DNA from: Zea mays
Lineage: Eukaryota > Streptophyta > Magnoliopsida > Poales > Poaceae
DNA: 64,000 nucleotides
Direction of reading: 5' to 3'
Assembly (NCBI RefSeq): GCF_902167145.1
Contig: NC_050099.1
Span: 241,006,588-241,070,587, forward strand
Below, piece by piece: positions 1 to 64,000 of the stretch. The notes beneath the pieces were generated by a model, which searched no databases, was not told where the DNA came from, and saw nothing but the letters and a program-made list of their open reading frames with translations. A program made the position numbers and the translations under genes. The stretch's first letter is position 1. Every line of letters starts with the position of its first letter.

Positions 1-1136
1 TGGCTTCAACTCTGGGATGTAGAGAATTTCATAAGCTTTCCAAAAAGTACAAGATCATCGAAATCGGAGTTCGGAGCTAAAAGTTACGGCCAAAATACGA
101 CAAGCGAACATGGGCTGTCCGGTGCACACTGGACCGTCCGGTGCGCCATGTCCGGTGCGCCATCTTCGGAAGCTCAAACGGCTACTTTTAACGGCTAGTA
201 CACGTGGCATGTCCGGTGCACCACCGGACAGTCCGGTGTACCTGTTCGGTGCGCCGCAGAAAGCTGCAGAACTGCTTTCCAACGACTATATTTGAGTTGG
301 GGCCTATATATACTTCACCCAACCGGCCATTTGGAGGTGTGGGAGCCCAAGCAACATACCAAGGCATATTGTAGACATTTCCAAGTGCTCAAACACCCAA
401 GTGCTTAATAGAATCACTCGGTGATTAGCGTAGGTGCTTTGCGAAGTGCTTAGTTAGTTAGACCGCTTTAGCGCTTGCTCTAGGTGAACCCTAGATTGTT
501 GAGTGAGTTTAGATAAACCTCACAACCCCTCGGCTCTTGCGTGAGCCATTGTAATTGTACCGAGTGGGGCGAGAGTCTTGCGAGACCGTGACAACCACGT
601 TTGTGTCACGGCCGCCACCGTGTACCGGAGGGAACGAGGCCCGCGGCGTTTCGGCCGGAAGCTCGATAGTGGAGACGGCGGGGAGCGTCCGAGAGGAGCC
701 GGAAGCGGAGCACCACTTGCATGTGGAGAAGGCCCGCGGCTCTCTATGGAGTTACTCGACCGAGGTGCTTGGCCCTCGCGTGGGCTTCCCTTCGCGTAGG
801 GGCACCAACGAGGATTAGTCGGGACCTTGCACGGTTCCGGATACCTCGGTAAAAATACCGGCGTCATCCACGAGAGTTTGCTTCTCTACTTTGCTCTTTA
901 AGTTTCCACATTAATATTAAGCATTTAAGTTTCAATCTTGTATTCATACATATCTAGTGTAGATTGAAACTTAGCCTTTGCGGTAGAGATAGCAACACTT
1001 AGACAAAACCTAATTTGCACATTCTAGTTTGACTATTTGCATAAGTTTTGCTCTAGGGATTTAATTGTGGCCTAATTTAGCGAAAGTTTTAGAAGTCCTA
1101 ATTCACCCCCCTCTTAGGCGTCACCCGTTTCCTACA
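1..1136 (+). mobile_element. J: Copia LTR, right-hand part (3' LTR of an element extending left)
   Basis: Non-coding LTR. The 5' end lies outside the window. U3 (about 113-240) is packed with TGTCCGGTG / CACCGGACAGTCCGGTG units, as in maize Opie/Ji-type Copia LTRs. A TATATATA box lies at 305-312, and a C-rich CACCCCCCTCTTAGG block sits near the end. The LTR ends TTTCCTACA at 1136. No PBS follows; the next bases are the interrupted antisense gene of Z1, so this is a 3' LTR inserted in, or joined to, Z1. The TSD cannot be checked because the left end is missing. The Copia assignment rests on the TG..CA, C-tract and U3 palindrome pattern shared with elements A and B, not on coding sequence. Confidence 0.8.
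305..312 (+). promoter_or_regulatory. TATA box of LTR J
   Basis: TATATATA in the middle of the LTR, after the palindrome-rich U3 and before a long GC-rich R/U5, where the Pol II start of a Copia LTR is expected. Confidence 0.55.
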
Positions 1137-3914
1137 GTCGCTTCGGCTACAGGGTCTTTTGTGTCGTCTATGGAGAAGGCGGCTTCAGCCTGAGCTTTAG
1201 CTTTGACGTGATCACATCCAGCCTTCTCCAGAATAGATGCGATTCCCCGAGCACCGGAGAAAGCACAAATATCGCCGCGATCGCTCAGGATTTCCTCGAA
1301 AGCTTCGGCTTCCCCACTTATCCATTCAATGACACCCTCGGGGTCGCCTCAGACAAAATGTCCTCAGAGGAGTAAGCACCCACTTTGGAAAAGCTAGATT
1401 TTAATTTCTTCACGCAATCCAAGGATTTTTCAAAACATCTTTTCTTGGATTCGCGAAGCTCGTCAATATTTTTCTCTAGTTTCGTCTTCCACCATTCACT
1501 AATCTCTTGGCTAGCCTTTGCGATCGCACAATTTTCATTAGCTTCGGCAAGTTGTTTCCGAAGATCTTCAACCTCGACTTTATGAGCTTCAGCCTGGGCG
1601 TTGTATTTCGCCTCATCTTCCTTTACTTTATTCACCAACGAAATTATAATTTTGTCCTTCTCCAGGGCTTCATTTCTCAGCTGGATTACCTTCGATCGAA
1701 GGTTGCCAAGAGCTATTGTGCAGCTTTCGTCCTCAAAATTCTTTTGAACCCTCAGGGCGTTGCTCAGAATTAAGCTCTATGAAAAAGAAAGATAAATGTT
1801 TAGCATGAGAATAAAAGCTTTATTCCCAAATTCATAAACTTTAAGTTTACAATTCCTGTACCTTCAGGCTGTTGTACGCAAGGCTGTCCGCGAGGTCATC
1901 CTTTGACATGGCGGAAAGGCCAACTTCGAGCTTTGGAAATCCCAAGCTTTTAGCCATCTCCCGGCATACAAATATCTCTTTGTTGTCCAGGAGACAGTAC
2001 AAGAAATCATCTTCGTCTGTGCCATTAAACACCAAGGCCCCCTCCGAATATTTCAGTTTCCGGGCGTAATGTTTGGCTTCTAAGATTTCTTCTTCGGATA
2101 ATCTTTTCCCTGAAGCATGTCGAATAATGTAATTAGTATCTTCGGACGGAGCTTTGGGAGCAGGAGCTTTAGTTTTTCTATCACGACTTGCCTCGCTGTC
2201 ATACTGGTATTCGGAGTTTGTTGCTCAGCCTTATCCTCAGGCGCAGCAGGCTTCGTCTCAATGGGCACTGAAGGCCCAGCTTCGGCTTCGGCCTGGGCTT
2301 TGACAGCTTTGGCAACTTTCTTCGTAGGAAAGGGGTCAAGGCTTTTGTGGTCTCCATGACAGCGTCTAGCACGCTGGCCATCCTCCTTCTCTTGGGAGTT
2401 GTGGCAGGAGCCTTTGTCATCTTCGGCAATTCTGCTTCTGCCGGTGGGCTCAAAATTTTTGGCATCATCACTGTTTTTTCCAATTCTGGCTCTCTGGCCG
2501 TATCATCTTTGGCTTCGGCTAGCCCAACTGTAGACATCTTCGGCACTACAATCGATCCTTCAGTGCTCTGAGCAGCGAGAGTAGCTTGTTTTGCTTCGGC
2601 AGTGGAAGAGGTCCCTTCACCAAATTCAGGCACTACGGCCGTTTCAATATATCGAGGCCAGTGGGTTAAAACCTTTATTTTCTTGCCCTTCGGCACGACA
2701 GTGGTGGCTGAAGCGGCAGTTTTCCTCTTTTTTCCTTGCCTTCTCAAGGGGTAGTAGTAATCAGGATATATGAAGCCAATTGCATAAAAAACCCTGTTCA
2801 ATCTTTTCTTGCCCAGACCCCCGAAGGCTGAGGACAAGGCATCATCTTCGGCCCTGGTATATGTCCCAAGCAACTCGTCGCTAGTAGCCTCAATGCATTT
2901 CAACCAGTCATCATTTGGTTCATCGAACTTCTCTCTGTATCTGAAGGTGTATTTCAATCGAACTAATCCACCTTCGCTGGATTTAGCAGTAGTCTCCTTC
3001 AACATCTCCCAGCTATCCACAAGTGGTCACACTCTGTAGGCTATGTGCTCTTGAATTATATCCCTTGTGCCAATGAAAGCACAGACATTGCTAAAAGTCT
3101 TCTGACACGCTTTGGCATCACTTTCAATAGCCACCTTCGGCCTTCAGAGGCCGAATCGAGACCAGATGGGGCGCTGGATAATTTCCTTAATATTCTCCCT
3201 TTCAATCAGATTATTTTTAACATAAAACCATTCCTCCATCCTGGCCCTGGGCCATCTTTTCTGGTATGTCGGAACCGGATAGCTTGCATTAGATCGAGCA
3301 ATGAATCCGTAGCAACCGAAGTTGTTGTGATACTGCTCCTTGCCGGTGGCCTTCGTCTCGTACAAAAGTTCATGCATACTGCAAAAACACTTTGCACTTG
3401 GTTCCAACTCTTGGCTTCTTACTGCCCAAACAAACAAGCCCATCCTAATTATAGCTTCGGGGGTAAGTTGATGAAGAAAGATCTGAAATATCTTCAGCAC
3501 TTCAACCAAGAATCTGCTCAATGGGAATCGAAGACCCACCTTCAAAAAGCTTTTGTAAATAACCACCTCATTTTCTTCATGAGCAGGGGCGGTGCTGTCT
3601 CCCCCAACCCTCACAATAGTCATGTCACGAAAATATCTTCCCCTCATAGCGTCAACATGACTTTGCTTAATAGTCGACTTTCCGAAGATGGTATGACTTG
3701 GTCGCCAGGGCTAGTCCTCAAAATCTTCGTCTCCACTTTCCACATCAAAGTCATCACTGTCATCAGAATCTTTAGATAAATCTGTCATTATCTCCTTTGT
3801 GATTTTCTCTGTATTTATTTTTGCTATGGATTCGTAAAACCCAGCAATAAAAGGGTCCGCAACTTTCTTCTCCTCGTACAACTTCTTCTCCTCAGTCATC
3901 TTCCTCTCAGACAT
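1137..3914 (-). pseudogene. Z1 antisense gene (PF04195-like 'gypsy type transposon' protein), spliced, broken
   Basis: A long gene antisense to its retrotransposon, of unknown function. From the ATG at 3914 it encodes, in order: a charged N-terminus ending in an Asp/Glu-rich tract (to 3714); a domain with GLRFPLSRFLVEVLKIF, HQLTPEAI and KEQYHNNFGCYGF (3647-3147) that I recognise as the plant Transposase_28 / gypsy-type transposon family; a basic, Ala/Pro-rich linker (3020-2200); a GALVFNGTDEDDF segment; then, after an 85-bp intron, a coiled coil (about 1640-1400) and a C-terminal domain open to 1137, where J cuts it. Lesions: TAG at 3711, TGA at 3144 and near 3030 (both fit CGA to TGA), and frameshifts near 2280, 2110 and 1345. 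H carries a relative with the same order. Such antisense ORFs are known from some Tat elements (Grande, from memory). Confidence 0.7.
1777..1861 (-). other. Spliceosomal intron in the Z1 antisense gene
   Basis: On the minus strand the exon ends CTGAAG at 1862, followed by GTACAG; the intron ends TTTTTCATAG and the next exon starts at 1776. Its 85 bp is typical of plants. Removing it keeps phase 0 and joins two long open stretches, whereas reading through meets a stop within four codons. A pyrimidine tract precedes the acceptor. Confidence 0.65.
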
Positions 3915-4040
3915 GGAACAAGCACTTGTCTTTAAGCCGAAGCTCGAAAATCAGGTGAGGGTTGATAAGCAAGAGTTAAAAATTTGAGAGAATAGCGCAA
4001 GCAGCAGAAATAGCGTACCAAATGCTGTCGCTGTGGGTTT

Positions 4041-4050
4041 CTATTTATAC
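4041..4050 (-). promoter_or_regulatory. Antisense promoter (TATA) of the Z1 gene
   Basis: GTATAAATAG on the minus strand, about 130 bases upstream of the ATG at 3914 and about 70 bases inside the 3' LTR start. The antisense gene therefore has its own promoter in the internal region next to the PPT, facing away from the LTR promoter. Confidence 0.6.
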
Positions 4051-4117
4051 GCCTAGCGCTTTGCAACTTGGCGGGCCCCATTTGTCAATGACTTTCGCTA
4101 TTCTAGCGAAGGGAAGG

Positions 4118-4894
4118 TGTTTTTTTGGACCTTCGGCTTAAGGTCTTCGTTCACGTCGCAGTCTGAATTCGTTGTTGCAAGAACAAATTAATACTGCGAG
4201 GGGCTACTATTGGGGGCCTTCGTCTTCTGAAGGTCCTCAAAAACATGACTAACATGCTTTTCATGTATAATATACTGTCACAGTGACCTTCGGCTTTGAG
4301 ATGAAGGTGTGCACAACATGAAGGACGCGATCTGGGAAAAGGATGAATCAATTCCGAAGCTACGAATTAAGAAGCTTCGGCTTATTGCAAGGGCGATGAT
4401 GGAGAACAGAACCGACCTAAAGGGGAATATACTACCAAGTCCTTGACTGATTACTCTTTAGTCAGTATTAAGTATCAAGGACACAGATGTAATTTTACCT
4501 AGGTTGCGTCCTGTGCCTATAAATAGATGAACAGTAACACCGTACTGTTCACACTGACTTGTATTCACTCGCACGTCACTCTTGGGTTCATACTTTCTGT
4601 TAAGCCGAAGGTACAAATGTAATTTACTGTTATTAATGTTTGTCCATGATTAGATAATAAGAATATAAATAATTTGATGATTTAATGTGATTGTTCATGT
4701 TATTTTCTATGTTTCATATGTTTCTACTTTCATTATTACATACTGAGATGATGAAGGTATGTCCTTCATAACCTTCGTCTAAAGATCATTATATCCTAAG
4801 GGAGATAATGCTTCGAAGGACGAAGGTCTTTGACCATTTATATTTTGTGTTGCCTTGTTCTTAACTCATAGCATTTGAGAACAAGTCCTCAACA
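4118..4894 (+). repeat. Z1 3' LTR
   Basis: Begins TGTTTTTTTGGACC directly after the purine tract 4105-4117 and ends GTCCTCAACA. It contains TATAAATA at 4518-4525 and the block CTTCGAAGGACGAAGGTC at about 4814-4831. The same start, PPT and blocks recur on the minus strand at 5254-5802 (Z2). Length 777 bp. Confidence 0.75.
4518..4525 (+). promoter_or_regulatory. TATA box of the Z1 3' LTR
   Basis: CCTATAAATAGATGAACAG is shared almost exactly with the Z2 LTR on the other strand (5586-5593). It points right, into the spacer at 4895-5253. Confidence 0.65.
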
Positions 4895-5253
4895 ATTAGC
4901 TTGTAAGATCGTCATGGCTTCACTGCATACATAATTTTCCCTTTTTAGGTGTCGCCCATTTTGTTTAATATGTGCATTGCGTAGGCTGTTGATTCAACTG
5001 AATGAAGCCATCCATGGTGTGATATGGAAATATCCATAACATGATTTGGGACAAGGCATTTAGCGATATACGTTGTCATTAGTTTTAACATTTACTAAAG
5101 AATCATAGTTGTTTTCAATTGAAGTTTAAACTTGCAGACTGTATCGTTCTGATTGTAAAAACTATTGTGGATTCCTTCACTGGGCACATTTCCGATATTA
5201 ATGATTATGTTTAGATGCTGTTGGTTACTTGTTATCAATTGCTTTGAACCAAT
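4895..5253. other. 359-bp spacer between two inverted LTRs, unassigned
   Basis: AT-rich DNA with no similarity to any other part of the window. It lacks PBS or PPT signals. A frame of about 30 codons (about 4951-5040, +) follows a CTTTTTAG acceptor-like site, but I recognise no product. It could be a remnant of the pre-insertion locus, a captured gene fragment or another decayed element. Confidence 0.5.
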
Positions 5254-5787
5254 AACAAGGCAACACAAGTGTTAATGATTAAAGACCTTCGTCCTTCGAA
5301 GCATTATTTCCCTTAGGATATAATGATCTTCGGACGAAGGTCATGAAGGACGTACCTTCATCATTTCAATAAGCAAGAATGTAAACAGAGACATATGAAA
5401 CGCGAAGAGAATATGAATAATTATTTCAAATCATTAGACTATTCATATTCTTATTATATAAACATGAACAAACCTCAACGATATTTAAATTACATTTGTA
5501 CCTTCGGCTTCACAGAAGGTAAAGAGCGGAAGTGACGCGAGAGAGATTACAAGTCAGCGTGAACAGCACAGGGATACTGTTCATCTATTTATAGGCATGG
5601 GACGCAACCCGGACAAAGTTACATTTATGCCCCTGATAACTAATTATAATCATAATACAAATCATCAGGGACTATGTAGTCTTTTCCTCTTTAAATCGGT
5701 GCCAACTATGTAAATTATTGCAGTTTATTTCTTTGCGATGCATGAAATTTACACACATACCGTTTTTGAGCCTTCGGCGAAAAAACA
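5254..5787 (-). repeat. Z2 3' LTR (end truncated)
   Basis: Minus strand, starting TGTTTTTTCGCCG after the purine tract GAAAAGAAGGGAAGG (5802-5788). It has TATAAATA at 5593-5586 and the same CTTCGAAGGACGAAGGTC block as Z1. The terminal part (…AAGTCCCCAACA in the 5' copy) is missing; similarity stops at 5254. Confidence 0.7.
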
Positions 5788-6104
5788 CCTTCCCTTCTTT
5801 TCATGCTTCGTAAAGAAAAAGATCCATACTTTGTAAAGAAAGATATACATGCTTTGTAAAGAGAGATCTCTTCTTGTGACAAGGCTGATAAAACTGTATT
5901 TCCCGAAACTTTCTTCGTGCCTTAGCACTTTTTTATTTTGATGAAGCATTTGCCGAAGATCAGCTTCGTATCCAATTCTCGTGTTATTGATGCAATATGA
6001 TGTATGATGTGATGTTATGCGAAATGATGTGATGATATGATGCAAAATGATGCGGATACCGAAGACACACACCCACACGCCCATACTGGAACACACAAGC
6101 TCTG

Positions 6105-6490
6105 CATCCCCTTAGGAATGACTTTTAAGCTTCTTCACCTTCTATTTCGGTGATATAAGTTCTGCATCCCTTTAGGAACGTCTTTTGAACTTCTTCGCCT
6201 TCTATTTCGGCGGTATAAGTTCCGCATCCCCTTAGGAACGACTTTTGAACTTCTTTGCCTTATATTTCGGTGGTATTTGGCTCTGCATTCCCTTTGGAAC
6301 GACTTTTGAGCAGAAAACTTACACTGCGCTCCCTTTGGAGTGACTTTTTGTAGCTTCAGCAATTTAGGCTCGACATTCCCTTAGGAACGACTTTTTAGCT
6401 CAAAGCTTACGCTGCGCTCCCTTGGGAACGACTTTTTGTAGCTTCGGCACATTTAGCTCTGCATTTCCCTAGGAACAATTTTTGAGCTTC
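6105..6490 (-). repeat. Tandem repeat of about 60 bp in the Z2 3' region
   Basis: Units carry CCTTAGGAACGACTTTTGA followed by CTTCTTCGCCTTCTATTTCGG-like text. About six degenerate copies lie between gag and the 3' LTR. The reading frames across them are low-complexity by-products. Confidence 0.7.
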
Positions 6491-6630
6491 GTAAATCTGT
6501 GAAGAAGATATATTTCGCTCTGATAGAAGCAAAATCCTTACAAAAATTAAAACCAAATTTACATTGCTTGTTCCTTATTAAAAAGCAAAATGGCATAGAA
6601 CATAAAAGTATTTCAGAAGCAGGATATCAC

Positions 6631-8159
6631 TCAGTATATGTGCTTTGATTCTGGTACAGTACTATTGACTGTACGAGCTTCAGACTCCTCCCTGAATTCA
6701 CGTTGTTGTTGGGAGTGCTGGCGCCCTTCTGGCTGCTGGCTTCGGGAATAAGTAGGTTGCAGTAGTGGTGCCGGTGGGAGCTGGGGCCAAGAAGCCTGTG
6801 AATGGCTTGCCGAAGCAACAGAAGCTGCAGGTTGGTTGCCCACATATTCTGGTATGTAGGGAGAGTGGCACGAAGCAGTATGTAGGACTTGCTTCGGCTG
6901 ATTCTACCGAGCTTCTGCTTCGGCAATCTTCTTTTGCTTCAGAATAGTGATTTGGCAGGTTCTTGTAGTGTGACCTTTGTCCTCACCATAGAATAAGCAA
7001 TAAATTTTCCTGGGCTGATCCCCATATCTTCCTCCGAAGCCCCTGTCGCCTCTGCCCCTTGGAGCTGGTGGCCTGAAGGAGCTTTGTTGCTGTCCTGAAG
7101 ACTGTGAGGTGTGCTGTGGCCTCTGAATTTGGCTTCCTTTGTCGTCGTTCTGACTGGAGCTGTGGATTGATCTGACATGCCTAGGGTGGATTCTCCCTCC
7201 GAAGCCCCTAGTCATCTCAGAAAATCTGTAAGCTTCCTCCCTTCTTTGTCGGAAGTCATTGTCAGCCCGGATGTACTCATCCATTTTCTGAAGCAGCTTC
7301 TCTAGAGTTTGGGGAGGTTTCCTGGCGAAGTATTGAGCCGTAGGTCCTGGCCGAAGACCCTTGATCATGGCCTCAATGACAATTTCACTGGGCACTATGG
7401 GTGCTTGTGCTCTCAGTCGCAAGAACCTTCAGACATACGCCTGAAGGTATTCCTCATGGTCTTGTGTGCACTGGAACAAGGCCTAGGCTGTGACTGGCTT
7501 CGTTTGAAAGCCTTGAAAACTGGTAACCAGCATGTCCTTGAGCTTCTGCCATGACGTGATTGTCCCTGGCCGAAGAGAAGAATACCATGTCTAGGCCACG
7601 TTTCGGACTGCCATGACGAAGGATTTTGCCATGACAGCTGTGTTGCCTTCGTATGAGGATATTGTTGCCTCATAGCTCATCAAGAATTGCTTTGGGTCCG
7701 AGTGCACATCGTACATGGGTAGCTGGGGTGGCTTGTAGGATTGTGGCCATGGGATAGCCTGCAATTCTGCTGCCAGGGGAGAAGCATCATCAAAAGTAAA
7801 GGTACCATGATTAAAATCATCGTACCATTCATCTTCGTTGAATGAGCCTTCTTGACGAAGCTCCCTGTGTTGGGGCCTTCGGTCATGATCATTTTGAGTA
7901 AGATGACACACTTCCACAGTAGCTTCATCGATCTTCCTTTGAAGATCGACCAGCCGAGCCATCTTCTCCTTTTTCCTTTGTACCTGCTGATGGATGATTT
8001 CCATGTCCCTGATATCCTGGTCCAACTCCTCCTCCTGAAGTGTTGGACTGGTGGCCTTTCTCTTTTGGATTCTGGCCTCTCAGAGAGAGAGAGAGTCTCC
8101 TAGTTTGTGTCCAGTGGCTGCAGTGCAGCCCCTGGCGCTGTTGTCTTCTTCGGTGGCAT
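6631..8159 (-). pseudogene. Z2 gag
   Basis: Capsid/nucleocapsid polyprotein. The likely start is the ATG at 8159, in MPPKKTTAPGAA. A coiled-coil-like segment follows (8025-7900), then the retrotransposon gag core (QFLMSYEATISSYEG; AMIKGLRPGPTAQYFA), a Gly/Arg/Gln-rich stretch, a zinc-knuckle-like YCLFYGEDKGHTTRTC (about 7000) and a Gln-rich tail to 6631. Lesions: TAG at 8102-8100 and a frame change near the GAGAGA run at 8086-8093; TAG at 7591 (NVA*TWYSS) and at 6904 (EAEAR*NQPKQ), both best explained as CAG to TAG; and a frame change between 7591 and 7422. No pol follows. Confidence 0.75.
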
Positions 8160-8202
8160 GACGAAGGTTGATGCTTTGCCGAAGATTATGGAAGTGAGTA
8201 CA

Positions 8203-8219
8203 CCGGAGGTGGGCGCCAA
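8203..8219 (-). other. Z2 primer-binding site
   Basis: TTGGCGCCCACCTCCGG on the minus strand follows the LTR end CCCCAACA. The TGGCGCC start is usual for Tat-type gypsy elements. This fixes the direction of Z2. Confidence 0.7.
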
Positions 8220-8308
8220 TGTTGGGGACTTGTTCTTAAATGCTATGAATTAAGAACAAGGCAACACAAAAGAGGTTAATGATTAATGCCCTTCGTCCTT
8301 CGAAGCAT
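8220..8308 (-). repeat. Z2 5' LTR stub
   Basis: The last ~89 bases of the LTR, matching the Z1 LTR end. Similarity stops after CTTCGAAGCAT at 8308, where Copia A pol begins without a TSD. A deletion removed the rest of this LTR and the 5' part of A. Confidence 0.7.
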
Positions 8309-10003
8309 ACTTTTGATGCATCATATGTGCTTACTAACAAATCAGGCAAAGTAGTTGCCAAATATGTTGGGGGCAAACACAAGAGCTCAAAGACTTGTGT
8401 TTGGGTACCCAAGGTGCTTGTTTCTAATATAAAAGGACCCAAGACCATTTGGGTACCTAAGAACAAGGCCTAAATTTGTTTTGTAGGTTTATGCATCCGG
8501 TGGTTCAAGTTGGATAATCGATAGCGTGTGCACAAACCACATGACAGGGGAGAAGAGAATGTTCTCCTATGAGAAAAACGAAGATCCCCAACGAGCTATG
8601 ACATTCGGGGATGGAAATCAAGGTTTGGTCAAAGGCTTGGGTAAAATTGCTATATCCCCTGACCATTCTATTTCCAATGTTTTTCTTGTAGATTCTTTAG
8701 ATTACAATTTGCTTTCTGTTTCTCAATTATGCAAAATGGGCTACAACTGTCTATTTATAGACGTAGGAGTTACTGTCTTTACAAGGAGTGATGATTCAAT
8801 AGCATTTAAAGGAGTGTTAGAGGGTCCGCTATATTTAGTTGATTTTAATGAGAACCAAGCTGAACTTAACACTTGTTTAATTGCTAAGACTAATATGGGT
8901 TGGCTCTGGCATCACCGGCTAGCCCATGTTGGAATGAAGAATCTTCATAAGCTTCTAAAGGGAGAGCACATTTTAGGACTAACAAATGTTCATTTTGAGA
9001 AAGACATGATTTGTAGTGCATGCCAAGCAGGAAAGCAAGTTAGTGCTCATCATCCACACAAGAACATCATGACAACTAACAGGCCGCTCAAGCTACTCCA
9101 CATGGATCTATTTGGCCCGATTGCTTACATAAGCATCGGAGGGTATAAGTACTGTCTAGTTATTGTGGATGACTATTCTCGCTTCACTTGGGTGTTCTTT
9201 ATGCAGGAAAAATCACAAACCCAAGGGACCTTAAAAGGATTCTTAAGACGAGCTCAAAATGAGTTCGGACTAAGGATCAAAAAGATAAGAAGTGATAATG
9301 GGACCGAGTTCAAGAATTCTCAAATTGAAGGTTTTCTTGAGGAAGAGGGCATCAAGCATGAGTTCTCTTCTCCCTACACACCTCAACAAAATGGTGTAGT
9401 GGAGAGGAAGAATAGAACTCTACTAGACATGACGAGGACCATGCTTGATGAGTACAAGACTCCGGACCGGTTTTGGGCTGAGGCGATTAACACCGCCTGC
9501 TACTCCATCAACTGGCTCTACCGTCACCGAATCCTCAAGAAGACATCATACAAACTCCTCACCGGTAAAAAGCCCAATGTTTCATATTTTAGAGTCTTTG
9601 GGAGTAAATGTTGTATTCTTATCAAAAGAGGTAGAAAATCTAAATTTGCTCCTAAGGTTGTAGAAGGTTTTTTACTTGGTTATGACTCAAAACACAAGGG
9701 CATATAGAGTCTTCAAGAAATCCACTAGATTGGTTGAGGTTTCTTGTGACATTGTGTTTGATGAGACTAATGGCTCCCAAGTGGAGCAAGTTGATCTTGA
9801 TGAATTAGATGATGAAGAGGCTCCATGCGTCGCGCTAAGGAACATGTCTATTGGAGATGTGTGCCCTAAGGAAACCGAAGAGCCTCCACAAGCACAAGAT
9901 CAACCGTCATCTTCCAACCAAGCATCTCCACCAACTCAAGATGAGGATCAGGCTCAAAATGATGAAGATCAAGAGGATGAGCCACCTCAAGAAGAGGACA
10001 ATG
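8309..10003 (+). pseudogene. A pol, first part: gag end, protease, integrase
   Basis: Copia order PR-IN-RT-RH. A stop ends the gag-like tail at 8471-8473 (VPKNKA*). The protease active site reads WIIDSVCTNHMTG, where DSG is expected, so the catalytic Gly is changed to Val (about 8516-8530). Integrase follows: HHRLAHVG...CSACQAGK zinc finger (8913-9030), LHMDLFGPI, SDNGTEF and GVVERKNRTL (D,D-35-E core, 9095-9420), then the GKKPNVSYFRVFGSKC region. A frame change near 9690, at an AAAACACAAG run, puts the acidic linker (9700-10003) in another frame. B interrupts it at 10003; reading continues at 38796. Confidence 0.85.
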
Positions 10004-11168
10004 TGAAAGGGAAATAGGGTTAACCTTTTCCCAGTATTAATTTTGGTGGTTGAATGCCCAACACAAATAATAGACTAACTAGTTTGCTCTAGAATATATG
10101 TTCTACAGGTGCATAAAGGTTCAACACAAACCAATAAAAGATTGAAGAAAGGGTTCAAAAACAAAGGAGCAAAGAAACCGAGTGTGCTCTGGTCTGGCGC
10201 ACCAGATAGTGTCTGGTGCACCAGGTCGTACCAGAGTGAACTGGCCACTCTCAGGTTTCTCCAGGCGCACTCCGCTAAAAATCACCGGACTGTCCGGTGT
10301 GCCACCGGACTGTGCGGTGCACAAGCAGAGTAACGGCTATCCAGCGCAACGGTCAACTGCAACAACGCCTGACATCGCTACAGTGAAGAACAGTGCGCGC
10401 AGAAGAGCGCAGAAGTCAGAGGCGCACCGGATAATGAACAATGTATGTCCGGTGACTGTCCGGTGCCACTAAAGGACAAAGCCTCCAACGGTCAGAAGCT
10501 CTAGAACCCTAACGGTTGGGTGACGTGGCTGGCACACCGGACAGTGTCCAGTGGCGCACCGGACTGTCCGGTGCGCCCATCGACAGCAGTCTGCTCCAAC
10601 GGATGTTTGGTGGTTGAGGGTTATAAATACCCCCCAACCACCACCACTCCAAGCATCCAAGAATTCTGAGTATCACATTCAATACAAGGGCTCTAGCATT
10701 CACTCCTAGACACAATTCAAAAATTCAAAGCCTCTCCAAGTCCCAAATTCAACTCAAGCACTTAGTGACTTGTGAGAGAGAGATTTTGTGTTCTTTTGAG
10801 CTCTTGCCTCTTGGATTTCCTTCTTCCTTTCTCATTTCTTTTCTCAAGTGATTTGTAATCGAAGCAAGAGACACATAAGTGTGTGGTGGTCCTTGCGGGG
10901 TCTAAGTGACCTGGAAGATTAAGGAAAAGGCTCACTCGGGCTATGTGATCGTTTGAGAGAGGGAAAGGGTTGAAAGAGACCCGGTCTTTGTGACCACCTC
11001 AACGGGGACTAGGTTCTTTAGAACCGAACCTCGGTAAAACAAATCACCGTGTTCATCCGCTTGATTCGCTCTTGATTTGTTTCCCCCTCTCTTTCGGACT
11101 CGAATTTAATTCTAACGCTAACCCCGGCTTGTAGTGTGTGCTTAAGTTTATAATTTTCAGATTCCGCC
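10004..11168 (+). repeat. B 5' LTR, first part
   Basis: Starts TGAAAGGGAAATAGGG. U3 has several CACCGGACTGTCCGG palindromes (10270-10570). TATAAATA is at 10622-10629. E is inserted after CAGATTCCGCC. The remaining 27 bases of this LTR are at 34267-34293. Confidence 0.9.
10622..10629 (+). promoter_or_regulatory. TATA box of the B 5' LTR
   Basis: GGTTATAAATACCCCCCAACC; the same box is at 38217-38224 (B 3' LTR) and 42019-42026 (A 3' LTR). E interrupts the transcript about 540 bases downstream, so this promoter can no longer read into B gag directly. Confidence 0.75.
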
Positions 11169-11519
11169 TGTGACGGAACCTCCCAAGTCATTAAGCCCAC
11201 CCACAGTTGTCCTTGTCCATCGGACCTCAGACAACCCTGCAGGTGCACCTGATCACTTGACAAGTTCGGTATCTGTAATCTTTACCTTGCCCAAGAGCGT
11301 TTCACCCGTCACGCAGATATTACAACACATCGGAGGTATGAGTATGCGGAAGTAGTTACAACAACTTTATTTTAGATTAAAGTATAGAAAGAGTAGTATT
11401 ATTACAGACCAGAGCAAATATAAGAGTGTTGGAGTAATATTATTACATATCTTGGTAGGCAAAAACCCCTCCCGATAAACAGTAAAAGTTTTTAAAGGAG
11501 GACACTTCCTCCCGAGGCT

Positions 11520-12773
11520 TTAGTCTTGGTTTTCTTCTTTAGGAACCACCTTGGAACAAAAGCAACAAAAATTTGCTGCTTCCTCACCTAAAACAACATG
11601 GGACAAAGCCTTGAGTACGAAGTGTACTTTCGAAAGTCTTACCCGTCAAAATAAAAGACTCTCAAGGATATGATGGCTTTAAGGGAATCAAGGTATGGCT
11701 TGTCAGGAATCAAAGACTCTGTTTGCATAAATGCTTACTAGTAGTGGATCCTTAAAAATCCAGTTTTAATTGTCAGGTTAAGTAAAGTTACCTGCATCTA
11801 GAGTTCTTTCTACCCTAGTTCAAGCACTTGACCTATACTAGCCAATTTCTTATCAACCCTTTTTATTCATTGGAATGCTACGTGTAGGTCAGTGACCAAG
11901 TCTTCATGTCCGAGAAGTAACGGCGATCCGAATCAATTAATACTCAACTGAGGATCTCCAATCACACGACATATGTAGCACTTAACCCTTGCATATGTCA
12001 ACTCATCACCGGGGTTCTTAAGACCAGATCAGGTTCACGCCAACCGAGAGCACAGATACACCACCGTCCAGCCTCTTGCCACGGAGGGTACACGCTACTC
12101 TCGCCATCTCTCCACTCTCATTGCGTGTTATCTTATTCTGGTATTAGTCTGCCCGAGGCAAAGCTTACCCATGACGAGGCATGTGACCAGTTAAAAGGTC
12201 CTCGATCATCAAGCCTACATCGAGACAGTCCTTAATCGACTCAGACGGAGACACTACACCGAGACTCTCTTCTCGTGCAAGTCACCCGCCCGATCTCAAC
12301 TTTATCATTTCAAACCCAAAGTTTGGTACTTGGCAGAGGTACATCTTTTCTGATGATGATCCCATCATGGCCATGATGGATCCACCATCAAGTTTTATTT
12401 TTGAAAACATCCCACCCACTTTGACGCATCCTCTTTTGTCAAAACAAAACATTTTGTTTTTCTAGAGCAAAGCTAAGCATAAGAAAAACCTTTTTGTAAA
12501 ACAGGAGATCAAGGAAAGGTAAACAAATTCTCAAGGAAGGAAATGCAGCAATTTGTTTAGCACCCAACTCCTATAACTTAATGCATCAAGCAAGTGAGAA
12601 AGATTTTAAAATAGCAAGGAGGTGGCAAATGCACCGGGGCTTGCCTTGTGTTATAGGTGAGTCAGGCTCTGCTCCACAGATGTCAAAATAAAAGCAGTTC
12701 CCTGCCTGAGGTTCTTCAGGTGGTGGTGGTGGTATAGTCCTTGCGTCTTCAACTTCTATCTCTTCCTCGTTTT
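11520..12773 (-). CDS. E: LTR-embedded two-exon acidic mini-ORF with GC-AG intron
   Basis: Minus strand. Internal exon 12773-12645 (129 nt, 1-1 phase) begins after TATATATAG and reads an acidic, Pro-rich peptide (EEEIEVEDARTIPPPPPEEP). It ends CACAAG before GCAAGC, a GC donor. The intron, 1,057 bp, ends TTGTTTTAG; exon 11587-11520 opens GEEAANFCCFC and stops at TAA (11522-11520) after 21 further codons. The splice keeps the frame. F, G and D carry the same layout with different peptides. The upstream exon and start codon are not found. Function unknown; the exon structure is my reading, not observed splicing. Confidence 0.5.
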
Positions 12774-13659
12774 CTATATATAGCATATATAATCATGAAT
12801 GCTCATGAAAATGCAAATATAATAAAAGTATATTATCTAATGTCTTGAATACAATTTTCCTTCACGAATCACCAAGAAACTAGGGTTTTTGGAGTCAATA
12901 GTGAAGTTTATAGGGCAGGAGACTAGGGTTTTGGGTTCTAGGTACTAAACATGGTCCAAATCATGCCAAACTTTACCCAAGGCTTCTAAATAATATTTAA
13001 AGCTTATCTAAAAATTTTGGTGATTTTTGAAATTATTAATTAATTTCTAAAATTCTAGGGGATGAGTTTTGGCTATTTTAAATACTCCATAATTCCTTAT
13101 TTGGAATAAAAAATCCTAAAACTATTTTTATTAAATACTATAAAAAATCAGGAGCCTAGCAAAATTGGTCTGTTATTTTTAGCATTTTTCTATAATTTTC
13201 TAGGAATTCTCTAGTCCTGGCAGAAAAATTAAAAGAGAAAGGTGCTACAATATTGGGCTCATTTTAGTCCGAGACGGCCCACAAAGACAGAACTCGCCCG
13301 CGCGCGCCCACGCCCGCGCGGTCAGTTTTTGCGCGAAGACCCTTGTGTGGCAGAACCGCCCAAATTATTCCAGCTTAAGTGCCTAAGTCACGCCTCAGGG
13401 GCCGTAACACACTTAAATCGGAATAACCCGTCAGTTCCTCAGATCTATTCTGATAAAGCCACTTAACCAGGATCAAATACCACATACTCACTCGAAGGTA
13501 AGTCACAGAATAAATACAATAAAACAGGAATCCTCAAATTAAAGTGCTGAATTATTACATAAATCGGAGTTTTTCGAGTTGCTGGTAAGAGTTCATAAAA
13601 TAAGATGCAGCGGATAATCGATGTCGTCGATAGCGAGGAAATGGGCAAGGCCTAGCCTA

Positions 13660-14873
13660 CTACTCCTCGTGCTCCTCTCCTGCCGGAGCAGCATCCCACT
13701 CGACCGTCCAACCCGGTGGCAGGGTGGTAGGCCAAGTCACACCATCAACCATGTCCTGAAGCGTACCTGCAAAAGTTTTGCCACAAGCAAGGCTGAGTAT
13801 ACTAGTACTCAGCTAGACTTACCCGATGTTAGGAAAATACTCCTCTACCTCTAGACCATGCAGCTGTTTGGCTGAGGGGTTTGGTTTGCCAAAAGCACTA
13901 GCTGTTTCTAAAATCAATTCTTAGCTTTTCAATTTCTAGTATCATTATCTTAGCTAAGTTTGCTCTTTCTAAGCATACATGGTAACAAGCATTTAGTTCA
14001 ATCAACAAATTGTCTCATGTAACCTCATTTTACTTCTTACTCAATGTAGTACAAAGGGTCAAGCAGTCTCATTAGTTGTGAGAAGCAAACAATTTGAATT
14101 GAGTTTTATCCTTGCAAGGTAAACCTAAACACACGACATGTCAGGGTACTCCGACCCCACACATGTCAACCGTCCCCATCGATTCCCCGTTCGCGTCCAG
14201 GCCTCACCGTCTTGGCATACAATGCTCCACTGACCCCGGCTGCCGTCGTGCAGTGACCGCACTTGTACCCACCATAGCTAGCATGGGAGACCCAGTCTCA
14301 GGTCGCGTGAGGGATAAAGTCCGCGCCTGGCTTCACTCAGGTACTAGGTTTACAGGTTACCATATTTTCTGATATGTGCTTAGTATGTTCAAAAGCTTGA
14401 CTCAGGTATCCACACATTAATCCTTAATTTCTTTTTCGCATCTTATGGACAAGGCATCCTCCCTGGATCCAAGTCCATAAACTAACATAGATCCTATTAT
14501 CAAGATGAATACAATCAATTCCTGACCTCGCGCGAGTGCTAGAAAAATCACTCGACTTCTACCGAGATCCTGATTAGCAAAGCTGTTACTCGACCTAGCA
14601 TACTAGTATCCATCTCAAAAAGGAATCCTAAGTTCATGCAACTAGAGGTTTCAAGCAACTCCTACACTTAAGTGCACATTACAATCCTACAAGCATTAAG
14701 TGTAGTAAAGTAGAATATAATAATACGGTTATGCATAAAACTGGGGCTTGCCTTCAATAGCTGGGGCTGCAGGAGATCCTCTATGGCAGCCTCGGGAGCT
14801 TTCTCCTGGTCTTCCTCTTGGACAGTTACTTGCTCGGGGATGAGCACGTACTCTCCGTCAGCGAGATTACAAT
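13660..14873 (-). pseudogene. F 3' LTR copy of the GC-AG mini-ORF (frameshifted)
   Basis: Same exons as in the F 5' LTR: 14873-14752 (NLADGEYVLIPEQ) and 13766-13660 (ending PPGWTVEWD...EEHEE then TAG). The internal exon is 122 nt instead of 123: near 14770 this copy has CTCCTGCAG where the 5' copy has CTCCCCGTAG, so the frame is lost before the GC donor. Splice sites and the hairpin at 13793-13812 are retained. Confidence 0.5.
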
Positions 14874-17156
14874 CTAATGAATGCAATGAGTAAGATACAT
14901 GCATGATATGATATGTGCTTTAGCAATTAAACTTGATGGTGAATGATCCACTTAAATCAGATAGAGTTTAATCTTGCTACTAAAGATTTTTGGTGGTATA
15001 CTTAGTAATTTAGATCACACTCAGTTAAACTAAGTGGTAAGTCCATTTTGGTGTTCCACTGAATTCTTTATAAAGCCTTAGTGAGAATTTGTCAAGATTT
15101 CAAGTTGAACTTATTGGGACGAGGTTTATCTTTCATTTCTTTCCCTTTATTTCTTTTGTGTTTTTAAAGTGGGTTTGAACTACAAGTTGTCTTAATAAAT
15201 TTTCAAAAATTTTGTAAACATTACAGTGGCTTTTTACTGGTGTATAATTCTCTGTCCTAAAATTTGGGGCTTAAAGAGTGAATAGTTCTCTCTGGACAAA
15301 ATTATCAAATATTAGGGCAGAAGGGGTGCTTTGAACTACAGCTACCATTTAACAGTAGGTTATTCTCAAAGACTTATTTTTGCTGGCATTTAGATGTTAT
15401 AACATGACTTTGCACAAATTTCTAGCCATTAATACTTATTAGTTATTTTGCTATGATTTTCTAAAGTTTCTAGCCAAAGGGGTGCTTTCTACTACCACTA
15501 TATTTGAAAAATATCAAACAACAAATTTCTGATTTTTTTCTAGCTTCTACTTTGTGCAAGAGCAATCATTCTGAAGTTTGGCATCTTTTTGCTTAAGAGA
15601 GGGGTGGTAGGAATTATTTGGATTAAATGGCCTTTTCCATAAAGTATTGGCAATAGGTATCATTTTGCATCTTTCAAATGAGTTTGCATTTTTCTCTCGT
15701 GGCCTATCTCATTATTGATCTAGCAAAATTTTATTTGCCCAATATTGCATTATTTTTGGGTTACTTAGGATTTATTTGAAATATGACTCATTATCAAGTT
15801 CTATTTGTTTACCCTACTTAAAATGATGGGCTGGGGTGGTTATCATTTTTGTAGTGGGGTTCTAGTGGTTACAAGTCCACTGGATTTTTATTAACAAATT
15901 TGGATCTATTTTTATAATTCCAATAATTATTTTCTAGTTGGAATAATGCTAAATAAAACATTTCACTTTAATTCTGTTCTGGACTAGAGGTCCTTTTATT
16001 TTTCCTAGGTTCTCTGTTACTTAAGTAGGCTAGGAAAAATAATTGTACTCAATGTTCATTATTTTCTAATGCCTTTCTGATTTTCCTAAGTTTTGGGCAA
16101 AAATGGCTTTTAATAGATATCCCTACTAAATTTTTTAATTTGGGGTTCTCACTATTTTTAAACAGTGTTTAAATAGGGTTTGAACATCTACAAATTTTCT
16201 TAGGTTCAACACAGAAGCATAACTAATTTTCTTTAATTTAATAAGGTTTGGTCAGTTTCTGTATTTAATTCCAAACTCTAAAATTTAGAACAGAAAGCAT
16301 GGGATTCATTATTTTTAGTTGGTAGTCCATAATATTTAGAATCCAGCAAAATTGGTTTGACAATTTTTGGTTAAGTATTTTTCAAGTTATAAATTTCCTA
16401 AGTTCTCTGTTTATTAAAAAGATTAAACATAAATGATTAAATGGGAAACGATTTTGCAACGTGGTCCCTTGTGGGTGTTTTCAAGTTTCCTTACAGACTA
16501 GTCCTTGGATTACTATTCAAATGTGTCACTGACAGTTCAGAAAACCCCCTGGGGTTGCTCTAAACCTAACCCGAGGTCCTTCCCCCAAATTAAACAGTAC
16601 TCGCGGCGGAGGAAAGGGCAGAGGGGCTTACCGGCGGCGAGACTGCTCCGGTGAGGTGACCGAGGGTGTAGGGGAGGTCCTGAGGGTTGCGGTGATGTGC
16701 GGGTCGCCGTCGGGGATGGTCGGAGTCGACCGGTCCACGTGCACAGGCGGGGGAGCTCGTCGGCGACGAGGAGTCTGACCTATCCAGGGCACAATTGATC
16801 AATCAAATGGGTCAGAGAGCTTCACCAGGGATCAAGGAAGGTGTGTGTGCGAGAAATTGAAGAACGGCTCACCGGATTGCTCGGTCTACGCGCGCAGGCG
16901 GGCGACCGAAGTCCAGCGAGGACGATCTTGGTTCTCTGGTGAAGTTCTGCCGGGTCCGAGAGCTTGGGAAGCTTTACAAGATCTTGGCGAAGCTAACCGA
17001 GCGGCTGGCGCGGCTTGGAAGCGACTGGAGTGGGCTGGCCGCGGTGGTCGAGGCTCGGGTGGCAATGGCGGGCGGAAGAGATCTCGCCGGAGCTAAGGAG
17101 GGGCGTCTGGCCGGCGAAGGTGAGCACGGGGTGAGGTGAGGCACGCCTGGGGAGGC

Positions 17157-17162
17157 TTTATA
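17157..17162 (-). promoter_or_regulatory. TATA box of the F 3' LTR
   Basis: CCTATAAAGCC on the minus strand. The matching box in the 5' LTR is at 31383-31378. GC-rich, exon-like leader follows, with donor-like sites such as GCCG^GTAAGC near 16633. Confidence 0.6.
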
Positions 17163-18268
17163 GGCGTAGGCGAGCACGACCGAGGGCGGGGCTCTGACAA
17201 GTGCTCAGGGTGTGCGCGGGCGAACGCCAGTGCGCGCTCTGGTGCCTAGCACGGCGTCGAGCACGAGGCAGCGCAGAGAGAGGTCGAGTTCAAGCGCGGA
17301 TTGGCTCCAAATCTTTGAGATTATGGCCATGATCCCGTCGAGAGATCTCTTCCTCTGACATTCCGTTGTCGTTTGTGTGTGGAGGCTTGCAGGTTTTACT
17401 GACTGGATCAAGAGATAGAGAGGGGAGAAATCGGGTTTGTCTCACTGCCGCACACAGAGAGAAGATCGCGGGTTTGACGTGTCCAAGGCACACGTCCCAA
17501 TGCCATCTTCTGACATGCGATAGAGGGGTTAGTTAGGAACAATTTTGTCAATGGGGTCATTAGGATTTGAGCTACGGATCAAGGTGAACACGCTCAGTCT
17601 TTGGCTCAAGGGCTGAAATTCAGAATTCAGAATTTCAGAAATTCCTATTGAACCCTCACTTGAGAAGCTTGTTTGGAGTTTTTATTAAACTATTTTGGCC
17701 AAGCTTCCATAATCTTTATTGTAGCTTATTTAGTATATTTCAATGTTTATATTTGGCCTAAGCCATGATTTTATGTTTTTCATGGTCTTTTACCCCTTTT
17801 TTTATTTCTACTTAATTAGCTCAATTAGGGTTGGTATTAGGGTTTCAACACTTTTCCCTTTTTGAAGAATCTTATCTGTTTGGAACATGATTCTTTAGAT
17901 ATATACTTAGTAGGTCTTCTCTTCTCAAGTTAATTTGATGCTTCATGCTTAATTTGGCTCACATAAAATGTTAATTCTTGGGTTAGCACTGAGAGAAACC
18001 TTAGGTGACACTGGGGTGTCACAGCCTTCCCCCCTCAAAGGAATCTCGTCCCGAGATTCGGGTCAGAGTCCTTCCAGGGTGAAGCGAAGGGTGAGACTCA
18101 TAGGAAGTGGGTGCTCTATTATTAGGGCAAACTGCTCTTCGAATGTCATTCTCTTTGCAACTTCAGAAGGAAGTCCTTTTAAATTTTGTTTCATAATTAC
18201 TTCATTCTGATTTAGGATTATATTTCTGAAATTTAGATTCGAAGGGCAGGAGGAGGGGCTGGGTATGA

Positions 18269-21200
18269 TTACGTACCAATTTCCTTAGGTAGGCAATCGG
18301 GGAAGTTGGATCGCAAGAATTCCTCAGTCTCCCAAGTAGCCTCTTCCTCTGAGTGATTACTCCACTGGACCTTATACATCTTGATCGATTTAGCCCGAGT
18401 TAATCTTTCCTTGCAATCCAGATCTTGGAAGGGTACTCTTGGTACGATAGATCTGGCTCTATCTCCAATTCTAGTTCTGCTATGATCTCGGTCGGCAATC
18501 GAACACACTTCTTCAGGTGAGATACATGGAACACATTGTGGATGGCAGACATTATTAGAGGTAACTTCAATTTATATGCTACGGGTCCACATGCTTCTAT
18601 GATCTCATAAGGTCCAACGTAACGAGGGGCTAGCTTGCCTTTGATTCCAAACCTCTGCACTCCCTTGGTGGGTGATACTTTCAAATACACAAAATCTCCC
18701 ACCTCGAACTGGAGAGGTTTCCTTCTCTTATCATGGTAACTCTTCTGCCTGGCCTGAGCAGCTTCTAGATTCTTCCTGATTAGTTTGACCTTTCCTTCGG
18801 CTTCAGTCACTAAGTCAGGTCCGAAAACTTCTCTTTCTCCAGGCTGAGACCAATTGAGTGGTGTTCTACACCTTCTTCCATAGAGAGCTTCGAAAGGTGC
18901 CATCCTTAGGCTGGATTGATAACTGTTGTTATAAGAAAACTCTGCCAAGGAGAGGTGCTTATCCCAGTTCTTGCCACAATCGATTGCACAAGCTCTCAAC
19001 ATATCTTCAAGAATTTGATTCACCCTCTCAGTCTGACCATCAGTCTGTGGGTGGTAAGCTGAACTTCTGATTAGCTTGGCCCCCAAAGACTCCTGCAGTT
19101 GTTCCCAAAATCTGGCAACAAATTGGGCTCCTCGGTCAGAAACAATAGTTCAGGGCAATCCGTGCAAACACACGATCCGGTCAATGTACAACTCTGCATA
19201 CTTTTGAGCCTTATCAGTGGTGTGCACAGGGAGAAAATGTGCCACTTTCGTCAGTCGGTCCACAATAACCCAAATCGAGTCATGATGACGAGAGGTGTTG
19301 GGCAGACCCACAATGAAATCCATGCTTATGTCATCCAATTTCCACGAAGGTATAGACAAGGGCTGCAAAGCTCCAGCTGATTTCAAGTGGCTGGCCTTTA
19401 TCCTCTGATAGGTGTCACATTCTGATACATATTGGGCTATCTCCCTCTTCATTCCGGTCCACCAATATAGGGGCTTCAGATCATGGTACATTTTGGTGCT
19501 TCCTGGATGCATAGAGAATTTGGAGAGATGGGCCTCATCCAAGATTTTCTTCTTGAGATCCTTGTTCTTAGGAACCACCAATCTGCTTTCAAATGATAAT
19601 ATACCCTTTCCATCTTGGCGGAAACATTTATACTTCTCAGTCTTTTGATGGAGATTCTCCTTAATAATCTGCACTCCCTTGTCACTGAGCTAGGCCATGA
19701 TGATCTGGTCTTGCAAAGCTGGCTCAACGAAAATGTGAGACAAAGCACCAGAAGGAATAATTTCAATTTGCATCTTGCTCAACTCATCACACAAGGTGTT
19801 AATGCGAGAATCCATCAGAACACAATTGCATTGCAACTTCCGACTCAAGGCATCTGCTACCACATTGGCCTTTCCTAGGTGATAATGTACCTCCAGGTCA
19901 TAGTCAAGGCATCAGCTCTAGCCATCTTCTCTGTCTCATGTTGAGATCAACCTGAGTAAAGATATACTTAAGGCTCTTATGATCAGTGAAGATGTTGCAG
20001 TGGGTTCCCATCAAATAGTGCCTCCACATTTTTAATGCATGAACCACTGCTGCCAACTCTAGGTCATGAGTGGGATAATTCTACTCATGAGGCCTAAGTG
20101 CTCTTGAGGCATAAGCAATGACTCAGTTGTCTTGCATCAAGACACAACCTAGTCCAGTGCCAGAGGCATCACAATACACATCAAATGGCTTGCTACTGTC
20201 GGGTTGCGCTAACACCGGTGCTGTGGTCAGATGTTGCCTCAAAGCATGGAAGGCATCTTTGCACTTCTGACCCCAAACAAACTTGGCTTCTTTCTTCAAC
20301 AGCTCAGTTATGGGCTTTGCAATTCGAGAGAAATCCGGAATGAATCTTCGGTAATAACCAGCTAATCAACTCTGAATCTGACGGGCAGTTGTTGGTGGCT
20401 TCCAGTACATCACCTCTTGCACCTTATCAGGATCAACAGTTATTCCTGCCTGAGAGATAGTGTGACCTAAGAATTTGATCTCCTTTAGCCAAAAATCACA
20501 TTTTGATAACTTGGCATAAAGGTGGTGCTCTCGCAGACGTTGAAGCACTACATGAAAATGCCCGACATGTTCTTCTTCGCTCTTCGAGTACACCAAGATA
20601 TCATCGATGAAAACCACTACGGATTTGTCCAGTTCGGGCATGAAAACAGAATTCATCAGATACATGAAATATGCTGGTGCATTAGTCAGCCCGAAAGACA
20701 TCACCAAGAATTCATATAGCCCATATCTGGTTAAGAAAGCCGTCTTCGGAATATCGCTTGCTCGTATCTTGATCTGATGGTAGCCGGAGCGAAGGTCTAT
20801 CTTGGAAAACACTTTGGCTTCGACCGACTGGTCAAAAAGAACATCAATATGATGCAAAGGATACTTGTTCTTGATAGTCACCGCATTGAGAGGGCGGTAA
20901 TCTATACACAGCCTCAGGCTTTCATCTTTCTTCTTTATAAACAAGGCTGGACATCCCCAAGGCGAAGTACTTGGGCGAATAAATCCTTTGTCCAGCAACT
21001 CCTGCAATTGCTTCTTCAATTCTGCCAACTCAGTGGGTGGCATCCGGTAAGGCCTCTTGGAAATTGGTGTCGTTCCCGGTTGCAACTCGATGGCAAATTC
21101 AATATCCCGGTTTGGTGGCATTCCTGGCAATTCATCAGGAAAGACATCTGCATACTCACAGACCACTGGAATCTTCTTCAGAGGTAACTCTGTCATAGAG

Positions 21201-21560
21201 AAAGCACATGACTGAGTAGAACCTTGACTGGGCAGAATTAAGGTGAAACTCCCACAGAACGGGGAATTGATTTCCACGATGCGGCTGGCTATATCAAGCA
21301 CTACTTAGTGCAGGGTCATCCAATTAGCTCCCAGAATAATGTCCACATTTTCCAAACCCAAAACAAGAAGGGTGGTTTTGACAATATGGCTTCCCAGTTG
21401 AATAGGCACACTTTGGTTTAATTGATTAGTTGCAATTTTACCCCCAGGTGTGGCTATCATAAATGACCCTTTTGAGTGATAGAAAGACAGATGACATTTA
21501 GCACTGAACTTTTGGCTAATGAAACTATGAGATGCACCAGAATCAAACAGAATTAAAAGC
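18269..21560 (-). pseudogene. F pol: protease, RT, RNase H, integrase, chromodomain
   Basis: Minus strand. Protease LILFDSGASHSFIS (about 21560-21310). RT 21301-20366 with [12 protein letters not shown] and the catalytic FIDDILVYS. RNase H (about 20360-19880) with FDVYCDASGTGLGCVL. Integrase 19674-18400 with HPGSTKMYHDL, MDFIVGLP, IVSDRGAQF and SSAYHPQTDGQTERVN. The C-terminal GPYEIIEACGPVAYKL region is followed, after a frame change near 18440, by a chromodomain-like YKVQWSNHSEEEATWE (18508-18269). Stops lie at 21307, 20366, several in RNase H, 19692-19690 (CAG to TAG) and 19152-19150 (probably CGA to TGA). The chromodomain and FIDD motif place it among plant chromoviruses (Tekay/Del group likely). 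Confidence 0.85.
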
Positions 21561-22557
21561 AGGTTGATTATAAACTGAAAAGATACCGGTCATGATGGGA
21601 GCTCCCTCAGGTACTTCCTCCAGAGTAGTGAAGTTGAGCTTCCCTTGCTTGACTTGTATCTTCTGCTTTCTTCCCTTGTCTTGATTTGGTGCTGGCATTT
21701 GCCTCTGCTGATTTCTGGGGCAATTCTTGGCATAGTGGCCCACATTGCCACAAGTAAAGCACTTGTTCCCATTGCCCTGGCGGAACTGCTACTGCTGCGG
21801 AGGCTGATTGTTCCTTGGAGCGGGAGCTGGAAAACGAGTGGGTGCCGGCTGCTGCTGCTAAGGTGGCCTGATCACCCATCTGCCTGCCTGCTGCTGAAAT
21901 CCCCTGCTCTGATTGTGAGAAACAATCCTGAACCTCTGGGCCTGAGCAGATGGTGCTGCCATTAGTGCCTTTCTCTTCTTCTCTGCCCGGTGAGCTACAA
22001 TACAGTCCTCCTGAGAGATGGCCAGGTTGACCAACTCATTGAAGCTATCTGCCCGGACAGTGTTAAGACGTTCCCGCAGCTTGGTGTTGAGACCCCTGCG
22101 GAAGCGATCTCTCTTCTTCTCATCAGAATCAGCATGGTAACCTGCATACTGGCACAGGTCATTGAAAGCCTGAGCGTACTACAATACCGTGCGGGTTCCT
22201 TGATTAAGTGCCAGAAACTCATTCAGCTTGCGATCGAGAATTCCGGCTGGAATGTGGTGCCCTCTGAAAGCAGTCTTGAATTCCTCCCAAGACACCTCTG
22301 ATCAGCGGGGAGCATAGCACAGAAGTGGTCCCACCAAGTCCGAGCAGGGCCACGAAGCTGCTGCATGGCGAAGCGAGCCTTGGTATCATTAGGGTAGTCT
22401 CCCGTGAGGAGGGGAAACTTGGACTCAACGACGCGGAGCCACACGTCGGCGTCCAATGGATCCTCTGCCTTGGTGAACAAGGGTGGCTGCGTGCTCAGGA
22501 ACTCTTGGTAGGTCGCCGTTGCCGGAGGTCGCTGATGCTGGCCTCCACCATGTTGTT
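21561..22557 (-). pseudogene. F gag, C-terminal part
   Basis: Continues the gag interrupted by G. It has LDADVWLRVVESKFPLL and LRGPARTWWDHF (capsid core, about 22480-22340), ISQEDCI (about 22010) and the zinc knuckle CFTCGNVGHYAKNC (about 21757-21716). A one-base deletion near 22295 shifts frame after MLPAD. TAG stops at 22181-22179, 21860-21858 and 21791-21789 all replace Gln CAG, as judged from D. It runs into the protease without a clear break. Confidence 0.8.
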
Positions 22558-22728
22558 GTAATACTCAAAGTTGTATTCAAGGAATGTATAGTAGATCTCC
22601 TCATTTCATGTGCCATATTTGCATCATAAAAAGAGCACACATGTAATCAAGAGTGATTAATTAAAACCAATGATACCAAAATTAAAGAAAATGCATCACG
22701 TGGAGTTTTATGTTTGTGCATTAAATAA

Positions 22729-22729
<1 letters not shown>

Positions 22730-22813
<84 letters not shown>
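22730..22813 (+). repeat. (AAT)n microsatellite
   Basis: About 28 nearly perfect AAT/TAA units in U3 of G. Likely length-variable. Confidence 0.95.
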
Positions 22814-22814
<1 letters not shown>

Positions 22815-23404
22815 GATAATAAATACTAGAAGTTAAATCAAACCCTAACTTAAAATTAGGGTTTTTGAAAATAAGAAGGAGAGAAATGATATAGAAATAT
22901 AAATGATATAATTATATTTCAAGAATTGGTATTCTTAACTTCACAAAAGAAATAAATATTAATGTAGCACAAGTTTGACTTCAAAAATCAAATTCAAATT
23001 TAAACCTAGAAAGGAAGAAAAGAAAATAGAAAGAAAAGATAAAAAGAAAAAGAACAAAAGCTTCTTGGGCCTCGGTACCCCAATTTGGCCCACTGAAGGA
23101 AACCAACTGTGCAGCCCAAGACTCCCTTCACGCCCGCAACCGCCAGACACTGACATGTCGGGCCCGCGCGCCAGATGCTGCAAACCCGCGCTCCCGCGAG
23201 CCTGGAGACCAGCGCTGACACCCAGGACCCACCCTATCAGCCTCACACCACACTTGCGTGCGCGATTTCATGTCACTGCCGCGTGGGCCAGCGTAGTCAG
23301 CTGTCTGTCCGCCCTGTGCGTTCGCCCAACAGAGTCCCGGCCATGCCGGAAGAGGCCGCGGGACTCGGAGCTCCGTTACCTGGACCTGCGCACCATCTCA
23401 CCGT

Positions 23405-23412
23405 TATAAAAG
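23405..23412 (+). promoter_or_regulatory. TATA box of LTR G
   Basis: CCGTTATAAAAGGGCCC, followed by a GC-rich leader with a GTG^GTGAGC donor-like site at 23710. It is 1.2 kb upstream of the mini-ORF. Confidence 0.6.
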
Positions 23413-24619
23413 GGCCCTAGCCGCAACCCGTTCCTCCCCTTTGCTCTCGCAGTTCATACTAGACACCGCCATCGCCTACTGTCGTGCACGCCGTGAGTGA
23501 GGGAGTGTCGCCGCCGCCGTGATTACGCGCCCTAGTCAAGGCTCTAGCCTCGGACGGAGGTCGGGGCCTTCGTTGGGGCATCTCGGAGCTTGTGGTGCCC
23601 TCGGCGGACGCGATTCGTGGACAGCGGGCAAGAAATTTCTCGCCGTCGTGCACACGCCGCCGTGGACCCGCCATTCTCCGTGGCCAGGCTTGCCCGCACA
23701 ATAATCCGTGGTGAGCATGCCCTCAAGCTATTCGTCCTACTCTTCGCTTCGTGTAGCGCCGTTAGGTTTGTTGTTTGGCGCTCTGGGTGGCGGGAGCAGG
23801 GAACGCTGGTGTGATCCCCGTCGGTGTTCGGGCGGCGCCGCCGTCTTGGGATGCCTGGGGCGGGTGAGCTCTTGGACTGTCGATTCGAACTGGGCGGTCT
23901 AGATCAATTCACAGAGTGGGCAGTCGCGTGAACAAATTAGGACCGTAGGATTGAGATCGTAAAGCCCAGATTAGATCGTATCTATTTAAATCTGTGCCGT
24001 TGATTCCTAATCTAGCGCTCGATATCGCGTACCGGTTCATCACGGCGCGGATGTAATCTGGACCGTAGGGTGTGGATCGAACGTCTCTGATTAAAAGATA
24101 CCGCTTCGGCCGTGTAGTTTTACACATGTGCCCCTGTGTTTTTCCTATATAGAACCCTTCGTCCACATACATTGTTCACTGAGTCTAGGATTTTATGCGA
24201 GCAGCCCCCTGACCTTTCTAGAAAATGAGGCCCTGTCCAGAGAAGATTAAAAACAGAGAAATAATTATAGAAATTCGTTTTTAATAAAAACAAATCTAGA
24301 AACTTGTAAAATGAATAGAAAATTCATTTTAGCTCCAAATTGAACCATTCCAATTTCTAAAATTTGGTAATATTATTGTCTATCATTTAGTGTCTCTGTT
24401 TTGACATGAAAACAGTAAGAAAATTAATTTCTCATTTAATCCTATTTCAAGCACATCAAACCTTAGGAAATTCATAACTTCAAATCTATAAATCCAAATT
24501 TAATGATTCCAGTTTCTATGATCTCATTTTAATGTGTAGATTTTTATTGTATGTTTTATTTATCTGTTTGATGTGTTGTTAATTTATGCTACACTATGTA
24601 TGTATTGTGTTGATGCGAG

Positions 24620-25708
24620 TAGACGAGCAAGCCACTGTGGATTCTGAGGTTCAGCAAGTAGAAGTAGCTGAGCAGGAGCTCATTAAAGGCAAGTTGTGCC
24701 CTTGTTCACTTACTTTTTCCCAGCCATGTTCTTATTAATTATAATGATCTGCATAGGTTAATTTTGATGGGATCCAATAGGTTACCCCAGTTTTGGTTAT
24801 TTTATACCTTGTTTACCACTGAAACTTTTCTAGGTAGTACTTGCTATTGCTTTATGTGGATTTTGGGTATGGAGATACACCATTCATGATTTCATCTTTA
24901 TTATCCGTTTATTATTACTGTTCATGTTAAGATCATTATGTTAATGGGAACATGGAGCGACCACCCGGGAAAACAGTGCTACCACAAGGGTTTAATGGGA
25001 CGCTCTTGGCTGATTAACTAGGAAAGCTAGTGGATGTCTTCCTTACCCGAAAGGGGCAAGGGCAGTAGGGGAGTGGTCAGTGTAGGGAGGTCCTTGGGTT
25101 GATTTTGCTGCTACGGCGGTCAGGCGAGGGATTCCTGCACTGGAGCTTCCTATAAACTGTAGCAGGATTTCTGAAGCTAGTGGAATTTGTAAAGGCCTCG
25201 TAGTGTTACCCTGCCTCGCCTCCTTGGTAGAGGTGTATGGGATTGGCCATCTCTTGGCAGATGGGTAACATGAATTGTGGGTAAAGATGCGCAACCTCTG
25301 CAGAGTGTAAAACTGGTATACTAGCCGTGCTCACGGTCATGAGCAGCTCGGACCCTCACATGATTAATCTATGAAATTAAAACTCAATTTGACATTTGCA
25401 TCGCATTTGGGGATTATTTTATTACTTTTATTTATTACTAAGGTTTGGTATTTACTTACACTTAGTAACTGCTAATAAAATTTTGACCAACTTATAAAAG
25501 CAATGCTCAGCCTCAGCCCTTACTTTGTTGATCAGCCTTACACTTCACATGAACTGCCACCTTTGGTGAGTTCATGCACATTATTCCCCACGACTTGTTG
25601 AGCTATGAACGTATGTGAGCTCACTCTTGCTGTCTCATACCCCCCACAGGAGAAGAACAGGTGGTCGAAGAGGAGCCGCCTAACACTGAGGCATTCGACT
25701 TGATCTAG
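24620..25708 (+). CDS. G: LTR-embedded two-exon acidic mini-ORF with GC-AG intron
   Basis: Internal exon 24620-24688 (69 nt, 1-1 phase; an in-frame ATG lies just upstream at 24613) reads VDEQATVDSEVQQVEVAEQE. It ends TTAAAG before GCAAGT, a consensus GC donor. The intron, 961 bp, ends CCCCCCACAG. Exon 25650-25708 gives GEEQVVEEEPPNTEAFDLI and TAG. An 8-bp inverted repeat (CATGAACT / AGTTCATG, 25546-25574) lies upstream of the acceptor. The same layout is seen in E, F and D. Product: a very acidic peptide of unknown function. Confidence 0.5.
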
Positions 25709-25918
25709 GTGGCGTCTCCCAGTCAGCTTTCTGGCGCCAAGGATAGATTTTAGATCCTGCGATATTTATCTCTTATTTTGTAAGACTTCCGCTATGTAAT
25801 AAAGTACTCTGATTATATTGTGACATTTATCTTTATACACTCTGTTGTTATATATGTTGTCACCTTTGGCGCATGTATGAGATGCACCCGACTTTGTTCC
25901 TTAAAACTAGGTGTGACA

Positions 25919-26054
25919 GCTGCTGAGGGTGGGGCTGGCGCTGCAAGAGCTGTCGCAGAATCTCATTCTGCTGGGCCATCAGCTCCTGCACTGTGGGAGC
26001 TAGAGGAGGTGGGGGAACCTGCTCGTTATGCCCGCGACGCTGCCTAGCTGCCAT
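25919..26054 (-). pseudogene. F gag, N-terminal part
   Basis: ATG at 26054, reading MAARQRRGHNEQVPPPP and LMAQQNEILRQLLQ up to the G insertion. A clean splice acceptor (TGTTTTCAG) ends directly before the ATG, as in D (62651). The rest is at 22557-21561. Confidence 0.8.
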
Positions 26055-26394
26055 CTGAAAACAGAGATTTTCGCCATTGTTATCCCAACTCACAATTTCA
26101 AACGACAATCTATTATCCCATATGGAAAGAAAATGCCATAATCATAATATTAGGTTCGAAATGAAGATAACAGGGTTACAACATCCCACATATTTCGAAA
26201 GTTCACAAGGGTTACATCAATTAGGGGAAAGTACCCATAAGCCTAGTCCAAAATCTGACATTAACTAAGCTCGCGTAGGTTTCTATCCGCCTAAAGCGTC
26301 AAAGTGACTGATCAACCCTGAGTGGTGGAAGCGACACTGGATGCGGGTGAAGGGGGAATCACGGAGGTAGTCCCATTGGCACCAGGGGCTGGTC

Positions 26395-27186
26395 CTAACT
26401 CCTCGGGGCCACTTCTCCCTCGCTTCCGGCCTCATTGGCCTCCATTTCCATGTGGTGCATGTCCATGTGGTCATTCACTTCTTCGAGTTCTCGCTGCACA
26501 TCGTGGAGCTGGTTCTCCAAGACATCAATGGTGTTGTCTCGGATCTCCACCTGCTGCTCCAAGGTGGTAATGCGCTGGCTCAGCCTTTCCACCTGCAAAT
26601 CCTTCTCCACCAACTCGGAGGATAAGTCGACCACAAAATCTTCTCGGCTGTCGAGGGTGAGCTTGGTGGTTTGAGTGATGTTAGCAAGGTGTGCCATAGC
26701 GTCGCTCTACAGGGCCTGAAGGCGATACATCGCACTCATGCACTGAACAGTGACCCTCCCAACCAAGTCAGGATACATTGCCCACACATCTTTTACATGG
26801 CTCACACAGTTACACCACATGGGGTCATCCTTTTTCTCAGCAGGGAAGAGTCCCAAGGGGTGCATCACCATCTCTAGGGGATGGTAGCCACAGAAAGTTG
26901 TTGGAGTCTTCATGGCTGCTGCTTCAGTGGTGTCGTCCGTCCTGAATCCAACCGTTTCGGAGTCAAGAGAATGCCAACCCGGCTGAAGGGGATGAGCCTC
27001 CAAAGTTAGCCAGACTCGGCAACGAGGTACCCGATGCTCCTCATACAACTGCACTGTGTACAAAGGGGGCGTAGGGTAGCCGGCAGAGTTAAGCACTTCC
27101 CACAAGATGGAAGGAAAGCCATCATGAGAAAGGAAGTCAGAGCTGAAACGAGTGTCTCCTCCACTGGCGGGGGTGGGTGAATTCAT
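26395..27186 (-). pseudogene. F pre-gag ORF (ORF0): globular N-domain plus coiled coil
   Basis: ORF between PBS and gag. N-terminal domain (27186-26710) has FPSILWEVLNSAGYPTPPLY, TFCGYHPLE and VHLG-like LFPAEKKDDPMW. A TAG at 26709-26707 (CAG to TAG) separates it from the C-terminal part 26697-26395, a leucine-rich coiled coil (LVEKDLQVERLSQRITTLEQ) with an acidic end. D carries the same protein (61492-62361), so it is a real gene of this family. An ORF before gag is known in some plant gypsy elements (Ogre, RIRE2; from memory). I know no function for this one. Confidence 0.75.
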
Positions 27187-27550
27187 CCGCGAAAGGGTAT
27201 CAAAGGTAAAGATTATGGTGGAAGGAAGAAAAATAAAAGAGCCTGGATGGTTTTAAAAGGAAGCGGGTTAGCTCAGTTTTTAATTCCCTTTAGTTTTTTT
27301 ATAATGCATGCATGCTGAAATCAACGTCTCCTCTTCGAATGCAATAGAAAAAAGGGAGGCTCCTAGGGCACCCTTCAAAAGTTAAGGATTGGCCCATAGG
27401 GCCTACATACTTAGCCACCTATTTCCCCCTCTATTCCTAAGGCCTTTCGTCCTAGGTCTAGCGGTCTAGTCCTGACGATTCTTAGCAGTTTCTAAGCAAG
27501 TTTTAGATTTTGAAAATTGGTATTCATGGTTTATTGTCCTTCTCTGTGGT

Positions 27551-27571
27551 GGTATTTGCTCCGATACCAGC
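27551..27571 (-). other. F primer-binding site
   Basis: GCTGGTATCGGAGCAAATACC on the minus strand right after the LTR end; TGGTATCGGAGC matches the initiator-Met tRNA class (usual TGGTATCAGAGC) with one change. D has the same site at 61074. Confidence 0.8.
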
Positions 27572-27885
27572 TGTGGCAGAACCGCCCGAATTATTCCAGC
27601 TTAAGTGCCTAAGTCACGCCTCAAGGGCCGTAACACACTTAAATCGGAATAACCCGTCAGTTCCTCAGATCTAGTCTGATAAAGCCACTTAACCAGGATC
27701 AAATACCACATACTCACTCGAAGGTGAGTCACAGAAGAAATACAATAAAACAGGAATCCTCAAATTAAAGTGCTGAATTATTACATAAATCGGAGTTTTT
27801 CGAGTTACTGGTAAGAGTTTATAAAATAAGATACAACGGATAATCAATATCGTCGATAGCGAGGGAATGGGCAAGGCCTAGCCCA

Positions 27886-29100
27886 CTACTCTTCGTGCTC
27901 CTCTCGTGCCGGAGCAGCATCCCACTCGACCGTCCAACCCGGTGGCAGGGTGGTAGGCCAAGTCACACTATCAACCATGTCCTGAAGCGTACCTGCAAAA
28001 GTTTTGCCACAAGCAAGGCTGAGTATACTAATACTCAGCTAGACTTACCCGGTGTGAGGAAACTACTCCTCTACCTCTAGACCATGCAGCTGTTTGGCTG
28101 AGGGGTTTGGTTTGCCAAAAGCACTAGCTGTTTCTAAAATCAATTCTTAGCTTTTCAATTTGTAGTATCATTATCTTAGCTAAGTTTGATCCTTCTAAGC
28201 ATACATGGTAACAAGCATTTAGTTCAATCAACAAATTGTCTCATGTAACCTCATTTCACTTCTTACTCAATGTAGTACAAGGGGTCAAGCAGTCTCATTA
28301 GCTGCGAGAAGCAGACGATTCGAATTGAGTTTTATCCTTGCAAGGTAAACCTAAACACACGACATGTCAGGGTACTCCAACCCCATACATGTCAACCGTC
28401 GCCATCGATTCCCCGTTCGCGTCCAGGCCTAACCGCCTTGGAATACAATGCTCCACTGACCCCGGCTGCCGCCGTGCAGTGACCACACTTGTACCCACCA
28501 TAGCTAGCATGGGAGACCCAGTCTTAGGTCGCGTGAGGGATAAAGTCCACGCCCGGCTTCACTCAAGTACTAGGTTTACCGGTTACCATATTTCCCAACA
28601 TGTGCTTAGTACGTTCAAAAGCTTGACTCAGGTATCCACACATTAATCCTTAATTCCTTTTTCCCGTCTTATGGACAAGGCATCCTCCTTGGATCCAAGT
28701 CCATAGACTAACATAGATCCCGTTATCAAGATGAATACAATCAATTCCTGACCTCGCGCGAGTGCTAGAAAAATCACTCGAGTTCTACCAAGATCCTGAT
28801 TAGCAAAGCAGCTACTCGACCTAGCATACTAGTATCCATCTCAAAAAGGAATCCTAAGTTCATGCAACTAGAGGTTTCAAGCAACTCCTACACTTAAGTG
28901 CACATTACAATCCTACAAGCATTAAGTGTAGTAAAGTAGCATATAATAATACGGTTATGCATAAAACTGGGGCTTGCCTTCAATAGCTGGGGCTACGGGG
29001 AGATCCTCTATGGCAGCCTCGGGAGCTTGCTCCTGGTCTTCCTCTTGGACAGTTCCTTGCTCGGGGATGAGCATGTACTCTCCGTTAGCGAGATTACAAT
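27886..29100 (-). CDS. F 5' LTR: LTR-embedded two-exon mini-ORF with GC-AG intron, open
   Basis: Internal exon 29100-28978 (123 nt, 1-1 phase), after an ATTAATTAG acceptor, reads NLANGEYMLIPEQGTVQEED and ends TTGAAG before GCAAGC. The intron is 985 bp and ends ACTTTTGCAG. Exon 27992-27886 reads LQDMVDSVTWPTTLPPGWTV, ends EEHEE and stops at TAG. A perfect hairpin CTGAGTAT/ATACTCAG (28019-28038) lies 26 bases before the acceptor. D shares both exon peptides (NLADGEY..PEQ; TLPPGWTVEWD), with many synonymous-looking changes. Upstream coding exon not found; the phase-1 start of this exon suggests one. Confidence 0.55.
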
Positions 29101-31377
29101 CTAATTAATGCAATGAGTAAGATACATGCATGATATGATATGTGCTTTAGCAATTAAACTTGATGGTGAATGATCCACTTAAATCAGATAGAGTTTAATC
29201 TTGCTACTAAAGATTTTTGGTGGTATACTTAGTAATTTAGATCACACTCAGTTAAACTAAGAGGTAAGTCCATTTTGGTGTTCCACTGAATTCTTTATAA
29301 AGCCTTAGTGAGAATTTGTCAAGATTTCAAGTTGAACTTATTGGGGCGAGGTTTATCTTTCATTTCTTTCCCTTTATTTCTTTTGTGTTTTTAAAGTGGG
29401 TTTGAACTACAAGTTGTCTTAATAAGTTTCCAAAAAATCTTTAAAAATTACAGTGGCTTCTTACTGTGTATAATTCTATGTCCTAAAATTTGGGGCTTAA
29501 AGAGTGAAACTATGGACAAAATTATCAAATATTAGGGCAGAATGGGTGCTTTGAACTACAACTACCATTTAACAGTAGGTTATTCTCTAAGACTTATTTT
29601 TGCTGGCATTTAGATGTTATAACATGACTTTGCACAAATTTCTAGCCATTAATACTTATTAGTTATTTTGCTATGATTTTCTAAAGTTTCTAGCCAAAGG
29701 GGTGCTTTCTACTACCACTATATTTGAAAAATATCAAACAACAGATTTCTGATTTTTTTTCTAGCTTCTACTTTGTGCAAGAGCAATCATTCTGAAGTTT
29801 GGCATCTTTTTGCTTAAGGGAGGGGTGGTAGGAATTATTTGAATTAAATGGCCTTTTCCATGAAGTATTGGCAATATGTATTATTTTACATCTTTCAAAT
29901 GGGTTTGCATTTTTCTCTAGTGGCCTATTTCATTATTGATCTAGCAAAATTTTATTTGCCCAATATTGCATTATTTTTGGGTTACTTAGGATTTATTTGA
30001 AACATGACTCATTATCAAGTTCTATTTGTTTACCCTACTTAAAATGATGGGCTGGGGTGGTTATCATTTTTGTAGTGGGGTTCTAGTGGTTACAAGTCCA
30101 CTGGATTTTTATTAACAAATTTGGATCTGTTTTTATAATTCCAATAATTGTTTTCTAGTTGGAATAATGCTAATTAAAACATTTCACTTTAATTCTGTTC
30201 TGGACTAGAGGTCCTTTTATTTTTCCTAGGTTCTCTGTTACTTAAGTAGGCTAGGAAAAATAATTGTACTCAATGTTCATTATTTTCTAATGCCTTTCCG
30301 ATTTTCCAAATTTTGGACAAAAATGGCTTTTAATAGATATCCCTACTAAATTTTTCAATACTGGGGTTCTCACTATTTTTAAACAATGTTTAAATGGGGT
30401 TTGAACATCTACAAATTTTCTTAGGTTCAGCACAGAAGCATAACTAATTTTCTTTAATTTAATAAGGTTTGGTCAGTTTCTGTATTTAATTCCAAACTCT
30501 AAAATTTAGAACAGAAAGCATGAGATTCAGTATTTTTAATTGGTAGTCCATAATATTTATAATCCAGCAAAATTGGTTTGACAATTTTTGGTTAAGTATT
30601 TTCCAAATTATGAATTTCATAAGTTCTCTGTTTATTAAAAAGATTAAACAGAAATGATTAAATGGGAAACAACTTTGCAACAGGGTCCCTGGCGGGTGTT
30701 TTCAAGTTTCCTTACAGACTAGTCCTTGGATTACTATTCAAATGTGTCGCTGACAGTTCAGAAAACCCCCTAGGGTTCCTCTAAACCTAACTCGAGGTCC
30801 TTCCCCCAAATTAAACAGTACCCGCGGTGGAGGAAAGGGTGGAGGGGCTTACCGGCGGCGAGACTGCTCCGGTGAGGTGGCCGAGGGTGTAGGGGAGGTC
30901 CTGAGGGTCGCGGCAATGTGCGGGTCACCATCGGGGATGGTCGGAGTCGGCCGGTCCACGTGCGCAGGCGGGGGAGCTCGTCGGAGGCGAGGAGTCCGGC
31001 CTATCCAGGGCACAATTGATCAATCAAATGGGTCAGAGAGCTTCACCAGGGATCAAGGAAGGTGTGTGTGCGAGGAATTGAAGAACGGCTCATCGGATTG
31101 CTCGGTCTACGCGCGCAGGCGAGCGGCCGAAGTCCGGCGAGGACGATCTTGGTTCTCCGGTGAAGTTCTGCCGGGTCCGAGAGCTTGGGAAGCTTTACAA
31201 GCTCTTGGCGAAGCTAACTGAGCGGCTGGCGCGGCTTGGAAGCGACTAGAGTGGGCTGGCCGCGGTGGCCGAGGCTCGGGTGGCAATGGCGGACGGAAGA
31301 GAACTCGCCGGAGCTAAGGAGGGGCGTCTGGCCGGCGAAGGTGAGCACGGGGTGAGGTGAGGCGCGCTCGGGGAGAC

Positions 31378-31383
31378 TTTATA
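31378..31383 (-). promoter_or_regulatory. TATA box of the F 5' LTR
   Basis: CCTATAAAGTC on the minus strand; it would start the F genomic RNA about 3.8 kb before the PBS. Confidence 0.6.
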
Positions 31384-32250
31384 GGCGCGGGCAGGCACGA
31401 CCGAGGGCGGGGCTCTGACAAGTGCTCGGGGCGTGCGCGGGCGAATGCCAGTGCGCGCTCTGGCGCCTGGCACGGCGTCGAGCACGAGGCAGCACAGAGA
31501 GAGGTCGAGTTCAAGCGTGGATTGGCTCCAAATCTTTGAGATTATGGCCATGATCCTGTTGAGAGATCATTTCCTCTGGCATTCCTTTGTCATTTGTGTG
31601 TGGAGGCTTGCAGGTTTTGCTGACTGGATCAAGAGATAGAGAGGGGAGAAATCAGGTTTGTCTCACTGCCGCGCATAAAGAGAAGATCGTGGGTTTGACA
31701 TGTCCAAGGCACGTGTCCCGATGCCATCTTCTGACATGAGATAGAGGGGTTAGTTAGGCACAATTTTGTCAATGGGGTCATTAGGATTTGAGCTAGGGAT
31801 CAAGGTGAACACGCTCGGTCTTTGGCTCAAGGGCTGAAATTCAGAATTCTGAATTTCAGATATCCCTATTGAACCCTCACTTGAGAAGCTTGTTTGGAGT
31901 TTTTATTAAACTATTTTGGCCAAGCTTCCATAATCTTTATTGTAGCTTATTTAGTATATTTCAATGTTTATATTTGGCCTAAGCCATGATTTTATGTTTT
32001 TCATGGTCTTTTACCCCTTTTCTTTATTTCTACTTAATTAGCTCAATTAGGGTTGGTATTAGGGTTTCAACACTTTTCCCTTTTTGAAGAATCTTATTTG
32101 TTTGGAACATGATTCTTTAGATATATACTTAGTAGGTCTTCTCTTCTCAAGTTAATTTGATGCTTCATGCTTAATTTGGCTCACATAAAATGTTAATTCT
32201 TGGGTTAGCACTGAGAGAAACCCTAGGTGACACTGGGGTGTCACACCTTA

Positions 32251-34261
32251 GTTATTTAAATAATTGGTGAAGAAACCCTGGCTACTATTTACTGTCTCAT
32301 TGACCTTTGCGAAAAACCCCCCTCCTTTATGTTTCTTCACCGTGCTAGGTCCATGGCGGAACCGCGTCGAGCACCAGGCCGGAGCCGCGATTCTACGGCG
32401 AGGGTGACCCGAACAAGATGCAATAAGTACATAGATGTTGTGTGCCAGCCTATCCGGTCAAAAGCCCTCACTTAATTTGAAGGATTCAACCCTAATTGGA
32501 GCTTGTTCATGGTCACGGCGGCGGAATGACCCTGGTGATCGCGTTCTGAACAACTAACGGCATGGATGCTAAATTGAAGCTCGCGGAAGCTTCACGGGTT
32601 CACCAGAGGCTATGTACACGCTTGAATTTGGACTAAACAAGAATAGGAGAGTGGGTCAATAGAGAGGGTGTCCGCGGCGGCGTTCTATGGGACGACGACA
32701 TGTTCCAGTGGTGGGACTCGGGTAAACTTCAATTGGTTGGCACCGAGAGCAACAGGAGGCTAAGGACATGCTAGAACAAGAGGCAATTGGGCGAGTACTA
32801 ACCCGAGAAGGGCTGCCCATGAAGAGGTCCTTCACGGCGGCGGAAGAGATCGATCCCAGGGAAATTCGATGATCTCCGGTGATGGTGGACAGAACAGGGT
32901 GGCTAGTGAGTCGTTAGCTTTGTAATTGAGGGACGAAGAGCAGTGCTCGGTTGATTTGGATGACGGGGGTGAGAGCGCGGTGAATTTATAGGCCCGGTGA
33001 TCTACAGCGACGGCCATGGCGATAACCTTCACCGGATGTCGCTGGCAATCAACGGCGACGTCGGGAGCGGTCCCTTTCTAGGAGTTGGACACGTCTCGCC
33101 GCGACAGTAACGCGGTCAAATCGGCGATGTCGTGGATGAACAGAGAGGAGCGACGTCGTTGACCAGGCACGACCGTAAAGATCAGTGGCCGCGTGGCGGC
33201 CGGAATAGTTACCCTCCGCCGGGGCGATCTTACCCGATTCACGAATATCGTCGCGAAGAGATGCCTGCCGAGCGCTTAACCGGACCACGGTGCGAATCAC
33301 GGCGCGGATCGGTGCCGGCGGCGAGGTACTCTGTATTAGAGATATTCTGGTTACTGTACCATCGCGATTGATCTTCAGAACAACAGACAGAGCACAATCT
33401 GGGACAAATTTTCTCCAAATTCTATGTGGCAACTTCGTCACCCATCTGCATCAAAGTTATGGATCTACAAACCATCTTTAATTTTGCTATAATATCCCTA
33501 GTCGAATTCCTACTGGAAGCTACTCAAAATTGACACTAAACTTATGTTAATGTCACTGATGTCCAAAATTCAGTTTGAGAGCTAACTTACAGCCCCACTT
33601 TAAGCTCATTTTTCTCCAATTTCTATTCAGCACCAGTGCTCGGTCACTTAATCATACTTGTTCTCCTATGATAGCTCTACAACTTTGCTATATTGACTTT
33701 AAGCAAAAACTTCAAGAATCCTGAGATGTAGGGCTCCAAAGTCAGCCTCAATCAACTTGTTCTGAACTTAAACACATGAGATGCATAGAGTGGCCTTTTG
33801 CAAATGAGACCAAATCTCATGGTTTTGTTTGTAAACCCTCAAATAAGTGAACCATATGACTTAAGGTACCCTAATTCTATGGTTTTTGCACTTAGGTCCA
33901 AAAGTGTGCAATATTTACATAAAATCCCCTAGGTTTCAGTCCAGGGTTTTCCAGGGGTCTATTTAGTGTTTTTTGGTACTTCTAGGGTTTGAATGCCACT
34001 TAAGTCCATTGATGGTGATATCTTATGATCATTTCTCAGGAGTTTTGAGAATTTAACTTATTTGGGCTTTGTTTACTCTTTTAAGCCTAGTTTAGGTTTA
34101 AGTACCCTACTCTAGGGTTTTACCCATGACCAGTCACATCAATACAACTTGTTTGAAATTTTTGCCTAGTGAATGCATTCTAAGTGTAACAATCACATGA
34201 TATGCTGATGCTCATGATGTTATGCTCAAGTTTTAGTGATAGTAACACCAGGGGTGTTACA
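32251..34261 (-). repeat. E, second part (U3 side of the LTR)
   Basis: The U3 end, with GC-rich text around the TATA box (32650-33400) and AT-rich distal U3 (33400-34261). No coding sequence can be supported; frames of 60-130 codons here are chance frames in GC-rich DNA. Confidence 0.7.
32984..32990 (-). promoter_or_regulatory. TATA box of LTR E
   Basis: GCCTATAAATTCACC on the minus strand, about 1.3 kb into the LTR. The mini-ORF exons lie downstream of it once F is removed, so they belong to R/U5. Confidence 0.5.
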
Positions 34262-34266
34262 CCGCC

Positions 34267-34307
34267 TATTCACCCCCCTCTAGGCAACTTTCAATTGGTA
34301 TCAAAGC
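34267..34307 (+). repeat. B 5' LTR tail and primer-binding site
   Basis: LTR end CTAGGCAACTTTCA (to 34293), then TGGTATCAAAGC at 34296-34307, an initiator-Met PBS with one change, the Copia norm. It proves that 10004-11168 and 34267-34293 are one LTR. Confidence 0.9.
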
Positions 34308-34338
34308 TCGGTGCTTCATTAGAGTCTAACAACTCGAA

Positions 34339-36345
34339 GTGATGTCGGGAGGATCCGCTAAGAGGGAGATGGAAACCAGCGAGAAGGCCACAAGCCATGG
34401 GAAGGTTCCATCAAGGGAGTCCGGCACCAAAGCCAAGGAGGGATCCCCTCCCCGCGTCAAGTCGCATCGGAGTGGCGACAAGAAGAAGAAGATGAAGAAA
34501 GTGGTCTACTACGAGACCGACTCTTCGTCGCCCTCCACATCCGGCTCTGACGCGACATCCATCACTTCTAAGCACCATGAGCGCAAGAAGTATGGTAAGA
34601 TGCCACTTCATTATCCCTGTATCTCTAAGCGCGCTCCTTTACTTTCCGTTCCATTAGGCAAACCACCATATTTTGATGGTGAGGATTATTGTATGTGGAG
34701 TGACAAAATGAGGCATCACCTAACCTCACTCCACGCAAGCATTTGGGACATTGTTGAATTTGGAGCGCTGGTACCTACAGTGGGGACGAGGGCTACGACT
34801 CGGACGAGGTCGCCCAAATACGACACTTTAACTCCCAAGCAACCACTATACTCCTCACCTCTCTATGTCGAGAGGAGTATAATAAGGTGCAATGGTTAAA
34901 AAGTGCCAAGGAAATTTGGGACGTCCTAAAGACCGCACACGAAGGAGATGAGGTGACCAAGATCACCAAGCGGGAGACGGTCGAGGGGGAGCTCAGTCGA
35001 TTCGTCCTCAACCAAGGAGAGGAGCCACATGCAATGTACAACCGGCTCAAGACCTTGGTCAATCAAGTGCGCAACCTCGAGAGCACTAAATGGGATGACC
35101 ATGAGATGGTCAAGGTTATTCTAAAATCCCTTGTTTTTCTCAATCCTACTCAAGTACAATTAATTCATGGGGGTCCTAGATACAAATTAATGTCTCCCAA
35201 GGAAGTGATAGGAAAATTTGTGAGCTTTGAACTAATGATCAAAGGCTCCATACACATTGTCGACTTGGAGCAAGGCGGCACCTCCACACCCGAGGTGCAA
35301 CCCGTCGCATTCAAAGCGACGGAAGAGAAGAAAGAAGAGTCTACATCAAGTAGGCTCCCCATCGACGCCTCCAAGCTCGACAATGAGGAGATGGCGCTCA
35401 TCATCAAGAGCTTCCATCAAATCCTTAAGCAAAGGAGGGGGAAGGATTACAAACCCCGCTCCAAAAGGGTGTGCTACAAATGTGGTAAGCCCGGTCATTT
35501 TATCGCTAAATGTCATATGTCTACTGATAGTGACAGGGACAACGACAAGAAGGGGGGGAAGAAGGAAAAGAAGAGATACTACAAGAAGAAGGGCGGCGAT
35601 GCCCATGTGTGTCGGGAATGGGACTCCGATGTGAGCTTCACCGACTCCTCCTCTGACGAGGATGCCGCCAACATCACCGTCAACAAGGACCTCCTCTTCC
35701 CCAACATCGGCCACAAGTGCTTCATAGCAAAGGACGGCAAAAAGAAGAAGGTACAATCTAGAACCACCCCCAAGTATACTACATCTAGTGATGAGGGTAG
35801 TTCTAGTGAAGATGAAGATGATCTACTTACTCTTTTTGCCAACCTTAACATGCAACAAAAGGAAAAATTAAATGAATTGATAGGGGCCATTCATGAGAAG
35901 GATGAACTCTTGGATAGCCAAGAGGAATTCCTTATTAAGGAAAACAAAAAGGCATGTTAAATTGAAGAATGCTTATGCTCAGGAAGTTGAAAATTTTGAA
36001 AAATTGTTCAAGGAGCTTAGCATTTGCCATGACACTATTTCAAACCTTAGAACTGAGAATGCTAGTTTAATTGCTAAGGTTGAAAAATTAAATGCTTGTA
36101 ATGATTCAATTGCTAGTCTTAGAATTGAGAATAACAATTTAGTTTCTAAGATTAAAGAGCTAAATGTTTGCAATGATTCTATTTCCAGTCTTAGAAATGA
36201 GAATGCTATTTTAAATGTTAAGATTGAGGAATTAAAATTATGCAAACCCTCTACATCTACTGTCGAACATGTTTCTATTTGTACTAGGTGTAGAGATGTT
36301 AATGTTGATGCTATAAATGATCACCTTGCTCTTATTAAACAAAAC
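34339..36345 (+). pseudogene. B gag (UBN2-type) with 24-residue coiled-coil repeats
   Basis: ATG at 34339 (MSGGSAKREMETSEKATSH one codon on). Basic N-terminus, LPFDGEDY-like YFDGEDYCMWSDKM (34672-34710), the gag core (KSAKEIWDVLKTAHEGDEV, 34890-34960) and a zinc knuckle CYKCGKPGHFIAKC (35472-35513). An acidic/Ser region follows, then a coiled coil with three 24-residue repeats built on LRxENxxLxxKxxxLNxCNDS (36043-36250). Frame changes: one G lost in a G run at 34782-34785 and one base gained near 35950. The gag is cut at about 36346, where RNase H follows. Confidence 0.85.
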
Positions 36346-36705
36346 TCAGTAGCTCTTTCTACCATCGAAGCCGAGTATATTGTCGCAGGCCATTGTTGTG
36401 CGCAATTACTTTGGATGAGGCAAACCCTCAGGGACTATGGCTACAAATTGAGCAAAGTCCCTCTCCTATGTGACAATGAGAGTGCAATCCGCATGGCGGA
36501 TAATCCCGTTGAACACAGCCGCACTAAGCACATAGACATTCGGTATCACTTTCTGAGAGATCACCAACCAAGGTGGGATATCGAGATTGCTTATGTTAGC
36601 ACCAAAGAACAATTAGCCGATATCTTTACCAAGCCATTAGATGAGAAAAACTTTAGCAAACTTAGGAATGAGCTAAATATTCTTGATTCTCGGGATTTTG
36701 ATTGA
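36346..36705 (+). pseudogene. B: RNase H C-terminal remnant fused to gag
   Basis: In frame with the gag tail, the text changes at AAACAAAACTCAGTAGC to the Copia RNase H end SVALSTIEAEYIVAGHCCAQ, RTKHIDIRYHFLRDH and LADIFTKPLDEKNF, ending at TGA 36703-36705. A has AAGAAAACTCCGTAGC at the same point (40162), so the deletion joined short similar sequences. All of protease, integrase and RT (about 3.5 kb in full-length relatives) is gone, yet the fusion is open. Confidence 0.85.
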
Positions 36706-37600
36706 AACATTGCACACATAGCTCATTTATATACCTTTGATCATGTCTCTTTCATTTGGCACAAATGCATATTTCTTATTCTTATTATGCCAAAGCTACG
36801 ACTAATGCGTTTTCAAGTTTATTTTCATACTAAGTCGTAGATTGAAAGGGAAATGGAGTATGTGACGAAGACAAGGCTTCCACTCCACTCTAACGGTATC
36901 ATTTATCCTTCGTCACTACTCCGCTCTCTCCAAATTGGTATAATCCTTCACTCATATTTTATTTACCAATGAGGGAGAAAGTAAATACAAGGGCTCTCAA
37001 AGTCTCCATTTTTGGTGATCAATTCCAAAGGGGGAGAAAGTATTAAGCCCAAAGCAAAAGGACCACACCACCACCAATTTCAAAAAATTTTGAAATAAAA
37101 GATTCAACTAGTTTTTCACAAATGTTTGTTTTTCAATTGATATCTTGTTATGACAATCTCTTCTAATGGGATGGTTATTTTCAATTGGTATATATAAAGA
37201 TAAATTTTCAAAAAAATGGTATCTATCAAAACCCTCTTGAAAACTAAGAGGGGTATTTCATTCAGGGGGAGTTTTGTTTAGTAAAAGGAAAAGCATTTGA
37301 AACAGGGGGAGAAATTTCAAAATCTTGAAAATGCTTCTTGCAATCTTATTCATATACCTTAACTATTTGCAAAAGACCTTGAAAATTTTTTTCCCAAAAA
37401 GATTTGCAAAAACAAGACATGTGGTGGAAGTGTGGTCCAAAATGTTAAATAGAAGAAAGCAATCCATTCATATCTAGTGAAATTATAAATTGGTCTAATT
37501 CCAAGTAACCTATGCACTTACCTTGTGCAAACAAGTTCAATTCTGCACTTATATATTTGCTTTGGTTTGTGTTGGCATCAATCACCAAAAAGGGGGAGAT
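36706..37600 (+). other. B 3' non-coding region and polypurine tract
   Basis: AT-rich, with repeated GGGGGAG motifs (37265, 37308, 37590) and a final AAAAAGGGGGAGAT directly before the 3' LTR. No coding sequence is supported. A's 40525-41438 is its homologue. Confidence 0.75.
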
Positions 37601-38790
37601 TGAAAGGGAAATAGGGTTAACGTTTTCCCAGTATTAATTTTGGTGGTTGAATGCCCAACACAAATAATGGACTAACTAGTTTGCTCTAGAATATATGTTC
37701 TACAGGTGCATAAAGGTTCAACACAAACCAATAAAAGATTGAAGAAAGGGTTCAAAAACAAAGGAGCAAAGAAACCGAGTGTGCCTTGGTCTGGCGCACC
37801 AGACAGTGTCCGGTGCACCAGGTCCGTACCAGAGTGAACTGACCACTCTTAGGTTTCTCCAGCGCACTCCGCTAAAAATCATCGGACTGTCCGGTGTGCC
37901 ACCGGACTGTCCGGTGCACGAGCGGAGTAACGGCTATCCAGCGCAACGGTCGACTGCAACGGTGCCTGACATCGCTACAGTGAAGAACAATGCACGCAGA
38001 AGTCAGAGGCGCACCGGACAGTGAACAGTGTCTGTCCGGTGCAGCACCGGACAGTCCGGTGCCACTAAAGGACAAATCCTCCAACGGTCAGAAGCTCTAG
38101 AACCCAAACGGTTGGGTGACGTGGCTGACGCACCAGACAGTGTCCGGTGGCACACCGGACTGTCTGGTGCGCCCATCGACAGTAGTCTGCCCAACGGTTG
38201 TTTGGTGGTTGAGGGCTATAAATACCCCCAACCACCACCACTCCAAGCATCTAAGAATTATGAGTATCACATTCAATACAAGGGTTCTAGCATTCACTCC
38301 TAGACACAATTCAAAAAGTCAAAGCCTCTCCAAGTGCCAAATTCAACTCAAACACTTAGTGACTTGTGAGAGAGAGATTTTGTGTTCTTTTGAGCTCTTG
38401 CCTCTTGGATTGCCTTCTTCCTTTCTCATTTCTTTTCTCAAGTGATTTGTAATCGAAGCAAGAGACACCTAAGTGTGTGGTGGTCCTTGCGGGGTCTAAG
38501 TGACCCGGGATATTAAGGAAAAGGCTCACTCGGTCTAAGTGACCGTTTGAGAGAGGGAAAGGGTTGAAAGAGACCCGGTCTTTGTGACCACCTCAATGGG
38601 GACGTGGTTCTTTAGAACCGAACCTCGGTAAACCAAATCACCGTGTTCATCCGCTTGATTCGCTCTTGATTTGTTTCCCCCTCTCTTTCTGACTCGAATT
38701 TAATTGTAACGCTAACCCTGGCTTGTAGTGTGTGCTTAAGTTTGTAATTTTCAGATTCCTCCTATTCACCCCCCCTCTAGGCAACTTTCA
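37601..38790 (+). repeat. B 3' LTR
   Basis: Complete: TGAAAGGGAAATAGGG to CTAGGCAACTTTCA. TATAAATA at 38217-38224, U3 palindromes at 37790-38170. Followed by the CAATG TSD copy. Confidence 0.9.
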
Positions 38791-38795
38791 CAATG

Positions 38796-40524
38796 ATCAA
38801 GAGGGAGATGAAGTTAATGAAGATAAGGAAGATGATCAAGAAATACAGGGTCAAAGACCGCCACTCCCAAGAGTCCACCAAGCAATTCAAAGAGATCACC
38901 CCGTCAACTCCATCCTTGGTGATATTCATAAGGGGGTAACTACTAGATCTCGAGTTGCACATTTCTATGAGCATTACTCCTTTGTGTCTTCTATTGAGCC
39001 ATACAGGATAGAGGATGCATTAAGAGATTCAGATTGGGTGTTGGCAATGCAAGAGGAACTCAACAACTTCACGAGGAATGAGGTATGGCATTTAGTTCCA
39101 CGTCCTAATAAAAATGTTGTAGGTATCAAATGGGTATTCCGCAACAAGTAAGATGAGCATGGTGTGGTGACAAGGAACAAAGCCCGACTTGTGGCTAAAG
39201 GTTATTCACAAGTCGAAGGTTTGGACTTTGATACCTATGCACTCATAGCTAGGCTTGAGTCAATTCATATATTACTTGCCTATGCTACTTACCATGGCTT
39301 TAAGCTTTACCAAATGGACGTGAAAAGTGCCTTCCTCAATGGACCTATCAAGGAAGAGGTCTATGTTGAGCAACCTCCCGGCTTTGAATATAGTGAGTAT
39401 TCTAACCATGTTTACAAACTCTCAAAGGCGCTTTATGGGCTCAAGCAAGCCCCAAGAGCATGGTATGAATGCCTGCGAGATTTTCTTATCACTAATGGCT
39501 TCAAAGTCGGTAAAGTCGACTCTACTCTCTTTACTAAAACTGTTGCAAAAGATTTGTTTGTATGCCAAATTTATGTTGATGATATTATATTTGGGTCTAC
39601 TAACAAATCAACTTGTGAAGAGTTTAATAGGATCATGATTCAAAAATTCGAGATGTCTATGATGGGGGAGTTGAAGTATTTCCTAGGATTTCAAATCAAG
39701 CAACTCCAAGATGGCACCTTCATCTGTCAAACTAATTACATTCAAGACATACTCACGAAATTTGGGATGAAGGATGACAAACCCATCAAGACACCCATGG
39801 GAACCAATGGGCATCTCGACCTCGACATGGGAGGTAAATCCATAGATCAAAAGGTATATCGGTCGATGATAGGATCTTTACTCTATTTATGTGCATCTCG
39901 ACCGGATATTATGCTTTCCGTATGCATGTGTGCAAGATTTCAGGTCGATCCTAAGGAAGTTCACCTTAGGGCCGTGAAGAGAATCATGAGGTATTTAGTT
40001 TACACTCCTAAGTTTGGGCTTTGGTACCCCAAGGGATCCACTTTTGATTTAATAGGATATTCCGATGCCGATTGGGCAGGGTGTAAAACTGATAGGAAGA
40101 GCACATCAGGGACTTGTCAGTTTCTAGGGAGATCCCTGGTGTCATGGGCTTCAAAGAAAGAAAACTCCGTAGCTCTTTCCACCGCCGAAGCCGAGTATAT
40201 TGCCACAGGCCATTGTTGTGCGTAATTACTTTGGATGAGGCAAACCCTCAGGGACTATGGCTACAAATTGAGCAAAGTCCCTCTCCTATGTGACAATGAG
40301 AGTGCAATCCGTATGGCGAATAATCCCGTTGAACACAGCCGCACTAAGCACATAGACATTCAGTATCACTTTCTGAGAGATCACTAACAAAGGGGGGATA
40401 TCGAAATAGGTTATGTAAACACCAAGAATCAATTAGCTGATATCTTTACCAAGCCATTAGATGAGAAAACCTTTAGTAAACTTAGGAATGAGCTAAATAT
40501 ACTTGATTCTCGGAATTTTGATTG
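38796..40524 (+). pseudogene. A pol, second part: RT and RNase H
   Basis: Continues the acidic linker of A after [68 protein letters not shown] and the catalytic [11 protein letters not shown] (39570-39602). RNase [33 protein letters not shown], then FTKPLDEKTF. Stops: TAA at 39149-39151, TAA at 40223-40225 and TAA at 40386-40388 (B has CAA at the last two). The domain order IN-RT confirms Copia. Confidence 0.9.
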
Positions 40525-41438
40525 AAACATTGCACATATTGCTCATTTATATACCTTTGATCATGTCTCTTTCACTCGGTACACATATATATTTCTTATT
40601 ATTCTTGTACCAAGGCTACGACTAATGTGTTTTCAAGTGCATTTCTATAATAAGTCGTAGATTGAAAGCGAAATGGAGTATTCGGCGAAGACAAGGCTTC
40701 CACTCCACTCTAACGGTATCATTTACCCTTCGTCGTCACTCCACAAGTCTCTCAAATTGCTATAATAATCTTTACCTCATATTTCTTTACTAATGGGGGA
40801 AAAGTATTTATGAGGGCACTCAAAGTCTCCGTTTTTTGCGATTAATGCCAAAGAGGGGGAAAATATTAAGCCCAAAGCAAAAGGACCGCACCACCATAAT
40901 TTCAAAAAATTTCGAAATAAAGCTTTAATTGATATTTTTCATTTGGTATCTAGGTCATGACAATATCTCAATTGATATCCATGCTTCAATTATCTTGAGA
41001 AAGCAAAATTTCAATTGGTATTGTTTTAAATTTCAAATTGGTATCTCTTCAACTAGTATGTTTTTCAAAACCCTTTTGAAAGCTAAGAGGAGAATTTCAT
41101 TCAGGGGGAGTTTTATTTAGTCAAAGGAAAAGCATTTGAAACAGGGGGAGAAATTTCAAATCTTGAAAATGCTTCTTGCAATCATATTCATATACCTTGA
41201 CTATTTGCAAAAGACTTTGAAAAGATTTTCTAAAAGGATTTGCAAAAACAAAACAAGTGGTGCAAATGTGGTCCAAAATATTAAAGAAAAGAAAAGCAAT
41301 CCATTCGTATCTAGTAAGAGTATCAATTGGTTTAATTACAAGTAACCTATTCACTTACCTTATGCAAACTAGTTCATTTCTGCACTTTATATATTTGCTT
41401 TGGTTTGTGTTGGCATCAATCACCAAAAAGGGGGAGAT
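40525..41438 (+). other. A 3' non-coding region and polypurine tract
   Basis: Similar to B 36706-37600, with GGGGGAG motifs and a final AAAAAGGGGGAGAT (41425-41438). No gene seen. Confidence 0.75.
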
Positions 41439-42505
41439 TGAAAGGGAAATGGGGTTAACATTTTCCCATAATTAATTTTGGTGGTTGAATGACCAACGCA
41501 AACACATGGACTAACTAGTTTGCCAAGTATTCATGTATTACAAGTGCATAAAGGTTCAACACAAACCAATAAATATTCAAGTTAGGGGTCCAATTCAAAG
41601 GAGCAAAAGGAACCAAGTGTGATGTGGTCTGGCACACCGGACAGTGTCCGATGCACCAGTACCGTACAGGGTCCAAGCAGCCACTCTCGGGTTTTCGCAG
41701 GCGCGCTTCGCTATAACTCACTGGACTGTCCGGTGTGCCAGCGATCAATGGCTACCTGTGCGCAATGGTCGATTGCAAAAGAACCTGACACATGAACAGT
41801 GCAGCGGTAGAAGTCAAAGTCGCGAAGTCAGAGGGCACCGGACTGTCCGGTGCCGCAAGGAGACAATGCTCCAACAGTCGACTTTGCTCCGAACCCTAAC
41901 GGTTGGGTGACGTGGCGGCGCACCGGACAGCCTACAGTGCATGTCCAGTGGCGCACCAGACTGTCCAGTGCGCCCATCGCCAGCAGCCTCCCCAACGGCT
42001 ATTTTGGTGGTTGAGGGCTATAAATACCCCCCAACCACCACAACTCCAAGCATCCAAGATTTCTGAACATCACATTCAATACAAGAGCTCTAGCATTCAC
42101 TCCTAGACACAATTTAAAAGATCAAAGCCTCTCCAAGTCCCAAATTCATCTCAAACACTTAGTGACTTGTGAGAGAGAGATTTCATGTTCATTTGAGCTC
42201 TTGCCTCTTGGATTGCCTTTCTTCTTTCTCATTCTTGTTCTCAAGTGACTTGTAATCAAAGCAAGAGACACCTAAGAGTGTGGTGGTCCTTGTGGGGTCT
42301 TAGTGACCCGATTGATTAAGGGAAAGGCTCACTCGGTCTAAGTGACTGCTTTGAGAGAAGAAAAAGGGTTGATTCTCATTTAATTTGTTTTCCCCCTCTC
42401 TCCCGGACTTGATTTTAGTTCTAACGCTAACCCCGGCTTGTAGTGTGTGTTTAAAGTTGTAAATTTCAGATTACACCTATTCACCCCCCCTCTAGGCAAC
42501 TTTCA
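41439..42505 (+). repeat. A 3' LTR
   Basis: TGAAAGGGAAATGGGG to CTAGGCAACTTTCA; TATAAATA at 42019-42026. At 1,067 bp it is shorter than B's LTRs and has many more differences from them; for example, part of the U5 around 42365-42370 is missing. Confidence 0.9.
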
Positions 42506-42615
42506 ACCATGATTCATCATATGTGTGAGACTTGGTCCCAGCACACCTGGTGATTATGTTCATGCCCGGGTCTTGGTGCCCCAAAACCCGGGTGTGACAG
42601 AAGTGGTATCAGAGG
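42506..42615 (+). mobile_element. C: gypsy LTR end and primer-binding site
   Basis: The last 94 bases of a + strand LTR, ending CCCGGGTGTGACA at 42599, then GAAGTGGTATCAGAGG (PBS, initiator-Met class, 42604-42615). A's LTR was inserted in, or joined to, this LTR. The ending matches chromovirus-type LTRs. Confidence 0.65.
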
Positions 42616-43481
42616 AATGTTGACTGTAGGACGAAACCTAAATAGAACTGGACAACCATTGTCTACTTACCTTTGCTACTCTGATTCTTTCTAAACTTTT
42701 CTTAATCTTTTCTCATCTATTTTCGCTTACTCTGATTACTCTAACCTTTTCCTTCTAAAGACAAATGTGGATTTTACACTTTGAAATCCTGCGCCTAAAG
42801 TGACCTTTTGGAATAGGAGACCTACTCTTAGGAACAAAATCAAAACTATTTTTGTAAATATTTGTATGCTTGAATGTTTGTTCTTGTGATACATGTCTGA
42901 TTTGGATCTTTGATTGAGTGTGATGAGTTGTAGAGTAATGTCCACAACTACATTTGCATATACATATAGGCATAAATATAAATAAATAGAATTCATAAGA
43001 TAACTATACAACCTAGATTATCATCCATTAAAGTGTATTTATTCTAGATAGAATTCTTTAAGTTGAGAAAAAAATTCTATTTCATTCTAACATGTTCATC
43101 TTATGTTAAGAAAAAAATATCTTATCCTCATAAATTGTTTATAAGATAAACTAGACCAACTAAGAATACCCCATTGGAATATATCAAGCCTAATATAGAT
43201 CCATCTTATCTTAAAAGACTCTCTCTTATCTTAATAGATCTATATTATCTTAAAAGGATTCTCTCTTACCTTAATAAATTCATCTTATCTTAAAGAGATT
43301 TTATCTTATCCTAATAGATCTAACTGACCTCTAAAGATTTTACCCTATCCTTATGGATTCATCTTATCTTGAAAGATTCGTCTTATCTTGAAAGATTCAT
43401 CTTATCCTAACCCATTTACTTATCTCATCCTAAAGTAACAACCATAGCCTATTTAATGAGATCTTATCTAGTCTATTCTAG
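42616..43481 (+). mobile_element. C internal leader, first part
   Basis: Non-coding, AT-rich leader between PBS and gag. It includes degenerate repeats of about 35 bases built on CTTATCTTAAAAGATTC (43080-43420). I is inserted after TCTAG at 43481; the leader resumes at 55474. Confidence 0.55.
43080..43420 (+). repeat. Degenerate tandem repeat, TCTTATCTTAA core
   Basis: About ten AT-rich units of uneven length. Similar TCTAATC / CATACC text continues at 55474-55640 after I, confirming one interrupted leader. Confidence 0.6.
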
Positions 43482-44975
43482 TGTCGGTGTTTCGACCCCG
43501 GGGGGGTCTCTGGACCGACGAGTAAATTGTCGCCGCGTGCCCCAGCCCAGATGGGTCGGCGCGAGACAGAGCGCGAAGGGGGGAAAAAGCCGGAGGGAGA
43601 CAGGCGTAAAGGGGAAACCCGCGGCCTTCGTGTTTGTCCCGCGCCCAGGTCGGGTGCGCTTGCAGTAGGGGGTTACAAGCGTCCGCGTGGGAGGGAGCGA
43701 GAGGCTTACGCGCGCGCCGTCCCGTCCTTCCCCGCGCGGCCAACCCTCCGTAAGAGGGCCTTGGACCTTCCTTTTATAGGCGTAAGGAGAGGGTCCAGGT
43801 GTACAATGGGAGGTGTAGCAGTGTGCTAACGTGTCTAGCAGAGAAGAGCTAGCGCCCTAAGTACATGTCATCGTGGCAGCCGGAGAGGTTTTGGCACCCT
43901 GTTCATGTGATGTCGTGGCCGTCGAAGGAGCGCTGGAGCCTTGCGGAAGGACAGCTGTCGGGGCTGTTGAGTCCTTGCTGACGTCTCCTTGCTTCCGTAA
44001 GGGGGCTGAGAGCCGCCGTCGTCATGGAGGATGCGGGGCGCCATCATTGTTTGTTTTACCGGGGCGAGCCAGATGGGACGTCGGTCTTGTTCCCCGTAGC
44101 CAGAGTTAGCTAGGGGTAGGGTAATGATGGCCCCTCCTGTGACGTGGTCGGTCCGAGCCCTGGGTAGGGCGAGGCAGAGGCTCCTCCGAGGTCGAGGTCG
44201 AGTCTGTCTTCCGAGGTCGAGGTCGAGTCCGAGCCCTTGGGTCGGGCGAGACGGAGATCGTCGGCTGAGGCCGAGGTCGAGTCCGAGCCCTGGGGTCGGG
44301 CGAGGCGGAGTTCGTCGTCTTCCGGGGCCGAGCCCGAGTCCGAGCCCTGGGTCGGGCGAGGCGGAGTTCGTCGTCTTCCGGAGCTGAGCCCGAGTCCGAG
44401 CCCTGGGTCGGGCGAGGCGGAGTTCGTCGTCTTCCGGGGCTGAGCCCGAGTCCGAGCCCTGGGTCGGGCGAGGCGGAGTTTCCTATGGCGCCTAAGGCCG
44501 GACTTGGCCGCTGTCAGCCTCACTCTATCGAGTGGCACAGCAGTCGGAGCGACGCGGGCGACGCTATCTTCTTGTCAGACTGGTCAGTGGAGCGGCGAAG
44601 TGACTGCGGTCACTTCGGCTCAATCGACTGAAGGGCGTGCGTCAGGATAAGATGTCAGGCCACCTTTGCATTAAATGCTCCTGCGGTACGTTCGGTCGTC
44701 GTGGCGATTTGGCCAAGGTTGCTTCTAGGCGAAGACCGGGCCTCGGGCGAGCCGAAGGTGTGTCCGTTGCTTGAGGGGGCCCTCGGGCGAGACGTAGATC
44801 CTCCAGGGTCGGCTGCCCTTGCCCGAGGCTGGGCTCGGGCGAGGCGAGATCGTGTCCTTGAGTGGACCGAGCCTCGACTTAATCGCACCCATCAGGCCTT
44901 TGCAGCTTTGTGCTGATGGGGGTTACCAGCTGAGATTAGGAGTCTTGGGGGTACCCCTAATTATGGTTCCCGACA
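43482..44975 (-). repeat. I 3' LTR
   Basis: Minus strand; TATAAAAG at 43778-43772. GC-rich, with a 56-bp tandem repeat at 44224-44480. Confidence 0.9.
44224..44480 (-). repeat. 56-bp tandem repeat in the I LTR
   Basis: About 4.5 units of GAGTCCGAGCCCTGGGTCGG plus GCGAGGCGGAGTTCGTCGTC and GCTGAGCCC. The other LTR has the same array at 54717-54972. Frames of 80-140 codons across it are repeat artefacts. Confidence 0.9.
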
Positions 44976-44991
44976 GTAGCCCCCGAGCCTC

Positions 44992-47900
44992 AAAGGGAGT
45001 GTTAATACTCGCTTGGAGGCTTTTGTCGCACTGTTTTGCAAGGGGACCGGCCTTTCTCGGTTGCGTTTTGTTTCGGTGGGTGCGCGCGAGCGCACCCGCC
45101 GGGTGTAGCCCCCGAGGCCTCGGAGGAGTGATTTGACTCCTTCGATGTCTTGATGCGTTTCGCGATGCTTCGGTCGGTCTGGTTGTTCCCTCATGCGAGC
45201 TGGCCGTAGCCCGGGTGCACGGTCGGGTCCCAAGTTCGGCTGGTATGTTGACGCTGTCAACGGTTTGGCCGGAGCCGGGTTTGCGAGAGCAGCCCCCGAG
45301 CCTCTGCACGGAGCGAGAGGACGGTCAAGGACAGACTCGACTTTTTTACATACGCCCCTGTGTCGCCTTTCTGCAAGGAGGAGGGGGGAAAGCGCCATGT
45401 TGCCCTTGGAGGGCGCCGAACATGGTGTCTCCAGTGAGCTGCTAACGGGTAATCCGAGTGGACGCTCGTGCCCCATTTGTTAGGGGTCGGCTAGAGGCCC
45501 GGAGGCACACTCCAAAAGTACCTGCGGGTGATTTGCCGGACCCGGTCCCCTTTTGACGGGGTCCGAGGGCTCGATGCCTCCCTCTGATGGGATTCCGTTA
45601 CAAAATTGTTCCCGTTGGTCTCGGAAATGACCTACTGTACCTCGGGAGCGTAGCCCGAGCCTTGGTTATGTATCGAACGTACCCCGGGTCATCCCTCGCT
45701 CTGCGTCTGAGGCGGCTGTGAACCCTTCGGGGGCCAGCCTACGAACCCCTGATCAGTAGTGGGCGCGGAGCCCGAGTGGCCTGAGGCGGCCATTGAACCC
45801 TTCCGAGGGGCCGGCCTTCGAACCTCTGACCAGTAGTGGGCGCGGGGCCCGAGCGCTCTGAGGCGGCTGTTGAACCCCTCCGAGGGGCCAGCCTTCGAAC
45901 CTCTGATCAGTAGGGGGGCTCGGGGCCCGTTTCCTTCGCGGAGAAGGATCCCTTTCGGGGTATCCCCTTTCCCGGTCCCTGTTGTAAGAGAGAGAAAGAG
46001 GAGAAGGAAAAGGATATGAAATCGAAATGACGTGGCGCACCTTTTTTGACGCGGTCATTATGGCGAAGGCGAAGCGTCGCCTGCTTCGCCCGCCAAAGGT
46101 GCCGCCCGGCCTGCCGCAGAGTTAATGCGACGGGACGAGTGGTTCACGGGGCGGCCGTTGCGCGTGCGCGAGCCGTTCGAGGAACGGAAACACGGGCACG
46201 CCGTCTTCACACCGTGGGAGAGGGTTCTCTCGCTGTCCCCGGAGGGGACGTGAGCTTGGCTGACGACTTGACCGCTGCTTCCGCCCGCCTGCCACCGCCA
46301 TTACTGCCGGCCCATTTCTGGCCGTATCGACCGTCGCGCCTTCTCCCGCGGCTGACTGACCCGTGAACGATGTGCCTGGCTGGCACTGTTGGGTCATACG
46401 CAGGGTTGCCTCGAGTCGCGGTACTGGTTCCGCAGTCGAGGAGGCACGGTAGTGGCGTGAGTGGCGGTGCAGTTTCTCGCACGTAGCAACCGGCGCACCG
46501 GTTGCATGACGTGTGGCCTGGGCCCCCATGCTGGACGCGTTGGAGTCGAAAGGGTGCGCTCACTTGGTGCGGTTGCATGCCTCCTGCATGGCGGTCCGCC
46601 CTTTCACCCGCTGGTCTGGGCGAAAGTGGAGGAATGCTTGTAACCGCTGGGCAGTTGCGAGCACCGCGCGTGGCGGTTTGGCTTCTTCTGCCCTGGGCCA
46701 GCTTGCATGACGCGTGGGACCCAGCCCCCGTATCGTAGGGGGAGGATCTTGGAGCGTGTTGGAGAAGACTCAGCCCGCGATGGCTAAGGACGCAAGTGGG
46801 GAGAGTCGCCTTTAAAAGGAGGGTGACCCCCTTGATAGGCAACCATGTCTTCGCGCTCCCCTCATGCATCGTGTCTTTCCACCTTCTGAGCCCCCGGATG
46901 GGGGACACTCGCAGTTCTTCCGCCTTGTCGTTGGATGAACGCAACTTCGCGGAAGTTGGTACCTTTCAGCCATCGTTCGACTTCAAGGATTTTCATCAGG
47001 CAGCCCGGCCGCATCCCCTCGCCGGTGGTCACCCAAGACGGTGACCACCAGCCCCTGGGTGGGGAGAAGCAAGCCGGGCTGCGGCCTCTGCCCCTCCCTC
47101 AGCTTCAAGGATGTTCATCATCAGTGATGGGGAGGGGAGTGCGCCGAGTTGGGGTCGGTCTCTACGCGGGCAGCGGCCCGCTCCTTCCCTCAGCGATCGG
47201 GGGGAAGGGCGTTCGCCGTTCGTGGCGCTGGCAGCTGCCGCGTGTCCGGCTCTTCGGCCCGAACGGCTTCGGCGCCGCTTCCAGTGCCACCTTCCGCCAC
47301 GGTAGCCGGAAGAGGTTTCTCCGCCGACGAGATAGTCGGTGCCGCCCACGGACTGACCTCCAACTCTACGGCCTTCTGCTCGTCCTCGCCCCTCGAGTGG
47401 GGACGTGGGCAAGGGCCTTATGGCAGCAGCATCCGCCCTGAGGTCATCGCTGCTGCTGTTCGGTCGCTCGGAGCAGAAGTCGTCGTCGCTGCTGCTGAAG
47501 TGGGCAGCGGCGAGCCGTCCGTCGGCCTTCTGTTGCTCCGCAGGCCCTCCAATCGTGGGGGGTTGTTCGTACCTGCGGAGGTGGAACCGGAGTTCCGTTT
47601 GTAATGGCACCTTGAGTGCCAGTGTCTTGTTCATTATGGCTGTCGGGGCCTGAACATGCATGTATTTTCGGCACGGAGCCGTGTTTTTTCCTCATTTCAA
47701 GCACTAAGACTTGCCTGTCGGCTAACTGGACCGCTTAACCAAGTGTGAGTTGCCTCGTGCGAAGGTGACGAGTGAGGTATCCGTATCCCGGAGGCGTAGG
47801 AGTCCCTCGGCTCGGTCGGCCTTGCCGCCCGAGGCTTCTCTTGCTTAGTTAAAGGAAATCCTCGGCCGCTCTTCGATGAGCCGAAGCCCGAGGCAGCGGT

Positions 47901-48926
47901 GTCAGCATGGACAGAGGCAGAGTTGCCTCGAAAAGAAGATTTGGTCGGCCAAAGCCAGGCCGGGCCATCCACTGGCGGGACCGACGCCAGAGTCGAGTTG
48001 CCGAGGCCACGAGCCGGGCTGATGTCCTCGGGGGACAGCTGGCTGAGGCTTCGGGGTGGCCGACCGAACTGTCTGCTTGAGCCGGATTCCTGGATGAGAC
48101 CCTAGCGGCGATGGCCCAGGTGCGATGCTGATGTCGTCCTTCAGAGTGGAGATCCTCCGACCACGTTGCCGTCCGAGGCTAGGTCGGACTTCGCCGAAGG
48201 TGTAGTTGACGCCGAGGGTGCTGCTGCTCCCTTCAACTGTCAAGGTCCAAGCCTGCAGGATCGGATTATCTTGTAGTGTGCATATGTTTTCTGCGGCCGC
48301 CGAGGCCCAAACATACTGTCGTCGTGTTGTAAAGCTGCGTTTCTTTTCCTCTTGTTTCGAGTGTCTGGACTTATTTATCGGTAACAGAATTGTTTGTCCG
48401 AGCGAGAGTTACTTTTCACGGAAGGTGATGAGTGAGGTATCCGTATCCCGGAGGCGTAGGAGTCCCTTGGCTCGGTCGGCCTTGCCGCTTACGTGTACTC
48501 TTACTCGTCCGTAGGATTCTGCTATTGATATAGTCGAGAAGGCCCGAAAAAATCGTTTCGGCAGAAGAATTTTCGAGCGTGAAGACTTGTTCGGTCCGCG
48601 GAGTCACCTATCCGAGCGTGAGTTACTTATCGCAGAAGGTGATGAGTGAGGTATCCGTATCTCGGAGGCGTAGGAGTCCCTCGGCTCGGTCAGCCTTGGC
48701 TGCTTACGTGTACTCCGTCGTTTTCAGGACCCCACTTTCGAAGTAGTCGAAAAGCACGAAAGACGTTCTGGCAGAAAAGATCTTTTTCGAGGAAAATTTT
48801 GACGTGGAGGGGGTTCCCCCCTTCTAGCCCCCGAGGGAGGGTCGGGCTTTGCCGAGGCAAGGCTGACCCTTCCTTGATGGTTAGACTTTGTGTGTGAACG
48901 AGGTGTACGAACGACTTGAAAGCATC
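44992..48926 (-). other. I: 3.9-kb region between pol and 3' LTR, no clear gene
   Basis: GC-rich. It includes near-repeats of GCCAGCCTTCGAACC...CAGTAGTGGGCGCGG (45730-45920) and three copies of a 75-80 bp cassette with GAGTGAGGTATCCGTATCCC (47772, 48429, 48645). A + strand TTTAAAAGG at 46810 and an ATG at 46844 sit where an antisense gene would start in related elements, but the frames beyond are short and I cannot support a protein. Confidence 0.6.
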
Positions 48927-50690
48927 TTAAGGGTAGAAGTGACGTAGCTGTCGGATGTTCCAAGCGTTGTTGTAGACCTCGCCTTGACTGTTGGCCAGCT
49001 TGTACGTCCCGGGCTTCAGAACCTTGGCGATGACGAACGGCCCTTCCTAGGGAGGTGTGAGCTTGTGCCGCCCTCGGGCGTCTTGTCGTAGCCGAAGCAC
49101 CAAATTGCCCACCTGGAGGTCTCGGGACCGAACCCCTCGGGCGTGGTAGCGTCGCAGGGACTGCTGGTACCGCGCCGAGTGTAGTAAGGCCATGTCCCGA
49201 GCCTCTTCCAGCTGGTCCAGTGAGTCTTCTCGGTTAGCTCGATTGTTTTGGTCGTCGTAGGCCCTCGTCCTCGGGGAACCGTATTCTAAGTCTGTGGGCA
49301 AGATGGCCTCGGCCCCATGACTAGAAAGAACGGTGTGAAGCCCGTGGCTCGGCTCGGCGTTGTCCTCAGACTCCAGACCACCGAGGGGAGCTCCTTCATC
49401 CATCGCTTGTCGAACTTGTTGAGGTCGTTGTAGATCCGCGGCTTGAGCCCTTGCAGAATCATGCCGTTGGCACGCTCTACTTGCCCATTCGTCATAGGGT
49501 GAGCCACGGCGGCCCAGTCCACCCGGATGTGGTGATCCCCGCAGAAGTCCAGGAACTTTCTGTCGGTGAACTGGGTGCCGTTGTCGGTGATGATGGAGTT
49601 CGGGACCCCAAAACAATGGATGATGTTGGTGAAGAACGCCACCGCCTGTTCGGACCTGATGTTGTTTAGGGGTCGGACCTCGATCCACTTGGAGAATTTG
49701 TCGATGGCGACCAGCAGGTGCGTGTAGCCCTCGGGTGCCTTCTGTAAGGGGCCGACGAGGTCCAGCCCCCACACAGCAAACGGCCAGGTGATGGGTATCG
49801 TCTGTAGGGCCTGAGCGGGCAAGTGTGTCTGCCTCGCATAGAACTAACACCCTTCGCAGGTGCGGACAATTCTAGTGGCGTCGGCCACCACGGTCGGCCA
49901 TGTTGGTGATGGCCGCGATTTTCTCCGGGTTGGCCTCGATGCCCCGCTCGGAGACGATGAACCCCAAGAGCATGCCTCGGGGGACCCCGAAGACACACTT
50001 CTCGGGATTGAGCTTTACGCCTTTCGCCTTGAGACACCGGAATGTCGTTTCAAGGTCGGAAAGGAGGTCGGAGGCTTTCCTCGTCTTGACTACGATGTCA
50101 TCGACGTAGGCCTCGACCGTTCGACCAATGTGTTCGCCGAACACGTGGTTCATGCACCTTTGGTATGTCGCACCCTCATTCCTCAAACCGAACGGCATGG
50201 TAACATAGCAGTACATGCCGAAAGGTGTGATGAAAGAAGTCGCGAGCTGGTCGGACTCTTTCATCCTGATTTGGTGATACTCTGAGTAGGCATCGAGGAA
50301 AGACAGGGTTTTGCACCCAGCAGTGGAATCCACAATTTGATCGATGCGAGGCAGAGGGTAGGGAACTTTTGGACATGCTTTGTTTAGACCAGTGTAGTCT
50401 ACACACATCCGCCATTTCCCTCCTTTCTTTCTCACAAGCACAGGGTTGGCAAGCCATTCGGGATGGAATACTTCTTTGATGAACCCTGCCGCCATTAGCT
50501 TGTGGATCTTCTCGCCTATGGCTCTGCGCTTTTCTTTGTCGAATCGGCGCAGAGGCTGCTTCACGGGTCGGGCTCCAGCTCGGATATCCAGCGAGTGCTC
50601 GGCGACATCTCTCGGTATGTCGGGCATGTCCGAGGGACTTCACGCGAAAACATCGGCGTTTGCGCGGAGAAAGTCGACGAGCACTGCTTC
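48927..50690 (-). pseudogene. I pol: RT joined to integrase, RNase H deleted
   Basis: RT 50627-49880: PVLVRKKGGKWRMCVDYTGL, SFLDAYSEYHQI, FGLRNEGATYQR and catalytic AYVDDIVVK. After KIAAITNM the text passes directly to the integrase zinc-finger end (RTCEGC, 49850) and core: VWGLDLVGPL, TDNGTQF and MTNGQVERANGMILQGL (49822-49286). A shifted frame then carries the C-terminal part to 48927. RT thumb/connection, RNase H and the HH half of the zinc finger are missing. Stops: TAG 50693-50691, TGA 50642-50640 (FA*SPSDMP, TGG changed), TAG 49846-49844 and TAG 49049-49047 (TGG changed). Not functional. Confidence 0.85.
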
Positions 50691-52718
50691 CTATTTGGGA
50701 TCGAGCTCGGAGTCGATCTGGATCTGCTTGGAGGCGTCGTTGCTGGGGTCGAGAGGGACGGACTTAACCGTCTCCGCTGGCTCGAAGTTGCCGGCATGGC
50801 GCTTCACGTCTGGCGCCTCCTTGGAGAGGCTCTCCAGGTCGGCGATGAGGGCCTCGGATTCGGCGAGGGCCTCGGCGTACTCCACGCACTCCACGTCGCA
50901 TTCGTACGCGTGTCGGTACGTGGGGCCGACGGTGATGACCCTGTTGGGGCCCGGCATCTTGAGCTTGAGGTAGGTGTAGTTGGGGACGACCATGAACTTG
51001 GCGTAGCATGGCCTCCCCAACACTGCGTGGTAGGTTCCTCGGAACCCGACCACCTCGAACGTGAGGGTTTCCCTTCGGAAGTTGGAGGGAGTCCCGAAGC
51101 AGACAGGTAGATCGAGTTGTCCGAGGAGCTGGACGCGTTTCCCGGGGATGATCCCGTGGAAAGGCGCCGCGCCCGCCCAGACCGAGGACAGATCGATCCG
51201 CAGGAGCCCGAGGGTCTCGGCATAGATGATGTTGAGGTTGCTGCCTCCGTCCATGAGGACCTTGGTGAGCCTGACGTTGCCGACGACGGGGTCAACAACG
51301 AGCGGGTACTTCCCCAGGCTCGGCACGCGGTCGGGGTGGTCGCCCTGGTCGAAGGTGATGGGCTTGTCGGACCAGTCTAAGTAGACTGGCGCCGCCACCT
51401 TTACCGAGCAGATCTCCCGACGCTCTTGCTTGCGGTGCCGAGCTGAGGCGTTCGCCACTTGCCCACCGTAGATCATGAAGCAGTCGTGGACCTCGGGGAA
51501 CTCTCCTGCCTTGTGATCCTCCTTCTTATCATCGTTGCGGGCCCTGCCACCCTCCGCAGGTGGCCCGGCCTTGTGAAAGTGGCGCCGAAGCATGGCGCAC
51601 TCCTCAAGGGTGTGCTTGACGGGCCCCTGATGATAGGGGCACGGCTCCTTGAGCATCTTGTCGAAGAGATTGGCGCCTCCGGGAGGTTTCTGAGGGTTCT
51701 TGTACTCAGCGGCGGCGGCGCGTTTTGCTTGCGACTTCTTCTTGTCTTTCTTCTTGGTGCTGCGCTGAGTGGACGCCTCGGGGACATCTTCCGGCTGGCG
51801 GCCCTGGGGCTGCTTATCCTTCCGGAAGATGGCCTCAACCGCCTCCTGGCCAGAGGCGAACTTGGTGGCGATGTCCATCAGCTCGCTCGCCCTAGTGGGG
51901 GTCTTGCGACCCAGCTTGCTCACCAGGTCACGGCAGGTGGTGCCGGCGAGGAACGCGCCGATGACATCCGAGTCGGTGACGTTGGGCAGCTCGGTGCGCT
52001 GCTTCGAGAATCGCCGGATGTAGTCCCGGAGAGACTCTCCCGGCTGCTGGCGGCAGCTTCGGAGATCCCAGGAGTTCCCAGGGCGCACGTACGTGCCCTG
52101 GAAGTTGCCGGCGAAGGCTTGGACCAGGTCATCCCAGTTGGAGATCTGCCCCGGAGGCAGGTGCTCCATCCAGGCTCGAGCGGTGTCGGAGAGGAACAGG
52201 GGGAGGTTGGGGATGATGAGGTTGTCATCGTCCATTCCACCCAGGCGGCAGGCCAGCCGGTAGTCCGCGAGCCACAGTTCCGGCCTCGTCTCCACCGAGT
52301 ACTTTGTGATAGTAGTCGGGGTTCGGAACCGGGTCGGGAACGGCGCCCGTCGTATAGCCCGGCTGAAAGCCTGCGGACCGGGTGGTTCGGGCGATGGACT
52401 CCGATCTTCCCCGCTGTCGTAGCGTCCCCCACGCCTGGGGTGGTAGCCTCGGCGCACCTTGTCATCGAGGTGGGCTCGACGTTTGCGGTGATGGTGCTCG
52501 TTGCCGAGGCGACCCGGGGCCGCAGGCGCCGTGTTGCGCGTGCGCCCGGTGTGGACCGAGGCATCCCGCATGAATCGGGAAGTCGTGGCGCGATGTTCCG
52601 AGGGGTACCCCTGCCGTCGGGAGGCAGAGCTTTTGGCCCGTCGGACCGTGGCATCCTCCAGGAGATTCTTGAGCTCTCCCTGGATATGCCGCCCCTCAGT
52701 GGTTGATGGCTCCGGCAT
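50691..52718 (-). pseudogene. I gag-protease
   Basis: Open for 675 codons from 52718. Arg-rich N-part; gag core with LWLADYRLACRLGG, FLSDTARAWMEHLPPGQI, LVQAFAGNFQGTY and ESLRDYIRRFSKQRTELPNV (about 52260-51960); then a basic Lys/Gln linker, and PCPYHQGPVKHTLEEC (zinc-knuckle-like, 51640-51590). Protease KVLMDGGSNLNIIYAETL (51265-51210) has DGGS where DTGS/DSG is usual, as in Tat elements generally. It ends at TAG 50693. Reading in the same frame extends upstream to the TAG at 52823-52821 (CAG to TAG). Confidence 0.85.
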
Positions 52719-52823
52719 CGCGCGGAGAAGTATTGCCGCTGCAGCCAGGTTCTGGTCGACCCCACTGGAAACCGGTGGCGGCCTTGCCCTGACATCGTCG
52801 GCGATGCGGTGCTGGATACCCTA

Positions 52824-53740
52824 GGGTAGATGACGCGCTTCTCCGGCCGGAGGTTGGCCTGCCCATTCCTGCCCGATGTCCCGGCGGAACGGCTCAAGTG
52901 TTCCTGCTCCCTCGTCGAGCCTGGCCTGCATCTCGTGGATTTGCTCGAGCTGTGAGTCCTGACCCCCCGCAGGGACTGGGACCACAGCTAGCTCCCGTAG
53001 GATGTCAACGCGAGGCGCAGGCCTAGGGGATCACCGTCCTCCGGTATACCAAGATGGTTGCCTTCGCCGAGACCCCCTAGATTGACGTGGAAACATTCAC
53101 GACTTGGGCCGCAGACCTCGTCGCCGAAGCTGCGGCTACCGTCGGAACAGTCGGAAAGGCAGTAGTCGCATGTGGTCATGAAGTCCCGCATGGCACTGGG
53201 GTTACCAAGTCCGGAGAAATCCCAACAAAAGTCGGGCTCGTCATCTTCCTCGGAACCCGAGGGCCCGTAGGTCGAGACGACTGTCAGCCGGTCCCAGGGT
53301 GACCGCATACCGTACCTTGGAGGGTTTGGACTCGCCTCTATGAAAGCGTCCACCGAAGCGAAGTCGCTTGGTGGGTCGAGGCTGAATCCAAAAGGCACGA
53401 GATGGGAATCGGTCGGTACCACTTGGTCGACGGGCGGTGACGAAGTCACGTCAAGGGCAAACTGCACCGTCGTCTCAGGTACGAGGGTGACGCCCAGCAA
53501 GTCTTTTGCGAGCGTGCTGGCGTCATCCGTCCGCTTGGAGTTGGCGTGTTGTGGGGAAACGGCGCTCGTCTTCGTCTCAGACGCGAGGTCGATGCCCGAC
53601 GTGTCCCCCGTTGGGGCGCCGGCGTCGTCGACTCGCTCGACAGCCGACGAGGTGCCGCCTCCTACTTGGCCTTGGTTGCCCCGCCTCCTCCGTCGGCGGG
53701 GGAGGCGACGGGACAAACCCGAATGTTGTTCTTCCGCCAC
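52824..53740 (-). pseudogene. I gag N-terminal extension
   Basis: ATG at 53740 (MAEEQHSGLSRRLPRRRRRR). An acidic/Ser-rich region and FCWDFSGLGNPSAMRDFMTT (53235-53180) run to a stop at 52990-52988. Near there the frame changes, and REL-AVVPVPAGG...EQIHEMQARLDEG (52985-52910), a coiled-coil piece, leads to the TAG at 52823-52821 and then to gag. This start and linker are usual in maize Tat elements of this type, as I remember them. Confidence 0.7.
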
Positions 53741-53955
53741 GTGGGGAAGACGTCGTCGATTCCGCCGCCGGCGGGCGGGTTGTCAGCCGCCATTGTCGCT
53801 GTCGCGCGGCGGGGGAAGGAGTATCATGTCGCAGCTGCCGTCGAGGGACATGAACTCAAGACTCCCGAAACGGAGCACCGTCCCAGGCTGGAAAGGTTGC
53901 TGGAGACTACCCATCTGGAGCTTGACGGGAAGCTGTTCGTCAACACGCAGCAGGC

Positions 53956-53974
53956 CCCTACCTGGCGCGCCAAC
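53956..53974 (-). other. I primer-binding site
   Basis: TTGGCGCGCCAGGTAGGGG on the minus strand directly after the LTR end GCCGACA. Confidence 0.85.
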
Positions 53975-55468
53975 TGTCGGCGTTTCGACCCCGGGGGGTC
54001 CCTGGACCGACGAGTAAATTGTCGCCGCGTGCCCCAGCCCAGATGGGTCAGCGCGAGACGGAGCGCGAAGGGGGGGAAAAGCCGGAGGGAGACAGGCGTA
54101 AAAGGGAAAACCTGCGGCCTTCGTGTTTGTCCCACGCCCAGGTCGGGTGCGCTTGCAGTAGGGGGTTACAAGCGTCCGCGTGGGAGGGAGCGAGAGGCTT
54201 ACGCGCGCACCGTCCCGTCCTTCCCCGCGCGGCCAACCCTCCGTAAGAGGGCCCTGGACCTTCCTTTTATAGGCGTAAGGAGAGGGTCCAGGTGTACAAT
54301 GGGAGGTGTAGCAGTGTGCTAACGTGTCTAGCAGAGAAGAGCTAGCGCCCTAAGTACATGCCGTCGTGGCAGCCGGAGAGGTTTTGGCACCCTGTTCGTG
54401 TGATGTCGTGGCCGTCGGAGGAGCGCTGGAGCCTTGCGGAAGGACAGCTGTCGGGGCTGTCGAGTCCTTGCTGACGTCTCCTTGCTTCCGTAAGGGGGCT
54501 GAGAGCCGCCGTCGTCATGGAGCATGTGGGGCGCCATCATTGTTTGTTTTACCGGGGCGAGCCAGATGGGACGCCGGTCTTGTTCCCCATAGCTAGAGTT
54601 AGCTAGGGGTAGGGTAATGATGGCCCCTCCTATGACGTGGTCGGTCCGAGCCCTGGGTAGGGCGAGGCGGAGGCTCCTCCGAGGTCGAGGTCAAGTCTGT
54701 CTTCTGAGGTCGAGGTCGAGTCCGAGCCCTTGGGTCGGGCGAGACGGAGATCGTCGGCTGAGGCCGAGGTCGAGTCCGAGCCCTGGGGTCGGGCGAGGCA
54801 GAGTTCGTCGTCTTCCAGGGCCGAGCCCGAGTCTGAGCCCTAGGTCGGGCGAGGCGGAGTTCGTCGTCTTCCGGGGCTGAGCCCGAGTCCGAGCCCTGGG
54901 TCGGGCGAGGCGGAGTTCGTCGTCTTCCGGGGCTGAGCCCGAGTCCGAGCCCTGGGTCGGGCGAGGCGGAGTTTACTATGGCGCCTGAGGCTGGACTTGG
55001 CCGCTGTCAGCCTCACTCTGTCGAGTGGCACAGCAGTCGGAGCGACGCGGGCGGCGCTGTCTTCTTGTCAGACTGGTCAGTGGAGCGGCAAAGTGACTGC
55101 GGTCACTTTGGCTCAGTCGACTGAAGGGCGTGCGTCAGGATAAGGTGTCAGGCCACCTTTGCATTAAATGCTCCTGCGGTACGGTCGGTCGTCGTGGCGA
55201 TTTGGCCAAGGTTGCTTCTAGGCGAAGACCGGGCCTCGGGCGAGCCGAAGGTGTGTCCGTTGCTTGAGGGGGCCCACGGGCGAGACGTAGATCCTCCGGG
55301 GTCGGCTGCCCTTGCCCGAGGCTGGGCTCGGGCGAGGCGAGATTGTGTCCTTGAGTGGACCGAGCCTCGACTTAATCGCACCCATCAGGCCTTTGCAGCT
55401 TTGTGCTGATGGGGGTTACCAGCTGAGATTAGGAGTCTTGGGGGTACCCCTAATTATGGTCCCCGACA
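53975..55468 (-). repeat. I 5' LTR
   Basis: 1,494 bp; TATAAAAG at 54272-54265; the 56-bp array at 54717-54972. Differs from the 3' LTR by scattered single-base changes. Confidence 0.9.
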
Positions 55469-55473
55469 TCTAG

Positions 55474-55863
55474 TCATACCCAATCCTATCTAATCTATTA
55501 TGATCATACCTAATGTGAGTCACTCAAACGTAATTAGCTAATGCTGAGGAAATACATTAGACCCTGCTCCTATAAACAAGTTTGAGATCTTAGATCAACC
55601 TGACCCTACCCAATAACTTGACCTACAAAAGTAGATTACATAACTAATCCCATTTAGCATATAGCTACCTACTAAACCCTTTACCCATCTGTTACCTACC
55701 GATCTATCTTGACCTCTTGTCCCAAACCCGAAGGGTGACACCTAGGCTCAAGATTGAAGAGACCAATCTCATTAAAGAAGAATAGGAATCAAGCTAGACC
55801 CCAAAGAAAGCTTGATCATGCCATGTCTACACTCACCTAATAGCTAAAACCTGATGTACCCTT
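55474..55863 (+). mobile_element. C internal leader, second part
   Basis: Continues the AT-rich leader of C after I. No gene is seen before H starts at 55864, so C gag either lies beyond H or is lost. Confidence 0.5.
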
Positions 55864-56340
55864 TGTTGGTACTTGCCTTTCTGGGCAAATGGATCCAACG
55901 GGAGAGTGGTGAGAGTGTTTGCAAAGTTCAACGGGGAATGGTAATAGCTCTGTTAAATCTGGCCTCTCAAGGGCACTGTACGGGGGTATTTATAGGCACC
56001 CGAGTGACCACCGTCCTCTGGTGAGAACATTTATGCCCTTGGGTACCCGGACTATCCCTAGAATATTCTCACAAGGGGAGGTTACAGACCGTCATTACAG
56101 AAAAGGCTATTACAGACGTGGCCCGTAACACGCTTATCCGCGCGGGGCCCGTTACAGTGGGCCGAATCCCACATGGGCCTCCGGACGCGATGAGGACGTG
56201 GGGCTAGCAGACTTTGATGGAGCCTTGCCTCGTCTTGTAATGGAAAGGACGAAGGGTGACCGCGTCGATCCTCATCCGTTGGCGTAGCGAGGCGACGAAG
56301 GCATCAAGCGAAGGGTAGCGTCTTCGCCTTCGCCCCAACA
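55864..56340 (-). repeat. H 3' LTR
   Basis: Short LTR with TATAAATA at 55994-55987 (minus). Starts TGTTGGGGCGAAGG after the PPT; ends GGCAAGTACCAACA. Confidence 0.75.
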
Positions 56341-56507
56341 TTTTCCCTCCGAGGGACCAGTTTGACTAAGTCATCTGGTGCCGAAGACGTCGCTAGATGG
56401 TGGAGACGCTGCCCTCGCTCGAAGTGGTCCCGCGAGGGGTTTTGAGGTGATCGTTGATGGACATGGCACTGTGGGACTGCGTGTTTCCCGAAGCGCCGCG
56501 TCCTGTC

Positions 56508-56515
56508 TATAAAAG
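56508..56515 (+). promoter_or_regulatory. Antisense promoter (TATA) of the H gene
   Basis: CTATAAAAGGGCGG on the + strand, about 155 bases inside the PPT and about 160 bases before the ATG at 56672. Same placement as in Z1. Confidence 0.65.
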
Positions 56516-56671
56516 GGCGGCACGACCGATGCTGTTTCTTACCCTTGCGTGCGCCGGAAAACCCTAACTTTTTCAAACCGCTCGCCCGCTCGCCTGCCCT
56601 CCTTGTTCTTCTGCTTCGGAGATCTGGCCCGCGTCAAGCAGACCGCGCGCCGCCACCGACGGTACGTAGCA

Positions 56672-59430
56672 ATGTCTTCTTCCTCATCTGCTGCGAGTGC
56701 GTCACCGGCCGATCCGTCGTCCGAGGATACCCTGAGCGATTTGGCAGCGATGGAGTTGCAGCCGGGCCACACGGTGGAGTTCAGCACCTTGAGGATTTCC
56801 TCGGTTCGTGTGCAGGAGATGCAGCAGCTTGGGTACTTCGGTGACGGTGTTGGGCGCGTTTCGGGCGCTGAGGAGATTCCTGAGCCTGAGGGCGAATTAG
56901 TTGTGTTCGAGGCATTCTTCATCGCCGGCCTTCGCCTTCCAGCACATCGTTTCGTGGTGGAGGTCTTGTAGAGGTTCGACGTCCAGGTCCACCAGTTGAC
57001 ACCTAACGTCGTGGTTGCCCGGGCGAAGTATTCTGGGCGGTGACTTCGTACGGCGGTCAGCCATCCGTGGAGGTCTTCGCCAAGAACTATTGTCTGCACT
57101 GGCAAAAGAGGAAAATTGGTAATAAGATTGCACAATTTGGATCGTGCACCTTCACGCCGAGGACCGGAAAGACTTTGGCAGAAGTTGTGGAAATAGTCCC
57201 CTGCGCTCGGAACAAGTGGGGCAACTGGTGGGACTATTGGTTTTATGTCTCGGGAGGGGAAGTCGAAGATTTCCCAGGGCTCCCTGTGGCCGTTATGTGC
57301 TCCCACTATTACGTGGCATTCCCACCATTTGAGGTGGCGGAGGAAGATGAGGACGAAGGGGCCCTCCGGTATGCTGCCCGCATGAGTAGCGGGCGTGATC
57401 TGGTTGAGGAGTTCATTGGATATGGAGTGTGGCCCTTGGCCCACGATTGGGTACTGGGCGAAGTGTGCCCTCGCCAGATGCCTACCTTGGGCGGGCAGTT
57501 GGTGCAAAGTCCTACCTTCGCCTTGGATTTGCGCGGCCGAAACCCAGCCATGTTTGTGCGTGAAGTAGAGGATGGAGCAGTGAAAATTGTGGGGTGATAT
57601 GTGTCGAGGACGGAGACTTTGCGGAGTTGGGATATTCGCGGTTCCAATGTCCGTTTGAACCGTGTTTTCGAGTTGAACCATCTGTCGTATGGCGGTTACC
57701 TGGGAGACGACGCTGCTACTACTGTCGGTCGCCGGGGAAAAAAGGCGGTGGCTTCGGTTGAGGAAGGCCCTTCATGGGAAGCCGCGCCGGCTGTGGTCAC
57801 TAAAAAGAGAAAACTAGGTACTACGGCTGAAGGGTTGGGGGTCTTCGATTGTTTTGCTGTGGATTTAATGGGAACTTGTGCGGCCCCCGGGGGAAAGATG
57901 TCTTCGCTCGAGCTCCGGGAATCTTCGGCGCGAATGCTAGAGGTTACCGAGGGTCGCTGGCCTAGGAATGTTCCAATCCCTCGGGCATCCGGTGAGGACA
58001 TTTTTACGTCTCGCTCAGCCCGTGAGATGAAGATTTTTCCTTATAGACGGAATGTTGTTGTTGTATCGGCAGTGATGAATAAAGATCGCCAAGATGCGCG
58101 GAAATGTCGGGTGTTCACTAGGGTCGAGGACCCTAGTCGCAAGGTCAAGAAGGCGTGGGGGATCTCGAGGTCTACCGCCATCGGCAGTAGCAAACCACCG
58201 CCAGCTGTGAAGCCTGTCGTCCCTGGCCCCAGCAAGCCTTCATCGGGTGCGAAGGTCGTCGCTCTCGGCTCGAGCAAGCTGCCCTCTGTTGAGCCCACGC
58301 AGGAGCGAGGGCCATCGTCTCCAATGTGCACTGCCGAGGCGGTGGCAGGTGGGGCCGAACTCTCCATGGACATCTGCGTGGATGACTACAACGTGGGTGG
58401 GGTCATGATGTTTGATGCCCGCATGGGGCGAGGGCTTGCCGGTGAGTCTTTATTATTTTATTATTATATGTGTATTTTTTTGATGGGGTCTGGGTCTTGA
58501 ACAAGACTGTGATGCAGAGTCGGATGCTGGGCAAATAACTGTTGTCCAGGCGCCGGTGGCGGCCGCGTCGGTCGCGGCGACGACCGAGACGAAGGGTGCT
58601 TCGCAGGACCCGTGATCCAAATTTTGCGCCAGTCGTGAGATTGCTTCAGCCGCCGCTGCTAAAGACGTGGCGGGCTCAGTTGCGCAGCAGCTGAGGCATG
58701 TAAGTCGTCTTGGACTTCGTCATTTTTTGTGTTTGTGCGATTGCGAGTTTGATGGACTTTTTCATGGCAGGCGGCTGCCTTCGTTGATCATGTTGTGTCG
58801 GGCGTTCTGACCTCGGAGTTTGCTACCGAGAGGCAATGACTTGAGGGGGTAATTAAGCACCTCCGAACGCAGCACACGGAAGCTGCGCGGGACAAGTCAG
58901 CTGCGGAAACAAGAGTCGCAGACTGATGGAGAAGTTGTCGGTTGCGAAGGCCGAGAGAGAGGATCTTAGCCGTCTGTTGGCGGCGAAGAAGAAGGATGCG
59001 GATAGGGCCTGTGCTGAGGCAGAGGCCGCACGTGTCGAGGCCAAGCTCGCGCGTGCTGAGGCCAATCTCGCTCGCCAACATGCTGAGGAGGCGGAAGCGA
59101 GTCGCAGCAGTCTGCGCGGCTGCCTGGACAAAGCGGAGGCCTCTACTCGCGTAGAGGTCGACCGTACGCATGCACAGCTCGTGGACGCGTACCGGCAGCT
59201 TGGTGCGCGGACTGCTCCCTTTAATGCGTCCGGTAAGGATGTAGGCCTCCGCTCTCTCGGATGGCTGCAGGAGGAGCTAGAGGTGCTCCCGACGATTGTG
59301 ACGGGCCTCATGTCCTTTGCCTCGCTCATCACCTGTGAAGGGGTCGTGAATGCCTTGTCTCGTGAGGGATGCAGGCACTTCGAAGTCTTTGACCATTCGG
59401 ACGCAGACTTCGAACGCAGAAGCCTCTTAT
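56672..59430 (+). pseudogene. H antisense gene (PF04195-like), three exons, broken
   Basis: ATG 56672 (MSSSSSAASASPADPSSEDT). Core: GLRLPAHRFVVEVL, VHQLTPNVVV, then WDYWFYVSGGEVEDFPGLPV (56930-57280) and LRSWDIRGSNVRLNRVFEL (57616-57670). Then a basic, Pro/Ser-rich linker, introns 58442-58517 and 58700-58770, an Ala/Glu coiled coil (58926-59160) and a C-terminal domain (LGWLQEELEVLPTIVTGLMS) to TAG 59430. Lesions: TAG near 56968, a one-base loss near 57030, TGA near 57597, TGA at 58613 and 58837 (both fit CGA to TGA), and a frame change near 58920. Same architecture as the Z1 gene; related proteins are annotated in grasses as putative gypsy-type transposon proteins. Function unknown. Confidence 0.75.
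58442..58770 (+). other. Two short introns in the H antisense gene
   Basis: Intron 1 58442-58517 (76 bp): GCCG^GTGAGT ... TGATGCAG, phase 1, restoring frame into ESDAGQITVV. Intron 2 58700-58770 (71 bp): GCAT^GTAAGT ... CATGGCAG, phase 0, into AAAFVDHVV. Both have consensus sites and T-rich interiors. Confidence 0.7.
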
Positions 59431-59541
59431 AGCAAGGAAACCCTAAATGATTAACTAACTTAGTTTTCTGCACTAAGGTATAATTGCTATTAAATTCTAC
59501 ATATCATAGCATACATATATCTTATTCATTGCATTCGATAG

Positions 59542-60757
59542 ATTGCAACCTCGCGGACGGAGAGTACATCCTCGTGCCAGAGCAAGGAGTTGCTCAGGAG
59601 GTAGCCCCGGATCCAGCACCAGAGCCTGCCCCAGAGGATCTGCCTGCCCTAGCTTTGGAAGGCAAGCCCCGGTTTTATGCATAACCTATCTATTATGCTA
59701 TTTTACTACACTTAATGATTGTAGGATTGAATGAGCACTTAAGTGTAGGAGTTGTATGAAACCTTAGTTGCATGAACTCAGGATTCCTTTTTAAGATGGA
59801 TACTAGTATGCTAGGTCGAGTAGCTGCTTTGCTAATTAGGGATCTCGGTAGAAGTCGAGTGATTTTTCTAGCACTCGCGCGAGGTCAGGAATTGGTTGTA
59901 TCCATTTCTTTTCATATCATAAGGATGATGGTATGTGGACGACGGTCCATGGGGATGTGTTGTCTACGAGACGGAAATTGGAATAAGGATTAAGGTGTGG
60001 TACCGTGTGTCAAGCGTTTGAACGTACTAAACACATACCGAGAAATATGGTAAATCGGTAAGCCTAGTACCTGAGTGAACCTGGCAGCAGATTGCCCTCC
60101 TCACGCGACCTGAGACGTGGTCTCCCATTCCGGTTATGGTGGGTACAAGTGTGGTCACTGCACGACGGCAGTCGGGGTCAATGGGGCATTGTACGCCAAG
60201 GCGGTGAGCCCCTCTCTGCTGACGGGGGATCGATGGGGACGGTTGGTGTGTGTGGGGATGGAGTGCCTCGCCACGTCGTGTGTTTAGGTTTACCTTGCAA
60301 GGTTTAAAAACTCGATTCGAATCGTCTGCTTCTCATAGCTAATGAGACTGCTTGATCCATGCTGCTACATTGAGTAATAAGTGGAAATGAGTCGACTGGC
60401 AAAAGATGTTGATTGCTAAAAATGTTTGATACCATGTATGAATAGCTAGGTACACATCTAGTTTAAAAGGATCATACTAAAACTTGAAAAGCTAAAACTT
60501 GATTTTTAGACTCAGCTAGTGCTTTTGGCAAACCAAACCCCTCAGCCAAACAGCTGCATGTCTAGAGGTAGAGGAGTAGATTCCTCACACCGGGTAAGTC
60601 TAGCTGAGTATTAGTATACTCAGCCTTGCTTGTGGCATCATTTTTTTCAGGTTCTCTGGAGGACATGGTTGCTGGAATGACTTGGCCATCCACCTTGCCA
60701 CCGGGTTGGACAGTCGAGTGGGACCCTACCTCAGCTGAGGAGGAGCATGAGGAGTGA
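59542..60757 (+). CDS. D: LTR-embedded two-exon mini-ORF with GC-AG intron, open
   Basis: Internal exon 59542-59661 (120 nt, 1-1 phase) after CATTCGATAG; reads NLADGEYILVPEQGVAQEVA then Pro/Ala/Glu-rich, and ends TGGAAG before GCAAGC. Intron 989 bp, ending TTTTTTTCAG. Exon 60651-60757 reads LEDMVAGMTWPSTLPPGWTV, ends AEEEHEE, stop TGA. A perfect hairpin (CTGAGTAT/ATACTCAG, 60604-60623) precedes the acceptor by 27 bases. Compared with F it differs in sequence but keeps frame, length class, splice sites and stop, which is what selection on the product (or recent descent from an active copy) would leave. Confidence 0.55.
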
Positions 60758-61073
60758 TGGGACAGGCTTCCCCGTCTCTCCGCTTACTTATCGTTAGTTT
60801 TATTCCGCTGCATTCCGAACAATGAGCACTACTTTTGCAAAAACTCCGATGATGATGATGTAATAAATTTAATACTCCTTAATGTATGGTTTTATGTTTT
60901 ATTGTATTTGCTCTGTGCCTCACCATTGAGTGAGTACGTGGTACTTGATCCTGTTAGTGGCCTTGTCGGACTCGATCCGAGGGACTGACGTTTTATTCCC
61001 ATTTAAGTGTGGTCTAGCCTTTAAGGTGGGACTTAGGCACTTAAGTTGGAATAATTCGGGCGGTTCCGCCACA

Positions 61074-61090
61074 GCTGGTATCGGAGCTCG
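61074..61090 (+). other. D primer-binding site
   Basis: GCTGGTATCGGAGCTCG right after the LTR end TTCCGCCACA; same class as in F. Confidence 0.8.
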
Positions 61091-61491
61091 TACCACCACA
61101 GAGGAATCAATAAACTATAAATACCATCCTTTTTCAAAGTAAAACTTGGTAGAAACAAATGTTGGATAGATCATAGGACGATTAGGATAGACCTAGGACG
61201 TGACGCCTTAGGATGATAGAAGGGTAGCTAGGTGGCTAATTAAGTAAGCCCTACAGGCTACTATAAGGGATGGGAGTTCCTTCCTATTCCCTCTAAGTTG
61301 ATGTGAGGTCATTTAGGACGAGCATGCATGCATCCTTAATTAAACTATTTAATAAGTGGGTAAGAACTTTAATACATAATGATGACAAATTAAGTACCCC
61401 CAGTACCCTTGTCGTAGCTATAGCGAGGCTGAGTTGCGATCCCTTTTTATTTTATAATTCTTTTCTTTTACTTACGCTTAATCATACACAG
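61091..61491 (+). other. D leader between PBS and pre-gag ORF
   Basis: Non-coding. It ends TCATACACAG directly before the pre-gag ATG at 61492, a splice-acceptor-like junction. Confidence 0.5.
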
Positions 61492-62361
61492 ATGACTTCT
61501 CACGGATCCTCAGACGAAGGGAATGCACAGTCCCACACTGACGGACTTGCCCGAGAGGGTTTTCCTCGTATCTTGTGGGAGGTACTTCAGGGAGCTGGCT
61601 ACACGACGCCTCCCCAGTACACGGTGCAGCTGTTTGAGAAGCATCGAGTGCCCAGCTGTAGGGTGAGGATGACCCTGGAGCCTCATCCCCTATAGCCAGG
61701 CTGGCGTTCGTTGGATTCGGAATCTTTTGGATACAGGGCTCAGGATACTATCGAGGCGATTGCTCTTCACGGACTGACCACCTTCTGTGGATTCCACCCC
61801 TTGGAGCTGTCCACTCACCCCATTGGTTTGTTCCCCGCGGAGAAGGAGGACGACCCAATGTGGAAGGACCGAGTGGAGCATGCCAAGGATATATGGGCTA
61901 TCTACCCAGATCAGACTGCTCACTTGACGGTGCGGTGCATGAATGCCCTGTATCGTCTGTAAGTGATGCGAGGAGAGGCAATGTCTCATCTGATGGCACT
62001 GTTGGAGGCTACCAAGATCACCTTGGATAACAGGGAGGAACTTGTAGTAGACTTGTCCACTGAGATGGCGGAAAAAGACCTACAAGTGGAGCAGTTGTCA
62101 GGTGAGATCTACGAGCTTGAGGAGCTAGTGGGAACCAGGGAGAACACCATCGAGGTTCTCGAGGATCAGCTTATCAACACTCAGCAGCAGCTTGCGGAGG
62201 CTAACCAGCATCTAGATATGCACCACCAGGAGATCCAGGACATGGAGGCCAACGAGGATGTCGACATCGAGGGAGGAGAGGAGCCTGCCTCTAGCTTGGA
62301 CACTGCTGGCTCAGGGAGACCACCTTCCCCCGAGTCGAGCGTTGCCTCGTTTGCCCACTAG
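61492..62361 (+). pseudogene. D pre-gag ORF (ORF0): globular N-domain plus coiled coil
   Basis: MTSHGSSDEG start; FPRILWEVLQGAGYTTPPQY, TFCGFHPLE and LFPAEKEDDPMW (N-domain); TAG at 61693-61695 (CAG to TAG by comparison with F) and TAA at 61960-61962 (CAA to TAA); then a coiled coil (MAEKDLQVEQLSGEIYELEE, 62060-62240) and an acidic, Pro/Ser-rich tail ending at 62361. It aligns over its full length with F 27186-26395. Unknown role; a coiled coil upstream of gag could be a structural or RNA-binding accessory. Confidence 0.75.
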
Positions 62362-62651
62362 GTCGCAGGGATAGAGTTAGAAGTCTGTGACGGTAGAACT
62401 CCTCGAGACTAGCTTTTGCACCCTTGGGGTACTAGGCTAGTTAGAGTTGAGTCTTTTGAGTTATTGATGTAATCATGCCAAACTCTTTTGGAAATATGGG
62501 TGATGAACGATGTCAGATTTAATTTAAGAAGAAAAGTTTATGCCATGTGGAATCTTTTATAATTATGCAAGCATATATTGGTTTCACCCCTGTGACTCTT
62601 TCACCACGATTTAACGGAAATATAATATTAAGAATATGCATACTTTTTCAG
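62362..62651 (+). other. D intergenic segment with splice acceptor before gag
   Basis: 290 bases without a gene. Ends GCATACTTTTTCAG at 62651, abutting the gag ATG. Confidence 0.55.
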
Positions 62652-64000
62652 ATGGCAGGAAGAGCGCGTCGTGGACAGAATGAGCGCATTCCTCCACCAC
62701 CGCCACCACCTCCTACTCTGCAAGAGTTGATGGCTCAGCAGAACGAGATCTTGCGACAGTTGGCTCAGCATCAGCCACCACCTCAGCCTTATGGTGGTGG
62801 TGATCATCAGCGTCACCCCGCAGCAGCCACTTATCAGGAATTCCTCAGTACCCAACCACCATTGTTCACCAGGGCTGATGATCCACTTGATGCGGATGTA
62901 TGGCTTAGGGTAGTGGAATCCAAATTCCCAATACTCAATGGAGTTTGTTCAGAGGTGACTAAGGTCAGGTTCGCCACCCAGCAGCTTCGTGGACCCGCGC
63001 GGACATGGTGGGACCATTTTCTTGCTATGCAGCCAGCTGACCATGAGGTGGATTGGAGAGAGTTCAAGGCAGCTTTCAGGGGGCATCACATACCAGCAGG
63101 CATTATGGATTGCAAGCTCAATGAGTTTCTGGCTCTTACTCAGGGGAACCGGACAGTGTTACAGTATGCTCAGGCCTTCAATGACCTGTGCCAGTACGTC
63201 GGATATCATGCAGACACCGACGAGAAGAGGGACAGGTTCAGGAGGGGGCTCAGCACTAAGCTCCGTGACCGTCTCAACACCATCAGGGCCAACAGCTATA
63301 ATGAGTTAGTCAACATGGCCATTTCTCAGGAGGACTGTATCACAGCTCGTCAGGCAGAGAAGAAGAGGAAGACCCCTGTGGTAGGACCTTCAGCTCAGCC
63401 ACAGCGCTTCAGGATCGTATCTGACACTCAGAGCAGAGGACCTTAGCAGCAGCAAGGACGTTGGGTGATCCGACCACAGCAGCAGCAGGCACCCAACCGC
63501 ACCCAGTTCCCAGCTCAGAGGAACAATCAGCCACAGCAGCAGTAGTACCGCCAGGCCAATGACAACAAGTGTTTCACTTGTGGTAACACTGGGCACTACG
63601 CTAAAAATTGCCCCAGAAACCAGTAGAGGCAGGGACAGAATGCCAACCAGAACCAAGGCAAGAGGCAGAAAGTGCAAGTGAGGCAGGGCAAACTAAACTT
63701 CACCACCATGGCTAACATTCCGGAGGGAGCACCCGTCATGACTGGTATCTTTTCAGTTTTGAATTATCCTGCAATTATTCTTTTCGATTCTAGTGCATCA
63801 CACAGTTTTATCAGTGCCAAATTTAGTGCCAAGTGCCAATTACCATTTCACCACACCAACAGGGGTATTACAATTTCAACACCAGGAGGCAGGGTTGCCA
63901 CCTATCAAATTAATAGGCAGGTGCCTATAAAATTTGGTAGTCTTGTGCTTAGAACCACCCTTCTCATCTTAGGGTTGGATAGTGTGGACATTATATTGGG
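62652..64000 (+). pseudogene. D gag and start of protease (continues beyond window)
   Basis: MAGRARRGQNERIPPPPPPP; LMAQQNEILRQLAQ; LDADVWLRVVESKFPIL; LRGPARTWWDHFLAMQPADH; FRGHHIPAGI; LSTKLRDRLNTIRANSYNEL; zinc knuckle CFTCGNTGHYAKNC (63569-63610); protease ILFDSSASHSFIS (about 63778-63816), where the catalytic DSG has become DSS. TAG stops at 63444, 63543 and 63624 each replace a Gln CAG. Otherwise open from 62652 to 63446, unlike F gag. Confidence 0.85.

What the first reader, a model, noticed from the sequence alone, without database searches (positions are those of the whole stretch)
59542..60757. A two-exon mini-gene with a GC-AG intron hidden inside chromovirus LTRs
In D the LTR holds a 1-1 phase exon (59542-59661), a consensus GC donor (GAAG^GCAAGC), a 989-bp intron ending TTTTTTTCAG, and a second exon with an in-frame stop (60651-60757). 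F's 5' LTR has the same on the other strand (29100-28978, 27992-27886), with clear peptide similarity (NLADGEY, TLPPGWTVEWD). LTRs are normally taken as non-coding. Here the frame, splice sites and stop survive while flanking gag and pol are broken. Seen: the open frames and sites. Known: GC donors need a strong AG^GCAAG context, which is present. Inferred: translation and function.
Basis: partly seen in the sequence, partly recalled or inferred. Interest (0 to 1): 0.92.

Follow-up and report, generated by a model that had tools for sequence, protein, structure and literature searches.

The report
Spliced protein exons inside retrotransposon LTRs
The long end-repeats of an abundant maize mobile element, usually thought of as control DNA only, hold two small spliced and selectively maintained protein-coding exons that most likely add a tail to the element's own enzyme and can also be spliced onto host genes.

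Summary
In 52 genomic LTR copies from two subfamilies about 20% apart, the GC donor is kept in 51 and both exons are open in 32. On a tree built from the intron alone, amino-acid changes are depleted on internal branches only in the predicted frame (N:S 46:48 internal, 151:78 terminal, p=0.003; no internal stops, 13 terminal); shifted frames and intron do not show this. Annotated maize proteins hold the two exons joined at the predicted GC-AG junction, behind different upstream exons in the predicted phase, so the splice sites work. It is not a free-standing mini-gene: the LTR leader offers an in-frame ATG in 1 of 7 LTRs read. Pol ends before the LTR in a phase-1 donor-like G|GTAYGT, kept in 25 of 27 elements read. 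Best reading: 3'-terminal exons of the element, spliced from the end of Pol into the 3' LTR, giving a roughly 75-aa acidic tail. The Pol-to-LTR junction was not seen in RNA. An unexplained conserved block lies in the intron.

The parts
59542..59661 (+). LTR exon 1 of D, phase 1-1 (CNLADGEYILVPEQ...ALEG)
   Evidence: Open in D; same exon aligned in 51 further copies; joined to exon 2 in annotated maize proteins
59662..60650 (+). GC-AG intron
   Evidence: Donor GC in 51 of 52 copies, GT in 1; exon 2 acceptor AG in 49 of 52; junction matches P0164-P0167
60651..60757 (+). LTR exon 2 of D with stop codon (SLEDMVAGMTWPSTLPPGWTVEWDPTSAEEEHEE*)
60862..60867 (+). AATAAA downstream of the stop, candidate polyadenylation signal
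   Evidence: read directly; role inferred
59421..61073 (+). what is left of D's 5' LTR; matches the 3' part of D's own 3' LTR at 97.6%
61076..61087 (+). primer binding site TGGTATCGGAGC (tRNA-Met type, recalled)
59662..59920 (+). unusually conserved block at the 5' end of the intron
   Evidence: 0.95 identity D-F in one 200-base window against 0.80 in the window with exon 1; alignment
60594..60599 (+). second conserved donor-like site CGG|GTAAGT, 57 nt before exon 2
   Evidence: GTAAGT in 45 and GTATGT in 1 of the 46 copies where it was located; not located in 6 of 52
28978..29100 (-). exon 1 in F 5' LTR
27886..27992 (-). exon 2 in F 5' LTR, TAG stop
14752..14873 (-). exon 1 in F 3' LTR, broken by a 1-nt deletion (ends derived from its 122-nt length)
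13660..13766 (-). exon 2 in F 3' LTR, open
31378..31383 (-). TATAAA in F 5' LTR, candidate promoter
   Evidence: read; TATAAA at the corresponding place in 5 of 5 D-like LTRs
30852..30853 (-). leader donor CTCGCCGCCG|GTAAGCC in F 5' LTR
   Evidence: donor present in 7 of 7 LTRs of 6 elements; in-frame ATG in 1 of the 7
18269..18277 (-). end of F pol: G|GTACGTAA, phase-1 donor candidate that contains the Pol stop

Best explanation
The two exons are 3'-terminal coding exons of an abundant RIRE8/Retrosat2-like chromovirus. In RNA running from the 5' LTR into the 3' LTR, a donor at the very end of pol (G|GTAYGT, phase 1, right after what reads like the chromodomain) is spliced over about 3.2-3.4 kb to the exon 1 acceptor in the 3' LTR, then through the GC-AG intron to exon 2. 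Unspliced RNA makes Pol ending in LPKGIGT; spliced RNA makes Pol with a roughly 75-aa acidic tail ending in WDPTSAEEEHEE. Because both LTRs are copied from one template, the exons also sit in the 5' LTR, where the same acceptor can serve a non-coding leader intron. When a copy lands in or near a gene, host exons with a phase-1 donor can be spliced into it. Shown: coding constraint in the predicted frame, use of the exon 1 acceptor and of the GC-AG junction in annotated maize proteins, conservation of the donors. Inferred: the Pol-to-LTR junction, the tail on Pol, leader splicing to this acceptor, and any function (integrase targeting or Pol processing).
For: Frame-specific depletion of amino-acid changes on internal branches, with intron and shifted-frame controls negative. 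D-F5 dN/dS 0.28. GC donor in 51 of 52 copies. P0164 (LOC100278178), P0166/P0167 (B6SMY3; LOC100275057, exon 2 cut short by a stop after 10 residues) and P0165 hold exon 1 joined to exon 2 at the predicted junction; P0164 enters exon 1 with N (A|AT) and P0167 with D (G|AT), the predicted phase. The genomic exon matching P0164 residues 1-51 ends CTCCA|GTAAGT in phase 1. Pol ends of 27 elements: GTAYGT in 25, GCATGT in 1, GTACAT in 1; in 9 the codon reads ATG instead of ACG and in 2 the stop was lost, with the GT kept in all of these but the one that turned GC. Identity between subfamilies rises from 0.52-0.62 to 0.80-0.90 at the exon 1 acceptor.
Against: No joined Pol-LTR protein was seen, but the protein searches only reached candidates of about 24-178 aa. 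The exon 1 acceptor scores modestly (rank 79 of 512 AG sites, counted from 0) and stronger acceptors lie in the presumed leader intron (score matrix recalled). In this genome no same-strand copy of the LTR exons lies within about 49 kb downstream of the exon matching P0164, so that fusion was not rebuilt here. That the annotated proteins rest on cDNA is recalled. MK-type test p=0.24 and 0.10. Counted as distinct events, frame-breaking gaps are only slightly rarer in exons. The intron is more conserved than the exons between subfamilies, so something other than protein is also constrained.
Confidence: 0.6

Rival explanations
1. A self-contained LTR gene: the LTR promoter (TATAAA), a leader exon, exon 1 and exon 2 make a small protein from any LTR, solo LTRs included.
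For: The leader donor CCG|GTAAGCC stands in all 7 LTRs read and TATAAA in the 6 looked at, the phase fits, and base composition turns from GC-rich to AT-rich at the donor.
Against: In-frame ATG in the leader in 1 of 7 LTRs; the frame is open for only 18 aa in the 5 D-like LTRs. One search, whose query held the leader peptide, listed no joined protein among its best 120 of 199 (read).
Confidence: 0.15
2. An unspliced ORF of 57-58 aa (MHxSYSLHSxDCNLADGEY...EGKPRFYA*) is the real product of exon 1; exon 2 is separate.
For: Upstream codons and the KPRFYA end are conserved in many copies.
Against: Past the donor the frame is often not kept: of 165 exon 1 proteins 63 end KPRFYA-like, 61 run into a second frame and 24 into a third. 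D has ATA in place of the ATG. Joined proteins exist.
Confidence: 0.1
3. No protein: the 3' third of the LTR is conserved for RNA or DNA reasons, and the open frames are a by-product; the joined proteins are gene-trap artefacts of splice sites that serve the leader.
For: The intron block 59662-59920 is more conserved than the exons; the MK-type test is not significant.
Against: Frame-specific depletion with negative controls and shared frame-breaking gaps depleted in the exons; little covariation (1 of 88 pairs) and z -1.7 for a fold of the block.
Confidence: 0.15

Closest known systems
CRM group A centromeric chromoviruses (PMC3059260, passages seen)
   Different: There by a reading frame that extends into the LTR; here Pol stops before the LTR and the tail would need two introns, one of them GC-AG
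RIRE8 / RIRE3 / Retrosat2 (Tekay or Del lineage; PMC3485330, parts 1-3 of 8 and passages seen)
   Same: LTRs of about 3 kb or more, an ORF0 before gag, an early TATA box with a very long R region (Retrosat2), similar LTR ends
   Different: No LTR-encoded exon is mentioned in what I saw
Spliced plant LTR elements: Ogre, EVADE, BARE1, Bagy2 (PMC12786077, PMC7264820, PMC6317226, passages seen)
   Same: Splicing makes a second protein form or message
   Different: The introns placed in those passages (Ogre, EVADE) lie in the internal region; no coding exon in the LTR is mentioned there
LTR-encoded retroviral genes such as MMTV sag and the U3 part of nef (recalled)
   Same: Protein coded in the LTR and expressed from spliced RNA
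   Different: They have their own start codon (recalled); none was found here

Membership tests
RIRE8/Retrosat2-like (Tekay lineage) chromovirus | LTR longer than 3 kb | tested here: met
   F LTRs about 4.68 kb; D 3' LTR about 4.38 kb
RIRE8/Retrosat2-like (Tekay lineage) chromovirus | ORF0 between PBS and gag | tested here: met
   D 61492 onward, with an in-frame stop; similar DNA and an ORF at 26707-27186 minus in F; no Pfam match for the F ORF; not compared with RIRE8 ORF0
RIRE8/Retrosat2-like (Tekay lineage) chromovirus | Chromodomain at the C-terminus of Pol | tested here: inconclusive
   Sequence reads like one (YKVQWSHHSVEEATWETEDFL); not confirmed by a profile; SH3-like domain found upstream
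RIRE8/Retrosat2-like (Tekay lineage) chromovirus | RT tree placement | not tested
   no tree of RT domains was built
CRM-type extension of Pol into the LTR | uninterrupted reading frame from pol into the 3' LTR | tested here: not met
   TAA stands at the end of pol, before the LTR, in 6 of 6 elements aligned
Self-contained LTR gene | conserved in-frame start codon within the LTR transcript | tested here: not met
   1 of 7 LTRs
Spliceosomal GC-AG intron | GC donor in a strong context, used in RNA | tested here: met
   AGGCAAGC in 29 of 32 copies, GC in 51 of 52; joined protein sequences; reads themselves not available

The most novel reading that the evidence does not exclude
One splice acceptor in the LTR is a two-way switch: in the 5' LTR it trims the leader, in the 3' LTR it appends a tail to Pol, so splicing decides between two integrase forms. 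The same portable 'last exons' cassette gives host genes new C-termini wherever the element lands.
Probability: 0.3. Interest if true: 0.88.

Novelty: new variant of a known kind. Interest (0 to 1): 0.78.

Why it matters
Plant LTR elements are said to lack introns apart from few cases (PMC12786077, passage seen), and LTRs are usually annotated as non-coding. A family with thousands of first-look candidate matches in one genome (10585 and 7920; only 40 scored each) carrying selected, spliced coding exons in its LTRs would mean that part of the element proteome is missed by standard annotation. It gives a concrete candidate module next to the chromodomain, and a ready-made 3' terminal exon pair that host genes can pick up.

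Tried and rejected
Self-contained LTR gene with a leader start codon: set aside, no conserved ATG. Single-exon 58-aa ORF: set aside, the frame is often lost past the donor. Relatives in viral contigs and bacterial or archaeal genome contigs: none confirmed. Further copies of the exons in the window beyond the three LTRs: none seen in the part of the listing shown. Pfam on the joined proteins: none. Rfam on 59400-61200: none. Fold of the joined tail (P0165 with 9 relatives): mean pLDDT 65, one short helix, so no fold search was run. Conserved RNA fold in the intron block: weak. ORF of 45 aa or more in the intron block: found in 3 of 6 copies only. Distinct-event count of frame-breaking gaps without splitting shared and private: exons 4 in 227 columns against intron 30 in 982 among D-like copies, only a weak difference. 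The per-copy count (5 in 6583 nt against 211 in 28681 nt) repeats inherited events and should not be used alone. With 32 copies the tree test gave 38:37 internal against 101:47 terminal, p=0.008. Upstream exon of P0167: not placed, the genome search did not complete.

Full report
What is there. The window lies in a 2.18-Gb genome (C4:241006588-241070587); named proteins that match its LTR exons are from Zea mays. Element F is on the minus strand with two LTRs of about 4.68 kb, 95.6% identical. Element D is on the plus strand: only the last 1.65 kb of its 5' LTR is in the window (59421-61073), followed by a primer binding site, an ORF0 with an in-frame stop and gag. Its 3' LTR, outside the window, was fetched as L009 and is 97.6% identical over that stretch.

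Is it coding? D against F5: dN/dS 0.42 for exon 1, 0.16 for exon 2, 0.28 together; amino-acid changes fewer than in random placements of the same number of substitutions (20,000 draws, P=0.0008). For a family-wide test I took 30 of the 40 D-like matches listed and 22 of the 40 F-like matches, aligned them, built a tree from the intron alone, and counted changes by parsimony. Some of these are the two LTRs of one element. In the predicted frame, internal branches (changes passed on by active elements) have 46 nonsynonymous and 48 synonymous changes and no stops; terminal branches (mostly decay after insertion) have 151 and 78, with 13 stops (Fisher one-sided p=0.0034; exon 1 alone p=0.087, exon 2 alone p=0.009). 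The two other frames of the exons give odds ratios of 1.38 and 1.06 and the three intron frames 1.25-1.71, so the effect is specific to the frame. Frame-breaking gaps shared by two or more copies are 2 in the exons and 32 in the intron, private ones 6 and 11 (p=0.012); without that split the densities differ little. Both exons are open in 32 of 52 copies. Against: a fixed-versus-polymorphic (MK-type) count points the same way but is not significant (fixed 15:11; all variants p=0.24; singletons 96:36, p=0.099), and the intron is more conserved than the exons between subfamilies. The copies are the best matches to the window's sequences, so old decayed copies are under-represented.

Is it spliced? 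The GC donor is kept in 51 of 52 copies, the exon 1 acceptor AG in 48 and the exon 2 acceptor AG in 49. A profile of the joined D and F peptides found 1358 proteins with E up to 10 among 1436 candidates; of the best 120 listed, four hold exon 1 joined to exon 2 at the predicted junction: P0164, LOC100278178 of Zea mays, whose 75 aligned residues are 89% identical to D; P0166 and P0167, which are B6SMY3_MAIZE and LOC100275057, the first contained in the second, both ending early in exon 2; and P0165 from a 1,685-base JGI contig, which starts within exon 1. P0164 enters exon 1 with N (A|AT) and P0167 with D (G|AT): different upstream exons, same acceptor, same phase. The genome exon that matches residues 1-51 of P0164 (C2:160212748-160212900, 94%) ends CTCCA|GTAAGT in phase 1. 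No same-strand LTR copy was found in the following 49 kb of this assembly, so the fusion itself is not rebuilt here. That these maize records stem from full-length cDNA is my recollection, not a tool result. Among 165 proteins holding exon 1, the frame beyond the donor splits into three (63, 61, 24; 13 other, 3 joined, 1 unmatched), as expected if coding ends at the donor.

What lies upstream? Two phase-1 donors are candidates. (a) In the LTR: a TATAAA and about 500 bases later CTCGCC[AG]CCG|GTAAGCC, the donor present in 7 of 7 LTRs read. But an in-frame ATG exists in only one of these seven, and the frame is open for just 18 residues in the five D-like LTRs, so this leader cannot start the protein in most of those read. 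(b) At the end of pol...FLPKGIG|GTACGTAA. I read the pol end of 27 elements: 5 D-like and F, 18 more (17, L049), and 3 F-like; one further locus (L087) gave none, L088 is F again, and L050 and L051 lie side by side and may not be independent. GTAYGT stands in 25, GCATGT in 1 and GTACAT in 1. In 9 of them the codon is ATG instead of ACG and in 2 the stop is lost, with the GT kept in each but the one that turned GC. This pattern fits a splice site better than a protein end. The Pol frame reaches this donor in the right phase, directly after what looks like a chromodomain (read by eye; not confirmed by a profile).

Structure of the LTR. In 200-base windows identity through the 5' part of the LTR is 0.46-0.81 between D and L012 and 0.46-0.73 between D and F. 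From the exon 1 acceptor on it is 0.85-0.95 between D and L012, and 0.70-0.95 between D and F with a fall to 0.59 after exon 2. So the 3' third of the LTR is a more conserved module. Within it the first 260 bases of the intron are more conserved than the exons; no Rfam family, one compensated pair of 88 and only a weak folding signal were found there. A second donor, CGG|GTAAGT 57 bases before exon 2, is GTAAGT in 45 of the 46 copies where it was located. These remain unexplained.

Reading. The exons belong to the element's last coding unit: most likely Pol with an optional 75-residue acidic tail made by splicing into the 3' LTR. The joined proteins have no Pfam match, and the P0165 part of the tail is predicted as mostly unstructured; its role is open, and integrase targeting or Pol processing are guesses. 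The gene-trap fusions are a by-product that shows the splice sites work.

Known or new. CRM group A elements also code beyond pol into the 3' LTR, as one open reading frame in intact elements (PMC3059260, passages). Plant LTR elements are described as generally without introns, with Ogre and EVADE as exceptions (PMC12786077, passages). My ten searches listed, in the titles and abstract starts that I saw, no paper on coding exons or a GC-AG intron inside a plant LTR; they cover open-licence PMC papers only, so this is not proof of absence.

Noticed in passing
59662-59920: Block at the start of the GC-AG intron is about 95% identical (one 200-base window) between subfamilies whose exons differ by over 20%; cause unknown.
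   Followed up: partly
60594-60599 and 60604-60623: A strong conserved donor CGG|GTAAGT (45 of 46 copies where located) and an inverted repeat CTGAGTAT-TAGT-ATACTCAG (exact in 37 of 52 copies) lie just before exon 2.
   Followed up: partly
43482-55468: An insertion bounded by two 1,494-base repeats (96.9% identical) is flanked by the 5-base duplication TCTAG; its inside was not studied.
   Followed up: partly
61492-62371 and 26707-27186 (-): ORF0 between primer binding site and gag in D (with an in-frame stop) and a similar stretch in F; no Pfam match for the F ORF.
   Followed up: partly
L039, L040 (C2:160221401-160241400): Two D-like LTRs on the opposite strand downstream of the host exon that matches LOC100278178, with pol-like DNA between them.
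   Followed up: partly
L058, L059: Pol stop at the putative donor lost by a one-base deletion while the GT stayed.
   Followed up: no
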